Shown here in pieces: positions 1-64,000 of a stretch of 64,000 bases of DNA. The stretch lies in NCBI RefSeq assembly GCF_000426305.1, contig NZ_AUFC01000009.1, forward strand, positions 1 to 64,000, written 5' to 3'. The notes under the pieces were generated by a model that ran no database searches, was not told the DNA's origin, and worked only from the letters and a program-made list of their open reading frames with translations. The first letter of the stretch is position 1. The number at the start of each line of letters is the position of its first letter. This stretch comes from Anaerovorax odorimutans DSM 5092 (GTDB lineage: Bacteria; Bacillota; Clostridia; Peptostreptococcales; Anaerovoracaceae). Both the position numbers and the translations under genes were made by a program.

Positions 1-2145
1 TACCGTTGGCGCATCATTTACCTCATTTACAGTTATCGTTGCCGTTGCTTCTTCGGAATACACTGTTCCATCATTTACCTTCCATGTAAAGCTGTCTGTT
101 CCAACATAATTTGTATCAGGAGTATATGTAAATGTACCATCTGTGTTTACCGTTACGCTTCCATGACTTGGATCTTTTACCTTTACATAAGTTAAGTGAT
201 CTCCTGTATCCGCATCTGCTGCATATGTGGTTAAATCTCCATTAATTGCTGTATCTTCATTTGTTGTAAAGGTATGATTACTTACTGTCGGTGCATCATT
301 AACTGCCGCAATTGCTAATGTCATTGTTGCTGCTGAAGAATATGAATTGCCGTCACTGGCTTTCCATGTAAAGTTTGTATCTCCGTTAAAATCTGCTGTA
401 GGAACAAAGGTTATATTTGCTAAATCAGCAGCATTGATATCTTGCCCTGCTGTTACATTTGAATCATTCACTTTTAATGTTCCGTTCGCCGGCAGGGTTA
501 CAATCTGTACCTTACTTAATGCATCACTTTCTTCATCCGCATATATTTCTGCCCCGTTAAAATCCGCTATGGCAAAACTCATTGTTGTATCTTCCGTGCC
601 ATCTTTTGAGCTGTTTGAAATCGTTGGCGAATTGTTAGCAGGAGCAGGAGCTGTCATGTTACTAACAGAAAATGAGTCTAACTGCAAAGTACTAGCATTA
701 GTCGTGTCAGCATAAACAGTAAAATAATCCAGATCCTTTGATGATAAAATATCAAATCCGGTAAAATCAGCCTGTTTAGCCCCTCCAGAGCTATGAACAT
801 ATGAGTCAGTTACGGTGAATGTACCTCCAGCATAATGTCCAACAATTCTCACATTGTTTAAATCCGCGTACGTCGCGTAAAATGCAAGTAAGCTGATAGC
901 ATCAAGTCTAAAAGTACTAAGTGAGGAGCCATTGGCTGCAACTTTAATTGCAACAGTTCCTGATGATGAAGAAGATGCATAAGCGCCATAGTATTTATCT
1001 AAATCTACAGATGTACCATTAACATTTGCACTTACTAAGAAATAGTCATTACTAAGAGTAGCACCATTATCAGTAAGGTCGTTATAACTGCAAATACTAG
1101 TAGGCCATAATATTTTTATAAATTTTCCCATTGCTTCTTTTGTAAACGGTGGCTTACTTGCTACATCCCCAACAACCGCCTCCAGCGTCCAGTCTCCACC
1201 TTTATCTTCTGCACCTGTAGGATTAATCGATGCAGCAACATCAGCTCCAGTCACTTGAGCTAATTTGGTTATAAAGTTTTTTCCTTCTTCACCTTTTGCA
1301 ACATTACAGCCAAAAAGCTGAATATCCCCATCCTTACTTAGATAACCTGAAAGCTTTTGCCATTTATCTTTATCTTTTTCTAGTTCTTCAATATCAATGG
1401 CTCCATTTTTAAATTTTAATTCTCCGCTAGTACCATGAGAAATAATATTCAAACAATCTACTTTCTTCATAGCTTCTAATTTAGAAAGAATAGCATCTAA
1501 GGGATCATTCTTTCCATCTAATAACAGAATTTCTCCCTCTTTTACCCCGTCCCTGAGCAATTCCCAATCTTCTAAAGAAGTATCAATAACTGTGAGGATT
1601 TTTCTTTCTTGTTTTTCAAAATATGTGATATCAGAGTCTCCATCAATTAAGACCCCTTGAGCTTCTATTGGTTCATATGAATTCTTAGGTGCTTTACTTG
1701 TAATCATATGAAGCGAGGTAGTCTTGATGTCCTGTACTGACTGTGTATTTTTATTACTTAGAAAGCTATCTTCATCCAAAACAACACTGCTTTCTCCACT
1801 TAAGATAGCATCATTTTCATCCTGTTTCAGAGTATTTGTAATCAAGGCGGAAGACTGATAGTCCGAAACTGCTTGTGCCATAATGGGTGTTGTCTGTAAT
1901 GTGACCAAAAGGGCCGCGATTGTCACACAAGATGCTATTTTTTTGTATATTTCTGTTCCTTGAAAAGCATCAGCAATTTTTTCAATCATTCTACGTTCAT
2001 CTATCTGTTGATTCTTATCAATTTTTTCAAGTAAATCAATGCAAGCTCTTCTTTGTTTATGAGTCTCTAAATAACTTTCATCAATTTCATATTTGTTAAA
2101 AAGTGATTGTTGATATGTATTAAAGCCCTTATTTCTTCGTTTCAT
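1..2145 (-). CDS. DUF4347 domain surface protein with cadherin-like repeats (3' end beyond window)
   Basis: The minus-strand frame is open from the ATG at 2145 to the window edge, giving 715 residues with no stop. An AGGAGG site at 2155-2160 supports the start. Residues 1-64 are charged, followed by a hydrophobic segment near 65-90 that could be a signal or anchor. Residues about 175-320 fit DUF4347: a beta strand ending in SHG (H237), then FGC (C280), then a GADVAAS and GGDW signature. A spacer follows, then two cadherin-like/tandem-95 repeats (about 500-615 and 620-715), each ending in VNDAPT. More repeats probably lie beyond the edge. The start overlaps the upstream TIGR03032-type gene by 17 bases, suggesting translational coupling. 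DUF4347 usually sits at the N-terminus of giant secreted repeat proteins; its function is unproven. Surface or secreted location is inferred. Confidence 0.85.
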   Translation of the reverse strand, partial: MKRRNKGFNTYQQSLFNKYEIDESYLETHKQRRACIDLLEKIDKNQQIDERRMIEKIADAFQGTEIYKKIASCVTIAALLVTLQTTPIMAQAVSDYQSSALITNTLKQDENDAILSGESSVVLDEDSFLSNKNTQSVQDIKTTSLHMITSKAPKNSYEPIEAQGVLIDGDSDITYFEKQERKILTVIDTSLEDWELLRDGVKEGEILLLDGKNDPLDAILSKLEAMKKVDCLNIISHGTSGELKFKNGAIDIEELEKDKDKWQKLSGYLSKDGDIQLFGCNVAKGEEGKNFITKLAQVTGADVAASINPTGAEDKGGDWTLEAVVGDVASKPPFTKEAMGKFIKILWPTSICSYNDLTDNGATLSNDYFLVSANVNGTSVDLDKYYGAYASSSSSGTVAIKVAANGSSLSTFRLDAISLLAFYATYADLNNVRIVGHYAGGTFTVTDSYVHSSGGAKQADFTGFDILSSKDLDYFTVYADTTNASTLQLDSFSVSNMTAPAPANNSPTISNSSKDGTEDTTMSFAIADFNGAEIYADEESDALSKVQIVTLPANGTLKVNDSNVTAGQDINAADLANITFVPTADFNGDTNFTWKASDGNSYSSAATMTLAIAAVNDAPTVSNHTFTTNEDTAINGDLTTYAADADTGDHLTYVKVKDPSHGSVTVNTDGTFTYTPDTNYVGTDSFTWKVNDGTVYSEEATATITVNEVNDAPTV

Positions 2146-3226
2146 TTTGAGATTCCTCCTTTATTGAAATACGCTTGGTATCCACTATATTCTCCACCCA
2201 TTCACATCCAAATGGAGTAATTAATGCTCTATGCTTTAATGATTGCTGATAATTGAGGATATTTACTCGTTTATATCCTTCCAAAATATGAACGTCATAC
2301 AGTTCTTCCACATCGCTTTCATACTCTATTTTACCCACAACTTCTCCAGAATTTAGATCAACAATAACTACGCCAGCCTTTATTTCTTTATCTACAAGTT
2401 CTAAATCCGAAAAAGTATGTGTATTTCGAAGTTTGCTTATCCCAATGAACGCATACTGGTCTTTAAAGCTGAGACCTCTGATAAATCCATCCAATTTTGC
2501 AACCACTTGATAAGACTTCGTTTTTAAGTCTACCTTGATTAGCTGCTCCGTAGCGGATAAAAGCATATAAATATCCCCTTTATATACTCTGGGCGAATGA
2601 GGCATAGGCAGACCTGATAAAACAATCTGATTTGTTTTTACATCCATTAGAATTCCACTTGTCAGCTTGTTCTCACGCCATCCTTCCTTTGAAGCAGTCT
2701 CTCCAAACGCCGTAACATATCGAATCTCACTGGAATCATCCACAGCCATTCCATTAAGATGACACAAATCCTGAGGGATATATTTTTCAATAAACGGAGG
2801 CTTCCAAATTGGATTGAAGGAATATTCGCCATCCAAACGACAAAGACAACTAAAAGAAGTATTCACTCCTATCAATCCTTTTTTAGTAAATGCAATATCA
2901 TGAATATCTACATAATCTGTTCGAAAAACTGAAGTTGGATAGTAGAAAGCATCATACACATCAGGCTTTTCTGGATAAGTTTTTGCTAAATTAGGATCTG
3001 TTCGAAAAACTGTCACCCCTAATGCTCCTGCTAACGCCATCAGCGGTTTTCGTAAAGCAATCCCCATGGGTCTAGAAAATTCTCTTACTAACTGATACAT
3101 CCTTTCTCCGTCACTGGACAATATAATTACTTTTCCGGCCTGATAAGTAGACAATATCAAAGAAATGTTCAATTTATCAAGCAATTCCAGCGTTTGTCCG
3201 CTGTAAGAACATTGAAATGGTCTCAT
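2129..3226 (-). CDS. TIGR03032/DUF4915 family protein
   Basis: A 365-residue protein starting at an ATG with AGAAAGGAA upstream. The opening segment has the family signature, with STYQAGK followed by a short DGE turn and FSRPMGIA. A run of beta-strand repeats follows, of the propeller type, with DIHDIAF, CHLNGMAVDD and GFIRGLSF blades. There is no signal peptide or membrane segment, so it is probably cytoplasmic. Its biochemical role is unknown. It lies 134 bases downstream of the TSUP gene and its last 17 bases overlap the start of the DUF4347 surface protein, so the two are likely co-translated. I infer an accessory role for that surface protein. Family membership is judged from remembered motifs only. 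Confidence 0.75.
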   Translation of the reverse strand: MRPFQCSYSGQTLELLDKLNISLILSTYQAGKVIILSSDGERMYQLVREFSRPMGIALRKPLMALAGALGVTVFRTDPNLAKTYPEKPDVYDAFYYPTSVFRTDYVDIHDIAFTKKGLIGVNTSFSCLCRLDGEYSFNPIWKPPFIEKYIPQDLCHLNGMAVDDSSEIRYVTAFGETASKEGWRENKLTSGILMDVKTNQIVLSGLPMPHSPRVYKGDIYMLLSATEQLIKVDLKTKSYQVVAKLDGFIRGLSFKDQYAFIGISKLRNTHTFSDLELVDKEIKAGVVIVDLNSGEVVGKIEYESDVEELYDVHILEGYKRVNILNYQQSLKHRALITPFGCEWVENIVDTKRISIKEESQNETKK

Positions 3227-3360
3227 TCTATTCCTTTCTGATACACACTTTTGTAAATGCTATATGTGATTCTTTATTTTATAATATTTATGAAAATTTT
3301 TCCATTTATTTCTTGAAAATCTCAGGATATGAAAAACATGCTTTTACTAAATATTTTATC

Positions 3361-4107
3361 CTATACAATAAGTAAAATGATACTTCTGAGATTTAGGATA
3401 ATTATCAAAATACCAACTATTATAAGCAGATTTTTTGTTGGCATTTTCTTGCATACATAAGCTGCCAAAGGGGCTGCTAAAACCCCTCCAATAGCCAGTC
3501 CAGCAATATATTTCCAATATTCTCCAATTCCCAAAAAAAGAGTAAACGTTAATGCTTGTACTATGGTTACAAAAAATTCAGCGGTATTTACTGAACCTAT
3601 CGTATATCGAGGCGGGTGACCAGAGGCAACCATTGTTGAAGTGACAATAGGTCCCCAGCCTCCACCTCCTACTGCATCAAAAAATCCTCCAATCAATCCC
3701 ACCAAAACTAATTGTTTTCCTTTAATTAACTTTCGAGAAATACCATGTATCCCTCTAATCAAAACAACTATACCCATAACGAGCAAGTAAATATTTACTA
3801 TAGGAGAAATCATATCACCAGGAAATGATGTAAGAATATATGCACCAAGAGCTCCGCCAATGACACCGGGAAAAACTAGCTTTTTAAAGATTGTCCAATC
3901 AATGTTTTTCATTTTCCAGTGAGAAATCCCTGAAACCAAGGTAGTAAACACTTCTGCTGTATGTACGCTGGCACTGGCAATTTTAGGTGAAATTCCTATA
4001 GTAGTTAAAAATGTTGTTGAACTAACACCATACGCCATTCCAAGTGATCCATCAATCATTTGTGCCATAAACCCAATAATAACAATACTGATGAAATTAA
4101 TGTCCAT
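3361..4107 (-). CDS. TSUP (TauE/SafE) family membrane permease
   Basis: A 248-residue integral membrane protein with about seven or eight hydrophobic helices. It shows the TauE/SafE duplication: GSLGMAYG in the first half and DAVGGGGWGPI in the second. The ATG at 4107 is preceded by GGAGAAAAG. It begins 16 bases after the end of cysNC and shares its direction, so it very likely belongs to the sulfate-activation operon. TSUP proteins move small sulfur or organic anions. Next to ATP sulfurylase genes the natural inference is sulfate uptake, but direction and substrate cannot be read from sequence. No ATPase or binding protein accompanies it. Confidence 0.82.
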   Translation of the reverse strand: MDINFISIVIIGFMAQMIDGSLGMAYGVSSTTFLTTIGISPKIASASVHTAEVFTTLVSGISHWKMKNIDWTIFKKLVFPGVIGGALGAYILTSFPGDMISPIVNIYLLVMGIVVLIRGIHGISRKLIKGKQLVLVGLIGGFFDAVGGGGWGPIVTSTMVASGHPPRYTIGSVNTAEFFVTIVQALTFTLFLGIGEYWKYIAGLAIGGVLAAPLAAYVCKKMPTKNLLIIVGILIIILNLRSIILLIV

Positions 4108-4123
4108 TATCTTTTCTCCGCTT

Positions 4124-6010
4124 TTATATTTTAAAATGCTTTTCTAAATAAAATAGTACCTGCTCTACACACTCTCTTATATCATTCTTTTCTGTATCTA
4201 AAATCAAATCGGGACAGTCTGGTTCTTCATATGGAGAAGACACACCCGTAAAGTTTTTTATTTTCCCCTCCATTGCTTTGGAATACAAGCCTTTGGTATC
4301 TCTTGCAAGACACGTTTCGAAGGAAGCTTTTACGTAGACTTCAACAAATCCAAGCTCTCCTATGATATTCTTTGCTTTTTCGCGCATACTCCTAAGTGGT
4401 GATATAAAAGAAACCAGAGTAATCATTCCACTCTCTTTAAAAAGCTTCGCTGTCTCTGATACTCTTCTGATATTCTCATCTCGATCAATAAGGGAAAATC
4501 CTAAGTCTGAATTCAATCCATCTCTAATATTGTCACCATCTAGTCTGAATGACAGTTTACCTTGATTCATCAACTGTCTTTCCAGTTCAATTGCTATAGT
4601 TGATTTTCCTGCACCAGATAGCCCTGTAAACCATAATACGATTCCCTGTTGCCCTAATTGTCCACAGCGTTCTTCATAAGAAACTTTTCCGCTTTGAGTA
4701 AATAAAGGCATTTCCAATGTTTCTGAATAGTTTTTAATATTTTCCAGAATTATTCCACCGCCTGAAATATTATAATTTTCTACTATGACAAATCGTCCTG
4801 CACTTGGAAAAAGATCAGCTGTGTCAAAAGCAATTTCTTTATCAAGTGTCAATATACATTCTGCGATTTCATGCCTTTCCACTTTATTTTCATTTTTTGC
4901 TAAAATTTCTATATTGGAAGCATCCATTATACTTAAAATTTTCTCAACTTTTACATCTATTTTAGTTGTCCCTATTTTAAATAAATATTTTTTCCCTTCC
5001 ATTAAAGACTGTTTCCCCAACCAAAAAAGCCTTGTCTTTATATGCCTTCCTACAAAAGGGGGCTGCTCCCCAAGCTTTATGGCAATTTCTCCCCTTTGAA
5101 GAAAAAGTTGTTCTTCTAATGTAAATCCGGTAGCATACCCTACTGTGACCTGATTAATTTTTTCTTTACCAAAACATTCAATAGATTTTAATCTGCTTTT
5201 CTTTTCAGATGGATAAAAAATAAGTTGGTCGCCAATGTTCAGCGTGCCCGAGTCTACTGTTCCTGCTATAATTCTCCTTTGATCTCCATCTTTAGTAAAT
5301 TTATAAATATCTTGAATGGGCATTCTGAAAGGTTTTTCCAGCGTTTTTTCTTCTCCTTTTAAAGTCTCCAAAGTTTCTAAAAGAGTTTTTCCGTCATACC
5401 ATTCCATATGTTCAGAATAATTGACAATATTATCACCATAAAAACCACTTATAGGGATGAACGACTGTGGTTTTAAAGATGTCCCTTGAAGAAATTCAAT
5501 GTATTCCTCTGTTATTTCATCAAACCTTTCTTTCTTGTATCCTACTAAATCCATTTTGTTGATTAAAATGCAAACCTGCTCGATTCCCAATAAAGATAAA
5601 TATACACCATGCCTTTTAGAGTTATCCCGTACACCTTCAACTGCATCAATTACCAACACCGCCGCATCTGCACGAGAAGCACCAGAAACCATATTTTTTA
5701 TAAACTCTGTATGTCCCGGTGCATCAATTAATATGTAATTTTTATTTTTTGTTTTAAAAAAACATCTCGCTGAATCAATGGTTATACCCTGTGACTGTTC
5801 CTCTTTTAGTGCATCTAATAAAAATGCATATTCAAAAGGTCTGGCTGTTTTACGGCATTTTTCTCTTATCTGCTCTAATTTTCCTTCCGGTAAAGAACCA
5901 TAATCCATTAATAAACGCCCAATAACCGTACTTTTACCATGATCTACATGTCCTGCGAAAACTACACGCATGTCTTGTTGAAGAGAAGAAGTATCCATTA
6001 TCTTATCCAT
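4124..6010 (-). CDS. cysN: CysNC: sulfate adenylyltransferase GTPase subunit fused to APS kinase
   Basis: A 628-residue two-domain enzyme. The N-terminal part is an EF-Tu-like GTPase with GHVDHGKST (G1), DAPGH (G3) and NKMD (G4), plus downstream beta-barrel domains. The C-terminal part, after about residue 435, is adenylylsulfate kinase with P-loop GLSGAGKST and SFISP. With CysD it would convert sulfate and ATP to APS, driven by GTP, then phosphorylate APS to PAPS. I choose the ATG at 6010, one base after the cysD stop, with AAGGGATGG upstream. A longer frame opens at 6109 inside cysD, but the family N-terminus fits 6010 better. No APS/PAPS reductase or sulfite reductase is in the window. Confidence 0.93.
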
Positions 6011-6011
6011 G

Positions 6012-6893
6012 CTACATATACCCATCCCTTCTGAGTTCTTCCAGCCCTCCGCCGTCTTCCTTATCTTGCTCTCGTCCAGCTCGTTCAGCAATATTAGCAA
6101 ATTTGCCATCCTTTAGTTCATAAACAATTTCCCGGACAGTTTTAGCTGTTGATTTTACTGGCTTTGTACATGGAGCACATCCTAAAGAACGATACCTGCT
6201 GCCTTCTCCTTGGTCAAAATATAATGATACTACGGGAATTTTTTCTCGTTCAATATATTCCCAAATATCTAATTCTGTCCAATCAAGCAAAGGATGAATA
6301 CGTACATGTGTGCCCGGAGCAAATTCTGTTTTATATTGGTTCCATAATTCCGGAGGTTGTTCAGCAATATTCCAATCATTGTTTTTATCCCTGGGCGAAA
6401 AATATCTTTCCTTTGAACGGCTTCCTTCTTCATCTGACCGAACGCCTACAATGACACCAGTAAAAGGTTCCGTGTTTTTATCTTCTTCGTATAATCCACT
6501 CTGATGATTCAACCTATATCGAATACCTTCTCCATTTAAAACTTTTTTTAGTGCTTCTGTCTTTAAATTTTTACAGCATTGTATTCTGTTTGTAACTCCA
6601 TCTGGATAAGTATTTTTATTCATCAATGCCTCTGTATTTTCTCCATAGATCATATCCAGATTCCATTTTTTTGCAATTCTATCTCTATATTCAATCATCT
6701 CAGTTATTTTAAAATGTGTATCAATATGCACAAGAGGCATAGGAACATGTCCAAAAAAAGCTTTTCTTGCAAGCCATAATAAGACGGTGCTATCTTTACC
6801 AATCGACCAAAGCATACAGAGGTTTGGAAATTGCCTGTAAGCCTCTCTTAAAATATAGATGCTTTTATTTTCCAATTTATCAAGATGGTTCAA
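6012..6893 (-). CDS. cysD: CysD: sulfate adenylyltransferase subunit 2
   Basis: A 293-residue PP-loop ATP pyrophosphatase. The nucleotide motif SIGKDST lies near residue 30, followed by VHIDTHFKI, the [11 protein letters not shown] block and LGCAPCT. The C-terminus, with AERAGREQD and ending in DGYM, matches the usual CysD ending in form. It catalyses adenylation of sulfate together with CysN. The start is TTG at 6893, chosen because GGAGG at 6901-6905 sits seven bases upstream and no ATG fits. The stop is one base before the cysNC start. The gene heads a minus-strand operon (cysD, cysNC, TSUP, possibly TIGR03032 and DUF4347) and is transcribed divergently from the AgrA-like regulator. Confidence 0.93.
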
Positions 6894-7119
6894 TTTAACT
6901 CCTCCATTACTATACTATCTAATCAATTAATAAATAAGAGTATATAATTATGATTAAATTTCTCACACAAATTAAAAAATTTTTTCCTTTTAATTTTTTT
7001 GCTTCATTTTAAAGGTATAAAGTGGTATATTTTTCTTGTTAATACCATTTTAAAGAAAAATTATTTTCTTTAAAGTACTGAACCTGCACCTGTTTGCCAC
7101 AAAATTGGTACTTGACAAA

Positions 7120-7148
7120 TTGACATATTTATGTATAAACCGTATAAT
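7120..7148 (+). promoter_or_regulatory. SigA-type promoter for the AgrA/AgrC-like pair
   Basis: A perfect TTGACA (7120-7125), 17-base spacer and perfect TATAAT (7143-7148) lie 42 bases upstream of the response-regulator ATG. A second overlapping TTGACA at 7112-7117 is badly spaced. The remaining 6894-7119 stretch is AT-rich and must also hold the divergent cysD promoter, for which I see no clear consensus. Confidence 0.8.
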
Positions 7149-7189
7149 ATAAAAATCTTGAAATATGATTTTGACGAAAGGACTTCGAA

Positions 7190-7918
7190 ATGGAGTATTT
7201 AAATATTGCTGTCTGTGAGGACTGCCTCGAAGAACAAAAACAACTCATATCTCTCATTGAAAACAATGGTTTTTCTACAAAAATATCAGTATTTAACAGT
7301 GGAGATGAAATACTTAAGGAATATGGAACGGGTAAATTTGACCTTATTTTTATGGATATTTATATGGATGGTATATCGGGTGTGGAAACCGTTACTGCCA
7401 TTCGTAAGATTGATGAAAATGTTCCTGTTGCCTTTACTTCAACCAGTACTGAGCATACACTGGAAAGCTATCGCTTAGGAGCCTTAAAATACATAGAAAA
7501 ACCTGTAAAAGCAAAGCCTGTTCATGAACTTTTGGAACTGGCACGACTAAAAAAAGAAAACACTCCACGGCTTATTCTTAAAATAAAAGGAAAAGATATC
7601 TCTATTCCCTTTGATAGAATATTATATGCCGAACAAAATGCTCACACACTTTCTCTGTTTTTAGAAGGTGGTGAATTGTTACAGTTAACTGAAAAACTGG
7701 ATAATATTAAAGAACAATTTGAGGGACATGATTTCTTTCGCTGTCACAAAAGCTATCTGGTAAATTTTGCTTATGTAAAAAGCCTAGATAAGGAATTAAT
7801 GGTGTTTTCCATGAAAGAGGGCAAAAATGTGCATATCCGCAGAGAAAGTATGGCAAAAGCACGAAAAGCCTTTGAAGCTTACCTTTTTGACATGGCAAGG
7901 AGGATGAGCCATGAATAA
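7190..7918 (+). CDS. LytTR family response regulator (AgrA/ComE-like)
   Basis: A 242-residue regulator. The receiver domain (about 1-118) has acidic residues E10/D11, the phosphoacceptor D56 in FMDIYMDG, T/S at TSTS and K at EKPVKA. A LytTR DNA-binding domain follows (about 130-235), with the FFRCHKSYLVN signature. The ATG at 7190 is preceded by GAAAGGA. Its last eight bases overlap the histidine-kinase gene, so the two form a coupled two-component system under the promoter at 7120-7148. AgrA-like regulators bind paired direct repeats upstream of peptide or virulence genes. No signal peptide gene of the AgrD type is visible beside it, so the input is unknown. Confidence 0.9.
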   Translation: MEYLNIAVCEDCLEEQKQLISLIENNGFSTKISVFNSGDEILKEYGTGKFDLIFMDIYMDGISGVETVTAIRKIDENVPVAFTSTSTEHTLESYRLGALKYIEKPVKAKPVHELLELARLKKENTPRLILKIKGKDISIPFDRILYAEQNAHTLSLFLEGGELLQLTEKLDNIKEQFEGHDFFRCHKSYLVNFAYVKSLDKELMVFSMKEGKNVHIRRESMAKARKAFEAYLFDMARRMSHE

Positions 7919-9728
7919 AAAAAGAATTATTTTTGTCTTTATAGCCGGTATCTTTTTTATTTTGTTAACAGCACTAGTTATAGGTGCATTACGTTTTAAT
8001 AACACTATTTCGGCAGATACTCTCTCAGTAATCGAACTTACAGAAGTCACAGCAGTTATTGATGGCAAGGAACAAAATATATCTTTGCCATATAGCTTTC
8101 AAAACCTGTCTCCAAGAACTCCTGTAACAATTACGTTCAAATTTGATGCAAAAAAGAACGATTGTCTGTATATCAAAAGTGTATATGCACCTCTGAAGGT
8201 TTATTCCAATAATAGTTTGATTTACAAATACGGACAGAAAAGTACCTACCCGAAATTTATGCAGGATCCTGCTACAGCAGTGGAAATTGTGCCGCTGCCG
8301 GATACGGAACAAAATATCAAGCTGCGAATGGAATATTTGTCACCTTGTTCCCGTGATGTTCTTATTATTCATCCTGTTTTACTAGGCAGCGAGACTGCTA
8401 TCATGAAAAGCCTTTGCATTAAACTGGGATTTTCGTTTGTTTTTTCTTTAATAGAACTTTTTATAGGGTTATTCCTGTTTATAGCTAGTTTATTTGTAAT
8501 ATCCTTTGAAAAAAAAGGCATTGCTTTTTTTTGGCTTGGTTTTTTTGCATTTGCTACAGGAATTTGGGCATTCGATGAATGTAACTTGACAGGTCTTTTT
8601 ATCCATAATCCTACAATCCTGTACCTTCTGGCATTTGCCGGGCTTTTTACTCTGCCCATCCCATTGATATATTTTGGACTAGAAGTAATAAACTTTAAAA
8701 ATAAAATTCCGCTTTTACTTAATGCTCTACTACTTGGCATTTTTGCCTCTCTTGCACTGTTTTTCCAGCTTTTTGGCTTAGTCTCTCTTTCAAAGAGTAT
8801 GTATCTATTTCATATCCTTATACCTTTTACACTATGCTTTTTTGCAGGGTGTATTTTGTATGAGGGTATAAAATGCCAAAACAAATCTGCAAAGCGATTC
8901 TTTTTTCCCATGTTGGTGCTTGCACTGTTTACCATATTGGAAACTGTGAACTATCAGCTGCGCTTTACCAATGTGCTGTCTCTTTTCTTCCAAATCGGTA
9001 TTATGATTTTCATTTTAATGATGTGTATGAATGGTGGTATTTTTATCAGGGATTCTCTTCATTTACATGTGGAGAAGCAGCAACTTGAATTTGAAGTAAA
9101 TCTCATGGAAAAACAGGTGGAGGCTCAGAAAAAACATCATAAGCTACTTCGTGAAAATGCAGAAATAGTTAAGGCACAGCGTCATGACTTACGTCATCAG
9201 CTTGCTGTAATCCGCAATTATAGTGAAAATGAAGATAACAGCAAGCTTATAAGCTATCTGAATACACTGATTGCAGAAATTCCTTTAGAGAAAGGTACAG
9301 ACTACTGTGAAAACACAGCAGTCAATGCTATCGTTTCTCATTATGCTGGCATTGCTGAACAAAATGGCATTAAGCTATCCATAAAGCTTAATGTCCCAGA
9401 ATACCCCGAGCAAATCACAGACAGCAACCTTTGTGTAATTTTCGGAAACCTTTTGGAAAATGCGGTTGAGGCCTGTGCGCGCATGACAGAAGGACATAAA
9501 TTTATACGTCTGAACAGCCGTTTGCAGTACGAAATTTTGACTATCACCATGGATAACAGCTTTGATGGTAAATTTGTAAAAAAAGATGGTAAATTTGTTT
9601 CACGAAAGCGTAGAAAGCTGGGAATAGGTCTGGACTCAATAACATCAGTTACCGAAAAACATGGCGGCAGTGCAAGGTTTGAAGCAGACGGACTGGTATT
9701 TAAATCCTCGGTTTATGTAAAAGTATAA
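7911..9728 (+). CDS. Membrane sensor histidine kinase, GHKL/AgrC-like
   Basis: A 605-residue kinase. An N-terminal membrane segment (about 5-27) is followed by a roughly 140-residue extracellular beta-rich domain with PLKVYSNNSLIYKYG, then seven or so helices (about 170-385), a 7TMR-DISM-like layout. A short coiled segment leads to the H-box RHDLRHQ, with H425 the likely phosphorylated residue and H429 beside it. The N-box-like GNLLENAVEAC and a C-terminal LGIGLDS glycine motif complete a GHKL ATPase. It overlaps the response regulator by eight bases. The extracellular domain resembles carbohydrate-binding DISM folds more than the bare AgrC helices, so the ligand may not be a peptide. That is inference. 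Confidence 0.88.
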   Translation: MNKKRIIFVFIAGIFFILLTALVIGALRFNNTISADTLSVIELTEVTAVIDGKEQNISLPYSFQNLSPRTPVTITFKFDAKKNDCLYIKSVYAPLKVYSNNSLIYKYGQKSTYPKFMQDPATAVEIVPLPDTEQNIKLRMEYLSPCSRDVLIIHPVLLGSETAIMKSLCIKLGFSFVFSLIELFIGLFLFIASLFVISFEKKGIAFFWLGFFAFATGIWAFDECNLTGLFIHNPTILYLLAFAGLFTLPIPLIYFGLEVINFKNKIPLLLNALLLGIFASLALFFQLFGLVSLSKSMYLFHILIPFTLCFFAGCILYEGIKCQNKSAKRFFFPMLVLALFTILETVNYQLRFTNVLSLFFQIGIMIFILMMCMNGGIFIRDSLHLHVEKQQLEFEVNLMEKQVEAQKKHHKLLRENAEIVKAQRHDLRHQLAVIRNYSENEDNSKLISYLNTLIAEIPLEKGTDYCENTAVNAIVSHYAGIAEQNGIKLSIKLNVPEYPEQITDSNLCVIFGNLLENAVEACARMTEGHKFIRLNSRLQYEILTITMDNSFDGKFVKKDGKFVSRKRRKLGIGLDSITSVTEKHGGSARFEADGLVFKSSVYVKV

Positions 9729-9900
9729 GATTCATAAATATCAGGCAAAAAAATACTAGAATACCAAAATTCTACAGTAATTGTCTATTTTTTAATAACT
9801 TTGTATGGAGTCTAAATCAAACAAACACAGAAAACCTCTAAAACTTAATTCAAATTATCCTTTTACAATTTTTTTCTATGTGCTCTTGTGTAGACATCCT

Positions 9901-10554
9901 CTATTCCAATGATTCTAGCTTGCCCAAAAGATCATGTATATTATAAAATTCAACTACTTTCTTTGCTTCTTCAAAAGAATTATAAATAGTAATCGTATTC
10001 TTTATCTTTTTCGTAGTATCAAGAGACATCTTATTGTTCCTATCTGAATTAAGTACATTTACCAGATAATCATTACCTGCTGAAGAAGGATTAATCCCTA
10101 AAAGTCCATTTTTCACAAGTTCTTTTTTCCAATTGGGTTGAAATACAATAAGTTGAATAAATGTAAACATATTAGGAGCTAAATAATAACACTGCAATTC
10201 ATTATTCACGTAATATATTGGAGCATCTTTCACGGAAATATCAACTTCAATGTTGGTGGAGCCAAAACAGCCACCTAAACTATCTATTGCAAAAACACCG
10301 ATTTGAGGCATAGGATAAAATTCCAACTTAGGAATTTCATCATCAAATATAAATCGTACATCATATTCTTCCGCTAAAACTCGGTATACCTTTTCCTGCC
10401 TATCTGAAACAGGCATTGAGAGTATATATTTTCCCGTAAATACTAATTTTTGTTCCTCTCCTGCACCATTTATTACACCAAGACTAGGTGCACCACTAAA
10501 TCTTCGATATAATTGTTCCATGTCTATATAAAGTATTTTTTCTTCCATTAACAT
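9901..10554 (-). CDS. Hypothetical protein, family not recognised
   Basis: I start this protein (217 residues) at the ATG at 10554, which has AAGAAAGG nine bases upstream. A GTG at 10587 would add 11 residues but sits directly against its GAGGT. The protein is soluble, acidic, with no signal peptide. It has a strand-rich middle section (FYPMPQIGVFAIDSLGGC, then STNIEVDIS) and a C-terminal helical half. The short glycine/aspartate pattern recalls SUKH-type immunity or scaffold proteins, but the resemblance is weak and I do not assign it. It stands alone between the AgrC-like kinase and the BlaR1-type gene, with about 170-190 bases on each side. Function unknown. Confidence 0.6.
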   Translation of the reverse strand: MLMEEKILYIDMEQLYRRFSGAPSLGVINGAGEEQKLVFTGKYILSMPVSDRQEKVYRVLAEEYDVRFIFDDEIPKLEFYPMPQIGVFAIDSLGGCFGSTNIEVDISVKDAPIYYVNNELQCYYLAPNMFTFIQLIVFQPNWKKELVKNGLLGINPSSAGNDYLVNVLNSDRNNKMSLDTTKKIKNTITIYNSFEEAKKVVEFYNIHDLLGKLESLE

Positions 10555-10779
10555 TTCAGATAACCTTTCTTTTCCTAATACGCTCACACCTCAAAATATT
10601 AACTATTTATCGAAACGTGATTATAATTTAAATAAAGATATTTTTGAATTTTGACGACTTACAAGCAACTTTATTCAGTAACAATCAAATATTATGCAAC
10701 GTAAACAAACATACGCATGTAATATTGTATATGCTTCCGCAAAACAGGTTGGTTTCGATTATCTATCTAACTATTGCGA

Positions 10780-12375
10780 CTATATACTTTTAGCCATCTC
10801 AACAAATTTTTTATAAAGCCCATCATCTATAATGCTGTAATACCCATTATAACCAATTTGCATAACAGATTTTCCATCTAATAAATAGGTATAATAATCA
10901 GTTGAAGTACCGTCCGGATAAGTTTCACGTATGAGATAACATTCATTAAGCGTTTTCATATCAATATTCGAAGGCCATGCAGCAGATTTTATCATATAAT
11001 CAAAAATTAAATCTTCTGTAAGCTTTGCCTTATCACCTGACAACTTAAAAAAATCTGATTGCACCTGACCATTTTTCAGCTTAGCCAATGAGTAAGATAC
11101 AGAAAATGCAGGTGTATTTAGTAAATCTACAGTTCTTTTCATCATTTTACCGTTTTCTCCAGGCAGATAAGCTGTAAGAGTCAGCTCTGTATAAGAATTA
11201 TCTAATGAAATACTGTAACGTTTACCCGGCTCCCATGTTTTTGATTTATTAATATCCTCAAATAAATTACAAATTGCTGAAAATCCATCTGATTTGATTC
11301 TTCCAACAATGTAAATATTCCAATTTTCAGGATTTCCATAGCTTTGTGGAATTTCGAAACTTACCTCGTCTTCAGTGTGATAAGCACTCGCAGCAAGTTG
11401 ATTAAGAGTTTCTTCAACAGAAATAGACTCAGCTCTTGCCCCTGTAAAAGTACCCCCAACGCATACCGCTGCTATTAAAAGCACAATAACCATAGTGGAT
11501 ATAAAAGTTTTTGGTTTCTTAATAATCATATTTAATCTCTCCTTTATGCCCCTTTTCCCTGATACCATTGTAGTCGCCGCATATAAAATACCGGAAGGCG
11601 CTTTTTTAACAGTAATCATATCAACAAGCGTATGTCCGTAATCCAGACGGTTTTCCTCTCCAATTTGCTTGATAACTGACTCATCGCAAGCCAGCTCGCT
11701 GTCAATGCGAGAAAGAATTGCCGCAGCCCAAACAAGTGGATTCCACCAATAAGCTGCAAGACATATGCCTCTCAAAATTGACCAGATATGGTCACCGTGG
11801 CGATAATGGCATAGTTCGTGAGTGAGTACATAACTAATACTATTTTCTTTTTCCGTAGCTTTAGGTGTCAGATAAACTCCCGGACGAAAGATACCAAACA
11901 AGCAAGGCGAGGCAATGTATCCACTGACATATACCGGCAGCATAAAATCAGCAGCATCATAAGCACTTCGCGTTTTATAAAGCCTCCTGTAAAATAACAA
12001 ATTCGTTCCACAAATCCACGATCCAACTACGATAATGCCAACTAACCAAATAAGGTTCAATGTTGTATTAGCACTCTCTGCGTAATAAACGCTGGCTGCA
12101 TCCCGTAAAATAGCTGGATTAACAACATTGACAGCAGTATTTCCAATACCCGTAGATATTGTACTGATATGCAGTTCTGAAATTGGCAGACCTTTCATTA
12201 TGATATTCATAATGCTAAATGGACTTTTCAATAAAGGAAATGGCAACAGCAGTCGGATTAAAACCAGTCCCCATAGAGCATATTGTAATCTGTAGCTAAT
12301 TTTACTGCGGAAAAGAAAACGCAAGACAATCACAGCCAAAATCAGAACGGACGATGTAATAATACATTCGATCAT
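10780..12375 (-). CDS. BlaR1/MecR1-type M56 family membrane metallopeptidase sensor
   Basis: A 531-residue protein. Four or so membrane helices in the first 310 residues surround a zinc-peptidase site: HELCH at 186-190 (H186, E187, H190), with the downstream ELACDE supplying a further ligand. After the last helix (about 290-310) comes a roughly 220-residue extracellular domain rather than the class D penicillin-binding domain of true BlaR1. It contains DGTSTDYYTY and a repeated-strand pattern. The ATG overlaps the stop of the BlaI-type repressor as ATGA. By family knowledge it should detect an envelope signal and trigger repressor cleavage. Because the sensor domain is not penicillin-binding-like, beta-lactam is not assured as the signal. 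Confidence 0.85.
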   Translation of the reverse strand: MIECIITSSVLILAVIVLRFLFRSKISYRLQYALWGLVLIRLLLPFPLLKSPFSIMNIIMKGLPISELHISTISTGIGNTAVNVVNPAILRDAASVYYAESANTTLNLIWLVGIIVVGSWICGTNLLFYRRLYKTRSAYDAADFMLPVYVSGYIASPCLFGIFRPGVYLTPKATEKENSISYVLTHELCHYRHGDHIWSILRGICLAAYWWNPLVWAAAILSRIDSELACDESVIKQIGEENRLDYGHTLVDMITVKKAPSGILYAATTMVSGKRGIKERLNMIIKKPKTFISTMVIVLLIAAVCVGGTFTGARAESISVEETLNQLAASAYHTEDEVSFEIPQSYGNPENWNIYIVGRIKSDGFSAICNLFEDINKSKTWEPGKRYSISLDNSYTELTLTAYLPGENGKMMKRTVDLLNTPAFSVSYSLAKLKNGQVQSDFFKLSGDKAKLTEDLIFDYMIKSAAWPSNIDMKTLNECYLIRETYPDGTSTDYYTYLLDGKSVMQIGYNGYYSIIDDGLYKKFVEMAKSI

Positions 12376-12758
12376 TTGTCTGTCTCCTTTTCTGCCTTAC
12401 CTAATATGTCATATAGCTCGTCGATGTCCTCTTTACTCAATGCCTTTTGCCCTGCCATAGATGCCACCATCAGCCCAATACTTCCTTCGAAAACCTTGCT
12501 GAGAAAGCTCCCGGTTTCATAGAAAGTTGCGTCCTCTTTTTTCAATATAGGATAATAAAGCTTTGAGCGCCCTTCTTTTTTAAAACGAACTGCGCCCTTT
12601 GCTTCCATTCGCGACAACATCATAAAAATAGTTCCCTTTGTCCATGCGGTATCATCCTTTAGTGAAGATACAAGTTGTGCAATTGTACGAGGTGCTTTTT
12701 CCCATAAAAGCTTCATTAATTTCCATTCTCCGTCGGATAGATTGATATTTTCAGTCAC
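12372..12758 (-). CDS. BlaI/MecI/CopY family repressor
   Basis: A 128-residue winged-helix repressor with the typical N-terminus (LSDGEWKLMKLLWEKAP), recognition helix region around WTKGTIFMMLSRMEAKG, and a helical dimerisation tail. The start is GTG at 12758, with AAGGAGGG seven bases upstream. Its four last bases overlap the sensor gene, the usual blaI-blaR1 order. The promoter 20-70 bases upstream carries a perfect inverted repeat, the probable self-operator. No dedicated beta-lactamase follows the pair. A serine hydrolase lies 9 kb away without a similar operator that I could find. Confidence 0.9.
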   Translation of the reverse strand: MTENINLSDGEWKLMKLLWEKAPRTIAQLVSSLKDDTAWTKGTIFMMLSRMEAKGAVRFKKEGRSKLYYPILKKEDATFYETGSFLSKVFEGSIGLMVASMAGQKALSKEDIDELYDILGKAEKETDK

Positions 12759-12772
12759 AGTAATCCCTCCTT

Positions 12773-12823
12773 GGTTGACATTTGTTATCTTTACTATATA
12801 CCGTTAGATAACAAATGTCAACC
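12773..12823 (-). promoter_or_regulatory. Promoter and perfect inverted-repeat operator of the BlaI-type repressor
   Basis: Two 18-base arms (12773-12790 and 12806-12823) are perfect reverse complements around a 15-base centre. Read on the minus strand, the outer arm carries TTGACA (12822-12817), then 17 bases, then TATAGT, so the -10 lies in the centre and the second arm covers the transcription start. A repressor dimer on each arm, or one across them, would block polymerase. The arms are longer than the classical TACAnnTGTA box. Confidence 0.85.
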
Positions 12824-13022
12824 ATCTTACTTTCCTATATGACTAAAAGATCCTATGCTTATTATTTTATAAAATTTGAAATAACCTTAACCTTATTACC
12901 CTTTTAAGATCTTATGCGCATATACTATCATTTGTATCTGAGTCATCTTAAATAATTAAAATTCTTGTCACATTGTTCACTTCCTATCATCAGAAAAACA
13001 TTACGTTATCATTATTATCCTA

Positions 13023-13814
13023 TCATACAATATCGGCACGAATATATTGATTATTAATTTCTACTGCTATGGATTTGCTCTTATCTGTATTTGAAATACT
13101 GAAAACTGTACCATAACTCCAGTTGACTCTTTTCTGCTTAGATATCTTACCGGGTTTAATTTCAATCTTATTAAGATCGCTTCTAAGGATTTCCAAATTT
13201 GTTTCAGAATCAAATACCTTATTACTGCCAATCACGCCGAGATACGCATCAAGGTCATTATCACTAATTTCAGTTTCAGTAATTTGGTACACACTACCTC
13301 CATACAAAATCTGAGTACAGTTGTCAGCGTTAATCATTATTTCTCCATCAGCTTTGTTCTGTAATTCTTCAAAAGATATTATTTCTGCATCATCAGCCAG
13401 TATTTTGGGAACTGCCTTATGAAACCTGCCATTTACACCAATAACCAGATTCTCACCATCTTCACTGTTCTTATAAATGTTTAAAAACTGAACCACATAA
13501 ACAGCTTCATCGGGCAAACTACTCTTTAAATCTGACAAACTTAATTCCCGTAATTCAATAACTGTACGCTGTTGATCCAGCACAGCAAGCTTTTGGATAT
13601 ATCCGACCCATTGGCCTAGATTATCTTTGTCTACCGTGTCCTCTAAAATAAGATAATCTGTTCCTCCATAAATAAAAATAGCACCATCTTTGTCATTAAG
13701 AGAACAATATTCTCGTTGGCTTTTCCTGTCAGCTATTTCATTGTTCAGGAAAAAGCAGCCTGATATACTAAAGCACAAAAAGAGTAGTAAGATAACTAAG
13801 ATTATTTTTTTCAT
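13023..13814 (-). CDS. NisI/SpaI-type lantibiotic immunity lipoprotein
   Basis: A 263-residue lipoprotein with a signal peptide and lipobox SISGC (C20). Two related halves follow: FIYGGTDYLILEDT with NLGQWVGYI, and ILYGGSVYQITETE with DLDAYLGVI. The C-terminal half closely follows remembered NisI: a YGG-Y strand, ISDNDLDAYLG, VFDSETN, then WSYGTVFSI and AVEINNQY. NisI lipoproteins sit on the outer membrane face and bind lantibiotic, protecting the cell. The ATG has CAGGAGAA upstream. It lies downstream of lanFEG-RK and a hydrolase gene, all on the minus strand. A plus-strand terminator-like hairpin in the 367-base gap suggests it may have its own promoter. Confidence 0.83.
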   Translation of the reverse strand: MKKIILVILLLFLCFSISGCFFLNNEIADRKSQREYCSLNDKDGAIFIYGGTDYLILEDTVDKDNLGQWVGYIQKLAVLDQQRTVIELRELSLSDLKSSLPDEAVYVVQFLNIYKNSEDGENLVIGVNGRFHKAVPKILADDAEIISFEELQNKADGEIMINADNCTQILYGGSVYQITETEISDNDLDAYLGVIGSNKVFDSETNLEILRSDLNKIEIKPGKISKQKRVNWSYGTVFSISNTDKSKSIAVEINNQYIRADIV

Positions 13815-14181
13815 TTATAATTCTCCTGTTCGCAAAATAATTTATATTTTCAATCTAGCATGTAAATCTAAAGAAATTATAAAGAAAAGTTAAATTATGA
13901 TCTTATTTGAGTTGATTCTATACAATCCGAAACAATACTACTTTATTGGCATTTTGATCTTTGTGGTAATTCCCTATATAATATAAAAAAGAAAAAGGCT
14001 AACTACATTTCAAATGTATAAGGAGTATATTATAAGAGATAAATCGATAACACTCTCCAAAAAGAAGAAAACGAAGCTTTAGCAAGACACTCCATATCCT
14101 TAACCTTCCAAAGCCTATAAAGGTTGGAAGGTTTTTTCACGTGTTAGTCTGTATTCCCTAGAACCGATCTTATTTTTAACG
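13815..14181 (+). other. Gap between immunity lipoprotein and hydrolase, with possible plus-strand remnant
   Basis: Near 14020 an AAGGAG stands before a short open stretch, and a plus-strand terminator closes it at 14102-14137. The frame near 14050-14100 reads LQKEENEALARHSISLT before a stop. This looks like the tail of a decayed coding sequence, but I do not recognise it. The 13815-13990 part is AT-rich and probably carries the promoter of the immunity lipoprotein. Confidence 0.3.
14102..14137 (+). terminator. Rho-independent terminator
   Basis: Ten-base perfect arms AACCTTCCAA (14102-14111) and TTGGAAGGTT (14124-14133), a 12-base loop and a T run at 14132-14137. The T tract is on the plus strand only, although both flanking intact genes are minus-strand. 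That implies a former or cryptic plus-strand transcript. Confidence 0.75.
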
Positions 14182-14775
14182 CTATTTCATACATTCCCTT
14201 ATAAAGCAGCGAATAGCCTCTTCTGCACATTTTGAAGCCTTATTATTGTAATTTCTAGAATAAGAATCTAAAAATCCATGCTCGGCATCAAACTCAATGA
14301 TAGATAAATATTGTTTATCTTGAAGTTGGCAAACCAACGTATGAACATCAAAAGAATCTTCCTTCGCAAATAGTAAAAGCATTGGACAAATAGGATTTAT
14401 ATCAATATAATCCCTTATACGAGAACCATAACAAGCTACAATACCACTACATAATAAATTTTCACAGCATCTCCACGCTATAGTCGCTCCTACACTAAAA
14501 CCAACAATAAATACATTGTCATATTTATTATTTAATTGATTAATAAAACTGCTGATTTCTTTATATACTTCAAACCCAACATTCTCCATAAAAAAGTTAT
14601 ATGCTTCTATAGATTCCTCGTATGAAAACGAAGACCTGTCAATCATATTTGGACAAAAGACATCATAACCGGCTTCTATAAACTTTTCACATTGCTCTAT
14701 TATAAATTGGTTAACTCCATATATCTCATGTAGCACAACAATTGCTTGTTTACTTTTCTCTGATTTCATATCCAA
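14182..14775 (-). CDS. Dienelactone hydrolase family alpha/beta hydrolase
   Basis: A 197-residue cytoplasmic alpha/beta hydrolase. It has the oxyanion-region motif VVLHEIYGVN, nucleophile elbow GFSVGA, an acid residue in FAKEDSF and a histidine in AEHGF, so a Ser-Asp-His triad is complete. Classical dienelactone hydrolase uses Cys; this one has Ser. The start is TTG at 14775, with AAGAGG eight bases upstream; an ATG two codons later is 14 bases from the site. It follows the lanK-type kinase by 57 bases in the same direction and could be transcribed with the immunity operon. The substrate is unknown, and a role in immunity is speculative. Confidence 0.8.
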   Translation of the reverse strand: MDMKSEKSKQAIVVLHEIYGVNQFIIEQCEKFIEAGYDVFCPNMIDRSSFSYEESIEAYNFFMENVGFEVYKEISSFINQLNNKYDNVFIVGFSVGATIAWRCCENLLCSGIVACYGSRIRDYIDINPICPMLLLFAKEDSFDVHTLVCQLQDKQYLSIIEFDAEHGFLDSYSRNYNNKASKCAEEAIRCFIRECMK

Positions 14776-14832
14776 TAATTTAACCTCTTAAAATATTAAT
14801 AGTAATATATTAAACTTTACGTACTACCGCCT

Positions 14833-16200
14833 TTAATCACAATAGCTATTTTTAATTGTAAGAGTTACAACCGCTCCGTGACCATCTTGTCGATTTGCGA
14901 TTTCAAGCTGCCCTCCGTGTGACTCAGCTACTGATTTGGCAATGTAAAGTCCCAGACCATAGTGTTTTCCAGAACGTTCTGCCCTCTCGGTAAAAAACTC
15001 CATCGTTGCATTTTTAAATCCAGCAGCAGAAAACCCCTTACCGCTGTCAGCTACAATAAAAGATAATGTTTCTTTGTTCCCAGTAATTTTAAATTTAATG
15101 GCACTTCCATTAGAGGAATACTCAACTGCATTGTCCAGAATATTTAAAACGGCTCGGCTAATAAACGACTCATCCCCGCAGAATGTTTCCGGCAGAATGC
15201 TTTTCTCTATGCACAAAGCAATGTTTTTTACATTGCAGAGTGCTTTTGCTTGTTCCTCAATTTCCAAAAGAAAACCTTGAACGGGAAATGGATGCTTCAA
15301 AAAAACCGCAGAATCTGTGACAGTAGCAGTATCCATAAGCAGCTGGATATAGTTTTCAATTCTACCCGAGCTTATTTGGATATATTGCAACAAATCTTTA
15401 TCTGTCTGTGGTAATTCTGATTCTAACAACAGTTCAGTATTGCCTTTAATAATTGTTAAAGGTGTTTTTATATCATGAGCAATGGCAGAAATTTGTGTTT
15501 TTTTACTTTGCTCTATATCCCATTGCTGGTTTAAGGAGTCTGATAATGCTGTTTTTAGTTCATCTATGGATTGCAAAACTGTATTTAATTCTCTAATTTG
15601 TGTAGGAACAATATTAAAATACAAATCCTTTTGTTTTATAGAATCAGTAGCTTTGATAATTGGAGCAAGTTCTGTTTTTAACTTCTTGCTAAATCTAAAG
15701 GCAATAATCACCGCTATAAAAATAAAACAAGCGAAGGATATAATAATAGCCATTATCTCAGGTTCTGGAAATAGTTTGTGTAACACAGGGGATGCAAAAT
15801 GTGCCAATATATCATATTTAACGACAAGGCTGCTCCCGTCACTGCGTTGAATAAGCCTAAATTGTCCATTCGAGTTTCCAGACAAATACTCTTTCGCACG
15901 AGATATCTCGTTTTCCGACATATTGCTGCTTTGCACATCACCGCTTCTTCCAAATAATACATAGGTGCAGGATAGAGGAATTAAAGATTGATCAAAAGAT
16001 TCACTTTCTATAAGCTGATTTTCTACTTTCTGTAAAGCTTGTTCAGCATAATTTGCAGGCAAAATAATCCCTTTTGCAAGTGCGTAGTAAAAGCTAGATA
16101 TAAGAACTATAACAATTAAAACCATAATAGCGCAAAACGCCGCTAAATGACGTAAAAATAACGCATATAAAGAGGTAGCTTTTGGTTGCTTTATTTCCAT
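14833..16200 (-). CDS. Sensor histidine kinase of the lantibiotic immunity operon (SpaK/NisK-like)
   Basis: A 455-residue kinase with two membrane helices (about 20-42 and 150-170) around an extracellular domain of roughly 105 residues, the arrangement of NisK/SpaK-type sensors. A HAMP-like linker leads to the H-box AIAHDIKTPLT with H242, an N-box NILDNAVEYSSN, and glycine motifs DSGKGF and HYGLGLYIAK. It overlaps the response regulator by ten bases and is the last gene of the lanF-E-G-R-K series. It is inferred to sense an extracellular lantibiotic and switch on lanFEG. Without a lanA gene nearby, the signal is presumably foreign. Confidence 0.88.
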   Translation of the reverse strand: MEIKQPKATSLYALFLRHLAAFCAIMVLIVIVLISSFYYALAKGIILPANYAEQALQKVENQLIESESFDQSLIPLSCTYVLFGRSGDVQSSNMSENEISRAKEYLSGNSNGQFRLIQRSDGSSLVVKYDILAHFASPVLHKLFPEPEIMAIIISFACFIFIAVIIAFRFSKKLKTELAPIIKATDSIKQKDLYFNIVPTQIRELNTVLQSIDELKTALSDSLNQQWDIEQSKKTQISAIAHDIKTPLTIIKGNTELLLESELPQTDKDLLQYIQISSGRIENYIQLLMDTATVTDSAVFLKHPFPVQGFLLEIEEQAKALCNVKNIALCIEKSILPETFCGDESFISRAVLNILDNAVEYSSNGSAIKFKITGNKETLSFIVADSGKGFSAAGFKNATMEFFTERAERSGKHYGLGLYIAKSVAESHGGQLEIANRQDGHGAVVTLTIKNSYCD

Positions 16201-16850
16201 TTATATCCTAACCCCCATACTGTTTCAATTGGACTTTCTGAACATCTGGCAAACTTTTCTCTGATATTCTTCACATGGACACGAATCGCAGTAATATCAC
16301 TTTCAGAATCAAATCCAAAAGTTTGTTCAAGAATACGTTCAAGTGAAAAAACTTGACCTCTGTTTCGTGCCAATAGTTCGCAGATTTCGTATTCACTTTT
16401 TGTCAAAGGTATCTGGTTATCATTTGCTTTAATTTGTTTTTCGGATAAATCAAAGCGAATATTATCAAGCAATAGTGTTTGATGACGTTCTCGATGCTCT
16501 CTACGAAGATGTGCCGATACTCTTGCACGTAATTCAGAAAGGCTAAATGGCTTTTTAATATAATCATCTGCACCAAGTATAAGACCTTCTACAACATCTT
16601 TATCCATTGTCTTTGCCGTTAAGAAAATGATGGGACAATCTACATCTTGTCGAATACTACGGCAAAAAGAGAATCCGTCAACCTCAGGCATCATAACATC
16701 AAGTAAAATTATATCATATACTTTAAAATCTTTAGCCGTTAATCCTAATGCACTATTTTTACATGTAACAATATGACCATCCCTTGTAAGGGTATTCTCA
16801 ATTAATTTGCATATATCTTTTTCATCATCAACTACAAAAATCTTTGCCAT
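16191..16850 (-). CDS. OmpR-family response regulator of the lantibiotic immunity operon (SpaR/NisR-like)
   Basis: A 219-residue regulator with receiver acidic pair D8/D9, phosphoacceptor D51 in LLDVMMPEVDG, T at LTAKT and K in IKKPF. It ends in a winged-helix trans-activation domain (LTKSEYEICELL, RVHVKNIREKF, VWGLGYKW). The ATG has CAGGAGGGA upstream. It lies 55 bases after the lanG-type permease and overlaps the kinase. Regulators of this family in immunity loci activate the lanFEG promoter. I did not find a convincing paired operator upstream of lanF. Confidence 0.88.
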   Translation of the reverse strand: MAKIFVVDDEKDICKLIENTLTRDGHIVTCKNSALGLTAKDFKVYDIILLDVMMPEVDGFSFCRSIRQDVDCPIIFLTAKTMDKDVVEGLILGADDYIKKPFSLSELRARVSAHLRREHRERHQTLLLDNIRFDLSEKQIKANDNQIPLTKSEYEICELLARNRGQVFSLERILEQTFGFDSESDITAIRVHVKNIREKFARCSESPIETVWGLGYKWK

Positions 16851-16905
16851 TTAATCCCTCCTGTTATCATTCTCTCTCTAATTCAGCGCAATTACAATTT
16901 CTATA

Positions 16906-17664
16906 TTAATTCGCTTCATTTTTTCTACCTTCCCATTTTTCGCTCCATAGCTTTAACACTATAATGAGTATAGTACTTGAAATTAATATAAACAAGAATC
17001 CTTTATCTACTCCGGGATTGTTTAGAAAAAGCCTATTTGTTGCTTTACTCTCTACAAGTATACTACAAAAACGTGTTGCAATACTCCAAGGAAGAAACGG
17101 CCAAATGCGATCACCAAGCCCTGTTAAAAGGAGTGCCGATAATAAGCTGCCAACAATACCAGTACCAAGTCCTATTCCTTTTCCAAAAGCAAAACTTAAA
17201 ATATATTGTAACACATATAATGGTAAATTCCCTAAAAATAAAAGTATAGCTGCTTTTAGATACAATGAAATCGGAAAAAATACATTGCCCATTGCATGAA
17301 ACATAATACCAAAACCAAAAACTGCTATAAAAGAAGATAAAAGGCCAAATATCAGCAATACTGTGAGTTTTCCAAAGTGAGGGATATATTTTTTCCCAGG
17401 GGCACAGAGAAGCAATTGAAATGAGCCTGCTTGTAGTTCTTGTTCGGCTACCATTACTGTAATTATTCCTATTAAAAGTGGAAATGCCATTGATAACACT
17501 TGCAAGTAAGCTGATACTTTTAGTGTTTCGTCACACAATGAAACCGTATAGTAAGCAAGAAACGCTGCGGCCCCCAAAATGGGAATAAGAAGATGGACAA
17601 ACAGCAGGGCTGAATGTATTACTTTAAAGCCATCAGACTTTATGCATCTAACAAATTGTTTCAT
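16906..17664 (-). CDS. LanG-type ABC permease for lantibiotic immunity
   Basis: A 252-residue membrane protein with six predicted helices, of the ABC-2/LanG type. VAEQELQAGSFQLLLCAPGKK marks the cytoplasmic loop seen in MutG/SpaG permeases. The ATG at 17664 has GAGGTG upstream and comes two bases after the stop of the LanE-type gene. With the LanF ATPase and LanE it would form an exporter that expels lantibiotic from the membrane to the outside. Length and position (third gene, before the two-component genes) match lanFEG-RK operons. Confidence 0.85.
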   Translation of the reverse strand: MKQFVRCIKSDGFKVIHSALLFVHLLIPILGAAAFLAYYTVSLCDETLKVSAYLQVLSMAFPLLIGIITVMVAEQELQAGSFQLLLCAPGKKYIPHFGKLTVLLIFGLLSSFIAVFGFGIMFHAMGNVFFPISLYLKAAILLFLGNLPLYVLQYILSFAFGKGIGLGTGIVGSLLSALLLTGLGDRIWPFLPWSIATRFCSILVESKATNRLFLNNPGVDKGFLFILISSTILIIVLKLWSEKWEGRKNEAN

Positions 17665-17666
17665 TA

Positions 17667-18389
17667 TTACACCTCACGTTTCTGAAACCATAGTGAAGTA
17701 ACAAGTGTTACTAAAACATAAAGAACAACAGTAATCAATACCCCAGGCAAAATTACATTGGCATTGGCCATTTCACTGCCTGCCTCTACTTGTAATCCAT
17801 TTGGCAGCACACCGATAGTAGGGCTCATAAGTCTTGCAGGAATAGCAAATGGAACCCACCAAAAGCTTTTTACCGCACAAACTACTGCAATCCCCAAATT
17901 ACACAGCAGACTAAACAGAATAGCTGTAAATGCTCCCAATTTCTCTGTTACAAACATCCATAGTGGAATTTGCCATGCAAAAGTAATAAACAGCAATATA
18001 CTTGCACAAAAGCTTGAAACTATAGTAATTGTATGTCCTAACATCATACCGCCAGCAGTAATTCCTATAAAGAATATCATACAAGTTGTGAATAGGAACA
18101 ATGTGCATAGTATGGTTTGTGCATTCCAAAGTTTATTTTTCTGCACAGCTACCCCGAACAAACCATGTCTATTCGTTTTTTGTTCTCTCGCAGCTGTAAA
18201 AGCACAAAACATTGTAAAGCAGCCTGGTAAAAGCGTCGTATACCACCAATTATAGGCCCCGTTTTGCAGATTACTTCCCCCCATTAACGCAAAAGCCAAT
18301 AAAATTGTAATAAGTGGAGCCAGCCACAATAATACTTTGTTAAAACTATGCTTTTGCTTTAACCATTCCGACTTAACAAAATTAAGCAT
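17667..18389 (-). CDS. LanE-type ABC permease for lantibiotic immunity
   Basis: A 240-residue permease with six helices. The start is the ATG at 18389: its ribosome site GCAGGTG lies inside the end of lanF and the reading frame opens with MLNFVKSEWLKQK, typical of MutE/SpaE proteins. The longer frame reaching 18485 runs inside lanF and is not used. It overlaps lanF by eight bases and ends two bases before lanG. Features include ARE near the first cytoplasmic loop (FTAAREQKTNRHG) and a proline-rich late loop (VPFAIPARLMSP). Confidence 0.85.
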   Translation of the reverse strand: MLNFVKSEWLKQKHSFNKVLLWLAPLITILLAFALMGGSNLQNGAYNWWYTTLLPGCFTMFCAFTAAREQKTNRHGLFGVAVQKNKLWNAQTILCTLFLFTTCMIFFIGITAGGMMLGHTITIVSSFCASILLFITFAWQIPLWMFVTEKLGAFTAILFSLLCNLGIAVVCAVKSFWWVPFAIPARLMSPTIGVLPNGLQVEAGSEMANANVILPGVLITVVLYVLVTLVTSLWFQKREV

Positions 18390-19086
18390 TAAATTCACCT
18401 GCCTTTCGTACAACATCCATAAATAGTGCTTCCAGATCATTTGCAGCATCAATTTTATCCTCATACCATAGTCTGCCATTGGCAATAATACCGATATGAT
18501 CAGCGATCTGTTCTACCTCTGATAAAATGTGGCTTGAAAGAATAACTGTAATTCCTTGCTGTGGAAGGGAGCGAATGAGTTCTCTAAGTTCTCCAATCCC
18601 AATAGGATCCAGTCCATTTGTAGGTTCGTCTAAAATTAGTAATTTTGGATTGTTTAACAATGCCATGGCAATGCCAAGACGTTGTTTCATTCCCATGGAA
18701 AAATGACCTGTACGCTTTTTTCCTGTGTTTTTAAGGTCTACAACTTTCAAAACCTCGGCAATACGACTATCAGGTAAACCGTAAAGTAAAGTTCTTACTT
18801 TTAAGTTTTCGTGAGCAGTCAAATTTTCGTAAATTGGAGGTGATTCAATAAGTGCCCCAATAGACAATAAATCATTACGACTCCATGGTCTTCCATTAAA
18901 ATAAATCTCTCCAGAAGTGGGAGTTATCATTCCTGTTAATGTTTTCAATAAAGTGGATTTTCCCGCACCATTCGGACCAAGCAGCCCATAAACCGAATTT
19001 TCCATTATAGAAATTGAAATATTATTATTTGCTTTTTGTTTTTTAAAATTTTTGCACAAATTTTGTGTAACCAATATGTTTTTCAT
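18382..19086 (-). CDS. LanF-type ABC ATPase for lantibiotic immunity
   Basis: A 234-residue ATPase with Walker A GPNGAGKST, signature FSMGMKQRLGIA, Walker B LLILDEP and switch SSHILSEV. The C-terminal ending is short, as in MutF/NisF/SpaF. I start at the ATG at 19086, preceded by AGAAAGGA; an upstream in-frame codon at 19116 lacks a site. Its last eight bases overlap lanE. It heads the lanFEG-RK run, which gives one complete immunity transporter. By family knowledge it powers expulsion of lantibiotic; resistance to related cationic peptides is possible. Confidence 0.88.
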   Translation of the reverse strand: MKNILVTQNLCKNFKKQKANNNISISIMENSVYGLLGPNGAGKSTLLKTLTGMITPTSGEIYFNGRPWSRNDLLSIGALIESPPIYENLTAHENLKVRTLLYGLPDSRIAEVLKVVDLKNTGKKRTGHFSMGMKQRLGIAMALLNNPKLLILDEPTNGLDPIGIGELRELIRSLPQQGITVILSSHILSEVEQIADHIGIIANGRLWYEDKIDAANDLEALFMDVVRKAGEFNA

Positions 19087-19370
19087 AAAAAATATCCTTT
19101 CTTCTTGTGATAACAAAAGAATAAAGGATATTTATAAAGATTTTATAAGCTTTTAATTTTATATTTTATATATATAATCTGTGCCAGATAATGCTACTAG
19201 TAATAAACATGTTTTATAGATTCAAAATTACCTTAACCTTCCCATTTATATTATATTATCTCAAAATATCTCAGCGCATCTTTAATCGCATCCATGCCTT
19301 AAAAATGGTATTATGACTTTAGTAGAGACAATGATTTTTAAAAAAATTCACTAGAAAGCCCAAAAATATA
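19087..19370. other. AT-rich stretch upstream of the lanF-type gene
   Basis: This interval lies between the lanF start and the plus-strand transposase remnant. It must hold the lanF promoter, but I see no convincing -35/-10 pair and no paired SpaR/NisR-like boxes. A short minus-strand frame near 19300 encodes about 14 residues and has no support. Confidence 0.3.
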
Positions 19371-19540
19371 CAGATACACAAAAGGAAGAGGCTGTTAAGT
19401 ATTATTTTAAGTATCGAATAAATGCTTAAAAAACTATAAGTGCATTATGTTATCCAAGCAGAGCTATTCTTAATGCATGAATGGCTGAATAATATCCTTG
19501 GACAGCAAAAGAGTTGTTCATATCACAAGTCTTTGATAGA
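19371..19540 (+). pseudogene. Remnant of an IS3-family transposase OrfA
   Basis: Three fragments in neighbouring frames read KEEAVKYYFKYRINA, then KTISALCYPSRAIL, then EWLNNILGQQKSCSYHKSLI. They are broken by in-frame stops and a frameshift near 19480. The order and motifs match the N-terminal helix-turn-helix protein of IS3-type elements (YYLEHGRN, TIRALGYPSR, LxEWI, then a basic and HKS tail). No OrfB or terminal repeats were seen, so this is a decayed scrap. Confidence 0.6.
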
Positions 19541-19602
19541 ATAATACTAATGACCAAAAGGATCAAAAAATTATAAATTCAAATTTAATGGGAGGAATTT
19601 AG

Positions 19603-20112
19603 ATGGATTGTAAAATACGAGAATGGCAAATAGAAGATGCAGAAAACCTAGCATTAACATTAAATAACAAGAAAATCCAAGACAATTTAAGAGATGGATT
19701 ACCCTATCCATATACTGTCAAGAATGCAGAAGAATATATTACATCCATGTTGTCAGCAGATAAAGATACAACTTATGCCTTTGCAATTACGGTAAATGAT
19801 AAAGCTATCGGAAGCATTGGAGTGTTTCGGTGTAACAATATTCATTTTAGAACTGGTGAAATAGGTTATTACATTGCAGAACCATATTGGGGAAAAGGGA
19901 TTGGAGTAAGTGCAGTGAAACAGACTTGCCGGTATATTTTTGAACACACAGATATTATTAGGATTTTTGCAGAACCTTTTGCTTACAATACTGCTTCTTG
20001 TTGTATTCTTGAAAAGGTAGGCTTTCAATGTGAAGGCATTTTGCGAAAAAATGCAGTCAAAAACGGAGTTGTCCTTGATATAAAAATGTATGGGCTAATT
20101 AAAGAATATTAA
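19603..20112 (+). CDS. GNAT family N-acetyltransferase
   Basis: A 169-residue acetyltransferase of the RimJ/RimL type. It begins with an IREWQIEDAENLALTLNN strand-helix, contains the acetyl-CoA loop PYWGKGIGVSAVK (about 92-104), and ends with FAEPFAYNTASCCILEKVGF and the RKNAVKNG strand. The ATG follows GGGAGGAA. It acetylates an amine using acetyl-CoA; the substrate (amino sugar, antibiotic or protein N-terminus) is not readable. It is monocistronic, with a hairpin terminator about 140 bases downstream. Confidence 0.88.
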   Translation: MDCKIREWQIEDAENLALTLNNKKIQDNLRDGLPYPYTVKNAEEYITSMLSADKDTTYAFAITVNDKAIGSIGVFRCNNIHFRTGEIGYYIAEPYWGKGIGVSAVKQTCRYIFEHTDIIRIFAEPFAYNTASCCILEKVGFQCEGILRKNAVKNGVVLDIKMYGLIKEY

Positions 20113-20221
20113 AATAAACATTAACGGATTATTCTATTTATACGTCTAATTTAATTTTGGTATAAGGCAATTCCTTTTAAATAGAGTAATTTTAAATAAA
20201 TATATAGTCTTAATAATTGCT

Positions 20222-20310
20222 ATAGTTCATTATCTGCTATAAATAAAAACAAAGTAGCAAGAAATTTATAATCAATATTCTTTACCACTTTGTTTTTTGA
20301 TAATTTTTTT
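20222..20310. repeat. Copy 1 of a dispersed terminator-region repeat
   Basis: This sequence, beginning ATAGTTCATTAT and containing a hairpin with arms AACAAAGT and ACTTTGTT, is repeated at 32061-32150 with roughly three bases in four identical. The hairpin ends in a T run on the plus strand, so it can terminate the acetyltransferase gene. Both copies lie just downstream (minus sense) of an SLH-domain remnant, so the repeat probably derives from duplicated 3' ends of SLH genes. The rest of 20113-20445 shows nothing else. Confidence 0.65.
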
Positions 20311-20445
20311 AAATCTTAGTCGGCTATCATAATTTTTATACTAATATTCAAAAGAAATACAGCCAACTCATTCATCATATAATATTGAAATTAAGTTCAT
20401 TTTGTTCTTACCTATTTTATAATCATCATTATATACTTTTATTGA

Positions 20446-20649
20446 TTAAATCAAATTCAATGATAAAAGCATTTTATTAATCAAAACGGCTGTTTCAGCA
20501 CGTGTCATGTATTCTTTAGGTCTCAACTTACCACTACTTCCTTTGACAATATTCATCTTTAAACAATAAGCAGCAGAACTCTTAGCCCAATTTGAAATAT
20601 TTTTTCCAAACTGGTTAGATACTTTATCAATTTGAATTTGTTGTGCCAA
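20446..20649 (-). pseudogene. SLH-domain protein remnant (C-terminal end)
   Basis: A 67-codon frame reads like the end of an S-layer homology domain: WAKSSAAYCLKMNIVKGSSG, then LRPKEYMTRAETAVLINKML. There is no ribosome site and no signal peptide, and the expected earlier repeats are absent, so the gene has lost its 5' part. A similar ending (TLFPKVYITRAQVAIIIKNL) lies at 32187-32285 on the same strand. Confidence 0.65.
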
Positions 20650-20734
20650 TTTTAATTATATTCTTACTTTTATAAAAGCTAACACATTGGATATATTTAT
20701 TTCCCATGGGTATCCTAATTTTGAGGTGATAAAA

Positions 20735-20875
20735 ATGGATTTTAAAAACCGAACTATCTTGGAAGGAAACATTGATAAACCAATTCCAGAGGATGTCTAT
20801 CCGGTAATCGATACCGATCTTGCACGTGACAACATTGAAAACGATATTCCTGAATCTGATCTACAAGACCTGTGA
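20735..20875 (+). CDS. Small acidic protein, 46 residues
   Basis: The ATG at 20735 has GAGGTG seven bases upstream. The product is acidic and proline-containing (NIDKPIPEDVYPVIDTD, then ENDIPESDLQ), with no membrane segment. A GC-rich hairpin (20883-20902) starts a few bases after the stop, so it forms a compact single-gene unit. I do not recognise the family. Good ribosome spacing and a close terminator argue that it is real. Confidence 0.5.
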   Translation: MDFKNRTILEGNIDKPIPEDVYPVIDTDLARDNIENDIPESDLQDL

Positions 20876-20882
20876 TTCCCTG

Positions 20883-20902
20883 CCGCCTATTCAGGCGGTT
20901 TT
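20883..20902 (+). terminator. Short GC hairpin with T tract
   Basis: CCGCCT (20883-20888), a four-base loop, AGGCGG (20893-20898) and TTTT. It is placed directly after the 46-residue ORF. The T tract is short, so efficiency is uncertain. Confidence 0.6.
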
Positions 20903-21032
20903 GGGTATAGAAATACAAAACTCAAAATTATTTGATACAATAAAAAAATTTACAACAGAAATTGTAAAACAAGGCGCAGAGATAATAATTAATAGATTAT
21001 ATAAAGATTTCTTTAATAGTTTTAACTTCTGA
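20900..21032 (+). pseudogene. Possible 3' remnant of a coding sequence
   Basis: A frame ending at 21032 encodes NSKLFDTIKKF, then TTEIVKQGAEIIINRLYKDFF, with normal-looking codon use but no start or ribosome site of its own. It may be the tail of a lost gene. No family is recognised, and the frame could be chance. Confidence 0.25.
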
Positions 21033-21214
21033 ATTTTACAAAGAAATAAAAAGATGGTAAACTATACTAATAAATACTCAATTATTAATGAAATACTAAT
21101 TGCTGTAGATAACCATGAAATATGACAAATTGAAAATGGTAATTATAATAGCAATATTGGTGTTAATAAATTAGAAATCATAAGACATGTTGTATAAATT
21201 AAGAGGAGTATTAT

Positions 21215-21433
21215 ATGTTGGAATTTTACAGAAAAAATTATATATCTAAAAATAATTTTATTAATATATTTGATGTCATTTTTGCAATAACTGTAACTAT
21301 TGTAGGATATATAAGATTGCCAGGAGGTAATTTCTTTGCTTTATGGGTTATATTACTCATAATAGTTTGGATTAAAGCAATATTGACAATTTTTTGTATG
21401 ATAAAATATCGAAATGCGAAAGAGATTGAATAA
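21215..21433 (+). CDS. Small two-helix membrane protein
   Basis: A 72-residue protein starting at an ATG with AAGAGGAG upstream. Two hydrophobic helices (about 17-35 and 42-62) are separated by a short GG-containing loop. The C-terminal tail is charged (KYRNAKEIE). Both ends probably face the cytoplasm. It ends 71 bases before a strong GC hairpin. The family is not recognised. Confidence 0.6.
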   Translation: MLEFYRKNYISKNNFINIFDVIFAITVTIVGYIRLPGGNFFALWVILLIIVWIKAILTIFCMIKYRNAKEIE

Positions 21434-21504
21434 TAATAAAGTTTGACAAACTAATTACAAACAATTTCTAAAATAGAACGTCAAAAGCTCTCTAGTAAAA
21501 TGTA

Positions 21505-21530
21505 AACGCTCCGGCGGCGGCCGGAGCGTT
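21505..21530. terminator. GC-rich hairpin between convergent genes
   Basis: Perfect 10-base arms AACGCTCCGG and CCGGAGCGTT around a CGGCGG loop. The GC content is unusually high for the window. It sits between the plus-strand small membrane gene and the minus-strand serine hydrolase, so it probably stops both. T tracts are short on each side. Confidence 0.65.
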
Positions 21531-21559
21531 TAAAAGTACTATAAAAAAGGTCCCTCGTT

Positions 21560-22552
21560 TTATCTTTGCAAGTACTCTTCTACAAATATTGGTTCAATAT
21601 ACTCTTTAATAAGTTCTATCCTATCCTTAGCATCCGGCATAAAAATAGAAGCAATAGAAATCACCATTTCTTTCTTTGCATTGACATAAATCACATTTCC
21701 GCCGTCACCCAGAGCCGCATAGCAATCCTTGTCAATGATCCACCAAAGATAGCCATAGGACAGATTGCCCCATTGGAAGCATCGGCTATGTTCAATTGTG
21801 CTCTCTGATATCCACTTAGCTGACACAATTTGTTTACCATCCCACGTTCCACCATTTAGATATAATTGGCCTATTTTTGCCATGTCCGTAGGTGTCAGGA
21901 AAAGTCCCCAGCTTGCTGTATTTATTCCTTGCGGGTCAACAACCCAGCCACTGGTGTTTTTATCATTCATAACGGCCATATGTTCTTCTTTATTTCGCAG
22001 CACCAAATTGTGCGTAACATTAATTCCCAATGGTGAGAATAATTTTTCTGTAGCAAAATCTAGTATAGACTGTCCTGTAGCTCTTACAAGAATACCTGAC
22101 AAAAGGTGGGTGCCTCCGATAGCGGAATAATTGAATTCCCCGATAGCTCCCTCCCCGCCTAATAAATCAAGTGCATCTTTTGTGGGATTCTGGCTTGTGA
22201 AAAATTTTTCGTATGGTTCCGTCTTATATTTATATGGAGCCGTCATAGTAAGCAAATTTCTAATTGTAACACCTTGTATTGTTTTTTCACCTATTTCTAC
22301 AGTGTAATCCGGGAAAAAGTCCAATACCTTCCGATTGATACTTTTAATATAGCCTTTATCAATAGCGATTCCAATTAACGCAGAAAAAACACTCTTTGTC
22401 ACCGATGCAACATGAATAGCATTATTAATGGCATATCCATTAAAGTATTTTTCATATAATTTTATACCGTTTTTTTTTACAATAATGCCCGCAATATTAC
22501 TATAGTCACTGTTTATTGTCTTTTCAAGCTCTTCGATTTTTTTCTGATTCAT
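21560..22552 (-). CDS. Serine hydrolase of the beta-lactamase/class C family
   Basis: A 330-residue serine hydrolase. The catalytic SxxK is SVTK in HVASVTKSVFSALIG (S and K about 50-53), and the tyrosine motif is YSAIGG. LGDGGN near the end takes the place of the KTG triad. Lid regions match EstB/AmpC-like hydrolases such as 6-aminohexanoate-dimer hydrolase. I start at the ATG at 22552, 11 bases after AAAGGAGG; the frame opens further upstream at 22627 without a site. There is no signal peptide in this form, so it is probably cytoplasmic and more likely an esterase or peptidase than a secreted beta-lactamase. Confidence 0.85.
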   Translation of the reverse strand: MNQKKIEELEKTINSDYSNIAGIIVKKNGIKLYEKYFNGYAINNAIHVASVTKSVFSALIGIAIDKGYIKSINRKVLDFFPDYTVEIGEKTIQGVTIRNLLTMTAPYKYKTEPYEKFFTSQNPTKDALDLLGGEGAIGEFNYSAIGGTHLLSGILVRATGQSILDFATEKLFSPLGINVTHNLVLRNKEEHMAVMNDKNTSGWVVDPQGINTASWGLFLTPTDMAKIGQLYLNGGTWDGKQIVSAKWISESTIEHSRCFQWGNLSYGYLWWIIDKDCYAALGDGGNVIYVNAKKEMVISIASIFMPDAKDRIELIKEYIEPIFVEEYLQR

Positions 22553-22779
22553 ATAATCAATTTCCTCCTTTAAATTATAAAGGATATCCTTAAAATAAAG
22601 GATATCTTGATTAAAAAAATTTTGCAAGATCTATTTTAAAATAAATCATAAACATGTCAGTAAAATTTTAAATTCAGATAAATCAAATATATTTACAAAA
22701 CATAATTTGTTTTATATATATTCCTTCGTCTCTTACACCCTTACACCCATTGAATCACTTTGATCATTATGCTTAATTA

Positions 22780-22880
22780 GAAAACATTGTACTTAAATAG
22801 CATAGACAACAAAGACTTTTTTCTGTACATGCCTCAATTTGAGTTGTATCAATAAAAATAGCAAAATACGATTTTTACCA
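22780..22880 (-). pseudogene. Possible transposase remnant
   Basis: A short minus-strand frame reads SYFAIFIDTTQIEACTEKSL, resembling the catalytic-core strand of IS1182-type transposases (FIDGTKIEANANK). Flanking frames are closed. The intervals 22553-22780 and 22880-23049 otherwise show only AT-rich sequence, including the palindrome CTAAATATTTAG near 22950. Confidence 0.3.
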
Positions 22881-23049
22881 ATATCAAAAAGTGGGAAATT
22901 TATATTTTAACTGGGATTTATTTTGGCAGTAAAAAGGAGCTGGCTACTAAATATTTAGCACTACTACAGTCCCAGTGCCTTATAAATATATCTTGATTAA
23001 TTTAAAACGGTGCTTATAATATGTCAACTTATATTGGCATCAAAGTATT

Positions 23050-24138
23050 TTAAATTGTCCTTTCTGTCTTCTTGTCAAAGATATGTATCTTATTTGAGTC
23101 AAAGGTTAAGTCAATAAAATTATCAGCCCTACAAGATTCTATAGCTGGCGTCTTAACTATAAACTTGCTTTCGCTTAATGCACAATGCAGATACATCTCT
23201 GAACCGAGATGTTCTACTAATTCTAGTTTCATCTTAATAGACTCTGAATCAGCTGCTTTCCGAACAAGAATATCCTCAGGACGAATACCTAATATAACTT
23301 CTCCTCCCTCATACTGAGCAAGTTTCTCTTTTCTGTTCTCTGCAAATTCTATGTAATGTCCTGAAAATTCAGTGCCATATTTGTCTCCTGTTTTTATAAT
23401 TTTTCCATTAAAAAAATTCATCTGAGGTGTTCCGATAAACCCTGCAACAAAAACGTTGCAAGGGCTATTGTACAACTCTTGCGGAGTACCAATCTGCTGA
23501 ATATATCCATCCTTCATTACTACCATTCGATCACTCATGGTCATAGCTTCCGTCTGATCATGAGTAACATAAATAAAAGTAGTTTCCAAATCTTTGTGCA
23601 GCTTTAAAATTTCTGTACGCATTTGATTCCTCAGTTTAGCATCCAAATTTGACAGAGGCTCATCAAGTAAAAACACTGCCGGTTCTCGAACCATAGCACG
23701 CCCCAGTGCTACACGCTGGCGCTGCCCTCCAGAAAGAGCCTTTGGCTTTCTGTCAAGGAGATGTTCAATACCCAGAATTTTAGCTGCATCCTCAACCTTT
23801 TGTTTTATTTCTTTTTTAGGAAGCTTTCTTAAAGTAAGTCCAAAGGCCATGTTTTTAAATACTGTCATATGTGGATATAAAGCGTAGTTCTGGAATACCA
23901 TAGCAATATCTCTGTCCTTTGGTGCTGCATCATTTACCAGTTTGTCTCCTATGTATACTTCTCCAGCGCTTATTTCTTCAAGTCCTGCGATCATTCGAAG
24001 TGTAGTTGATTTTCCGCAGCCTGACGGTCCTACCAGTACAATAAACTCCTTATCAGCTATCTCCAAATTGAAATCATGAACTGCTGTAACATTGCCTGAA
24101 TAAATTTTTTTTAAATTTTTAATTATAATCTCTGACAT
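23050..24138 (-). CDS. MsmK/UgpC-type ABC importer ATPase
   Basis: A 362-residue ATPase. Walker A GPSGCGKST, Q-loop MVFQNYALYPHM, signature LSGGQRQRVALGR, Walker B FLLDEPLSNLDA and switch THDQTEAMT are all present. The C-terminal regulatory beta domain (about 240-362) has the LGIRPEDI strand of the MalK/MsmK/UgpC group. It normally energises sugar importers of the MalFGK2 type. It is the last gene of the operon and overlaps the MacB-like permease by about 20 bases. It is the only ATPase encoded with both the importer permeases and the MacB-like permease. Confidence 0.92.
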   Translation of the reverse strand: MSEIIIKNLKKIYSGNVTAVHDFNLEIADKEFIVLVGPSGCGKSTTLRMIAGLEEISAGEVYIGDKLVNDAAPKDRDIAMVFQNYALYPHMTVFKNMAFGLTLRKLPKKEIKQKVEDAAKILGIEHLLDRKPKALSGGQRQRVALGRAMVREPAVFLLDEPLSNLDAKLRNQMRTEILKLHKDLETTFIYVTHDQTEAMTMSDRMVVMKDGYIQQIGTPQELYNSPCNVFVAGFIGTPQMNFFNGKIIKTGDKYGTEFSGHYIEFAENRKEKLAQYEGGEVILGIRPEDILVRKAADSESIKMKLELVEHLGSEMYLHCALSESKFIVKTPAIESCRADNFIDLTFDSNKIHIFDKKTERTI

Positions 24139-25198
24139 TGTTTTCTTCTCCCAATGAATGTAATTCTTGTATTAAAATTATAATGATATTTGTAAAAAAT
24201 CCTATTATTATAATAAGTGATATATAAATATTCAGCTTTAAATTTGAAGCTATTATACTAAAATCAGAAGAATCATTAAACTTCATAAACGGCATATAAT
24301 CACTGAAAAGCAAGAAATACTCGATAAAGCTAATGGTAATATTCAAAATCAGAATAATGGTTAATACCATTCCGATCAAAAGAAAAACGGCTTCTAAAAC
24401 TTCTTTAAAATGATCCCGAACCAGCTCTATTATATAAATTTGTTTTGCTAAACTTCTTATATTATTTAAATTTTCCCTGAATCTAACTTGACTTATTTTA
24501 TAAATAAAAATCAAAATACTGATAACCGCAAATTTCAATCCACTGAAAGATATTTTATAAACCAATCCCTCCAATTTTTTTAGATAAGTAAAACTATAAT
24601 CATTTTCATCCATTATTGCTGATTTACATTTATTTTTTACTTGTTCTTCTGTTATATTGGCTTCCATTTTAACAGCAAAGGAATCTGGATTCGCACCTGA
24701 ACAAGCAGCCGGAACGTAAATACTCTCTTTCTCACTTTTATCTTCTATCACACCCGTAACTGTATACTCATCCTGACCCGTATTTATCTTACTTCCGCAT
24801 ATATTAATATTTCCGAACATTGCATAGGAAGCAGCCTTATTTAAAACAGCAGATTTTTTTCGTTCCTTTTGATCCTGTTCTGTAAAAAAAGAACCTTTGA
24901 TAAGATTGTTTTTCATAGTAAAAGGATATGAATAGTTAGTTTTTTTCAAATTTACTTCATAATTTTTGTTTAAAGCTTTTATACTTTCCTTCGATATAAT
25001 TTCATAAGTCAAAAGAAATGAATCCCCATTAAGCTTTTCTAAAGCTTCCGCATTGATTTCCGATGTATTTGATGGAATTGGCATTACTAATAGCAAATCA
25101 TCACAGTTCATAAGTTTCACATGAGCAGATATGAGCAGCAGACATATTAAGAAAGCTACTGCAAATATCCGTAAAATAATTTTAAGTTTACTTTGCAA
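24119..25198 (-). CDS. MacB/FtsX-like ABC permease
   Basis: A protein of about 360 residues. An N-terminal helix (about 8-25) is followed by an extracellular core domain with NLIKGSFFTEQDQK, AVLNKAASYAMFGN and YTVTGVIED, the pattern of the MacB core, then three more helices (about 210, 260 and 325). This is the four-helix FtsX/MacB topology. The start is uncertain: TTG at 25198 has AAGGTGA five bases upstream, while ATG at 25213 and TTG at 25219 have poorer spacing. The start overlaps the adaptor gene. A LolD/MacB-type ATPase normally accompanies such permeases; none is encoded here. Confidence 0.8.
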   Translation of the reverse strand: MQSKLKIILRIFAVAFLICLLLISAHVKLMNCDDLLLVMPIPSNTSEINAEALEKLNGDSFLLTYEIISKESIKALNKNYEVNLKKTNYSYPFTMKNNLIKGSFFTEQDQKERKKSAVLNKAASYAMFGNINICGSKINTGQDEYTVTGVIEDKSEKESIYVPAACSGANPDSFAVKMEANITEEQVKNKCKSAIMDENDYSFTYLKKLEGLVYKISFSGLKFAVISILIFIYKISQVRFRENLNNIRSLAKQIYIIELVRDHFKEVLEAVFLLIGMVLTIILILNITISFIEYFLLFSDYMPFMKFNDSSDFSIIASNLKLNIYISLIIIIGFFTNIIIILIQELHSLGEENNVRDYN

Positions 25199-26294
25199 AG
25201 AAATCACCTTCATTTTCAAGTATTACAGTATCTCCTGCTAATATTTCCTTATTGCAAAGCAATACAACCGGTTCAAAAAATGTAATTCCTTTTGTTATTA
25301 TGGTATTCTCATTGTCGTTATCACCAATATACACTTTCAGCTTTTCAACATAAAATTCTTCTCCAAGCATACCCTTTCTTTGTTTTATCTGATACACAAA
25401 ATATCCATCACTGTCCTTATTCAATGTACCGTTTGGTACAAGTGTATGAGATTCGCTGCTTTTCTTCTCAAACTTAACATCAAAGGTTTCTCCTGCTTTC
25501 ACTTTATCTGATTTAATCAATACAGATACAGTTTTGTTCCCTTCTTCTGCTTTTACTTCATTAACAGTTCCCTCAAAAGAATGTGATGAATTTTCAAGCT
25601 TGCACTTGTCTCCCTCCACAATAAAATTGTTCTCTAATGCAATACTGCAATTTATTTTAAAATCCTCAGATAATCCACATTTTGCAATAAGCTCTCCACT
25701 ATTTACTTTTTGACCTTCATGAACCGATAATTCCGAAACCATTATATTGTCAGGAGCATATATTGTCATTGACTCCGATTGAGAAAGGTCCTGATATTCA
25801 AGCATAAGCTTCTGTCTCTTAACATAAAGAGATTGAAGCTCTCTATCTACTTTATCATAATCGCCCCTCGGAACAGCACCTGCTTCATACAGCATTTTTA
25901 AGTCCCTGCAATCATTTTCTATATTTTTAATATCCATTTTCACCTGCTGAAGTTCATAAGACTTTTCTCTATTTTGGGATATTTCTTCTTTTGATAATGA
26001 TAATCTTGCAATCGGCTGCCCCATCTTAACATAATCCCCCTGTTTAACAAAAATCTCTTCCACATTTCCTCCGTTATCAGTATACACTTCAACCTTATCT
26101 GCACATTCTGCAATTCCTTTAACCATTTCTAACTTGTCCAGCTTTCCCTTTAACGGAGTTGTTGCTGTTACAACAGGCAGGTTATAGTTATACACCGTTT
26201 TTGAAACAAAAGTGAGAATTAGAATCAAAATTATAATTACTGCTCCTATTGTTTTTATATTGATTCTTTTTTTTAAATGATCCAAATTATTCAT
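25188..26294 (-). CDS. HlyD/MacA-type membrane fusion protein
   Basis: A 368-residue adaptor. One N-terminal membrane helix (about 14-33) is followed by a lipoyl-type strand (GNVEEIFVKQGDYVKMGQPIA), a coiled-coil hairpin of about 70 residues, the second lipoyl half (MVSELSVHEGQKVNSGELIAK) and beta-barrel domains. Family proteins link an inner-membrane exporter to outer components; in Gram-positives they act with MacB-type permeases (YknX-like). The ATG has AAAAGGAAG upstream, 16 bases after the importer permease stop. It therefore sits in mid-operon between importer and MacB-like genes. Confidence 0.85.
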   Translation of the reverse strand: MNNLDHLKKRINIKTIGAVIIILILILTFVSKTVYNYNLPVVTATTPLKGKLDKLEMVKGIAECADKVEVYTDNGGNVEEIFVKQGDYVKMGQPIARLSLSKEEISQNREKSYELQQVKMDIKNIENDCRDLKMLYEAGAVPRGDYDKVDRELQSLYVKRQKLMLEYQDLSQSESMTIYAPDNIMVSELSVHEGQKVNSGELIAKCGLSEDFKINCSIALENNFIVEGDKCKLENSSHSFEGTVNEVKAEEGNKTVSVLIKSDKVKAGETFDVKFEKKSSESHTLVPNGTLNKDSDGYFVYQIKQRKGMLGEEFYVEKLKVYIGDNDNENTIITKGITFFEPVVLLCNKEILAGDTVILENEGDFFAK

Positions 26295-26310
26295 GGCAAC
26301 TTCCTTTTTT

Positions 26311-27180
26311 CTATTTTATTCCCGACAATTCAATTCCTTTTTCTAAGTCTTTCTGTCCAATGGTTAAAAACCAAAGAGGCAGAAGCATATAAACTGTAGA
26401 TACCGCAAAAATTAAGCTGATGTTTTCTGAAGGTATCATAGAAAGAAATACAGAAAGCGGTTCCCTGTAATATTCTTTGATAAAGATAATTACCTGATCT
26501 ACAATATTCCAATATTCTATAAATACCAGCATGGATAAAGCCGCAATGCCGGATTTCATTTCAGGCAAACCTATATGACAAAAAATATAAAGTGCACTTG
26601 CTCCATCCACCTGTGCGGCTTCAAAGTATTCCTTAGGTATTCCCTTCATAGTCTGCCTGAGCAAAAATGTACCGAAAGGACAAAATATTCCGGGAAGAAT
26701 TATAGCAAGGTAACTGGTTGTCAAGCCAAGTTTATCAGCTACAATATAGTTTGGTACTAAAACTGCCTGAAGCGGCAGAAGCATTACTATAATATAAATT
26801 AAAAAAACTTTTTCTTTATGCTTCCATTGCCAAATTGTAAATCCATATGCGCTAAGCACAGATATGATAACATTTCCAATAACTACTGGTACTGTAATCT
26901 TAAGAGAATTTGCCAAAAGTATTAAAAATACAGGCTGATCAATCAACGCATTCTTATATTGTGAAACTGTAATCTGGCTTGGAATTAGTGGAATCTGTAT
27001 AAACTTTTCCTTTACCCCATTTACTAAATCAAAAACCGAAAGCGTTGTAGTATAATGGGTTATGATATCATTTCCCGGCATAAAAGAATTTGTAATGGTC
27101 ACAATAAGAGGAATCAAAAACAGTACTCCCAGCACAGTCAATATCCCCATAATGACCATATTTTGTAGTTTTTGGCTCAT
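26311..27180 (-). CDS. Sugar ABC transporter permease, MsmG/UgpE type
   Basis: A 289-residue permease with six helices. The EAA loop EYFEAAQVDGASALYIFCHIGLP (about 188-210) is the coupling site for the MsmK-type ATPase. The N-terminal helix and the periplasmic loop before the second helix match the MalG/UgpE group. The ATG overlaps the preceding permease by four bases, with AAGGAGG upstream. With the companion permease it forms the membrane channel of an importer for a sugar or related solute. Confidence 0.9.
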   Translation of the reverse strand: MSQKLQNMVIMGILTVLGVLFLIPLIVTITNSFMPGNDIITHYTTTLSVFDLVNGVKEKFIQIPLIPSQITVSQYKNALIDQPVFLILLANSLKITVPVVIGNVIISVLSAYGFTIWQWKHKEKVFLIYIIVMLLPLQAVLVPNYIVADKLGLTTSYLAIILPGIFCPFGTFLLRQTMKGIPKEYFEAAQVDGASALYIFCHIGLPEMKSGIAALSMLVFIEYWNIVDQVIIFIKEYYREPLSVFLSMIPSENISLIFAVSTVYMLLPLWFLTIGQKDLEKGIELSGIK

Positions 27181-28088
27181 TCCCCATGCCTCCTTTCAAA
27201 CCAGAATAAAAACTGAACCAGTAATGTGATAATTAAAACCATTATACTTGTAGCTGTTGTCAGTTTTTGATAATTCAATGAGTAAAACATATTGTTCATG
27301 AAATGCTGAAGCATATAGATGCTTTCATGAGGATATTTTCCTGTTATCAGGTAAATTTCTTTAAATACCTTAAAGGAATTTACAATAGACATAATTGCAA
27401 CAAGTACAATCATTGATACCAACCCCGGTAAGGTTATATAAAAGAAAGTCTTAACTTCATTGGCACCGTCAACAGTGGCAGCTTCATAATTTTCCTTTGG
27501 AATATTATGAAGTCCTGCCATGAATAAAACCATATTGTAACCAAGATTCTTCCAAATAAAGATAACTGCTATAACATACAGCGAAGCTGAAGTTTCAAGC
27601 CAATTAATACCCTTAAGCCCAACTGTATTCAGTATCGAATTGACATAACCTTGATTCATAAACAATGCCTTCCAGAAAAACACCATTGAACCTGACGGAA
27701 TCACCAGAGGTATGAGAAAAACCAAAACAAATAATTCTTTATACTTCTTTATCCGGTTAATCAGCATTGCTACCATCAAAGATAAGAACATACCCAAAGG
27801 GACACTGATTCCAATAAAAATTAATGTGTTTTTTAAACCCAAAAGATAAGGTTTGTTATGAAATAATTCAATAAAATTTCTAAGACCAACAAAAGAGCCG
27901 TTTACCGTTTTATCCATAAAAGCATATCCCATGGACACAAAAAATGGCCATATATAAAACATAATCAATCCTGCGAAGCCTGCAAGCAAGAATAAAAACG
28001 CAGGATCGATTTTGTGTTTTTTTAAGATTTTACTAGATTTCTTTATTTTAAATTTATTTAGTTTTCCTATTTCTTCTAATTTATTCAT
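27177..28088 (-). CDS. Sugar ABC transporter permease, MsmF/UgpA type
   Basis: A 303-residue permease with six helices after a basic cytoplasmic N-terminus. The EAA loop ENYEAATVDGANEVKTFFYITLP (about 210-232) is intact. Membership of the MalF/UgpA side is shown by the long early loop and the position before the MsmG-type gene. Its ATG overlaps the binding-protein gene by eight bases. Confidence 0.9.
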   Translation of the reverse strand: MNKLEEIGKLNKFKIKKSSKILKKHKIDPAFLFLLAGFAGLIMFYIWPFFVSMGYAFMDKTVNGSFVGLRNFIELFHNKPYLLGLKNTLIFIGISVPLGMFLSLMVAMLINRIKKYKELFVLVFLIPLVIPSGSMVFFWKALFMNQGYVNSILNTVGLKGINWLETSASLYVIAVIFIWKNLGYNMVLFMAGLHNIPKENYEAATVDGANEVKTFFYITLPGLVSMIVLVAIMSIVNSFKVFKEIYLITGKYPHESIYMLQHFMNNMFYSLNYQKLTTATSIMVLIITLLVQFLFWFERRHGE

Positions 28089-29556
28089 TTAGATATAACT
28101 CTATTTTTTTCTGCAAAATATTTGCTACTTCATTTGCTGTTTTTGAACCATCAAAATAGTATGATACTTCTTTTTCAATCATTGTATCTATAGTATCGTC
28201 TTTAATTGGGCAGCAATTTAAAGATGCAGAATATTTCTCAATTAATTTTTTATAAGTCTCGTACACTTTTTTCTGTTCCTCAGTTAACTCCTTGCCTTGT
28301 TGATCCATAGTATTCTCGCCAAGCGACAGCCCCAAAATATCCGACTTACATTTTTCCAAACAAGCTTCATTATTAATAGGCAGACCAATAGAAAACGATT
28401 GTGTATTACCATCTATAAGGAATTTGATAAATGCCCACGCTAAACCTTTATTCTCCGAATTAGAATTGATTCCATAAGCCTGCGTATATTTAAAGTTAAT
28501 ATTACCTTCCTTATTTGTCAAAAGCCCCAGTAATTTATCATTACTTTCATCTCCAGCCATAACATCAAACGAGTTTTCTGGATCTATTCCTACTCTTTTA
28601 AAAGCCTCATCTAGTAGAAAAAAATTCCCCTTAGTTCTATAGATATACTTTGCTTGAGTCATTTTTTTATAGTCTTCCATAGAAAATTCATTAGAACCTG
28701 AATCCAATTTCAAATAACCATCTTCTCCATATTTTTTTACTGATTTCAATAGCTTCACAAAGCTTCCGTCTGTCAAATTTACTTTTCTGTTTTTTACATC
28801 AATGAACTTTTCATAATCCGCTGAAAGTAATTCTCTAAGCATTCCTGCATCAGCAAATTCATCAAACATTTTTATTTGGCCATCAGAATTCTTATTTACA
28901 CGTTGAAAAGGTATCTTCCCCGCTTCAATCAATTGATTATATGTAAACTTGCTGTTATTTTGCAGACTTTGTTTTTCATTTTCATCAAATAAAGAAGTAT
29001 CATATGTAAGATAATAAAACATGTAATCCAAAGGCAGGATATACTGACCCCCTTTATATTCCATTGCATCCAGTATATTTTTTCGATAATCTTTAATATC
29101 AAAGCTGCTGTCAGCATCCATATAGTTCTGCAGATTTTCAAGCTGGCCACCATCTGCATATTTATAATAAGGCAGAACATCCATAGCCAAAATATCTGAA
29201 CCTTTTCCGCTCATTAATTCCGTATTAATTTTACTGATATAATCAGTACGCTGCTGCTCATCATCACCCGCTGTCATCGTCACAATAGTTGCGCCTCCAT
29301 CTTCCATCTCCTTTTGTTCAGGCATTGGAGCAAAGCATTCTATATTTATTTTCGTACCGGGATTCTTTTTTTCAAAAGCTTTTGCAGCCTTTTCAAGAGC
29401 ATCTTTATAAGACATCGTATCATAACACGATACTGTAATCTCCCCTGATAACTTTTCATTTAATATATTTTTCACCGTTTCTTCTTCTGATTGTTCGCAA
29501 CCTGTTGCTGAAATTACAAGAGTAACAGCACATAAAACTGCAATCCATTTTTTCAT
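28081..29556 (-). CDS. Extracellular solute-binding lipoprotein, family 1
   Basis: A 491-residue lipoprotein with signal peptide and lipobox SATGC (C20). The body is a two-lobe periplasmic-binding-type fold of the sugar-importer kind. It contains EITVSCYDTMSYKDALEKAA, then FEKKNPGTKINIE, the hinge region YILPLDYMFYYLTYD, and a C-terminal helix with DDTIDTMIEKEV. The ATG is preceded by GGAGGTG. It is the first gene of a six-gene operon (binding protein, two permeases, fusion protein, MacB-like permease, ATPase). The substrate is unknown. A terminator of the upstream two-component operon stands before it, so it must have its own promoter in 29557-29714. Confidence 0.9.
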   Translation of the reverse strand: MKKWIAVLCAVTLVISATGCEQSEEETVKNILNEKLSGEITVSCYDTMSYKDALEKAAKAFEKKNPGTKINIECFAPMPEQKEMEDGGATIVTMTAGDDEQQRTDYISKINTELMSGKGSDILAMDVLPYYKYADGGQLENLQNYMDADSSFDIKDYRKNILDAMEYKGGQYILPLDYMFYYLTYDTSLFDENEKQSLQNNSKFTYNQLIEAGKIPFQRVNKNSDGQIKMFDEFADAGMLRELLSADYEKFIDVKNRKVNLTDGSFVKLLKSVKKYGEDGYLKLDSGSNEFSMEDYKKMTQAKYIYRTKGNFFLLDEAFKRVGIDPENSFDVMAGDESNDKLLGLLTNKEGNINFKYTQAYGINSNSENKGLAWAFIKFLIDGNTQSFSIGLPINNEACLEKCKSDILGLSLGENTMDQQGKELTEEQKKVYETYKKLIEKYSASLNCCPIKDDTIDTMIEKEVSYYFDGSKTANEVANILQKKIELYLNE

Positions 29557-29714
29557 AATACACCTCCATTAATTATTTCAAATTATTTCCTATATAGGAT
29601 ACATGCTTAACCTGTATCCTATCTGAAATTTTTCTGTAGTTATTCTGTAGAGGAATATTTTTTTAGTCTACATCCTATTACAGATAATTCAAGTATAACA
29701 ACACATAAAAAATA

Positions 29715-29750
29715 CCACTGCTAGATTATAACTTAGCAGTGGCATCCCAT
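29715..29750 (-). terminator. Terminator of the OmpR-type two-component operon
   Basis: Perfect nine-base arms CCACTGCTA (29715-29723) and TAGCAGTGG (29734-29742). On the minus strand the stem is followed by a T-rich tract, so it ends transcripts of the kinase gene. It separates the two-component operon from the importer operon. Confidence 0.75.
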
Positions 29751-29767
29751 ATTTATCCAATATATAT

Positions 29768-31339
29768 TTATTCATGAATGGGTATTTCCATCCAAAAAAT
29801 CACATCTTTGTTTTGCATCTCCAAAGCAAATGTAATATGTAATGAATCAAGTATTTTTTTCACAATGGTTAAACCTAATCCTCCACGCCCATCGTCCCTA
29901 CTTCTAGCTTTGTCCACTCTATAAAATGGCTGAAACAATTTTTCCCTTGTTTCTTCATCTATATGAGAATTAGTATTAAGAATACAAAAACGAATAGTAT
30001 TATCATCCTGCACTTCGCTCCAAATGCGGATTATCTCTCTACTTGGTGAGTTTTGAATAGCATTCATTATTACATTTGAAAAAACATTACTTATCATTTT
30101 CCGATCAGTAAAACAAAAAACATTTTCTGGTACATTGATAATGATGCTTTGTTCCTTTTTATCCGCAAGCGTAGTATACTCTGGCAATAAGGAATGGATA
30201 ATATCCAAAAGATTTACATTTTCTTTATGCGGAGCAATTCTTTCATCAGAAAGTTTAACAATTTCAAGAATTTCAGTTATAATTCGATTCTGAACACCCA
30301 TCATACTTAAACATTCCCGCAAGTACTTTGGGTGATTATTGTAATCTCCTATTCCTGCTATCATTCCCTCTAAAAGTGCAGAAGCTGCAGCAATAGGTGT
30401 TTTAAGTTCATGTGAAGCAGCCGAAAAGAAATATCTTTGATTTTCTTCCATTTCTTTTCCATGAGTAATTTCATCTTGCAGTTTTGATATAGTATATTTC
30501 AATTTTTCATACATATTATGAACGTCCTTGGCCAGCTGTCCTACTTCATCCTCTCTTGAAAAGGATAGTGAAACCTCTTCAAGGCAAGCCATCTTACGAG
30601 TATCATTAGCCAATTTTTTGATTGGGCTTGTAATTCCTCTTGCAAACAATACTGCTCCTGCAATGCTGGCACAGAGCAAAAGACACAAAATAAATACTGC
30701 TTTTTTTATAAACTTCTTATATATATCTTCACTGCCTGTTACCACTTCAGTACAAATAATCATATCATCATCCAAACTAATAGTAACCGTCTCAACATTA
30801 TCTTGTGTTTTATCTATATCACTACATATATATGATTCATTATTTGGTTCAATCGCCACAGATTTTATGCCATCTTTAGTATTTTTATCTTGAATTTCTA
30901 ATTTTATTTTTTCACTATTATTGGAATCAATTGTAGCTGTCCCTGAAGTTGTGTCCCTTTTAGAATCAATTTCATTCGAAATTATGGCACTTTTTTTCTG
31001 TCGTTCTAAATTATCTGAATTCAAGGATTCTTCACTATCACTTGTAATTTTTGTTGTATAAACCACATATCCATCTTTGTTTTCAATACTAAACGGAAAC
31101 GCTTGATTCTTATCATGAAATTCATTTGCCGATTTTACAATCTGGTCAATTCCGAAATCTTTTGAAATGCTTACTTTTAATGGTTGAAAAATAGTATTAT
31201 ACTGCTGTACTTGAAGATAATCATAAAAGTCTTTAAACTGCTGTGCAAAAACCATTACAGTAATGCCTATTGTAAGTAAAAGAAAAAGCAAGGTATATAA
31301 AAAAACCTTTCCAAAGAATCCAAATTTCTTTACAATCAT
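29768..31339 (-). CDS. Sensor histidine kinase, HAMP-HisKA-HATPase type
   Basis: A 523-residue kinase starting at the ATG at 31339, which overlaps the regulator stop as ATGA and has GGAGGAAG upstream. Two membrane helices (about 10-30 and 210-235) flank an extracellular domain of about 180 residues rich in Asp, Ser and Thr. A HAMP linker leads to FSAASHELKTPIAAAS with the phosphorylated histidine, then an N-box NVIMNAIQNSPS and G-boxes GGLGLTIVKK. The extracellular domain has low-complexity stretches, so its ligand cannot be guessed. It sits just upstream of the importer operon, which it may control. Confidence 0.9.
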   Translation of the reverse strand: MIVKKFGFFGKVFLYTLLFLLLTIGITVMVFAQQFKDFYDYLQVQQYNTIFQPLKVSISKDFGIDQIVKSANEFHDKNQAFPFSIENKDGYVVYTTKITSDSEESLNSDNLERQKKSAIISNEIDSKRDTTSGTATIDSNNSEKIKLEIQDKNTKDGIKSVAIEPNNESYICSDIDKTQDNVETVTISLDDDMIICTEVVTGSEDIYKKFIKKAVFILCLLLCASIAGAVLFARGITSPIKKLANDTRKMACLEEVSLSFSREDEVGQLAKDVHNMYEKLKYTISKLQDEITHGKEMEENQRYFFSAASHELKTPIAAASALLEGMIAGIGDYNNHPKYLRECLSMMGVQNRIITEILEIVKLSDERIAPHKENVNLLDIIHSLLPEYTTLADKKEQSIIINVPENVFCFTDRKMISNVFSNVIMNAIQNSPSREIIRIWSEVQDDNTIRFCILNTNSHIDEETREKLFQPFYRVDKARSRDDGRGGLGLTIVKKILDSLHITFALEMQNKDVIFWMEIPIHE

Positions 31340-31998
31340 GCTTCTTCCTCCAAACAATATCCAATTCCTCTAATTGTTTTTATTACATTAACAGGCAATT
31401 TGCTTCTCAGATTTTTAATGTGTGTATGTACAATTCCCTCATCGCCATCATAATCATAGCCCCATATTTTTGTCAAAAATGTCTCATGTGAAATAACTTT
31501 TCCTTTATTTTGTGCAAGTAAAAGTAAAATTTCAAATTCTCTCAAAGTAAGAGGTAATTCTGTTTTATCATAAACAGCCTTAAAAGATTCTGTAAATAAA
31601 GACAATTTTCCAACGCTGATTTCTTTTTTAAGCAAACCGCTTCTTCTCAGCAATGCTTCTACTCGTTTTATAAGAATCAGCATAGAAAAAGGCTTAATCA
31701 CATAATCATCGGCTTCATTTTGAAAAGCTGTCAACTGATTTATATCATCTGACAATGCCGTCATCATCAAAATCGGCGCATTACTAATCTTTCTAAATTC
31801 TTTCAAAAGTTCTTGTCCATTTAAATTGGGAAGTAAAATGTCAAGAATCGCAAGATGATAGTTTTTGTCATAAAACATTTCCAAAGCAGTTTCACCATTA
31901 CAAGCAGTGTCAACAGAAAATCCTTCATTTTGAAGAAAGGTTTTAACTGTGTCACAAATATGTTTATCATCTTCTACAACTAAAATCTGAATATCCAT
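31336..31998 (-). CDS. OmpR/PhoB-family response regulator
   Basis: A 220-residue regulator with receiver acidic residues D10/D11, phosphoacceptor D53 (LDILLPNLNG), T in MMTALSDD and K in VIKPF. The winged-helix domain has LTLREFEILLLLAQNKG, VHTHIKNLRSKL and IRGIGYCLE. The ATG has AGAGGTAA upstream. It is coupled to the kinase gene. VanR/BceR-like OmpR regulators control envelope transporters; I infer that its target may be the importer/fusion-protein operon. Confidence 0.9.
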   Translation of the reverse strand: MDIQILVVEDDKHICDTVKTFLQNEGFSVDTACNGETALEMFYDKNYHLAILDILLPNLNGQELLKEFRKISNAPILMMTALSDDINQLTAFQNEADDYVIKPFSMLILIKRVEALLRRSGLLKKEISVGKLSLFTESFKAVYDKTELPLTLREFEILLLLAQNKGKVISHETFLTKIWGYDYDGDEGIVHTHIKNLRSKLPVNVIKTIRGIGYCLEEEA

Positions 31999-32060
31999 TA
32001 CATTACCTCTTTTGCATTATTTTAACACAGTAATCTGAAGTTTTTCTGAAATATTTTAAA

Positions 32061-32150
32061 ATAGTTCATTATCATATATAAGCAAAAACAGAGTGACAAG
32101 AAATTGATAATCAATATTCTTTACCACTCTATTTTAACCGCTCCTTAATA
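32061..32150. repeat. Copy 2 of the dispersed terminator-region repeat
   Basis: Homologous to 20222-20310, beginning ATAGTTCATTAT, with the hairpin ACAGAGTGACAAGAA / TTCTTTACCACTCTAT. A weaker T run follows. It lies upstream of the response regulator on its non-coding side and downstream of an SLH remnant. Confidence 0.6.
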
Positions 32151-32181
32151 AAGAGCTGTCATAAAATTTTTTATCATATTA

Positions 32182-32291
32182 GGTCTGATTTCTGCAAAAG
32201 ATTTTTTATAATGATTGCCACTTGCGCACGGGTTATATATACTTTGGGAAAAAGAGTATAATTTTCATTATCTTCTATCACTTTCGTCATG
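32182..32291 (-). pseudogene. Second SLH-domain remnant
   Basis: A short minus-strand frame reads TLFPKVYITRAQVAIIIKNL and then LQKSDLI before a stop. This parallels RPKEYMTRAETAVLINKML with SLNLI at the end of the remnant at 20446-20649. It appears to be the last SLH segment of a deleted gene. The remainder of 31999-32448 holds only repeat copy 2 and AT-rich sequence. Confidence 0.55.
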
Positions 32292-32448
32292 GATAGTATC
32301 CTCCGACTAATGTCCTTCTATTTACGTGTAATCGCTTTTTGATTAATAATAAAGTCTACCGTTCTTTTTGCATCATATTGTGAACTGATATTCAAATTGA
32401 TTATTAGATTCTGTTCAGCATTAATGTAACTTACTTCATGATAGTATA

Positions 32449-33207
32449 TTAGTCAGTGCTATCAACTCTTTTTGCTACAACAGCAAGCCTCCCATTTTCA
32501 GTCCAGTAGTCGCAGGTTGAAAGGGTGATTAGTGAGTCTCCGTACTCAGCTGTTCTCCCCGTTTGATAAAGAGACAGTTTCTCAATATTGCTAACATACT
32601 CATCAAATTTTGCTTTTGTCTCTATATTCGTATATTGATAGTATTTGAAGACATCTTGATTTTTTCTGTATACTTGCGAAACAAAAACTGCAATAATTTC
32701 ATAAACACCCTCTTCATATATAGTATCAAATTGAATAAAAGGATGTTTTTTATAAAAATCTTGGTTTTTGTAGTTTTTGAGCATTCCAAACATGCTCCCA
32801 TCCGCAAAGTAATGTCCGTAAATAATCCAGTTGGTACTTGAGCTTAGAAGGTTACTGGATATGTCCAAATAAATGGCCCCATATTTACTTTTTTTCCTAT
32901 CCGGACCATGCGTAAGATAAAAATTATTATCTTCTATTGGTTTCATAACTGGGTAATCTATCATGGTATCATCTATTCTAATCCAACCTGCAAACTGTGG
33001 ATTTTTCTCATAGTTAGTTAGGAACTTTGGTAATATTTCAGTTCCTTTTATTTTTTTTATATGTGATACGTTATCCTCTCGAATATTTTCACTCATTTCT
33101 TTCTGCATCTCATCTGAATAATAGGATTTCACGGAAGTATACATAAGATAAGAAGTACTGAATAAAAATAAAAGAAGAAAGGTGATGGTTAAAATTTTTA
33201 ATTTCAA
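32449..33207 (-). CDS. srtB: Class B sortase
   Basis: A 252-residue transpeptidase. An N-terminal signal-anchor helix (about 5-24) is followed by the sortase B core: WIRIDDTMIDYPVM, the catalytic histidine in IIYGHYF, the cysteine in LSTCDYW and the arginine in GRLAVVAKR. TTG at 33207 is chosen because AGGTGG lies eight bases upstream; GTG codons at 33216 and 33219 overlap the site. Sortase B of clostridia recognises (S/N/P)PxTG-like signals and attaches proteins to peptidoglycan. The adjacent upstream gene ends in TPKTG plus a hydrophobic tail, which makes it the obvious substrate. Confidence 0.92.
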   Translation of the reverse strand: MKLKILTITFLLLFLFSTSYLMYTSVKSYYSDEMQKEMSENIREDNVSHIKKIKGTEILPKFLTNYEKNPQFAGWIRIDDTMIDYPVMKPIEDNNFYLTHGPDRKKSKYGAIYLDISSNLLSSSTNWIIYGHYFADGSMFGMLKNYKNQDFYKKHPFIQFDTIYEEGVYEIIAVFVSQVYRKNQDVFKYYQYTNIETKAKFDEYVSNIEKLSLYQTGRTAEYGDSLITLSTCDYWTENGRLAVVAKRVDSTD

Positions 33208-33288
33208 TTTAAACACCACCTTTCTACTTATTTTATAGCTTTATTCCTATATTAATTTTCTTTAAAGCCTCTTCTCACTTACTCTTAT

Positions 33289-36200
33289 CTAGGACTGCAA
33301 TTTTCTTCTTCTTAAAACTTCTGTCAGAATTAGTCCGATTACTGAAAGAACAGCTAAAAAGATTATAAAGTTTATTGATATTAAGCTGACCCCTGTCTTA
33401 GGAGTATCATCCAAATCTGCTGGGCCCATAGGAACATCTTCATCAATAATCCATCCTGCCGGTACTTCTTCAGGATCAATTTGAGAAATTTCTCCACTTT
33501 CTATCTTATAATTTTTGAATTGAACGGTAACATCACGTTTTCCTGCCTGATCTGTCAATTGGAAAGAATACTCCTTACTGCTTTTCTTATATCCTGCTGG
33601 CGCAAATTTTTCTCTTAGAGAATATTCTACACCCAGCTCCAATTGCTCAAAAATTACAACTCCATTCTTATCTGTTAACTTAGATGTTTGAATGAGATTC
33701 TTACTTTCATCAATCAGTTCAAAAGTAGCACCAGATAAAGCCTGTGAAGGATTTTCTCCATCCACTTTTATGATTTTTAAACTTCCCAGAATTGCCTCAG
33801 GTGTGGTAATGGAACCTGGTGTCGTTACTCCTCCAGGCGTAGTAGTTTTGCCACCATCACTGCCACCACTGCCACCACCATTACTATTTTTTTTAGTGTT
33901 TGTAAAGACAGCAGTATGAGTTTTATTTGTGTCAATTATTCCCTTTTCACCTGTATGGGTGGTGGTATATCCATCACTGGAATAATCCTTTTCCGTTACG
34001 ACATACTTCAAATCCTTGGGTAGTCCGTTGATGGTAATGGCATCACTGTCTTTAAGGTAAAACCTATCTCCGCTTTGGATTACTCCAGACAGCAAACCGT
34101 CTTTATTAATATATTGATAGGAGTTAATGTTCATCGAGCCATCAGCATTAAAAAATTCTATTATAAATTCGAAAGCTCTATTTTCATTGGCATTACCTGC
34201 AACGATTTTTTGAATCGTCAGGTTTCCTACTGTGTTGTCCGCAAAATCTATTACAGAGAGCTTGTTGGAATTCGCTCCTGTCTTTCCATCAATGGAAGAG
34301 CTAACTGTAGTACTTACAGTCGTTACTGTAATAGTGTGAATCACGCCTTCCAGCGAATATCCTACCGGCGCTTTTGTCTCCTTAAGCAGATACGTTCCGT
34401 CAGGAATAACCTTCAGTATGAGTTTGCCATCAATTCCGGTTGTTCCCTTACGAATGACCGTCTTACCATCCTGGGCGTAAAGCGTGAATTCCGCTCCGGC
34501 AAGAGGAAGACTTGAACCATCAGTCTTGGTGATTTCTAGCCAGCCGTTTCTCTGTAGAGTAGCAAAACCATCTTGTTCAGAAATGGCATAATCTGTTCCA
34601 GTTGCTTCAACATCTCCACTGCTACCAATCAACTTCACATGATTTAATACCGTACCCACTATGCCGGTGACATCCGTAATGTAGGTCAGTCGATAAGCCT
34701 TACTACTATCTGGTATTTTGAAAGTCAGAATCCGTGTTTCGTTGTCATACGAAAGATTATCACCGAGATTCAAAGCCACTGGAGTTCCTATCTGGTACGT
34801 TCCATCCGCTTTAAGCAACATTTCGTTCGCTGTGATATTGCCGTTGACCAGCAATGTACCGGCATTATCGGTTCGCAATTCTAGTCCCATAGGCAGCTTA
34901 TCCTCGATTCTTCTTTCACCATTCTTCGTTAAATCGTAGGATTTGTATTCCACTGTCCATTTTACTTGTCCAGCCTCCAGTAATGCATTGGTCTTATCCA
35001 GTACTTTATTCACTATGGAAACAGCTCGTTTAACGGATACTCCTGGCTGCCAGTTTTCAGCTTTTAAACCCAGACTATTTTCTTCTGTCGTAATCTTATT
35101 TGTATCAAAGTAATCCTCTATTTTATCTGCTTTAGGTTTCGCCTTTACCAAAATAACATAAGGCTTATCCAGTGTAGAAAAGGTAAAGGTGGCTGTCTGA
35201 GGATTTATACCTTTCTCAAATACTGGTGTTAGTCCAGTCACATTGGCTAGTGCTGTACCAGAAGCCTGCAAGGTTCCAGTTGTATTTGGAATTCCCTCGA
35301 AAATTAGAAAGTCTTTTCCGGGGAGAATCTCCACAAACTCCCAGTCAGCTGGCAGCGTGTCGGTGGCAATTGCAGACCCTAACTTATCACCAACCGCATT
35401 TATGTCAGCTCCTGTCCAGTTCAGACCATTAGCGTTAACGCTGAGGCGAAAAATCACTGATTTGTCTATGTAGTGAAAGCCGTCGGATGCTGTTGTTGTA
35501 ATGTTGTTGACCCCATCTGCGGGATCATTATGAGCCTCGCGTTTAAGCATTTCTTTAGCAAGCACCCTACTATTATAAGAAGGATTTGCCGTCACCTCTG
35601 TAAGCTTTGTCGTACCGTTGAACAGCATGGCTGTATTGTATATCTGCTTGCTGGTGTTACTAGCAAAGATATCTGGATTCAGGACGAGGGTATCAAAGGT
35701 AAATTCATTGACCTGCGTACCCGACAGACCCGTGAATACAAGTAGATCTGCAACCGGTTTACCATCTTGCATTATAGTATGCACAGTAGGCGCCGAAACA
35801 AGCGTCGGTCCTATGTTGGTAAAGTTGCCGTTGTATTTCTGGTCATACCGAATATTTGTAATGTCTGAAGTGTTAATCCCTGCAGGCCAACCAGTAGCTG
35901 TTGCCTTATCAAACCCACTAGTGCTGTTTCCATAAACCAGAAGATCATATACCTTAAGATTGTCAAGGCTGCTCTGCCCTTTTGCGTCCACCTTCAACGT
36001 CCATTTCACAGTACGATCTTTGACATTTACCGTTCCGGTTTTAGTAATTGCATTATATCCGATATTCACCCCAATATCACCTGTTGTCAAACCATCAGAA
36101 CCGGGAGAACCGTCCCAACTAATGCTAGCCTTGTTTGTATATTTTGTGATTGTCGTCGTGCCGTTTGTATCATCCGCTACACTGGTAATAAGGAGTAAAC

Positions 36201-37461
36201 GACCTTTCCTGTTAATATCGCCGATTTCATATTTCCCATCCACAGGTGTCGAAGGAAATGTCTTTATTTCTGCCCATGTATCAGGAGCAGTTTCTTCTTC
36301 CCATTTCGCTGATACCCAGGTCAGACCAGGATTCAGTACATCGGTAATCACGACGTTTTTAAGAGATGCTCCTTCGTGGTTAGCGGTAATGGTCCATGCG
36401 ATGGTACGCCCTGTAGGAATATAAGTACTTCCTCCTGTATCACTTGGCAAACCAGTTTTTTCAATCCATTTCGGAGGAGTGAATTGAACAGTTCCCAAAG
36501 CATCTTTTTTCAGAACATCAGAGCTATCCTTCAGAACGGCTTTGTTCATAATCGATTGCTCTCCACTACCATAATACTTGTCCTCGGGTATTTTGGTTAC
36601 AAAACTAATATTTTTTGGGCTTGTAGAGCCTTTCGGGAAAATATAACTTAGTATAGAACCCGTATAATCAGGCGTCGGTGAGACTATCCCACTGACTGCA
36701 AAAGTATCCGCAACATAACTGCCCACCTTGCTTAAATCATCCACAAACTTGTAACCTTCCAGATCAATAGGATTGCCGGCCTTTACTGCTCCCACTGTTA
36801 CATTCCATTCAACCTGCCTTTCGGCTAGATTTACAGTCCCCGATTTTACCACTGTATATTCAACTGGAGCTTCCGCTACATGTACAGTGAAGTTTTTCTC
36901 CAAAATACTAACGGTTACATCCTTCTCTGTGCCGTCATCACCGGTTTTATCATATTTTAAATTTGCGGTGAATTGACATTTAACCGTATTAAGAGTAGGG
37001 TCGCTACCATCAAACAATAGCTCATCTCCGTCAAATTGGACTTCGGCAAACACTTTACCCGCTTCCGAACCAGTGCCGCTTACAAGTGTAAGATGCCCAA
37101 CCGTAATAGTGCCAAATTTTAATTCCTTTGATCCTGTACTGCTCGCCATTAAAGCAAATTTATCGCTCACCTCAAAACGAGCTGTATCACCTGCATTAAC
37201 AGGATTTGCAGGAGTTGGTTCATCACCTATTACAGGCACCCGAAAGGAGATTTCCACCGAAAGTTCTTTTTCGCTGTCTATTTTATCAGAAGTTGTCAAT
37301 ATCTTATCATCTTGCTTCAGCGTTACCTCCTGCTCAGTGAGATTATCTGTCACATCTGTTCCCTCTGCAGCATACGCTACGGGGGTAAATAACGAAAATA
37401 GAAGCATCAACACAAGGATAAATGCAATTGGCGACGCCGGACTTCTTTTTCTGTTTCTCAT
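33289..37461 (-). CDS. Sortase-anchored adhesin with Cna-type and SpaA-type domains
   Basis: A 1390-residue surface protein. The signal peptide (1-31) ends at AYAA. A long series of immunoglobulin-like domains of the collagen-binding/isopeptide type (about 60-990) is followed by two SpaA-type prealbumin domains (GWLEITKTDGSSLPLAGAEF near 1000, and GSLKIIKVDGENPSQALSGA near 1235), with a fimbrial-type domain and a glycine-rich linker (NSNGGGSGGSDGG) between them. The C-terminus has the sorting signal TPKTG at 1353-1357, a hydrophobic helix and RRRK. The ATG has AAAGGAGGA upstream. The sortase B gene follows 81 bases later. Spontaneous Lys-Asn bonds are expected from family knowledge. Confidence 0.9.
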   Translation of the reverse strand: MRNRKRSPASPIAFILVLMLLFSLFTPVAYAAEGTDVTDNLTEQEVTLKQDDKILTTSDKIDSEKELSVEISFRVPVIGDEPTPANPVNAGDTARFEVSDKFALMASSTGSKELKFGTITVGHLTLVSGTGSEAGKVFAEVQFDGDELLFDGSDPTLNTVKCQFTANLKYDKTGDDGTEKDVTVSILEKNFTVHVAEAPVEYTVVKSGTVNLAERQVEWNVTVGAVKAGNPIDLEGYKFVDDLSKVGSYVADTFAVSGIVSPTPDYTGSILSYIFPKGSTSPKNISFVTKIPEDKYYGSGEQSIMNKAVLKDSSDVLKKDALGTVQFTPPKWIEKTGLPSDTGGSTYIPTGRTIAWTITANHEGASLKNVVITDVLNPGLTWVSAKWEEETAPDTWAEIKTFPSTPVDGKYEIGDINRKGRLLLITSVADDTNGTTTITKYTNKASISWDGSPGSDGLTTGDIGVNIGYNAITKTGTVNVKDRTVKWTLKVDAKGQSSLDNLKVYDLLVYGNSTSGFDKATATGWPAGINTSDITNIRYDQKYNGNFTNIGPTLVSAPTVHTIMQDGKPVADLLVFTGLSGTQVNEFTFDTLVLNPDIFASNTSKQIYNTAMLFNGTTKLTEVTANPSYNSRVLAKEMLKREAHNDPADGVNNITTTASDGFHYIDKSVIFRLSVNANGLNWTGADINAVGDKLGSAIATDTLPADWEFVEILPGKDFLIFEGIPNTTGTLQASGTALANVTGLTPVFEKGINPQTATFTFSTLDKPYVILVKAKPKADKIEDYFDTNKITTEENSLGLKAENWQPGVSVKRAVSIVNKVLDKTNALLEAGQVKWTVEYKSYDLTKNGERRIEDKLPMGLELRTDNAGTLLVNGNITANEMLLKADGTYQIGTPVALNLGDNLSYDNETRILTFKIPDSSKAYRLTYITDVTGIVGTVLNHVKLIGSSGDVEATGTDYAISEQDGFATLQRNGWLEITKTDGSSLPLAGAEFTLYAQDGKTVIRKGTTGIDGKLILKVIPDGTYLLKETKAPVGYSLEGVIHTITVTTVSTTVSSSIDGKTGANSNKLSVIDFADNTVGNLTIQKIVAGNANENRAFEFIIEFFNADGSMNINSYQYINKDGLLSGVIQSGDRFYLKDSDAITINGLPKDLKYVVTEKDYSSDGYTTTHTGEKGIIDTNKTHTAVFTNTKKNSNGGGSGGSDGGKTTTPGGVTTPGSITTPEAILGSLKIIKVDGENPSQALSGATFELIDESKNLIQTSKLTDKNGVVIFEQLELGVEYSLREKFAPAGYKKSSKEYSFQLTDQAGKRDVTVQFKNYKIESGEISQIDPEEVPAGWIIDEDVPMGPADLDDTPKTGVSLISINFIIFLAVLSVIGLILTEVLRRRKLQS

Positions 37462-37657
37462 CCTATTCCTCCTTTGAATAAATATTATTTTTATACAAAG
37501 TAAAGTAACGAGATGAAAATTAAGCCGGTTGCACTACTTGCTCATTTTATACCAAGTGCCCAAATATAGTATAAACCTCAATGCAGTCTCAATAATTCTG
37601 CTACATTACTTCTCCTCTTGAGTTTATACTCTCCTGCTCACAAAACCCTCACAACTG

Positions 37658-38785
37658 CTATAATTTTTGAAGATTCGTCAAAAATTCTCTGTAAAACTTT
37701 TTTGTAGAATCCTTTGGATCGATATGTAATTCTTTTCTTAGATATTCCTCCAGACGTTTATAGCAATAAATTATCTGCATCTTATTCCCTGTAAGACAAT
37801 ACAGCCACATCAGTCTCACTACAGAGTCTTCATTTGTTGGTTCTATTTTAATTATCTTTTCAAAATGCTTTTCAGCCTGATAATAATTTTTACAAACCAT
37901 ATAATACTCTGCAAGTTTTTTTCTTCCTTCTAAATAATTTCTTTTTATCTTCTCGCTTTGCTCTATAGCCCATATGTACCCTTCTGATTCAAACAATTCA
38001 CCCTGATAAAGATTCAGTACCTTTTCAAAAGTCAAAATGTTCTTACTTGTTATCTCTTGATTACTATTCAAATAAATTATCATTTCCTCTGCATCCCATA
38101 AAAGACTCTGTAAATCAATAAAATATTTCCCCTTATTGCATTGAATAGTCGTTTTAATCCCCCCTGCCTTTAAAGCGCTTTTCATTCGGTTCATTGTACT
38201 GTGCAGGCTGTGAATTGCTTTCTCCGGTACAGCATCAGGCCAAAGAATATCACAAAGTTGCCACTTATCCAACTCTCTATCTCTTTCACAAAGAAAGTAA
38301 GCAAAAAGCTCCTTGGTTTTTAAAGTAGGCCACTTAACCAATTCTCCCTCTTTCTCTCCATAAATCTGTAATCCCCCAAGTGATAGAATCTTGTTTTTCT
38401 TTCGCTGCTCCCAAAGATTCTTAGGAGGTTTGTAATATTTTAGCAAACGCTTCACGGTAATATTCAAACTTTCCATAGTAATAGGCTTCATAATATAGTT
38501 CACCGCATTAACTTCAAAAGCTTCCAGTGCATAATGCTCATACGCGGTAACAAATACGACTTGAGTATCATCTTTCTCCTTGATTCTCGCCGCAAAATCG
38601 ATTCCGTTTAAATAAGGCATCTCTATATCAGCGAAAACCACATCCGGTAAAAGTATATCCATCTGCTCCAGGGCCTCTTGTCCGTCCATAAATTCTCCAA
38701 CGATCTCAAGATTTTCATTTTTGCTAATTATTCTTTTTAAAAGTTCTAAACTAGGCCTTTCATCATCAATAATTATAGTTCTCAT
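37658..38785 (-). CDS. Response regulator with BTAD (SARP-like) output domain
   Basis: A 375-residue regulator. The receiver (1-120) has D7/D8, phosphoacceptor D53 (VFADIEMPYLNG), T in VTAYEHY and K in MKPIT. After a linker comes a winged helix (LGGLQIYGE, then KTKELFAYFLCER and DILWPD), then a bacterial transcriptional activation domain of helical repeats (LNLYQGELFE, then WAIEQSEKIKR, ending near LHIDPKD). This combination is unusual beside a LytS-like kinase, whose partners normally carry LytTR. The start is ATG at 38785 behind AGGGGGGA, 16 bases after the kinase stop. It ends 196 bases before the adhesin gene. Confidence 0.88.
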   Translation of the reverse strand: MRTIIIDDERPSLELLKRIISKNENLEIVGEFMDGQEALEQMDILLPDVVFADIEMPYLNGIDFAARIKEKDDTQVVFVTAYEHYALEAFEVNAVNYIMKPITMESLNITVKRLLKYYKPPKNLWEQRKKNKILSLGGLQIYGEKEGELVKWPTLKTKELFAYFLCERDRELDKWQLCDILWPDAVPEKAIHSLHSTMNRMKSALKAGGIKTTIQCNKGKYFIDLQSLLWDAEEMIIYLNSNQEITSKNILTFEKVLNLYQGELFESEGYIWAIEQSEKIKRNYLEGRKKLAEYYMVCKNYYQAEKHFEKIIKIEPTNEDSVVRLMWLYCLTGNKMQIIYCYKRLEEYLRKELHIDPKDSTKKFYREFLTNLQKL

Positions 38786-38801
38786 CTGATCCCCCCTTAC
38801 A

Positions 38802-41800
38802 TCAATCATTCTGCTGAATTCTTATAGTTACTGTGGTCCCTTCTCCAAGCTTGCTCTCTATCTCAATTTGTGATTTCTTCCACTTCTTGATCCTTTTACT
38901 AATATTTAAATAACCGATGCCTTCATTTCTGTACTCTAAATTTTTTAAAGTTTGCAATTTTTCTGCAGACATTCCTATACCAGTATCCTGCACTTCTATC
39001 CACAGATTAGAATCCTCTTTTTTGACAGAGATAAATACACTCCCTCCCTCCTTCTTTTTACAAAGTCCATGCTTTATTGCATTCTCCACTAATGGTTGTA
39101 TGCAAAGAGGTGGAATTTCTGTATTTAAAAGATACGGTTCAATATCATATTTTACTTTAATCTTATCCCCAAAACGAGCTTGTTCAATTGCCACATAAGC
39201 ATCAATCATTTCAATTTCTCTATTAAGAGGAATGATCATAAGCTTATGGTCTACATCAAAAGTCAATCTTAAATATTTACTGAAGTCTGTAAGCAGCTTA
39301 GCTGCCTTTTCACTGTCTGTATAACAAAAAGAAATCATCGTATTTATAGCATTATAAAGGAAATGGGGTTTAATTTGCGCTTGTAAAAAAGCTAATTCAC
39401 TTTTCACCGCTTCTTCCATAGATTCCTTTAATTCAATTAAGGTTTTTACTCTTGCTTTGATCTCCGATTCACGGAAAGGTTTTAAAATGAAGTCATTAGC
39501 TCCAGCTTCTAATCCAAGATTCAAATCATGATTTTCCATTCCTACCACGGAAATTATAATTGGAAGTTTGATTAGAGAATAGACTTCTCTTATTTTTTTG
39601 CAGATTGAAATACCGGATACCCCTGGCATCATCGCATCCAGTATTATCAGATCCACCTGCTGGTTCTTTATAATTTGCAGAGCTTCTTCGCTGGAAATTG
39701 CCGCCAAAATACGATATCCTTCATCTTCTAATACATTAGCGGCAGTCTGGATATTAAAGATTTCATCATCAACAACTAGTACAGTATTTCTATTATCATG
39801 TTCTTTATTAGCTTCAGCATCTAACGATATTTTTTTTGAATGAACATGATGATCTAAAGCCTTTAATTTTTTCTTTTCCCCGACATGTGCTACATTTCTC
39901 TTTGACGTGGCTTTAGGTAAAATAACTGTAAATCTGCTTCCTTTACCCATTTCTGACCATTCCACATAAACCTTGCCATCCATCAGTTCAAGCAGACGGC
40001 GAGATACATATAACCCCAATCCAATACCTTCAGAGTTTAAAGTCATATAAGGTTGGAAAATCTCTTCCCACTTTTCTTCCTGAATCCCCGGTCCATCATC
40101 CTCTATGAAAATAGCAATCATGCTCTTTTCTTGCTTACCTCGAATCCATATGGTTCCTTGTTCCATATTTTGTAAAGAATTAAGGATCAGATTCCACAAA
40201 ATCTGCCTTACTCTACTTTCATCCGCCTTTACTAAAAAAGATTCCTTAATATCTAGTACTATTTCAATTTTTCTATTTTCTACTAATTCCCTCATACTAT
40301 CAATGACAAGCTCTGCGCAAACCTTCATATCTACAGAAGATAATTTCATCTTCAGCTGATTATTGTTCAGCAAAGTCAGATCCAAAGAAGTATCTACAAT
40401 ATTTAATAATTTTTGAATAATATTTTTTGTAAGTACGGCATTTTTCATGCACTTTTCTTTAGAATAAGCATCCTCTGAACGCTCTTTAATGATATAGTCT
40501 GAAATATTTAAAATACTATTTAAAGGAGCCTTAATTTCGTAAGATGTCTTAATTATGAACTCATCCTTAATCTTGTCCAGTTTTATCATTTTCTCATAGT
40601 TTACTGCAAACCGGAAAGCAATAATAATCTGAGAAAGAAGTACAAAACCGCAAAAAGCTATGGATCCGAGTATCCTACTGGAACTCCATGTTAGATTATA
40701 TAAAAAATTGCTGAAAAAGGCCGTGAACAGGCAAGTAGTACATAATAAATAAAGAAGAACCTCCTTTTTCATTATTACATCTTTCTTTACACGATCGTAT
40801 GCAATCCATAATTTTATAATAATATAAAGGTATATTAAACAAGTAAATGTAAAAATGATCCCATTCAAATAGCTGGTATACTTATAATCCATAAATATAA
40901 TAACAAAAAAATAAATGGAAAAAATAATAAATATTATACGTACCAGAAGATTTGAAATCACCCATTTTTCTACAAAATTAATATAAGCTGTAGTAGAAAA
41001 TGGTACCCCTATAAGACTAATTAGCTGAATTTTACAAAATAATTCAAAAGGAATATCAGGAAAAAATCCATAAATTATCTTTTGACCCGTAAAAAGCAAC
41101 AGGATTGCTAGCGAAAAAAATTGAAAAGAAGCATACAATGAACCTTTATCTTTTCCGCCTGTGTAACAAAGATACAGATAATAGACACCAAAGAAAAAGG
41201 ATAATATTGCTCCTGATAATTCTATAGAATCAATTACAGTTTTTTGTAATTCAATATTTTTTTGACTGCCTAATATTATATATAAGCTATTGCTGTGGAA
41301 AGGATAATCAAAATTTGCCATTTGCAGCAGAATTTCTATTTCTTCTCCATCAACATCAAAATAGGAGTTATATGCGGCATTTTTAGGTACATAGCCTTCG
41401 TTCTTTTCGGCTGGATTTCCGCAAACTCCTTCCATATGGCCGTTTACATAAAGTCGATTACTCATTCTAATGTTATCTATTTTAATTCCAAAAGGCTCTT
41501 TTGAAGGTCTTATTTTTACGTTCAATCGAAAAGTTCTGATTCCTCTTGGATTTAACTTTAGGTTATGGGAATTCTCAAGCTTGCTTCCCGTTAGTTTAAT
41601 ATATCCCGTAAGTTGAGGTTTGCTGCCTGTTGTGAAATTAAAATCTTCTGGGGTAAGTAGCTGACCTTCGTAGCACTCCCATTCGCCATCCAGTTTAACC
41701 ATACCATCTTCATGAAAATCGAATGAAGAAAGGTTAAGCTTTCCTTGCACTGCAGAAGGCGAGTTTCTTATAAAAAAAAGATTTGATGTATAAAGAAACA

Positions 41801-41852
41801 AAATTAATAGAGCAAATAGAATAATGGTAATAATTTTTATAATATCTTTCAC
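38802..41852 (-). CDS. Hybrid sensor with two kinase modules; HisKA histidine replaced by tyrosine
   Basis: A 1016-residue protein starting at GTG 41852 behind AAGGAGA. Order: signal/anchor helix, 7TMR-DISM extracellular domain (about 30-205), seven helices (about 210-420), a HisKA-like helix at FIIKTSYEIKAPLNSI in which Y438 occupies the histidine position, an HATPase (about 550-665, DDGPGIQ and GLGLYVSRR), a receiver (about 700-815, LIILDAMMPG), then a LytS-type module with KPHFLYN (H830) and a second HATPase (VENAIKHG, DTGIGMS). It is paired with the BTAD regulator. Signalling probably uses H830. The Tyr is one base change from His. Confidence 0.88.
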   Translation of the reverse strand: MKDIIKIITIILFALLILFLYTSNLFFIRNSPSAVQGKLNLSSFDFHEDGMVKLDGEWECYEGQLLTPEDFNFTTGSKPQLTGYIKLTGSKLENSHNLKLNPRGIRTFRLNVKIRPSKEPFGIKIDNIRMSNRLYVNGHMEGVCGNPAEKNEGYVPKNAAYNSYFDVDGEEIEILLQMANFDYPFHSNSLYIILGSQKNIELQKTVIDSIELSGAILSFFFGVYYLYLCYTGGKDKGSLYASFQFFSLAILLLFTGQKIIYGFFPDIPFELFCKIQLISLIGVPFSTTAYINFVEKWVISNLLVRIIFIIFSIYFFVIIFMDYKYTSYLNGIIFTFTCLIYLYIIIKLWIAYDRVKKDVIMKKEVLLYLLCTTCLFTAFFSNFLYNLTWSSSRILGSIAFCGFVLLSQIIIAFRFAVNYEKMIKLDKIKDEFIIKTSYEIKAPLNSILNISDYIIKERSEDAYSKEKCMKNAVLTKNIIQKLLNIVDTSLDLTLLNNNQLKMKLSSVDMKVCAELVIDSMRELVENRKIEIVLDIKESFLVKADESRVRQILWNLILNSLQNMEQGTIWIRGKQEKSMIAIFIEDDGPGIQEEKWEEIFQPYMTLNSEGIGLGLYVSRRLLELMDGKVYVEWSEMGKGSRFTVILPKATSKRNVAHVGEKKKLKALDHHVHSKKISLDAEANKEHDNRNTVLVVDDEIFNIQTAANVLEDEGYRILAAISSEEALQIIKNQQVDLIILDAMMPGVSGISICKKIREVYSLIKLPIIISVVGMENHDLNLGLEAGANDFILKPFRESEIKARVKTLIELKESMEEAVKSELAFLQAQIKPHFLYNAINTMISFCYTDSEKAAKLLTDFSKYLRLTFDVDHKLMIIPLNREIEMIDAYVAIEQARFGDKIKVKYDIEPYLLNTEIPPLCIQPLVENAIKHGLCKKKEGGSVFISVKKEDSNLWIEVQDTGIGMSAEKLQTLKNLEYRNEGIGYLNISKRIKKWKKSQIEIESKLGEGTTVTIRIQQND

Positions 41853-42029
41853 GGATTTTCTCCTTGTTTTGTATACTAATTATTGTAATAATATCTAATC
41901 ACAAGCAACAAAGTATGATTTAAGAAACGTTAGGCAAATTATTAATAATTTTTATGAGATATTTTTATTTAAGATTATAAATCAAAAGAAGGGAAAAAAT
42001 AAATTACCATAATCCCAGATTCGGTGTAA

Positions 42030-42788
42030 TTACATATTTCCAATTAATTCTTTTACTTCCATAATATGCGATTTGCTAACAGGAATAATAGCCGAATAAT
42101 TTAATTTTATATTAAAAGTACCGCTACTTGTAGGCATAATTTCTGTAATATGTGTAGGATTGATAATGTAACTTCTATGGCATCTAAAAAAGCCTCTACT
42201 TCTCAGCCGTTCATCCATCTCTTTCATTGTTTTCTTAGTAGTATAATCCCCTTCCGCAGTTACAACAGCAACAAATTTAGTCATGGCTTCTACATATAAA
42301 ATCTCATTAAAATTAATAAAATGATAGTTCTCACCATCAAAAACAACAAGCCTATCAGATGTTTTATTCATTATTTTTTTTAAATCTGTCAGCTGATTAA
42401 ACAATCGTTCTTTGGTTTGAAAATTATTTTCTAACATTTTTCGTAATTTTTCAACTGTTTGTGTTAAACGACTCAATCTTACAGGTTTAACAATGTAATC
42501 TATAGCATTCACTTCAAAAGCCTGCAGTGCATAATTGTTATAAGCCGTAACAAATATAATTAAAAGATTTTCGTTATGCTCTAGTATCTCAACAGCAAAA
42601 CTCAGTCCGTTAAGGATGGGCATATCAATGTCAATAAAAACCACATCTGGTTCCATCATCTCAACTTCTTTCAGGGCAACAAGTGGGTCTGTAAACTGAG
42701 CAATAACATTAACATCATCAAAATTATTAAGTTGATAAGATAGTTCATCAAGAGCTGGCAGCTCATCATCAATTAAAATTACTCTCAT
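42030..42788 (-). CDS. LytTR family response regulator
   Basis: A 252-residue regulator. The receiver has D7/D8, phosphoacceptor D53 (VFIDIDMPILNG), T in VTAYNNY and K in VKPVR. LytTR domain (about 145-250) with FFRCHRSYIINP. AGGAGG lies 14 bases before the ATG, a rather long spacing. The receiver closely resembles that of the BTAD regulator (YALQAFEVNAIDYIVKP against YALEAFEVNAVNYIMKP), so the two are paralogues with swapped output domains. It follows its kinase by 18 bases. Confidence 0.92.
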   Translation of the reverse strand: MRVILIDDELPALDELSYQLNNFDDVNVIAQFTDPLVALKEVEMMEPDVVFIDIDMPILNGLSFAVEILEHNENLLIIFVTAYNNYALQAFEVNAIDYIVKPVRLSRLTQTVEKLRKMLENNFQTKERLFNQLTDLKKIMNKTSDRLVVFDGENYHFINFNEILYVEAMTKFVAVVTAEGDYTTKKTMKEMDERLRSRGFFRCHRSYIINPTHITEIMPTSSGTFNIKLNYSAIIPVSKSHIMEVKELIGNM

Positions 42789-42806
42789 AAATATTAATTA
42801 TTCCTC

Positions 42807-45251
42807 CTAGTGTGAAATCCTTAATTGTACTTTGGTTCCATGCCCCGGGTCACTTTCAATTTCAAGACCATGCCCATATATGGCCATCATACGTCGCTGT
42901 ACATTATAAAGTCCAATTCCCACACCATCCACCTTATTTTGTAATAGCTTGGGAATCAATTCAGCATTTAAACCAACACCATCATCTTCAACAGTTAGTA
43001 ATACATCCTCACCGTCATATTTTACAGAAATTCGAACTGTACCACCTAACTGTTTTTCAAGAATACCATGGCGAACGGCATTCTCTACAATAGGCTGTAG
43101 CACTAAATGTGGAACATTGCATTTTATACTCTCATCAATGTCATATTCCACCTTAAGCTTATCCTTAAATCGAGCCATTTCAATGAAAAGGTATGACTTA
43201 ATTATACTGATTTCCTTTAAAATGGGCATTGTTTTTTCCATAGAAGGAACATTAAAATTTTCCCGAAGATATTCGCTAAGCCCAATAATCATTTCCCTTG
43301 CCAAATCCGAATCAGTTCTTATGTATGATACAATGGTGTTAAGTGCATTGTAAAGAAAATGAGGTTTAATCTGTGATTGCAGAAAATATAGCTCTGCTGA
43401 AAGAGCCACTTCTGTTGTTCTTTTTAGCTCTATAAGTGTTTTAATGCGAGCTTTTAATTCTTTGTTATTAAAAGGCTTTTGTAGATAATCGTTGGCACCA
43501 ACATTAAACCCAACAACCAAATCCTCATTAATATTTCTTGCCGTAAGAAGAAGTATTGGTAATTGTGACAACGTATAAAGTTTCCTTATTTCAATGCAAA
43601 CATCAAAACCAGACATCTGTGGCATCATTATGTCCAACAAAACAAGATCATATTGTAATCCATTATTAAGTAAATCCAAAGCTTCTTTACCGCTGTATGC
43701 AGGTATTGGTTGATAACCTTCTTTAGTTAAAATATTGCTCATAATTCTAATATTAATTGGTTCATCATCAACAACCAAGACTCTTGGCAAGTTGTCTCCA
43801 TTTAAAGTTGGTTCTTCAACGGTTTGAATATCATAATCAAGATCTAATTCATTTTCCCATTTTTTTTGTGGTAAAACTTCTGATATTGAAATTTTAACGT
43901 CATCTTTTCTTACCGGTATTGAAAACATAAACTGAGATCCTGCCCCAGGTATTGATTCTACCCATAATGTTCCTCCATGAAGCTCCACAAGGCTCTTTGT
44001 AATTGACAATCCCAAGCCTGTTCCGCCATATTTTCTTGAAATCGAACTGTCGGCCTGTTCAAAGGCATTAAAAATATATCTCATCTGTTCCTGAGCAATC
44101 CCAATGCCAGTATCTGATACCGTTATCTGTATTTGATCCTCAAATTTTACTGCGGTAATTCTAATTTCACCAGAATTAGTAAATTTCAGTGCATTTCCAA
44201 TTAAATTGAATAAAATCTGCAAAAGACGATTTTCATCCACATAAATTAAATCAAGATTAGGATCAATATCATTAATAAGTTTAACCATTTTATTCCTTGT
44301 TTGATGTTCAAAAGACTTACAAACCATGTCTGTTAAAATATAAATATCCACATCCTGCTTCTGAATAATAATATCTTGATTACGAAGCTTTGAAAAATCT
44401 AATATATCTTGAACCAAACCAGATAACCTTTTTGCACTTGAAACTGCAAGTGAAATGTCATAAAGTTCTTCATCACTAAAATCTACATTCTTTGATTCTA
44501 AAATTGGTTCAAGAAGACCAATAATACTATGCAAAGGTGTTTTTAGCTCATGAGTTGTATTGGCAAGAAATTCATTTTTTAAATTATCAAGCCTCTGAAG
44601 TTCTTCGTTTTTTTCCTCTAACTCCTTGGAGTATTTCTGAATCAACAGGAGTTGTTTTTGGTTATCCAAAAATTGCCGCCTTATCATCTTATTACCCCAG
44701 AAAGCAATTCCAGACATTATTAAAAATATTGCATATCTCCCTACATGATCCGACAAATCAATATATGTCCACAAAAATGGTGATTTTACTGTAAATATAG
44801 TAATCCAAAAAAGACCAAAAATAAATGAATAAACCCAAAAAATGCTAGTTGAGTAATAGCACATGCTTATAAAAACCATGATAAGGACATTGCCCCAAAC
44901 TGTAATACCACCAAATTTACTACCATCAAAAGTTATAATTATAGTGGAAATTGCTACAACATATGACATTGCCAATGTGTGCATAATTAAAGCTTCTCGT
45001 ACTTTTAGCTTTTTCAGAATAAAGGGTAAAAATGATACAATAAGAATTACAGTACAGTCTACCAGTACATGCATAATCCAACTTTTATTATCTTGAATTC
45101 TTGTCAGTTCTTCAACAACAAAGATAAAGCAACAGAAAATTGCCACTACAAAGGTATTTCGTGATACAGTTGCATTTGCATCTGCATTCAGTTTTTCTGC
45201 TAAATCAGCATCTATTTTATCTATCATTTTATATTTTTTAAATATATTCAT
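42807..45251 (-). CDS. Hybrid sensor with two kinase modules, both with intact histidines
   Basis: An 814-residue kinase. Six helices (about 30-195) make up the sensor, with no extracellular domain. A coiled coil leads to HisKA with FLANTTHELKTPLHSI (H234), an HATPase (NLIGNALKFTNSG, then GGTGLGLSI), a receiver (about 495-610, LVLLDIMMPQMSG), and a LytS-type module with KPHFLYN (H631) and a second HATPase (VENAVRHG, DDGVGL). It is paired with the LytTR regulator. It is a paralogue of the kinase at 38802-41852 but lacks the DISM sensor and keeps the first histidine. Confidence 0.9.
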   Translation of the reverse strand: MNIFKKYKMIDKIDADLAEKLNADANATVSRNTFVVAIFCCFIFVVEELTRIQDNKSWIMHVLVDCTVILIVSFLPFILKKLKVREALIMHTLAMSYVVAISTIIITFDGSKFGGITVWGNVLIMVFISMCYYSTSIFWVYSFIFGLFWITIFTVKSPFLWTYIDLSDHVGRYAIFLIMSGIAFWGNKMIRRQFLDNQKQLLLIQKYSKELEEKNEELQRLDNLKNEFLANTTHELKTPLHSIIGLLEPILESKNVDFSDEELYDISLAVSSAKRLSGLVQDILDFSKLRNQDIIIQKQDVDIYILTDMVCKSFEHQTRNKMVKLINDIDPNLDLIYVDENRLLQILFNLIGNALKFTNSGEIRITAVKFEDQIQITVSDTGIGIAQEQMRYIFNAFEQADSSISRKYGGTGLGLSITKSLVELHGGTLWVESIPGAGSQFMFSIPVRKDDVKISISEVLPQKKWENELDLDYDIQTVEEPTLNGDNLPRVLVVDDEPINIRIMSNILTKEGYQPIPAYSGKEALDLLNNGLQYDLVLLDIMMPQMSGFDVCIEIRKLYTLSQLPILLLTARNINEDLVVGFNVGANDYLQKPFNNKELKARIKTLIELKRTTEVALSAELYFLQSQIKPHFLYNALNTIVSYIRTDSDLAREMIIGLSEYLRENFNVPSMEKTMPILKEISIIKSYLFIEMARFKDKLKVEYDIDESIKCNVPHLVLQPIVENAVRHGILEKQLGGTVRISVKYDGEDVLLTVEDDGVGLNAELIPKLLQNKVDGVGIGLYNVQRRMMAIYGHGLEIESDPGHGTKVQLRISH

Positions 45252-45700
45252 TATCCCACCCTAATTTTAATAGATTAAAAAACAAAAAAATTTAAACAAC
45301 TTATTATCACATAAGTTATTATTAAATTCCCTAATCCTTTTAAATCAAATACTCTAGAATTTTTAATTATTTATAATTGTACATCCATAATGAGATTTTG
45401 TCTAAGCATTTATATCTTTAAGCTTATAACTGTTAATAATACTTCACTACAATTCTTAAACTTTTTATTTATAACTCATCTAATCCGCAAAATTTCTAAA
45501 TTCATTTAACATTATGCCACAGTTTTACCTTCTTTGACCAGTTCCCTAAAACTAAAATCAGGGATTTTCAAAACTAATAGTCTTAGAAAAAAGACTGGTA
45601 TTCTTTAAAATCCCTAGCTTTAATAATTTTATATTCATAATTTTTAAGCCTTAACAGCAACACTACTACTCTACCCCTGATGATGCAACCTCTACTAAGA
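45252..45700. other. Long AT-rich gap upstream of the hybrid kinase
   Basis: I see no open frame with a ribosome site and no RNA fold that I can name. The interval must include the promoter of the kinase/regulator pair. Confidence 0.4.
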
Positions 45701-45709
45701 CATAATCTT

Positions 45710-45757
45710 AAGAGCCATTACCCCAATCTATCAATAAATGGAGTTAATGGCTCTTTT
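45710..45757. terminator. Terminator hairpin downstream of the SLH giant gene
   Basis: Perfect 11-base arms AAGAGCCATTA (45710-45720) and TAATGGCTCTT (45745-45755) with a 24-base loop. The T tract is best on the plus strand (TTTTT after the stem), but position suggests it ends the minus-strand 1866-residue gene, 43 bases after its stop. It is probably bidirectional. Confidence 0.65.
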
Positions 45758-45797
45758 TATGAAAGTAATTATTTGTATTTACAGCTGGGTTCTATTG

Positions 45798-48700
45798 TTA
45801 AATCAAACTTGTATTTTTAAGTAGTCGTAACACTACCGTAGCACATTCAGCACGGGTAATAGTATCTGTAGGACGAAGCTGATTATCAGATCCCACGATC
45901 AATCCATTAGATACATTGAAACTTACTGCATCTTCTGCCCAACTGCTCACCTGACTGATATCTTCTAAACCTGTCACGTTTACTCTTGATGCAGTGCCTA
46001 CATAGTCTGCGACTTCGGCCGCACGCTGAATCATAACCATAGCCTCCTGACGTGTGATTTTTGCATTGGCATCAAAACTACCATCTTCACGTCCAGTAAT
46101 CAATCCGTATTCTGCGGCCTTCCCTACTGCCCCGTAGTACCATGCACTGTTAGAAACATCGCTAAAATCAGCAGTACCATCTTCACTAAGACCTAATGCA
46201 CGTGTCAGTATAACTGCAAATTCTGCTCTTGTGATGCTGGCAGAGCCATCAAAAGTATTGTCCTCACGCCCAGTAATAATCATGCGAGATGCCATTTCTG
46301 AAACAGTATCTTCATACCAGGTCCCCTCGGCATCAGCAAATTCTACATTATTACCAACCAATGCATATACAGAATTGGTTAAAGAGTGAATACGTGCAAA
46401 GTAACTGCCATCTGAACCTCGTACTATTTTTGTAGGTACATGATGTTCTGTTCCATCGTCCGAAACCACCACAGCAGTCGTAATTTGGCTTGGTTCTACA
46501 CTAGATGGTATTGGAATTTCACGTGTCACATAGCTGCTAAAACTGGAAACTTCCATACTCTTACCACCATACGTTGCATTAATAGTAAATTCTATCGGCT
46601 GCAAAATCAACGTATACCCTTTATTAGCAATTACATTTTTTACAAACTGCGCCGAATCATCCATCAATTCTGTAATGGTAATATTCATCTCTATTTCATC
46701 CAATGTATCATCCCTTGCCCCCATTGCACTCTTAATAGCATCCATATTGATGGAATCGGTGGGAAGATTATAATAAATACCATCAGACTTCATTTGCAAA
46801 ATAACATCTTTTTGGGCCAATCCATTCAATGTTCCTGCCGTAAGTAAAAATTCACCGGTTTGTGCTGTTCCGCCGTCAATTCCTAACGTTGCTCCATTGG
46901 TTGCAGCACTTAGGATTTTATTGCTATCAATCGTAACAACTGTCCTATTTTGACCTGCATTTACACTATAAAAGTCATTGGTACTTTCTCCTGCAGAATC
47001 TGAGCTTGAACTGCTACTACTGCTGTGGTGACTGCTTCCACTGCTACTACTGCTCCCTGCTTTCCAAGATGCTTTCAAAGTAGTGTCTCTTGTCACCGCA
47101 TAGCTGCTATCTGCCGAGTAAGTGTTTGTCCCATCCGACCATCCGCTCAAGGTATATCCGCTGCGTGTAGCAGATGGCAATGTAATTGTTTTTCCATCAA
47201 GTGCCGTTATTTCACTTACTGTACTGCCACCATTAGAATCAAAGCTGATGGTGTACTGATTCTTTACTTCAATGGGATAGGTTATCGTACCATAAGCAAT
47301 CAAATTTCCGCCTTCATTCTTGTCTACATAGGTAAAGGTTAAGTAATATAGACCCTCCGACAGTTCATTGTCAACATCTACCGTTTGACCACTATCGTCT
47401 AGCATGGAAATTGCTACTAGACTAGAATTACAAAAATAATCTAAATCATCCGAGGTCACTGTAGTATTACTATAACTTACCTTTGCCCCAGCAGCCTGTT
47501 CTGATACTACATCTGAGGATAACGTAACCTCCGTTACATCACTTGGTAGTTTCATCAAAATAGTTTCGTTTTCATTTCCAACCGTGTCACTGCCAGAATA
47601 GACCGTACCATCCGTAGTCGTTGCCGTTACTGTGTCTCCAGATGACCTCATCCAAGCAACCAGTTTGCCATTTTCATCCGTATATGTAGTAAAGGACATA
47701 TCGGTTCCACCGCCAACGTCAAACTCCATCCGTGTATTTTTCGGCATCCCGGAGAGTGTTGTTCGATAATATATATCGCTAGTATCGTCATCATATATCG
47801 GAGTAGTACTATTGGCTGCCGCATTGAGCAGTACAGTGTTGACAGAATATAATTTGACATAATCCGGCGAAGAGACCTCTCCCGATACATCCATAGCGGC
47901 GCTATCATATAGCTTTGTACCGGTTCCCTGTCCGTTATCCTGATTTTTTACTGTCACATTTCCATGTACTTCAGCAGTTGTCTGCTCCTTCATATAGAAA
48001 AGATTTGTGCTCACCGAACCGCTGACCGATAAGTCCGAATCGTCCTCCATCCAAACACCATAATTACCGCTTGTAATCTCAATATCACCAAGGATAGTTG
48101 CCTTTGCATTATTGTATAGTTTCAAATACGAATCGGAAGAAAGGGTGCCGGATACGGTCAAAACGGAATCACCAGAAACTTTGGCATAGTCTGAACAATC
48201 CAGATCTCCAAGGATGTGAAACTCTGAACCATTATATATGTCCAAAATATTGATATTCAAATCATTACCAATCGTTATGGTGGTACCGCCGCTCCAACAC
48301 TCTATCGAATCAAAACCAGCGATCGTATTGACACTGACCGATACATTCAGATCAAGGTAATACGACACATCGTCCTGATTGCTGTCATCACTTTCAATAC
48401 TCTCTGCATTCAAATAACTATTATAAGTGCATCTATAAAATTCAGCACCTGCATAGGAATCGGAACTATCAGAAGGATACAAGTAGATACTGCCGTTTCC
48501 CAAATCCAATTGGTCAATAGTCAAGCGATCTCCGTAATTGGAGCAAAAAACGTACATATCCATATTGTCATAGGTGCCGGAGATTGGGGTTTCAGAAGAA
48601 TCGGTAGCATTCGTCCAATCAATATCTGTATAGGCGCTCCCATTGTCATACTGTCCAATGATATAGTCTCCGTCATAAACCCATATTGCACTTTTGGCTG

Positions 48701-51398
48701 TTGCTATTGTGATGGTTACTTGGGCATCTCCGTTAACAACAAAACTCCACGGACTTTCTGATATACTCATTCCATTGACCGCCATCTCAGAAATCGCATC
48801 TCCCTCGGGTGGTTTCATGGTAACGGTCATACCCGCAACAACAGAATAGGTCCCATCGACGTTTGCAGTAAGGGCTTCTCCCAAGTAGTAAGGAACTGCA
48901 TCTCCGCTGACCGTAAGCGTAAAAGTTTCTGCCGCCATACGATGCGCCTCCACAGCGGCTTGTGTATTTTTGTTATCTTCCTGCAAGATCCAGCCGTTTA
49001 CTGTTGTAAATGCAAGGTTTGTCCAGAAAGTCTCATCCATTTCTGATGCCTCTTTTGTTTCAGCAGTAATACCGCTTGTTGTGATTGCACTGCTGGTAAG
49101 GCTCAAAAAGCTCGCTGCATAGCAGCTCTCATAGGAAGTTTTACCACGGTTATTTCCCACCAGGCTGTTTGCAGCTGACGCATCAATCAAATCCTGCATG
49201 GCAACACAATTTTCAATGGATACGTTTTGAGTAGATCCTGCGATTCCACCCGCATAGCTTGTATAATAGGTTGAGGTTGTAGTTGCGTTGACTTCTCCAT
49301 ACGCGACACAGTTTTTTATGGATTCGTCATATCCATAATAGTACCCAACAATTCCTCCGGCTTTTGGCTCTCCTGTTCCGGAAGCTGTAACTATGCCATT
49401 GTACTCACAGTGTGTTATGTTAGCCCCTTGTTGAATATATCCGGCAATTCCTCCGGCAATACCTTTCGAAACGACGTCACAATCAACTCTGCAATTTTTA
49501 ATATCAGAGGAACTTTGACCCGCTATGCCGCCACCATAAGAAGTAGACGTCTGTGTACCCTGTGTACCGCCGGAAACCTCACAATTGACAATCGGTTCAC
49601 AGTAGGAACTTTCTCCAATAATCCCACCCGCATATCTTCCATTTGTACTGCTGTCTTTTGCGTTGCATAACCTGATCATTGAACTATTGCTAGCACCTCC
49701 AACGATATTTCCTGCATACTGGCCTGTCACAGTACTGTTTGCTACCGTACAGCCCATAATCAAGGTTTCATTGGTGATATATGCTGCGATTCCACCCGCA
49801 TAGGTATAAGTATCGGATGATGTAATATCGATAGACGCGCCGGAAATGGTCAGATTTTTAATGGTTGCACTATCCAGATAACCAAATAGACCAGCGTGGC
49901 TAGTATCTGCTATTTGCAATCCGGAAATGGTCTTGCCATTGCCGTCAAAGCTCCCTTCAAAGGGAAGCGTATAGGATGTTCCAATGGGAGAAAAAGTCGA
50001 TGTCATTGTAATATCATCTGTCATCACAAAATAGATGTCGGAAAAGCTACGACCAGTACTTGATAAATCAGAAATTCTTACCAAGTCTTCCTCTCCGGCT
50101 ATTTGATAGGGATTATTCTCTGTCCCGGTGCCTGCCATCATGGTTTCATACGTTGGAGTCAATGAAATATCCGCTGTTAGTATGAATTGATAAACTCTAT
50201 CCTCACTTTTGGTATTTTCATCTCCATCAACCCATTCATAAAAAATTTCTCCATCGCTAAGTGGCGCTGTTACCGTGATGGAGTCTCCTACATCTCCAGT
50301 TAACATGGTAGTGGCTTCGTTCGTGCCAATATAAGCTCCGTCTGTTACTGTTACCGTACACTGTTTCGGTGTTCTAAAAGGTTGCCAAACTCCATAATCC
50401 GTACCGGAGTCTCCCGTAGTGTATGTACGATAGTAATATTCGGTGTCGTCGTTCAATCCAGTAACAGTTGCTGTGCCATTTGTCGCTGCAACTGTCAAAA
50501 TATTACCGGATTCCCCTTCCTTATATTCAAATCCACTGATGGTTGCATCGTCTTCAGACAACGTAGCACTGGTACTGGTTGCCGATACTTTGCTTGCATA
50601 AGTGATATTTCCATTTAGAGACAAGCTATCACTATGATAAGCCGCATCATAGTACATGGTGGCTAAAGAATACCCCTGAAAATTAGTGCCCGTCGCTGAT
50701 GTTATTCCAATATGATATTTATCATAGCTGCTTAAATCAACGGTGTATGTCGTTACCGGAGAAGTGGGTCTTGTGTTCGATTTACTGACATAAACCGCTA
50801 ACGATTGCGTGTCTCCATCATAGTCGAGCCAGAAATACAGGTTGCCCATTACAGGTACTGTGTAGCCGGTAGCAAGTGAACTGTCTGTGTTTTGTACGCC
50901 GTCTTGCCCTAAAGCAATCTTCACGGGTCCACCATTTGTAAAAGCCTGCACCGCCATGCTGCTACCAGTCAAGCCAAGGTATCCAAGTCCGGTTCCACTG
51001 CTTGCAGTGTTACATTCGCTTACATCCTGCGCCAGAACCAAAGCAAAGCCATCTTGTGCATAGTTGCTGTTGTTAGCAGGCGGTTGACCACAGTAAACGG
51101 TAGCTGCTAAAGAAAACCCTGAAGTTCCTGCCAGCAGTTTATTTTGGGTAAAGGCTCCACCTACTTTGTTTCTACTTTCCGGAACCAGTTGAATCCTTTC
51201 ATTGTCTTCATCATAGGTCGCATTACCAGAGAGCTGAAACGCAGTAAGCGCATCCGCTTCACTCACTGAGGCGTAAGCCATCGTAATGTGTTCTGTGCTT
51301 GCCCCAAAGACCGGAAATGCAGTCAGCGGAATCATACCAATGACCATGCACAAGCTTAGTAGCCCACTCAGTAATCTTTTTTTGAATTTCCTATTCAT
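45798..51398 (-). CDS. Giant SLH-anchored surface protein with lectin-like, GLUG and InlB_B domains
   Basis: A 1866-residue secreted protein starting at an ATG behind AAGGAGGA. Signal peptide (1-32, ending FPVFGAS). Residues about 45-265 resemble an L-type lectin domain (DGFALVLAQDV, then YFWLDYDGDTQSLAVYVS). Next come a fibronectin-like segment and repeated GLUG-type units (AGGIAGY, GGIVGY, GGIAGS, about 420-790). A beta-solenoid-like stretch follows, then an InlB_B repeat (ISFDSNGGSTVSEI), a serine-rich linker (about 1500), and three SLH domains at the C-terminus (about 1690-1866, WYEDTVSEM; WYYGAVGKAAEYG; WAEDAVSFNVSNG). SLH domains bind pyruvylated wall polymers. It stands alone between terminators. 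The lectin-like domain suggests glycan binding. Confidence 0.9.
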   Translation of the reverse strand: MNRKFKKRLLSGLLSLCMVIGMIPLTAFPVFGASTEHITMAYASVSEADALTAFQLSGNATYDEDNERIQLVPESRNKVGGAFTQNKLLAGTSGFSLAATVYCGQPPANNSNYAQDGFALVLAQDVSECNTASSGTGLGYLGLTGSSMAVQAFTNGGPVKIALGQDGVQNTDSSLATGYTVPVMGNLYFWLDYDGDTQSLAVYVSKSNTRPTSPVTTYTVDLSSYDKYHIGITSATGTNFQGYSLATMYYDAAYHSDSLSLNGNITYASKVSATSTSATLSEDDATISGFEYKEGESGNILTVAATNGTATVTGLNDDTEYYYRTYTTGDSGTDYGVWQPFRTPKQCTVTVTDGAYIGTNEATTMLTGDVGDSITVTAPLSDGEIFYEWVDGDENTKSEDRVYQFILTADISLTPTYETMMAGTGTENNPYQIAGEEDLVRISDLSSTGRSFSDIYFVMTDDITMTSTFSPIGTSYTLPFEGSFDGNGKTISGLQIADTSHAGLFGYLDSATIKNLTISGASIDITSSDTYTYAGGIAAYITNETLIMGCTVANSTVTGQYAGNIVGGASNSSMIRLCNAKDSSTNGRYAGGIIGESSYCEPIVNCEVSGGTQGTQTSTSYGGGIAGQSSSDIKNCRVDCDVVSKGIAGGIAGYIQQGANITHCEYNGIVTASGTGEPKAGGIVGYYYGYDESIKNCVAYGEVNATTTSTYYTSYAGGIAGSTQNVSIENCVAMQDLIDASAANSLVGNNRGKTSYESCYAASFLSLTSSAITTSGITAETKEASEMDETFWTNLAFTTVNGWILQEDNKNTQAAVEAHRMAAETFTLTVSGDAVPYYLGEALTANVDGTYSVVAGMTVTMKPPEGDAISEMAVNGMSISESPWSFVVNGDAQVTITIATAKSAIWVYDGDYIIGQYDNGSAYTDIDWTNATDSSETPISGTYDNMDMYVFCSNYGDRLTIDQLDLGNGSIYLYPSDSSDSYAGAEFYRCTYNSYLNAESIESDDSNQDDVSYYLDLNVSVSVNTIAGFDSIECWSGGTTITIGNDLNINILDIYNGSEFHILGDLDCSDYAKVSGDSVLTVSGTLSSDSYLKLYNNAKATILGDIEITSGNYGVWMEDDSDLSVSGSVSTNLFYMKEQTTAEVHGNVTVKNQDNGQGTGTKLYDSAAMDVSGEVSSPDYVKLYSVNTVLLNAAANSTTPIYDDDTSDIYYRTTLSGMPKNTRMEFDVGGGTDMSFTTYTDENGKLVAWMRSSGDTVTATTTDGTVYSGSDTVGNENETILMKLPSDVTEVTLSSDVVSEQAAGAKVSYSNTTVTSDDLDYFCNSSLVAISMLDDSGQTVDVDNELSEGLYYLTFTYVDKNEGGNLIAYGTITYPIEVKNQYTISFDSNGGSTVSEITALDGKTITLPSATRSGYTLSGWSDGTNTYSADSSYAVTRDTTLKASWKAGSSSSSGSSHHSSSSSSSSDSAGESTNDFYSVNAGQNRTVVTIDSNKILSAATNGATLGIDGGTAQTGEFLLTAGTLNGLAQKDVILQMKSDGIYYNLPTDSINMDAIKSAMGARDDTLDEIEMNITITELMDDSAQFVKNVIANKGYTLILQPIEFTINATYGGKSMEVSSFSSYVTREIPIPSSVEPSQITTAVVVSDDGTEHHVPTKIVRGSDGSYFARIHSLTNSVYALVGNNVEFADAEGTWYEDTVSEMASRMIITGREDNTFDGSASITRAEFAVILTRALGLSEDGTADFSDVSNSAWYYGAVGKAAEYGLITGREDGSFDANAKITRQEAMVMIQRAAEVADYVGTASRVNVTGLEDISQVSSWAEDAVSFNVSNGLIVGSDNQLRPTDTITRAECATVVLRLLKNTSLI

Positions 51399-51689
51399 AT
51401 TATTCTTTTTTCCTCCTTTTTATATTAGAAATGATTTTAAAATGCAATAAATATATGCTTTTTAAATGCTCCTTTTCCACACTTTTATATACGCAGAAGT
51501 TTTCTACGCTTAAAACCGTTACATTATATAGCATAAAATAATTTTATAAAATGAGTTTTGGATGAATAGCCGGAATAGAGGTATGAATTGACTGAATACA
51601 GGAACGAATGATTCAACACCAACTAAATGGTTTTAACAAACATTATCTGTATAACACCAAGGACGGTTTTACAAATAACATTTCACACA
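51399..51689. other. Upstream region of the giant SLH gene
   Basis: AT-rich sequence with no coding frame of note. It must contain the promoter of the 1866-residue gene, but I see no strong consensus pair. Confidence 0.35.
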
Positions 51690-51693
51690 AAAA

Positions 51694-51724
51694 CCCCTTT
51701 TACTGCTATTGTCCAGTAAAGGGG
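51694..51724 (-). terminator. Imperfect hairpin, possible terminator
   Basis: CCCCTTTTACTG (51694-51705) pairs with CAGTAAAGGGG (51714-51724) with one bulged base. On the minus strand it is followed by TTTTTG. It may be a second terminator behind the FMN-reductase gene. Confidence 0.5.
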
Positions 51725-51789
51725 GTACATATCATTTTAGGTCTAACTTATGGGGTTAGTTTAGAATGAAGGGTTTTCTTTATACAAAA

Positions 51790-51819
51790 AACTGCAAATC
51801 ACTAATATGATTTGCAGTT
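51790..51819 (-). terminator. Rho-independent terminator behind the FMN-reductase gene
   Basis: Perfect 12-base arms (51790-51801 and 51808-51819) with a six-base loop. On the minus strand the stem is followed by a T run, so it ends the transcript that includes the reductase and the ThiS-like fragment. Confidence 0.8.
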
Positions 51820-51831
51820 AAATTTTATTAT

Positions 51832-51898
51832 ATTAAATTTGAATTTTGAAGACCCCCCCTTCCTTTAGTTTAAGTTCTTTACCATTAAGTATAATCAT
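51832..51898 (-). pseudogene. Truncated ThiS/MoaD-like fragment
   Basis: An ATG at 51898, 20 bases after the reductase stop, opens MIILNGKELKLKEGG, like the first strands of sulfur-carrier protein ThiS. It stops after about 21 codons. A run of seven C (plus strand, 51852-51858) falls at the point where the similarity ends. The C-terminal GG tail needed for thiocarboxylation is missing. Changing the run length does not restore a ThiS-like continuation by eye, so it is likely a genuine truncation. Confidence 0.35.
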
Positions 51899-51918
51899 AA
51901 CTTCTCGCTTTAATAGTT

Positions 51919-52497
51919 TTATAATATCTTATATAACTTACGTGCAAAATCTCTGGCTTGACACTCTTTTTCAGAATTCATAAAAACATGATTATATCCC
52001 AAATCACGAGCAGAAAGCATACCGAAATAGGCAAGCTGAGAGTGCTTACAGTATCTTTCTATCCCAATTTCAAATAGGTCTGAACTTTTTTCTGGTCTGT
52101 AGCCACCAGTGGTTATCAATGCTAATTTTTTTCCAGCCCAAAGCGAAGGTCCTTTTTCATCGCCATAGTATTTGTTCATACCATAGACTAAGCGATCTAA
52201 CAATGCTTTCATTGGTGGAGTACAGTACCATGAATAAATTGGTGTTGCCAAAACAATCATATCAGAAGCGAGAATAGTATCAAATATTTCCTGTACATCA
52301 TCGTCACGATGGCAGCCGAATTTTGACCAATCTCTTTGACATTCCCTGCATGCAACGCATGGAAGAATATTTTTGTCATAAAGCCTGAAAAAAGTAGATT
52401 CAACTCCACAAGCAGATAACTCATTCATAAAGGGCTCTAAAAATGAGGCCGTATTACCCTTTTCCCTTGGACTTCCCATAATAATGACACATTTCAT
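51919..52497 (-). CDS. Flavodoxin-like NADPH-dependent FMN reductase family protein
   Basis: A 192-residue flavoprotein with the FMN phosphate loop GSPREKGNT (9-17), a cysteine pair in LPCVACRECQ (about 48-55), the loop ATPIYSWYCTPPMKALLDR, and a TGGYRPE loop. The cysteines resemble those of iron-sulfur flavoproteins, though only three are clustered here. The ATG has GGGGAGGA upstream. It probably reduces quinones or FMN using NAD(P)H in the cytoplasm. It has a TTGGAA/TATATA promoter at 52555-52584. Confidence 0.87.
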   Translation of the reverse strand: MKCVIIMGSPREKGNTASFLEPFMNELSACGVESTFFRLYDKNILPCVACRECQRDWSKFGCHRDDDVQEIFDTILASDMIVLATPIYSWYCTPPMKALLDRLVYGMNKYYGDEKGPSLWAGKKLALITTGGYRPEKSSDLFEIGIERYCKHSQLAYFGMLSARDLGYNHVFMNSEKECQARDFARKLYKIL

Positions 52498-52554
52498 TGC
52501 ATTTTCCTCCCCTAATCTTTCAGCTTTTCCTCAACAAAAACTTTGTTATTGTTG

Positions 52555-52584
52555 TATATACTAAATTTGTGTATAACGTTCCAA
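52555..52584 (-). promoter_or_regulatory. Promoter of the FMN-reductase gene
   Basis: On the minus strand: TTGGAA (52584-52579), 18 bases, TATATA (52560-52555). The same -35 and spacer length are used by two other genes (53405-53434 and 63836-63865). Confidence 0.55.
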
Positions 52585-52727
52585 CAAATTATGTAGACAA
52601 ACATTCTCTATTACCATTTACTTTATTTCCTTTTAATCTCATATACCATGCTATACTCTCTTACGTACCATAATGAGCATTGAACATTTGCCTCTAATCT
52701 ACCAAGTTTAATCATTTGGTACAGCAT

Positions 52728-53372
52728 TTATAGTATACCCCAAAACAGGTTTAATGGCGACGTTATGAAAAACAGCAAAATTCCTACTCCGGAAACTACC
52801 ATAATTTGCTTTGGTTTTTTATATAAAACAGCAAGGGTCAAAACCCACAACAGCAGTTCTAGTGCATAGCAGACATCAAAATACCAGAACCCGAATACAA
52901 ACGCCTGCCTTGTCATTATCATCAAAATCATAACGGAAATGCAAAGGGAAACTGGATGTATCCCCTTTGCATACCAACACACGGCACCTATAAAGGGCGA
53001 CAGAATTGTTATGGCAATCCAAATCATCATATAAGACTTCGGGAAAAATCCTGCAACCTTAACAGTGTAAATATAATAACTGCTTACCATTCCAGCAAAA
53101 AATAGTAAAATATTTATGGCAGCCCGTAGGGGTGTTTTGCTGTAGATTGAAATACAAATGCCACTAAATAGCCAAAATCCAATACGCGAAAAGAAATTTC
53201 TTAAATCAAGTATTTCGATAAAAGGCGGAAATGAATTAGAGGGTGTTTCGTCTAATATTTTTGCGATTATACCTAGTGCAATTCCCACTATCAATACTAA
53301 AGCAGAATATAGAATCCGTTTAGACACCGGACTGGATATGGGCTTTCTTATTGTATTTAAAAATTCCTTCAT
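52728..53372 (-). CDS. Polytopic membrane protein of unknown function
   Basis: A 214-residue protein with six or seven hydrophobic helices. A charged N-terminus (MKEFLNTIRKP) is followed by a helix, an extracellular loop with two short proline-rich turns, then helices separated by brief loops. I start at the ATG at 53372, five bases after GGAGG; a TTG at 53384 lies inside that site. It may belong to DUF6518, but I cannot confirm this. It has its own promoter of the conserved type at 53405-53434. Confidence 0.7.
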   Translation of the reverse strand: MKEFLNTIRKPISSPVSKRILYSALVLIVGIALGIIAKILDETPSNSFPPFIEILDLRNFFSRIGFWLFSGICISIYSKTPLRAAINILLFFAGMVSSYYIYTVKVAGFFPKSYMMIWIAITILSPFIGAVCWYAKGIHPVSLCISVMILMIMTRQAFVFGFWYFDVCYALELLLWVLTLAVLYKKPKQIMVVSGVGILLFFITSPLNLFWGIL

Positions 53373-53387
53373 TGTTGCCTCCAAATA

Positions 53388-53435
53388 TATAATCTGTAGC
53401 TTAAATTATACAACAAATTCCATTATTTTTCCAAA
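53388..53435 (-). promoter_or_regulatory. Conserved promoter module, copy A
   Basis: On the minus strand: TTGGAA (53434-53429), 18 bases, TATAAT (53410-53405), 33 bases before the start of the membrane protein. Forty-two of 48 bases are identical to 63819-63866, and the identity covers spacer and leader as well as the hexamers. The palindrome AGTACAtaagTGTACT lies just upstream and may be an operator. Confidence 0.7.
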
Positions 53436-53515
53436 GTATAGTACATAAGTGTACTTATTTTACTTGTCAATATACCTTATCAGGCTACCACTGTCTACTT
53501 TTGTAAGATAATTAT

Positions 53516-54430
53516 TTATCTTCTTACCGCCAGGCAATAATTTACATTGTCAAACCCAGTCATAAGGTGCTTAGGATTTACATGATTGTAGTCTTCAAAA
53601 TATTGTTGTGTCATTTCCAACGGTGTTAAATGTTCATAAATTAAAAAATCTTGTTCGGAAAGAATTTTCTCCATATCTTCATACGAATAGCTTGCAAGCA
53701 TCTTTTCATTTGCACCACCTGCCAATAAAGCTTGTTTTTTTGCACGTTCTCCTGCTTTCTCGGTATAATTATTTTCATCAGGATAATCAAATACAATTGA
53801 ACTTCCCTTTGGTAAAATTGCGCTAAGCAAGGTAATCAATTCCTCAAATTTTTGTCTAGAAAGATAATACACAACACCGAGTATACTGCAAAAGCTAATT
53901 TTATTATCATCAAATGTAGTATTTTGGATCAAGGCAGTCTCCCACTGTTCATTTGTGAAATCTGCTGCAATAAAGTGAACATTATTTGGTATTATAATCT
54001 TAGCTTCTTCAAGACGTATTCTCTTATCATTTGCAGTAGCAGGATGATCAATCTCAAAAATCTGTATTTTTTCCGCCCAGTTAGGTTGACGGTAAGCAAA
54101 AGTATCATACCCCGCACCAAAAACTAAATATTGTCTTGTATTGATTGATACAGCTATCTCGAGTGCTTTTTCTGCAAAAGCTGCTCTTCCAAGTGGCGTA
54201 GGCGATAATTGGTTATCTACTACCCATCTTAGAGCATCATCTTTTGTACCTTTAAAATCAGTATTAAAAAAATTAATACCATCTGCCATACTTTTCGAAA
54301 TTTGGAAATATTCTTCGTCGGTCAAGAGTAACCTTGCAATGCGGTCATCAAAAATTTTAAATTTGTTATTTTCAACATGGTATGCTCTTGAAAACGCACT
54401 AATAAGTGCTGTCATGCTTTTTTGTTCCAT
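53516..54430 (-). CDS. LCM/TIGR00027-type SAM-dependent methyltransferase
   Basis: A 304-residue methyltransferase of the leucine-carboxyl-methyltransferase-like family. The SAM site YLVFGAGYDTFAYRQ (about 100-115) replaces the usual GxGxG. Then come EIDHPAT, HFIAADFTNEQW and GVVYYLS; GSSIVFDYPDEN and the C-terminal NYCLAVRR complete the fold. The ATG has AGAGGTGA upstream. In this family the substrates include polyketide or small-molecule carboxylates. No biosynthetic cluster is near, so the role is open. Confidence 0.87.
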   Translation of the reverse strand: MEQKSMTALISAFSRAYHVENNKFKIFDDRIARLLLTDEEYFQISKSMADGINFFNTDFKGTKDDALRWVVDNQLSPTPLGRAAFAEKALEIAVSINTRQYLVFGAGYDTFAYRQPNWAEKIQIFEIDHPATANDKRIRLEEAKIIIPNNVHFIAADFTNEQWETALIQNTTFDDNKISFCSILGVVYYLSRQKFEELITLLSAILPKGSSIVFDYPDENNYTEKAGERAKKQALLAGGANEKMLASYSYEDMEKILSEQDFLIYEHLTPLEMTQQYFEDYNHVNPKHLMTGFDNVNYCLAVRR

Positions 54431-54669
54431 TTTAAATCACCTCTTATACTTAATACATCTAAAGTGGGGCGAGTACAAGACTTGAAATTTTGCTCATTTT
54501 ATGGTATAGTAAGTATAGAAAATCAATATAATTTACATTTCTAACCCATTTATAGCTTCTGCATTTTCCGTGACATTGGGTAAAAATTCAAAAATATTTT
54601 AACTATTTGATTAATCCTTGTATTAAAATATAAGCGTCTATTGACTAATAAAACAATTATAGTTTTAAT

Positions 54670-55830
54670 TTACTTATTGTTTTTAGAATAGAATTTTAAT
54701 GCTTGTCCAATAAATTTAGATACACCTCTTCCATAAAGCTTATCAGCTGCTTTTGCCAAAACAGAATTTGACAAATAAAGCTCTGACGTATAACCCCAAT
54801 AGTTTTCTCCTTCATCTATTTTTAAGGCTTCATTCTGCTTTTGGGTCTCATCTACAATTTCTTTAACAATTTCCTGAAGTTCCTGCGAACAAGGATCTTT
54901 CCTTAAATCAGAGGTAAGTTTTTCATATAGCGTTTTTAATACAGGCTGATTACCTCCTAAATTGATTTTTAGTGCCTCGCCAATGAATTTAGAGGAACCG
55001 ATTCCATATTTCTCATCAATTAACTTTATCCAATCTGAATATACCAAATAAATTTGTACCATAGTATACCAATGATTGTCTCCCCATTCCATTTTAAAAA
55101 TTTCATAATCTCTTTTAGCTGTATTTTTTATATCTTCCGCAATTTGTTGAATTTCTATTGAAGAAGGATCTCTATCTAAATCAGATACGAGCCTTTCAAA
55201 TAATTCTTTTAATTTAGGGTGCTTGTCTTCTAAGCAGTCTTTTTTAAATTCAGCAAATTGTTCTCCTAAAGTGAATACATTGCTGTTATAATTCTTCTTC
55301 ATAGCTTTCACGTATTTTTCAATACTTCCGTATTGCTTGACAGCCATATCGGCAATTTCATCTTCTTTGGATTTACATTTTTCAATAAATTCATTATATT
55401 TATCCATACTGCCATAATCTTTTATTATCTTATCTTTATGTTCTTTTTTAAATTCTTCCAATGCATTAAAATATCCACTCATATCAAATTCTTTAAAGCT
55501 CATATATTCTTCTCCTTTTACAAGTCGGTCTAATAATTTCAATAGACCATCTAGTCTGTCGCGTTTTTCTTGAATCAATTCTTTCTGCTTTTCAAACGCT
55601 TTATGTCTATCAAACTTAGGATTTTCCATAATAAACTTTATATCTTTTAATGAAAACTCTAATTCTTTGAAAAACAATATTTGCTGCAACACTTCCAAGG
55701 CATCCTTATCATACATTCTATACCCTGATTTTGTTACTTTACTTGGCTTAAACAGGCCGATTTCATCATAGTATTGTAAAGTTCGAACACTTACACCAGT
55801 CAGTTCAGAAACTTGTTTTACAGTTCTCAT
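54670..55830 (-). CDS. MerR-family regulator with duplicated TipAS-like domains
   Basis: A 386-residue regulator. The N-terminal MerR winged helix (TVKQVSELTGVSVRTLQYYDEIGL, then KSGYRMYDKDAL) is followed by the dimer coiled coil (to about 110), a TipAS-like helical domain, and a tandem repeat of its second half: HPKLKELFERLVSDLDRDPSS with SSKFIGEALK (about 205-290), and PVLKTLYEKLTSDLRKDPCS with VSKFIGQALKF (about 300-380). TipAS domains bind thiopeptide antibiotics and trigger activation. ATG at 55830 is chosen with GGAG upstream; a frame to 55875 has no site. A direct repeat (ATCAAATACT twice, 55861-55880) precedes it and may be its operator. Confidence 0.87.
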   Translation of the reverse strand: MRTVKQVSELTGVSVRTLQYYDEIGLFKPSKVTKSGYRMYDKDALEVLQQILFFKELEFSLKDIKFIMENPKFDRHKAFEKQKELIQEKRDRLDGLLKLLDRLVKGEEYMSFKEFDMSGYFNALEEFKKEHKDKIIKDYGSMDKYNEFIEKCKSKEDEIADMAVKQYGSIEKYVKAMKKNYNSNVFTLGEQFAEFKKDCLEDKHPKLKELFERLVSDLDRDPSSIEIQQIAEDIKNTAKRDYEIFKMEWGDNHWYTMVQIYLVYSDWIKLIDEKYGIGSSKFIGEALKINLGGNQPVLKTLYEKLTSDLRKDPCSQELQEIVKEIVDETQKQNEALKIDEGENYWGYTSELYLSNSVLAKAADKLYGRGVSKFIGQALKFYSKNNK

Positions 55831-55860
55831 TCCATCGCTCCTAACTTTAATTTTAGAGTT

Positions 55861-55880
55861 ATCAAATACTATCAAATACT
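55861..55880 (-). repeat. Tandem 10-base direct repeat upstream of the TipAS-type gene
   Basis: Two adjacent copies of ATCAAATACT stand 31 bases before the regulator start. MerR-type regulators usually bind dyads between -35 and -10 rather than direct repeats, so an operator role is only a suggestion. The rest of 55881-56181 has a weak hairpin at 56026-56043 (arms TATCCTT and AAGGATA) with a T run seven bases later. Confidence 0.4.
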
Positions 55881-56181
55881 TTGCCGGCTATTGAATATTT
55901 TGTTAATAAATCTAATCTCTATTTTTACAATACACTATCACGGTACGTAAGAGTCAAACTTTTTTATTTTTATTTTGTAAAATTCTTATTTTATGCTTTT
56001 AACATCTTTATCCGAGGATTCAAAGTATCCTTACAAAAGGATAGCGAGGATTTTTATTTTATATCCTTGTTTCTCTGCATCTAGCGTTCATATTTAATTC
56101 GTTGAATCGACATCTTTACTATGATAAAATTATTAAAATATTAGGTTCAATATTTTTATGAATCGGTAATAAATAAAAAAT

Positions 56182-56967
56182 ATGTTAACAAAGAAAGTCG
56201 GTGGTATTATAAAAATAACCTATACAACAAGCCAAATTGCAAAGATAATTAAGATTCATCCAAATACTGTGAGAATGTATGAGAATCTAGGCCTTATCTC
56301 AAAACCCGTACGTAAAGAAAATGGATATCGTATATTTACGGATTTACACCTTGAGCAATTCAAGCTGGCCCGCAAAGCTTTCCAAATTGAGGTACTTCAA
56401 AATGGATTACGTAAAAAAGCCGTTTCTATTGTAAAACTATCAGCGTTATGTGAATTTGATAAAGCAATTGAATTAACGGAAGAATACATTTTCTCTGTAA
56501 AAACAGAAATCAATAATGCTAATGAAGCGATAAAAATCGTAACCGAACTGCTGCAAGGCTGCGATTACAAAAATAGTAATAACTTAAAGCGAAAAGAAGT
56601 TTCCAATATGCTGGGAATAACAATGGATACTCTGCGCAATTGGGAAATGAATGGTCTGTTAAAAGTTAAGAGAAAAGAAAATGGTTATCGTATTTATACT
56701 AATGATGATATAAGAAGGTTGAAAATCATCCGTTCTCTCAAATGTGCCACCTTCTCACTATCTGCAATCCTTCGTATGATGAATGAACTTGATAAAAATT
56801 CAAAAGTAGATATTGGTGATGTATTGAACAATCCCAATCATAATGAGAGCCTTATATCCGTTTGTGATAGACTGGTTATGTCTTTAAATAGTGCAAAAGA
56901 AAACGCTGACGCGATAAAATTAATGCTTTATAAAATGAAAAGTAAATATTCAAACCCTCCACTTTAA
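56182..56967 (+). CDS. MerR-family regulator with two helix-turn-helix domains
   Basis: A 261-residue regulator with a MerR helix-turn-helix at each end: YTTSQIAKIIKIHPNTVRMYENLGL with RKENGYRIFTDLHLEQF (about 14-62), and KRKEVSNMLGITMDTLRNWEMNGL with RKENGYRIYTNDDIRRL (about 138-185). The middle is a helical linker. The ATG at 56182 has no clear ribosome site; GGTGG stands just before ATT/ATA codons nine and ten, so initiation may be later and non-AUG. The ABC transporter genes begin 55 bases after the stop, so it probably controls them. Confidence 0.8.
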   Translation: MLTKKVGGIIKITYTTSQIAKIIKIHPNTVRMYENLGLISKPVRKENGYRIFTDLHLEQFKLARKAFQIEVLQNGLRKKAVSIVKLSALCEFDKAIELTEEYIFSVKTEINNANEAIKIVTELLQGCDYKNSNNLKRKEVSNMLGITMDTLRNWEMNGLLKVKRKENGYRIYTNDDIRRLKIIRSLKCATFSLSAILRMMNELDKNSKVDIGDVLNNPNHNESLISVCDRLVMSLNSAKENADAIKLMLYKMKSKYSNPPL

Positions 56968-57022
56968 CACCAGACTTTTGTTTGGTGTTATTCTTTGTTT
57001 ATCACAAAAGGAGGAAATAAAA

Positions 57023-57757
57023 ATGGAAGATATTATCAAGGTAGAAAACCTATCAAAATCATACGGAGAGCTTATTGCAGTAAATGACCTTAGTTTTTCC
57101 GTTAAAAAAGGCACTGTTTTTGGATTACTTGGTGCAAATGGTGCAGGTAAAAGCACTACAATCGAATGTGTGCTTGGAACTAAAACCTTTGATACCGGAA
57201 CAGTTTGGATTTTAGGATTGAGTCCAAAAGCAAACCGAAAAGAGCTATTTGAAAATATAGGTGTTCAATTTCAAGAAGCTAATTATCAAGAGAATATCCG
57301 TGTTGAAGAACTTTGTGAAGTGACAGCATCATTTTACAAAAACCCCGCTGATTACAGAAAGTTACTTTTAGAATTCGGTATCGCAGATAAAAACAAAGCA
57401 TTGGTTAAAGAACTTTCAGGTGGTCAAAAACAAAGGTTGTTTATTATTCTTGCCCTTATTCCCAACCCTCAGGTTCTTTTTCTTGACGAATTAACAACCG
57501 GCCTTGATGCAAGAGCAAGACGAGATGTATGGCAGATTTTACAGGATTTAAAAAATCAAGGACTTACTATTCTTTTAACATCGCACTTTATGGATGAGGT
57601 TGAGGTGCTTTGCAATAAGATAAGTATACTTAAAAAAGGCAATATCGTATTCCACGGAACAGTTAAAGAAGCAATTGAGAATAGCCCTTATGCTAAATTG
57701 GAGGATGCTTATCTTTGGTATACAGATGAGGAGGTATCAGAAAATGAAAACCTTTAA
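57023..57757 (+). CDS. ABC-2 type exporter ATPase
   Basis: A 244-residue ATPase with Walker A GANGAGKST, Q-loop VQFQEAN, signature LSGGQKQRLFI, Walker B VLFLDELTTGLDA and switch TSHFMDEVE. The Walker B region has DEL in place of DEP. ATG 57023 is chosen because AAAGGAGGA lies before it; a longer frame begins at 56978. It overlaps the permease gene by 14 bases. Regulator plus ATPase plus permease is a typical drug-efflux or antibiotic-resistance module. Confidence 0.9.
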   Translation: MEDIIKVENLSKSYGELIAVNDLSFSVKKGTVFGLLGANGAGKSTTIECVLGTKTFDTGTVWILGLSPKANRKELFENIGVQFQEANYQENIRVEELCEVTASFYKNPADYRKLLLEFGIADKNKALVKELSGGQKQRLFIILALIPNPQVLFLDELTTGLDARARRDVWQILQDLKNQGLTILLTSHFMDEVEVLCNKISILKKGNIVFHGTVKEAIENSPYAKLEDAYLWYTDEEVSENENL

Positions 57758-58487
57758 TACAATGCTGAAAACAGAAATCAAATTATCACTTCGTGGTATG
57801 GATATGTTTATTTTCGCTATTTGCATGCCTATTATTGTTCTTGTGATGCTTGGTATTATTTATGGTAACAAGCCAGCCTTTGCAGGTGCTGACTACACGT
57901 TTTTAGAGCAGTCATTTGGAGCGATAGCTACTATTGCTATTTGTGCAGGTGGATTTATGGGATTACCTTTAGTGGTGTCGGATTACCGCAGTAAGCATAT
58001 TCTGAAAAGGTTTAAGGTAACACCTATAAAACCTACAATAATTTTGCTTGTGCAGGTTACAATCTACGCACTGTATTCTTTAGTATCGTTAATTACACTG
58101 CTTACTGTTGCAACTATATTTTTCAAATTTCGTATACAAGGTAGTATTTCTCAATTTATTATCGGTTGGCTATTAGTTATGGTTTCTATGTTTTCTATTG
58201 GCATGATGGTGGGAGGTATTTCAAAGAACTCAAAAACAGCAGGAATTGCCGCAAGTCTACTATACTTCCCCATGCTAATTTTTTCCGGAGCTACACTTCC
58301 GTATGAAGTGATGCCGTTGGCTATGCAGAAAACTGTTGATATACTCCCTCTTACCCAAGGTATAAAGATACTTAAATCGTCCACTCTTGGATTGCCAACA
58401 GTCAGCATTATATTTCCAATTTGTATTTTGGCTATAATTACTGTAATCTGTTCTACGGTAGCAATTAAGTTCTTTAAATGGGAATGA
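57744..58487 (+). CDS. ABC-2 type exporter permease
   Basis: A 247-residue permease of the ABC-2 family with six helices. GGFMGLPLVVSDYRSKHILKRFKVTPI marks the usual loop, and ending helices include FSGATLPYEVMPLAMQ. The start at 57744 has GAGGAGG upstream and lies inside the ATPase gene. It ends 76 bases before the convergent MBL gene. The substrate is unknown. Confidence 0.88.
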   Translation: MKTFNTMLKTEIKLSLRGMDMFIFAICMPIIVLVMLGIIYGNKPAFAGADYTFLEQSFGAIATIAICAGGFMGLPLVVSDYRSKHILKRFKVTPIKPTIILLVQVTIYALYSLVSLITLLTVATIFFKFRIQGSISQFIIGWLLVMVSMFSIGMMVGGISKNSKTAGIAASLLYFPMLIFSGATLPYEVMPLAMQKTVDILPLTQGIKILKSSTLGLPTVSIIFPICILAIITVICSTVAIKFFKWE

Positions 58488-58563
58488 TTTAAAAATATTG
58501 CGTAAAATTACAAAGAACAAGTTAATAATTCTTTCATCCGTCTCGCTCTTGGAATTTACACCA

Positions 58564-59325
58564 TTAAAGCCAGACTGCCCAATCACCGTAATTAAAAGTA
58601 CCGCTACCATGATGTAGTCTACCATCGACTTTCAACTGTCGAAAAGTGTTTCTCATACGAATCAGAATTTCGGGCTGAATGTCCAGACTGTGATGAGCAG
58701 GAAATACTCCTTTAACGGGCAGCAACGCAATCTTCTCAAGCGACGTAAGATATAACTGCGGATCGGTGGAAGGATAGTACGCAAACAACGTGTCCTTGTA
58801 GACAAGATCTCCGGTAAATAAATATCCCCTTTCCGATTCCCAAAAGCATAGATGCCCCGGAGAATGTCCCGGTGTATGCAGTACAGTGATCATGCGCCCA
58901 CCCAGATTAATGGTCTCTCCATCATGTAGTACCTGCGTCGGTATTCCCTGAAAGAACTTATAAGTATTGACGTCATAGCCCTTCGGTAAATCGCAACGGT
59001 CTATAACCATATTACGGATAGTATCTATCGTCAACGGAAATTCACCATTCAGCCAGTTTAATTCCGCCTCGTGTGCGTAGAAATCTGGATAGTATTCATG
59101 CCCTCCAATATGATCCCAATGGATATGTGTTGCCACAGCAGTCACTGGCTTGTCCGTTAGTTTTTTAACTTCTTCGGAAATATTGCAGATGCCTAGCCCT
59201 GTATCAATGAGCAAACACCGCTCTTTCCCTTCAAGCAGGTAACAATGCGTTTCCTCCCAATGGCGGTATTCGCTAATAATGTGAGTATTTTCATCAATTT
59301 GATCAAGTGTAAACCAATTCTTCAT
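58564..59325 (-). CDS. MBL-fold metallo-hydrolase
   Basis: A 253-residue metallo-beta-lactamase-fold hydrolase. Metal ligands: HIHWDH (HxHxDH near residues 82-87), HTPGHSPGH (distal His), TGDLVY (Asp) and FPAHH (His). The N-terminal strands CYLLEGKERCLLIDTGLG are standard. The ATG has AAGGGGAA upstream. This subgroup includes hydroxyacylglutathione-type and quorum-lactone-type enzymes; the substrate is not readable. There is no signal peptide. Confidence 0.88.
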   Translation of the reverse strand: MKNWFTLDQIDENTHIISEYRHWEETHCYLLEGKERCLLIDTGLGICNISEEVKKLTDKPVTAVATHIHWDHIGGHEYYPDFYAHEAELNWLNGEFPLTIDTIRNMVIDRCDLPKGYDVNTYKFFQGIPTQVLHDGETINLGGRMITVLHTPGHSPGHLCFWESERGYLFTGDLVYKDTLFAYYPSTDPQLYLTSLEKIALLPVKGVFPAHHSLDIQPEILIRMRNTFRQLKVDGRLHHGSGTFNYGDWAVWL

Positions 59326-59507
59326 TTTAATTATTCCCCTTAAATAAAATTGTCAACCCAATATAGACTTCATCTAACGTGTAGTTTTCTATGTACAAAA
59401 CAGTAACAACACTACTTGATGTTTATTGTTAACATTCTTGAAACTAAACACTCTCTTGAAACTAAAACATATACTATTATGTATTTTCAATGAAAGGAGT
59501 TATTGAT

Positions 59508-60734
59508 ATGTCTATTAAGTATCCTTGTCCCTATTACATTAACATACCAAAGGATATTATTACAAGCCCAGCGTTGCCGCCAAGTATGCAAAGATGGATT
59601 CATGAACCTAGTAACAACCTTGCTCTCTTGGGAGATTTTAATGCCAGCTATAATACTTTTCCTTATACTGTGAATCCTAATGTTGAGATTGTAATCAAAG
59701 GACAATTCCCCTATGCAAGATATTTAGCCTATAGTGTAATAGGTAAAGCTGACCTTACTATAGCTACAATACCTGACCGAGACCTGATTCCTGATCCTGG
59801 AAGTATAAATCCTTTTTTACCAGGTGCTAATTGGAACGCCAAAAATCGTAATTATACTTTAAAAATCCGTTTTACCCCGCCACCAGAGGGAATTGACCAT
59901 TTCATTCCAGGTGCAGGTAATAACATCATTTATGCAGGGACCTTAAAAAATGGTTTACAAAATACTCATGGAACCATAGGTCTACGAATTTATGCTCCAA
60001 GTATTGGATATGATGACATCACAGGAGGTGTAGGCTTTCCTATAATCATGTATAATAACATACCAAATGATAACAAATTTTCATTTATCACTGAACCAAT
60101 AAATCAAACCCTTTTTAATATTGCATTAAAACAAAAAAATAATTTTGAACATAATAAATGGTATATTTCTACTCATGAAAAGAATCATGAAGAAAATTGT
60201 GACCTATCTTGGAGTACCCTAGGCCGTGCATCCGCACTTATACAATATGATTATAATGATGCCTATATCATTTCTAATGAACTTCAAAGAAACCCAAGTA
60301 AGTTATTGTTTCTTCGTTGGAAAGCCCCTACATTTCCTGATACTTATCACAATATTGGTATCTTAGGAAATGAAGATATGAGGTATTGGAGTATGTCGTT
60401 TGTATCCCCAGTAGGCTTATTAGGGCTTTATACACTTGCAGATTTTGAGACAGTTATTGATAAAAATGCTTATGTCAACCTAATAATCAGTTTTGGTGCA
60501 TCGCGCCCATCTTGCGTAACAACAGAAAATGGATTTACTTGGATCGATGCGAGCCATCTGCCTTTAATTCCCCTTAAACTTTTTTATAGAAATAAAATAG
60601 TCTCTCAAGACTTTCCTTATTCAGCAAATAATATTCCAGCTGGCGATATTGTTCCACCTGAAGTTATGGGAGAGTATTATCCATGTGGCAAATACATCAC
60701 TCCTACTTATTTTAAAAAATATTTCTGCGATTGA
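59508..60734 (+). CDS. Conserved hypothetical protein, 408 residues
   Basis: I start at ATG 59508, ten bases after GAAAGGAG; an in-frame codon at 59490 precedes that site. There is no signal peptide or membrane helix. The N-terminal half has a motif string (EIVIKGQFPYARYLAYSVIG, then LIPDPGSINPFLPGA, then YTLKIRFTPPPEG) that looks like a beta-sandwich, and the C-terminal half has FRY-type aromatic strands (KLLFLRWKAPTFPDT, then DMRYWSMSFVSP). The two halves may be related folds. I recall the motif string from uncharacterised bacterial proteins but cannot give a family. It is monocistronic with a hairpin terminator after it. Confidence 0.75.
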   Translation: MSIKYPCPYYINIPKDIITSPALPPSMQRWIHEPSNNLALLGDFNASYNTFPYTVNPNVEIVIKGQFPYARYLAYSVIGKADLTIATIPDRDLIPDPGSINPFLPGANWNAKNRNYTLKIRFTPPPEGIDHFIPGAGNNIIYAGTLKNGLQNTHGTIGLRIYAPSIGYDDITGGVGFPIIMYNNIPNDNKFSFITEPINQTLFNIALKQKNNFEHNKWYISTHEKNHEENCDLSWSTLGRASALIQYDYNDAYIISNELQRNPSKLLFLRWKAPTFPDTYHNIGILGNEDMRYWSMSFVSPVGLLGLYTLADFETVIDKNAYVNLIISFGASRPSCVTTENGFTWIDASHLPLIPLKLFYRNKIVSQDFPYSANNIPAGDIVPPEVMGEYYPCGKYITPTYFKKYFCD

Positions 60735-60851
60735 GCTGGTTTGTTTTTAGCCTTTACAACATACTCACTACTTGTAATACATCAAATTTTTAGCTTAAAT
60801 ATATCCGCAGAACCACTTTGTTGAATCAACGTCACTGAAGACACTTTTCCC

Positions 60852-60890
60852 AAAGGATGTGTGCATGTCTCACATCCTTTAATTATTATT
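60852..60890 (+). terminator. Terminator hairpin after the 408-residue gene
   Basis: Perfect 10-base arms AAAGGATGTG (60852-60861) and CACATCCTTT (60871-60880), nine-base loop, then AATTATTATT. The T tract is interrupted. The flanking 60735-60851 and 60890-61019 sequence shows no other feature. Confidence 0.6.
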
Positions 60891-61017
60891 GCTTAAACAA
60901 TACCATTAGTTTTATATTAATGATAATTGATTAACTTATAGAGCTTAACAGTCAATTTTTAAAATTTAAACCTTACAATATTGAATTCTTTCTTTCATTT
61001 ATATTGCTTATATAAAA

Positions 61018-61040
61018 AAGAGCCACTTTTTAAGTGACTC
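61018..61040 (-). terminator. Terminator of the SLOG-type gene
   Basis: Nine-base arms (61020-61028 and 61032-61040) with one mismatch. On the minus strand the stem is followed by a run of T. It lies seven bases after the stop. Confidence 0.75.
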
Positions 61041-61047
61041 AAATTCT

Positions 61048-61554
61048 TTAATTTCCATATAGATTTATAATTTGCAAATTTTTTAGTTCTGCATATTTTA
61101 CAGTATATACTGTCTTTCTTTTGCTGCTATCATAGTAGCAAATCATTTTACTGCTGCGATCCACCATATATCGATTTTGATCTTTATAGCAGCCTTGTCG
61201 ATAACATGTATTCAGGGTAATGACTTTATCACACTGTGAAAGAATGTCATAATAGTTGTCACGATTTACCTCATCCCAATTTTTGGCTTGCTCTTCGAAT
61301 GGTATCACAGCAATTAATGTGATTTCTTTCATATCTTTGTATGTGATATCTTTTTTTAGTTTCAGCACAACGTCTGCACACAATAAATCAAATCCATAGC
61401 ATGCACCAAAATAAAAGGTATCTACACCATCTAAAATTGCCTTATTGATTTCTTCCCATAGTATTTCTTTAAGTTTTCTCAGTTGCTCTTTGTTTTGCGG
61501 CAGCCTTTCACTTCTATGACCGCTAAAACAAATGGCGTTTTCTTTGTTATTCAT
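61048..61554 (-). CDS. SLOG-type (DUF1273/YpsA-like) protein
   Basis: A 168-residue protein opening with CFSGHRSERLP, then YFGACYGFDLLCADVVL, FEEQAKNW and a YMVDRSSKMICYYD strand. This is the Rossmann-like SLOG arrangement of DUF1273/YpsA proteins. ATG 61554 has AAAGGA upstream; an earlier codon at 61578 has none. SLOG proteins are predicted to bind nucleotide-derived ligands, and some act in stress or defence. It is divergently placed next to the XRE repressor, with which it might share control. Confidence 0.82.
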   Translation of the reverse strand: MNNKENAICFSGHRSERLPQNKEQLRKLKEILWEEINKAILDGVDTFYFGACYGFDLLCADVVLKLKKDITYKDMKEITLIAVIPFEEQAKNWDEVNRDNYYDILSQCDKVITLNTCYRQGCYKDQNRYMVDRSSKMICYYDSSKRKTVYTVKYAELKNLQIINLYGN

Positions 61555-61681
61555 ATTCAGCGTCCTTTCAAGCATCATACTTATAATGATTATGGATATA
61601 ATCCATATTTATTATAAATTATATGACTAAATTAGTCAAATAATATTGATAATATTTATATTAAGAATTGAGGTGGTAAAT

Positions 61682-62002
61682 ATAGAACGTTTAAAAAAAT
61701 TACGTGAAGATAAAAAAATGACACAAGTTCGACTTGGAATAGAGCTTGGTGTCTCTCAAGAAACTATAAGCGGTTATGAAATCAATAAAGCAGTTCCTCC
61801 CGCAGATATGCTTGTTAAACTTGCTGACTGTCTTGATACATCAATTGATTATCTTCTTGGTAGAACTGATATTAAAAAATTCAATACAATAAATAAATCT
61901 GATCTGTCTGAAACGGAAACTGAGCTTATCAGCAGATTCCGTCAATTATCAGATACTAAAAAAGAAAGAGTAATGGGTTTTATTATGGGTTTATCTGAAT
62001 AA
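61682..62002 (+). CDS. XRE-family DNA-binding protein, apparent non-AUG (ATA) start
   Basis: A repressor-like protein of about 106 residues. An XRE helix-turn-helix (LKKLREDKKMTQVRLGIELGVSQETISGYE, then YLLGRTD) is followed by a short C-terminal helical tail (ELISRFRQLSDTKKERVMGF). The frame is open from a TTG at 61646, but GAGGTGG stands at 61670-61676, six bases before an ATA that begins the conserved LKKLRED region (IERLKKL). A GTG at 61673 lies inside that site. The start is therefore probably ATA, or translation is weak. A terminator follows. Autoregulation is likely. Confidence 0.75.
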   Translation: MERLKKLREDKKMTQVRLGIELGVSQETISGYEINKAVPPADMLVKLADCLDTSIDYLLGRTDIKKFNTINKSDLSETETELISRFRQLSDTKKERVMGFIMGLSE

Positions 62003-62011
62003 ACAGATAAG

Positions 62012-62036
62012 AGTCTGTTTTACAGCAGGCTTTTTT
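62012..62036 (+). terminator. Terminator after the XRE gene
   Basis: AGTCTG (62012-62017) pairs with CAGGCT (62026-62031), including one G-U pair, and is followed by TTTTTT. It lies ten bases after the stop. Confidence 0.7.
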
Positions 62037-62157
62037 CATTTTAATACTCAAAAATTCACCGTCATATTTTGATATGAGGATTGCAAATTATTATCACATA
62101 CGAATCGACTAAATACAAGACACGGATTTCTAGGGCTTACCTTACTAATAATAAACA

Positions 62158-62192
62158 AAAAAACTTGAGCATAATTAGATACTCAAGTTTTT
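62158..62192. terminator. Bidirectional terminator
   Basis: Arms AACTTGAG (62161-62168) and CTCAAGTT (62181-62188) flanked by A and T runs, so either strand yields a stem plus T tract. It lies between the XRE gene (plus) and the secreted protein gene (minus). Confidence 0.8.
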
Positions 62193-62237
62193 TTATTCAT
62201 TAATTTTTAGGTTCGTTCACAATTTTAAGTATATTAT

Positions 62238-62963
62238 TTATTGATCAGATTTGACTCCACCAAGAGACTCTGATATCATAACAAACTTATTACCATCGAA
62301 CTTATAAATCATTGTATTATTTCCTTTATTTTCTTTTAAAGTAATACCATCAAGTTCATATATGTAATCACTTGACCATGCATATAGAAGATTATTATCA
62401 TTATTAAACTGATAATTACCTATTTTTAAATAATAATTCTCCTTGAAAACTTGTATATCCTTTAATACATGCTTCCAAGCAATTTTAAACTTACCGTTAT
62501 CCACATACCACAAATATGCAGTATTACAATCAGCACCGGTACCACCTGATGAATCTATTGTCTCATATAGCTTTATACCATTGAGCTCTATAGGTTTTGA
62601 CAAATTTAAACTTTCTGTATTCCAATTCTCTTCTGCAATCAGCTTAAATGCATTATCTTTTAATTTAAATATATAAAATTCCCCTATATGAACGCCTCCC
62701 GTATTCTTAACTACTAATTCCAGATCCTTATCATCATCTACATTGACCAATTCATACACAAGCTCATCATAATAACTCCCTTGCTTATCTTTACCTTGTT
62801 CTTCTATTAATGCTATTACATCTTCTTTGGTAATTTTATCAATATTGGTATTTAATAATTTACTATCCGCTTTAGCTGTAATATTTTGCAATGTTAAACC
62901 TACAATAATAAAATATACTAGGAACAACAAAATTGCAAACCTTTTGGTTTTCTTAATATTCAT
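62238..62963 (-). CDS. Secreted hypothetical protein
   Basis: A 241-residue protein with a signal peptide (about 1-32, ending AKA). The mature part has a short calcium-loop-like acidic stretch (NVDDDKDLELVV), strands ending in GEFYIFKL, and later YLWYVDNGKFKIAW and MIYKFDGNKFVMISE. The repeat of K-DG-KF strands suggests a small beta-propeller-like or VCBS-like fold. I do not recognise the family. ATG with GGGTAGGGAG upstream. Alone between terminator and the LUD gene. Confidence 0.7.
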   Translation of the reverse strand: MNIKKTKRFAILLFLVYFIIVGLTLQNITAKADSKLLNTNIDKITKEDVIALIEEQGKDKQGSYYDELVYELVNVDDDKDLELVVKNTGGVHIGEFYIFKLKDNAFKLIAEENWNTESLNLSKPIELNGIKLYETIDSSGGTGADCNTAYLWYVDNGKFKIAWKHVLKDIQVFKENYYLKIGNYQFNNDNNLLYAWSSDYIYELDGITLKENKGNNTMIYKFDGNKFVMISESLGGVKSDQ

Positions 62964-63175
62964 ACTCCCTACCCCTTTATACCATATCGTACTCTTTAAT
63001 TATTCTTACAGTCAGCATATTAATATTTAAAATATAGCTATTTATTATTATACACTTTTTCCCATTTTCGTCTATATCAAAATCATTTTATTTTTTTAGT
63101 AAAACTATTACATTTGAACTGTAAATCTATACCCACATGATGGACGAAGTTACTATTTGGTATTTTTGCATGAAA

Positions 63176-63781
63176 TTAAAAGCCGAGAGTCTCTTTAATT
63201 AACACAACTTCCATTTCAATAAAACGCATCTTCTGATAATAGATCATTTGACCGCAGCAGATCCGATCTGGGCTTTTGCAGTCATAACAATGATCCTGCC
63301 TAATGGCACACGGTGTCTGAAACCCATGCCGAGCAGCATTGCGCGGCGCTGCCACATTCTGAGCACGCCATATAGCATCGTCCAAAGTTGAAACTACTTT
63401 GTTTGCTCCGACAATGAAATACACTTTTTCATGACCAAAGAGAGAACCAGCAACTCGGTTTCCTGTACCATCGATATTCACCATCTCTCCGGTTTCCGCC
63501 AAGGCATTTACAGAAGTAAAAAAAATATCAGTTGTAAGGCATTGTTTTGCGGTTGACCAAAAATCCATACCTGGAACACAATGAATAGGATCTATCACCT
63601 TATTGTGAGATGAAAGTACGTCATATAGCTTCATGGAACCCAGTGTTACAGAGTCTCCAAAGCCCACCGTCCTTCCATCTACTTTACAATCAATGTATAA
63701 CTTAGCCTCTTCTGCTGTTTCAAAGCAGGAAACCTCATAGCCCTTACTTTTTAGAGCATTAATGGCTTTCTTTAATTCCAT
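63176..63781 (-). CDS. LUD-domain protein (LutC/YkgG-like)
   Basis: A 201-residue protein with the LUD (DUF162) fold. It contains AINALKSKGYEVSCF, then VGFGDSVTLGSM, the DIFFTSVNALAETGEMVNIDGTGNRVAGSLFG core, and VGANKVVSTLDDAIWR. The C-terminus has a cysteine set (CAIRQDHCYDCKSPDRICC) that may bind iron-sulfur or zinc. LutC-type proteins take part in lactate oxidation with LutA and LutB, neither of which is visible here. ATG with GGAGGGAG upstream. Promoter at 63836-63865. Confidence 0.85.
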   Translation of the reverse strand: MELKKAINALKSKGYEVSCFETAEEAKLYIDCKVDGRTVGFGDSVTLGSMKLYDVLSSHNKVIDPIHCVPGMDFWSTAKQCLTTDIFFTSVNALAETGEMVNIDGTGNRVAGSLFGHEKVYFIVGANKVVSTLDDAIWRAQNVAAPRNAARHGFQTPCAIRQDHCYDCKSPDRICCGQMIYYQKMRFIEMEVVLIKETLGF

Positions 63782-63818
63782 GGTCTCTCCCTCCTGTAGT
63801 CCAACTGCGTATTATTGT

Positions 63819-63866
63819 TATAATCTATAACTTCAATTATACAACAAATTTCACTTTTTTTCCAAA
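63819..63866 (-). promoter_or_regulatory. Conserved promoter module, copy B
   Basis: On the minus strand: TTGGAA (63865-63860), 18 bases, TATAAT (63841-63836), 55 bases before the LUD-domain start. Forty-two of 48 bases match 53388-53435. Confidence 0.7.
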
Positions 63867-63915
63867 AAAAGTATATACATCAGCACTGATCCATTATCTG
63901 CTTTGCCTTGGCATT

Positions 63916-64000
63916 TCATCTATCTCTTTTCACCATCACCATATCCATAAACTCCTTTGCTGTCATCCGTACACAGCCTATATTCCCTCTACTAAACAAC
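63916..64000 (-). CDS. C-terminal end of a minus-strand gene, possibly L,D-transpeptidase
   Basis: The last 27 codons read SRGNIGCVRMTAKEFMDMV and then MVKRDR before a stop at 63916-63918. The string GxxGCVRM resembles the catalytic Cys region of YkuD L,D-transpeptidases (SHGCIRM), with an Ile in place of the usual His. The start lies beyond the window. With so little sequence the call is tentative. Confidence 0.35.
   Translation of the reverse strand, partial: LFSRGNIGCVRMTAKEFMDMVMVKRDR

Follow-up and report, generated by a model that had tools for sequence, protein, structure and literature searches.

What does a bacterium do with activated sulfate when the genes that make it adjoin those of a surface protein? 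In Anaerovorax odorimutans DSM 5092, genes for sulfate activation to PAPS run in one direction into a gene of the TIGR03032 family and a large surface-protein gene, at the end of a contig. The window examined here is the whole stretch of 64,000 nucleotides at the start of contig NZ_AUFC01000009.1. The row, with its putative helper and the long export tag of the surface protein, suggests that the activated sulfate is used to modify some component of the cell surface.

Gene row and assembly

The features of the locus are as follows (positions in the window):

6012..6893, minus strand: cysD, ATP sulfurylase small subunit (PAPS_reduct/CysD fold; PF01507, PRK05253)
4124..6109, minus strand: cysNC, ATP sulfurylase GTPase subunit fused to APS kinase (APS_kinase and GTP_EFTU)
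3361..4107, minus strand: TSUP/TauE permease (TauE match)
2129..3226, minus strand: TIGR03032/DUF4915 gene (both matches over curated cut-offs; predicted six-bladed beta-propeller)
1..2145, minus strand: DUF4347 surface protein, 5' part (rest on contig C9, L006:2-2113)
1870..2145, minus strand: 92-residue N-terminus of the DUF4347 protein, leader and signal-peptide-like stretch (by eye)
1108..1593, minus strand: DUF4347 domain (PF14252 match; SHG and FGC conserved)
1..636, minus strand: cadherin-like/Big_9 repeats of the tandem-95 type, approximate boundaries (number of copies uncertain over the gap between the contigs)
1..193, no strand: overlap of 193 bp with the start of contig C9 (exact match; joins the gene halves)

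The co-directional row of five genes and the overlap of 17 bases between the TIGR03032 and DUF4347 genes (2129-2145), both described in the first-pass annotation, were confirmed. Spacing is short, with 16 bp between cysNC and TSUP and 134 bp between TSUP and TIGR03032, followed by the overlap. The cysNC frame opens at 6109, within cysD; translation probably begins later, at 6025, 6010 or 5998. All frames of the row are intact, P-loop motifs and a good ribosome-binding sequence before the DUF4347 gene were seen by eye, and the GC content of the genes is 0.35-0.37 (host 0.35). The 296 bp upstream of cysD are AT-rich and intergenic, and beyond them lies a divergent response-regulator-like gene. 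The assembly consists of 54 contigs and is 98.5% complete; because the window starts at a contig end, the DUF4347 gene is cut. By eye, the gene that follows it on contig C9 resembles a purine-biosynthesis enzyme. Judging from its position, the TSUP permease may import sulfate. The row is best explained as a hybrid of two modules, CysD-CysNC-TSUP and TIGR03032-DUF4347/SLH.

Fate of PAPS and related cassettes

Among the components of assimilatory sulfate reduction, ATP sulfurylase (CysD/CysN) is encoded. Regarding CysH, the sole PF01507 match genome-wide was CysD itself (control genomes positive, 14/14), and regarding sulfite reductase (NIR_SIR, PF01077) there were no matches genome-wide (control genomes positive, 11/14). 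The lack of a reductase, reported at first for the window, thus extends to the whole genome as searched, and no assimilatory reductase operon was seen. Since neither enzyme was matched, PAPS is probably not destined for reduction, as far as profile searches can tell.

A sulfotransferase close by would have supported the first-pass annotation, but none was found. The genome gave no match to PF00685, PF13469 or PF05935 (controls positive, 2/14 each), none to PF03567 (whose control was silent as well), and only a best E-value of 0.136, i.e., no hit, with a family-specific sulfotransferase profile (A3). Ten sulfotransferases compared by tblastn at E 1e-3 found nothing in the window, L006 or L007 (partly N), and inspection by eye of the first 20 kb of contig C9 (16 ORFs of at least 120 residues) recognized no sulfotransferase. 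Any sulfation step would therefore proceed without a known enzyme; a divergent or unassembled sulfotransferase in this genome of 54 contigs is possible.

The related CysD-CysNC cassettes of the bacterial family support the suggestion that PAPS could feed a sulfotransferase. They were drawn from 39 genomes with any APS_kinase match, of which 12 besides A. odorimutans reached at least 203 bits on a CysNC frame (not counted were the two APS-kinase-like genes that stand alone, in L147 and L148, and a further 24 genomes whose matches were weak). A sulfotransferase lies at most two genes from cysNC in 10 of these 12 (L136-L142 and L144-L146), across six genera, with five of the ten from one genus; both cassettes lacking it (L135, L143) are near contig ends. 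CysD is in view in 9 of the 10 and is missing from view in L144 because that stretch begins inside CysNC; L138 has three sulfotransferases, one of them interrupted. CysNC is followed by TSUP in four cassettes (L138, L144, L145, L146). The closest relatives, L145 and L146, read sulfotransferase-CysD-CysNC-TSUP, with the sulfotransferase directly upstream of cysD (truncated by the contig start in L145, where only the C-terminal part remains) and with identities of 73-74% for CysD, 50-53% for CysNC and 51-52% for TSUP. Five of the cassette sulfotransferases are of the A3 type, which no Pfam sulfotransferase model matched, so that more unmodelled types may exist. As in a dedicated PAPS supply, ATP sulfurylase and APS kinase genes stand together here and the homologous cassettes are sulfotransferase-linked (10/12). 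The family cassettes have the sulfotransferase and, in the sample, no TIGR03032 gene, whereas the A. odorimutans locus shows the reverse.

The TIGR03032 family and the leader of its neighbour

Pfam and NCBIfam list TIGR03032/DUF4915 as having no known function, and a literature search found no paper that mentions either name. The window protein scored 343.7 bits against TIGR03032 (cut-off 251.5) and 354.8 bits against DUF4915 (cut-off 35); it is predicted to form a six-bladed beta-propeller, and no signal peptide was seen. The predicted fold resembles arylsulfate sulfotransferase (Z 21.0, 270 aligned residues), but many six-bladed propellers score equally or higher, LRP/YWTD propellers up to Z 23.8. 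Invariant polar residues among 46 sequences are H109, D153, C155, H156, N158, H210, R250, R267 and E308, and a D-x-x-H-x-N motif is common to TIGR03032 and arylsulfate sulfotransferase. Kinship with the arylsulfotransferases was nevertheless rejected: hhalign gave probabilities of 0.9% and 0.4% against two sets, and the motif residues fall in another register. None of the 46 members matched a Pfam sulfotransferase model. Matches to quinoprotein glucose dehydrogenase (E 0.013) and to PQQ_2 (7/46 members, best E 0.025) were marginal and judged to reflect a generic propeller.

Above the curated cut-off, TIGR03032 was found in 1 of 296 family genomes and 1 of 398 phylum genomes, in both cases A. 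odorimutans, which is also the entire genus-level sample; a first scan of close relatives' contigs and of phage records gave no match. Conservation of the five-gene order in other Clostridia, which the first-pass annotation had proposed to compare, was not found in relatives because no other genome in these samples has TIGR03032 above cut-off. The TIGR03032-DUF4347 pair is 55-57% identical to a Chromatiales pair (L102). In a tree the window TIGR03032 protein groups with the Chromatiales protein (UFBoot/aLRT 99/76), and both join a Rheinheimera protein (L097; 100/96); in all three the DUF4347 gene lies immediately downstream. By sequence comparison the pair was probably acquired and is most like the gammaproteobacterial pair. 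L102 and L097 share with the window the same pair, order and leader type with KQRRA or RQRRA, and differ from it in the three phage-tail-Collar-type genes that precede the pair and in that the portions scanned gave no SLH match (the L102 stretch stops at a contig end); L097 has hydroxylase and sulfotransferase genes where the window has cysDNC.

The wider neighbourhood was surveyed in 92 TIGR03032 loci, comprising matches in 13 of 16 plasmid records and 79 of the best 80 of 581 relatives, which is not a random sample; in 40 of the 92 the stretch covers less than 15 kb. (L026, in which an antisense frame was called, was left out; by eye it too has a leader-bearing neighbour.) Among these best matches, TIGR03032 genes adjoin surface-protein genes. 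A minority stand next to, or are fused with, genes for GT41, GT9, GNAT, APS kinase or sulfotransferase. Five plasmid-borne members carry a fused GT41, GNAT or (by a weak match) GT9 domain; a gene for a hydroxylase-sulfotransferase overlaps the Diaphorobacter TIGR03032 gene by 4 bp; and the Rheinheimera locus encodes an Asp/Arg hydroxylase, a Sulfotransfer_3 protein and another ORF that resembles sulfotransferases but has no Pfam match. In this set of the best 80 of 581 relatives and the plasmids, APS kinase lies at most two genes from TIGR03032 in 4 of 92 loci and never further out, a modest enrichment (p 0.009) for a pattern noticed before being tested; a weak CysNC match in L074 (2e-8, a lone protein of 700 residues) was taken as a GTPase and left out of this count. 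Sulfotransferases occur within the stretch in 3 of the same 92 loci and are not enriched (1/321 near genes vs 3/706 far genes); divergent ones may be missed, since they were sought with phmmer (four proteins) and one motif. The remaining 85 of the 92 have neither gene in the stretch examined, which counts against the reading preferred below.

The DUF4347 protein scored 156.7 bits against PF14252 (cut-off 24.6) and carries cadherin/Big_9 repeats; its part on contig C9 adds more repeats, fn3 and three C-terminal SLH domains. SHG and FGC, a caspase-like His/Cys pair, are invariant in 3 of 3 DUF4347 domain sequences, and a domain model (pLDDT only 69) was matched best by Tce1 (Z 12.1), followed by SAVED-CHAT (8.5) and by caspase and legumain (about 7). 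The N-terminus consists of a leader of about 70 residues, including KYEIDESYLETHKQRRA, followed by a hydrophobic signal-peptide-like stretch ending MAQA, with the cleavage site placed by eye. By eye, two other SLH proteins (contig C8; window 45798-51398) have ordinary short signal peptides.

Long n-regions recur beside TIGR03032. A stretch of 50-110 residues precedes the signal peptide in 33 of 64 proteins adjacent to TIGR03032 (a set of best-match loci that includes the window's own DUF4347 protein and several that by eye are not surface proteins) and in 12 of 113 distant genes' proteins, mostly cytosolic enzymes or, in L039 and L087, additional members of the same arrays. The count excluded proteins that were under 300 residues long, had a cut N-terminus, lacked a hydrophobic stretch or had additional membrane segments, as well as genes at a distance of exactly two. 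The pattern [RK][RK]Q[RK] occurs in 7 of 64 near and 0 of 113 far proteins, and no Pfam or NCBIfam model matched over the leader in the proteins scanned. These long n-regions before the signal peptides of TIGR03032 neighbours are presented here as new. A common cross-phylum leader motif was rejected: the DUF4347 leaders show no clear homology to the rest (leave-one-out E 0.36, 0.01 and 110, with E-values assuming 1,000 sequences and a profile of 32 leaders hand-picked for length, four of them trimmed N-terminally).

Interpretation and known systems

The reading that we tentatively prefer, while rating it somewhat below an even chance, couples PAPS supply to a leader-marked surface protein, with TIGR03032 as a cytosolic propeller handling the precursor and sulfation as the candidate modification. 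CysD-CysNC-TSUP would take up sulfate and convert it to PAPS, and the DUF4347/SLH protein would be made with its cytosolic leader ahead of the signal peptide. The propeller may recognize or hold the leader-bearing precursor for modification before export, here presumably sulfation from PAPS; after export the caspase-like domain may process the protein, which the SLH domains would anchor to the wall. The original proposal of sulfation of a surface protein or glycan is borne out in part, in that the searches met no enzyme of the known reductive route, 10 of 12 related cassettes are linked to sulfotransferases, and TIGR03032 genes adjoin surface genes and, in a few of the best-match loci, have APS kinase (4/92) or sulfotransferase (3/92) genes nearby; sulfation of the DUF4347 protein is a step that we still infer. 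A broader version, which we regard as rather doubtful, makes TIGR03032 the core of an undescribed cross-phylum modifier of large exported repeat proteins, in which the propeller would read a leader of 50-90 residues ahead of the signal peptide and direct interchangeable GT41, GT9, GNAT, hydroxylase or sulfotransferase partners, and which in A. odorimutans would couple PAPS synthesis to SLH-protein sulfation, possibly performing the sulfotransfer itself.

The strongest competitor, itself on the unlikely side, holds that a missed ordinary sulfotransferase acts on a glycan, lipid or small molecule and that the TIGR03032-DUF4347 pair is a mere downstream neighbour. The sulfotransferases beside 10 of 12 related cassettes, in genomes without TIGR03032 as far as sampled, the existence of unmodelled types such as A3 and the apparently separate acquisition of the pair all fit it; the negative searches with A3 and four Pfam families (one without a working control), the single direction and close spacing of the row, and the sulfation genes of some unrelated TIGR03032 loci speak against it. 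That the pathway is broken, its sulfotransferase lost and the cassette a relic or confined to sulfite/sulfate handling, would account for the slot upstream of cysD, where L145 and L146 have a sulfotransferase and A. odorimutans has AT-rich DNA and the divergent gene, but is improbable given the intact frames, P-loop motifs, host-like GC and good ribosome-binding sequence.

TIGR03032 might also itself be a PAPS- or APS-using transferase that has taken the place of the lost sulfotransferase without being its homologue. It accompanies PAPS genes in a genome in which the searches found no known sulfotransferase, its invariant polar residues look like an active site, and it shares a propeller fold and D-x-x-H-x-N with arylsulfate sulfotransferase. 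We consider this fairly improbable, since profile alignment gives no support, none of the 46 members has a Pfam sulfotransferase match, LRP/YWTD propellers are closer in fold, L015 and L097 pair TIGR03032 with a conventional sulfotransferase, and the GT41, GT9 and GNAT fusions better suit an accessory role; moreover, arylsulfotransferases use aryl sulfates and are not known to use PAPS. Least credible is ordinary assimilation completed by an unrecognized APS/PAPS reductase and sulfite reductase: the assembly, at 98.5% in 54 contigs, leaves some room for it, but the same models were positive in 14/14 and 11/14 control genomes and returned CysD alone and nothing here, and APS kinase together with the relatives' adjacent sulfotransferases indicates use of PAPS.

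The link to leader-bearing surface proteins and modifying enzymes gives TIGR03032 a testable role. If sulfation is confirmed, a bacterium seemingly unable to reduce sulfate by the known route would be activating it for surface decoration through a transferase of an unrecognized kind.

In rhizobia, extra CysDNC-type proteins (NodPQ) supply PAPS for the sulfation of a secreted product by NodH; that system differs from the window locus in sulfating a lipo-oligosaccharide and in having a known sulfotransferase. In the Xanthomonas RaxP/RaxQ-RaxST-RaxX system, according to the working model in PMC4216712 (see also PMC6637879), a dedicated ATP sulfurylase/APS kinase provides PAPS for sulfation of an exported leader-bearing polypeptide. 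There the target, RaxX, is a small peptide and the sulfotransferase, RaxST, is known, whereas the candidate target here is an SLH-anchored protein of more than 1,300 residues accompanied by TIGR03032, with no sulfotransferase found. Large surface proteins with autotransporter extended signal peptides or YSIRK signals are likewise described as having a long or otherwise marked n-region ahead of the Sec signal peptide (PMC2805444, PMC11841062); compared with the signals described there, the leader of the DUF4347 protein differs in sequence and is tied to a partner gene, TIGR03032.

Gene row and surface protein

Regarding the row cysD, cysNC, TSUP permease, TIGR03032 (DUF4915) gene and DUF4347 surface-protein gene, the positions and families of the first-pass annotation were reproduced. 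All five genes lie on the minus strand, the PAPS-making genes thus being co-oriented with the TIGR03032-DUF4347 pair, and the 17-bp overlap within this pair is located at 2129-2145. The gaps are tight (cysNC to TSUP 16 bp, TSUP to TIGR03032 134 bp). The five genes are presumably co-transcribed, and the permease probably brings in sulfate.

The host genome (3.26 Mb, 54 contigs) is 98.5% complete, and the window begins at the end of contig C7. The first 193 bp of contig C9 (L006) are an exact copy of the left end of the window, and the frame of the DUF4347 gene runs on into this contig for 703 residues, which comprise cadherin-like repeats, an fn3 domain and three SLH domains. Because contig C9 carries the rest of the frame and the SLH domains, the protein has at least about 1,350 residues, with an uncertain number of repeats across the contig gap, and is SLH-anchored.

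A SecA protein of 751 aa is encoded on the opposite strand of contig C9 (L006:4542-6797), 2.4 kb beyond the end of the DUF4347 gene, and is possibly an accessory export ATPase near the surface-protein gene. Further along (L006:13305-20000), two radical-SAM proteins, one with SPASM, accompany what by eye are a substrate-binding lipoprotein, an HlyD-like protein and a peptidase-ABC transporter; the region looks like a modified-peptide (RiPP) cluster. The window also encodes a large surface protein that combines SpaA and DUF7601 domains and has an apparently ordinary signal peptide (33289-37461), as well as a large SLH protein with a lectin-like region and, by eye, an ordinary signal peptide (45798-51398).

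CysD-CysNC cassettes and the fate of PAPS

The first-pass annotation had named reductive sulfate assimilation elsewhere in the genome as evidence against its proposal of surface sulfation. PF01507 yielded a single match in the host genome, the CysD of the window (the control matched 14/14 genomes), and NIR_SIR yielded none (control 11/14), and the objection did not materialize.

An APS-kinase search of the 296 genomes of the host's family matched 39, among which 12 other genomes gave strong matches on a CysNC-type frame; their cassette neighborhoods (L135-L146) were read by ORF calls and tblastn. In ten of the 12 (L136, L137, L138, L139, L140, L141, L142, L144, L145 and L146), a sulfotransferase lies no more than two genes from the cassette; L138 has three copies, one of them interrupted. 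These ten represent six genera, five of them (L136, L139, L141, L142, L144) belonging to one genus; the two cassettes without a sulfotransferase (L135, L143) lie near contig ends and come from genera in common with the positives. Sulfotransfer_3 was confirmed by Pfam in L139, L141 and L145; the L144 protein matches a Sulfotransfer_2 protein of L018 (a TIGR03032 locus) and the L146 protein the Sulfotransfer_3 protein of L141. Five related sulfotransferase-like proteins, missed by all Pfam sulfotransferase models, form a family (A3) with the motifs LHIGTxKTGTT and YLRRQDxFxES, which we take to be PAPS-binding.

Members of the A3 sulfotransferase-like family, all beside cysDNC
L136:3450-4631, A3 protein
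L137:5157-6323, A3 protein
L138:6963-8027, A3 protein
L138:11693-12817, A3 protein
L140:9881-11014, A3 protein

The CysD-CysNC cassette goes with sulfotransferases in this family. The cassettes nearest to that of the window, L145 and L146 (identity 73-74% for CysD, 50-53% for CysNC and 51-52% for TSUP), both have the order sulfotransferase-CysD-CysNC-TSUP. In the window, the slot upstream of cysD is empty: 296 bp of AT-rich sequence are followed by a divergent response-regulator-like gene. Searches of the host genome with PF00685 and PF13469 (controls 2/14 genomes each), PF05935 (control 2/14) and the A3 profile (best E 0.136, 11.9 bits) were negative; PF03567 also gave no match, but its control was silent and the search is uninformative. 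The failure to find a sulfotransferase is the chief hole in the sulfation account of the window locus. We consider it probable that PAPS is spent on sulfation rather than on reduction.

Two further observations concern related genes. In L138, a truncated second cysD-like piece (12845-13180) adjoins the full cassette. In L147 (4483-13119), a flagellin gene is followed, by eye, by APS-kinase-like, cytidylyltransferase-like and decarboxylase-like proteins, which suggests a phosphonate-type flagellin modification.

Origin, neighbors and leaders of the TIGR03032 genes

The expectation that the five-gene order would recur in relatives was not borne out: among 296 family and 398 phylum genomes, TIGR03032 exceeded its curated cut-off in the host genome alone, weaker matches being limited to one more in the family and two more in the phylum. 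In a tree of 46 homologues, the window protein groups with that of a Chromatiales locus, L102 (99/76), and both join that of a Rheinheimera locus, L097 (100/96), on a long branch. Within this tree, phmmer with the DUF4347 domain of the window matched the neighboring gene only in these three loci, whose DUF4347 partners have a common leader with an invariant QRRA. The simplest reading of these sequences is that the pair was transferred together, probably not recently, because its gene composition resembles that of the host. In both gammaproteobacteria, three successive phage-tail-Collar-type genes directly precede the pair (L097:8018-9645, L102:5493-7271), with a GNAT-like gene ahead of them (in L102 by similarity).

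The 92 other TIGR03032 loci comprised annotated regions of 13 of the 16 plasmid records matched and 79 genome loci drawn from the best 80 of 581 relatives. Repeat-type proteins of one single-linkage cluster, named from its Pfam-checked members, occur within four genes of TIGR03032 in 52/92 loci; other neighbors are autotransporters, choice-of-anchor proteins and DUF4347 giants. GT41-like proteins lie beside TIGR03032 in L027, L039, L051, L055 and L056 and are fused to it in L020, as is GT9 in L012 (weak match); GNAT is fused in L018, L022 and L024 and adjoins in L048. An Asp/Arg hydroxylase-sulfotransferase gene overlaps TIGR03032 by 4 bp in L015, and a Sulfotransfer_2 gene lies about 4 kb away in L018. 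L097 contains hydroxylase, PhyH-methyltransferase, Sulfotransfer_3, GNAT, DUF6916 and Collar genes (one of three Collar-like genes was scanned) and, by eye, an additional sulfotransferase-like ORF. APS kinase was found within two genes in L016, L042, L046 and L047 (4/321 near vs 0/706 far genes; Fisher p 0.009, tested after being noticed), whereas sulfotransferases were not enriched (1/321 near vs 3/706 far genes). Because 85/92 loci had neither, sulfation would be one modification among several and not a general rule.

A leader, i.e., a long, basic n-region before a signal-peptide-like stretch, of 50-110 residues (hydrophobicity rule) was present in 33 of 64 TIGR03032-adjacent proteins, the window's own included, vs 12 of 113 proteins at least three genes away (p 5e-9); an earlier rule (n-region of at least 40 residues) gave 16/36 vs 14/111. 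In a leave-one-out profile of leaders chosen for length, which tests kinship and not frequency, the partner ranked first in its own locus for 29/29 non-DUF4347 leaders, with E always under 0.01, and also for two of the three DUF4347 leaders (L102, E 0.01; window, E 0.36), that of L097 ranking sixth. By these profiles, one group of leaders is homologous and comes almost entirely from loci titled Bacteroidota, and the DUF4347 leader is a second type. Leader and TIGR03032 occur together across loci with different passengers and anchors (T9SS tail, SLH). Two other SLH proteins of the host have, by eye, ordinary short signal peptides (L007:6574-9408, on contig C8; window 45798-51398). The TIGR03032 proteins themselves have no convincing signal peptide (11/93 flagged, mostly at the conserved 'STYQAGK' propeller strand). 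Around TIGR03032 in L087, at least four secreted proteins form an array and have, by eye, a similar long leader, which gives the impression that a single TIGR03032 acts on several substrates.

Structure models and proposed mechanism

The TIGR03032 model (46 sequences, pLDDT 92.4) is a six-bladed propeller, matching LRP/YWTD propellers with Z up to 23.8, with Kelch domains in the top Foldseek rows. Its nine invariant polar residues (H109, D153, C155, H156, N158, H210, R250, R267, E308) suggest a working site, for binding or catalysis. That TIGR03032 is itself the transferase accords with its match to arylsulfate sulfotransferase (Z 21.0, 270 residues aligned), but sequence profiles did not link it to arylsulfotransferases, and we regard this role as improbable. 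Action of TIGR03032 on the precursor encoded by the neighboring gene is rather likely: it would recognize the leader-bearing precursor.

Cleavage would fall to the DUF4347 domain. Its weaker model (three sequences, pLDDT 69.2) best matches Tce1 (Z 12.1); SAVED-CHAT, caspases and legumain come next. Tce1 is PA0256; PMC13323088 describes it as a putative cysteine protease that has a His/Cys dyad, and PMC8262886 notes that it contains DUF4347. SHG and FGC, invariant in the DUF4347 domains of the window, L102 and L097, are compatible with a Tce1-like His/Cys pair. PAPS would be used on the DUF4347 precursor or on its glycan; that the sulfate ends up on the surface protein itself is a tentative proposal.

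In the literature searched, TIGR03032 and DUF4915 are named nowhere, while DUF4347 is; the literature searched for sulfation with surface proteins contained nothing on a cysDNC-TIGR03032-DUF4347 arrangement. The nearest studied logic, by analogy, is that of RaxP/RaxQ-RaxST-RaxX, in which, according to PMC4216712, dedicated PAPS synthesis serves sulfation of a leader-bearing product that is then exported. The window locus would be a variant of it in which the anchored protein is a giant and its partner is a propeller protein.
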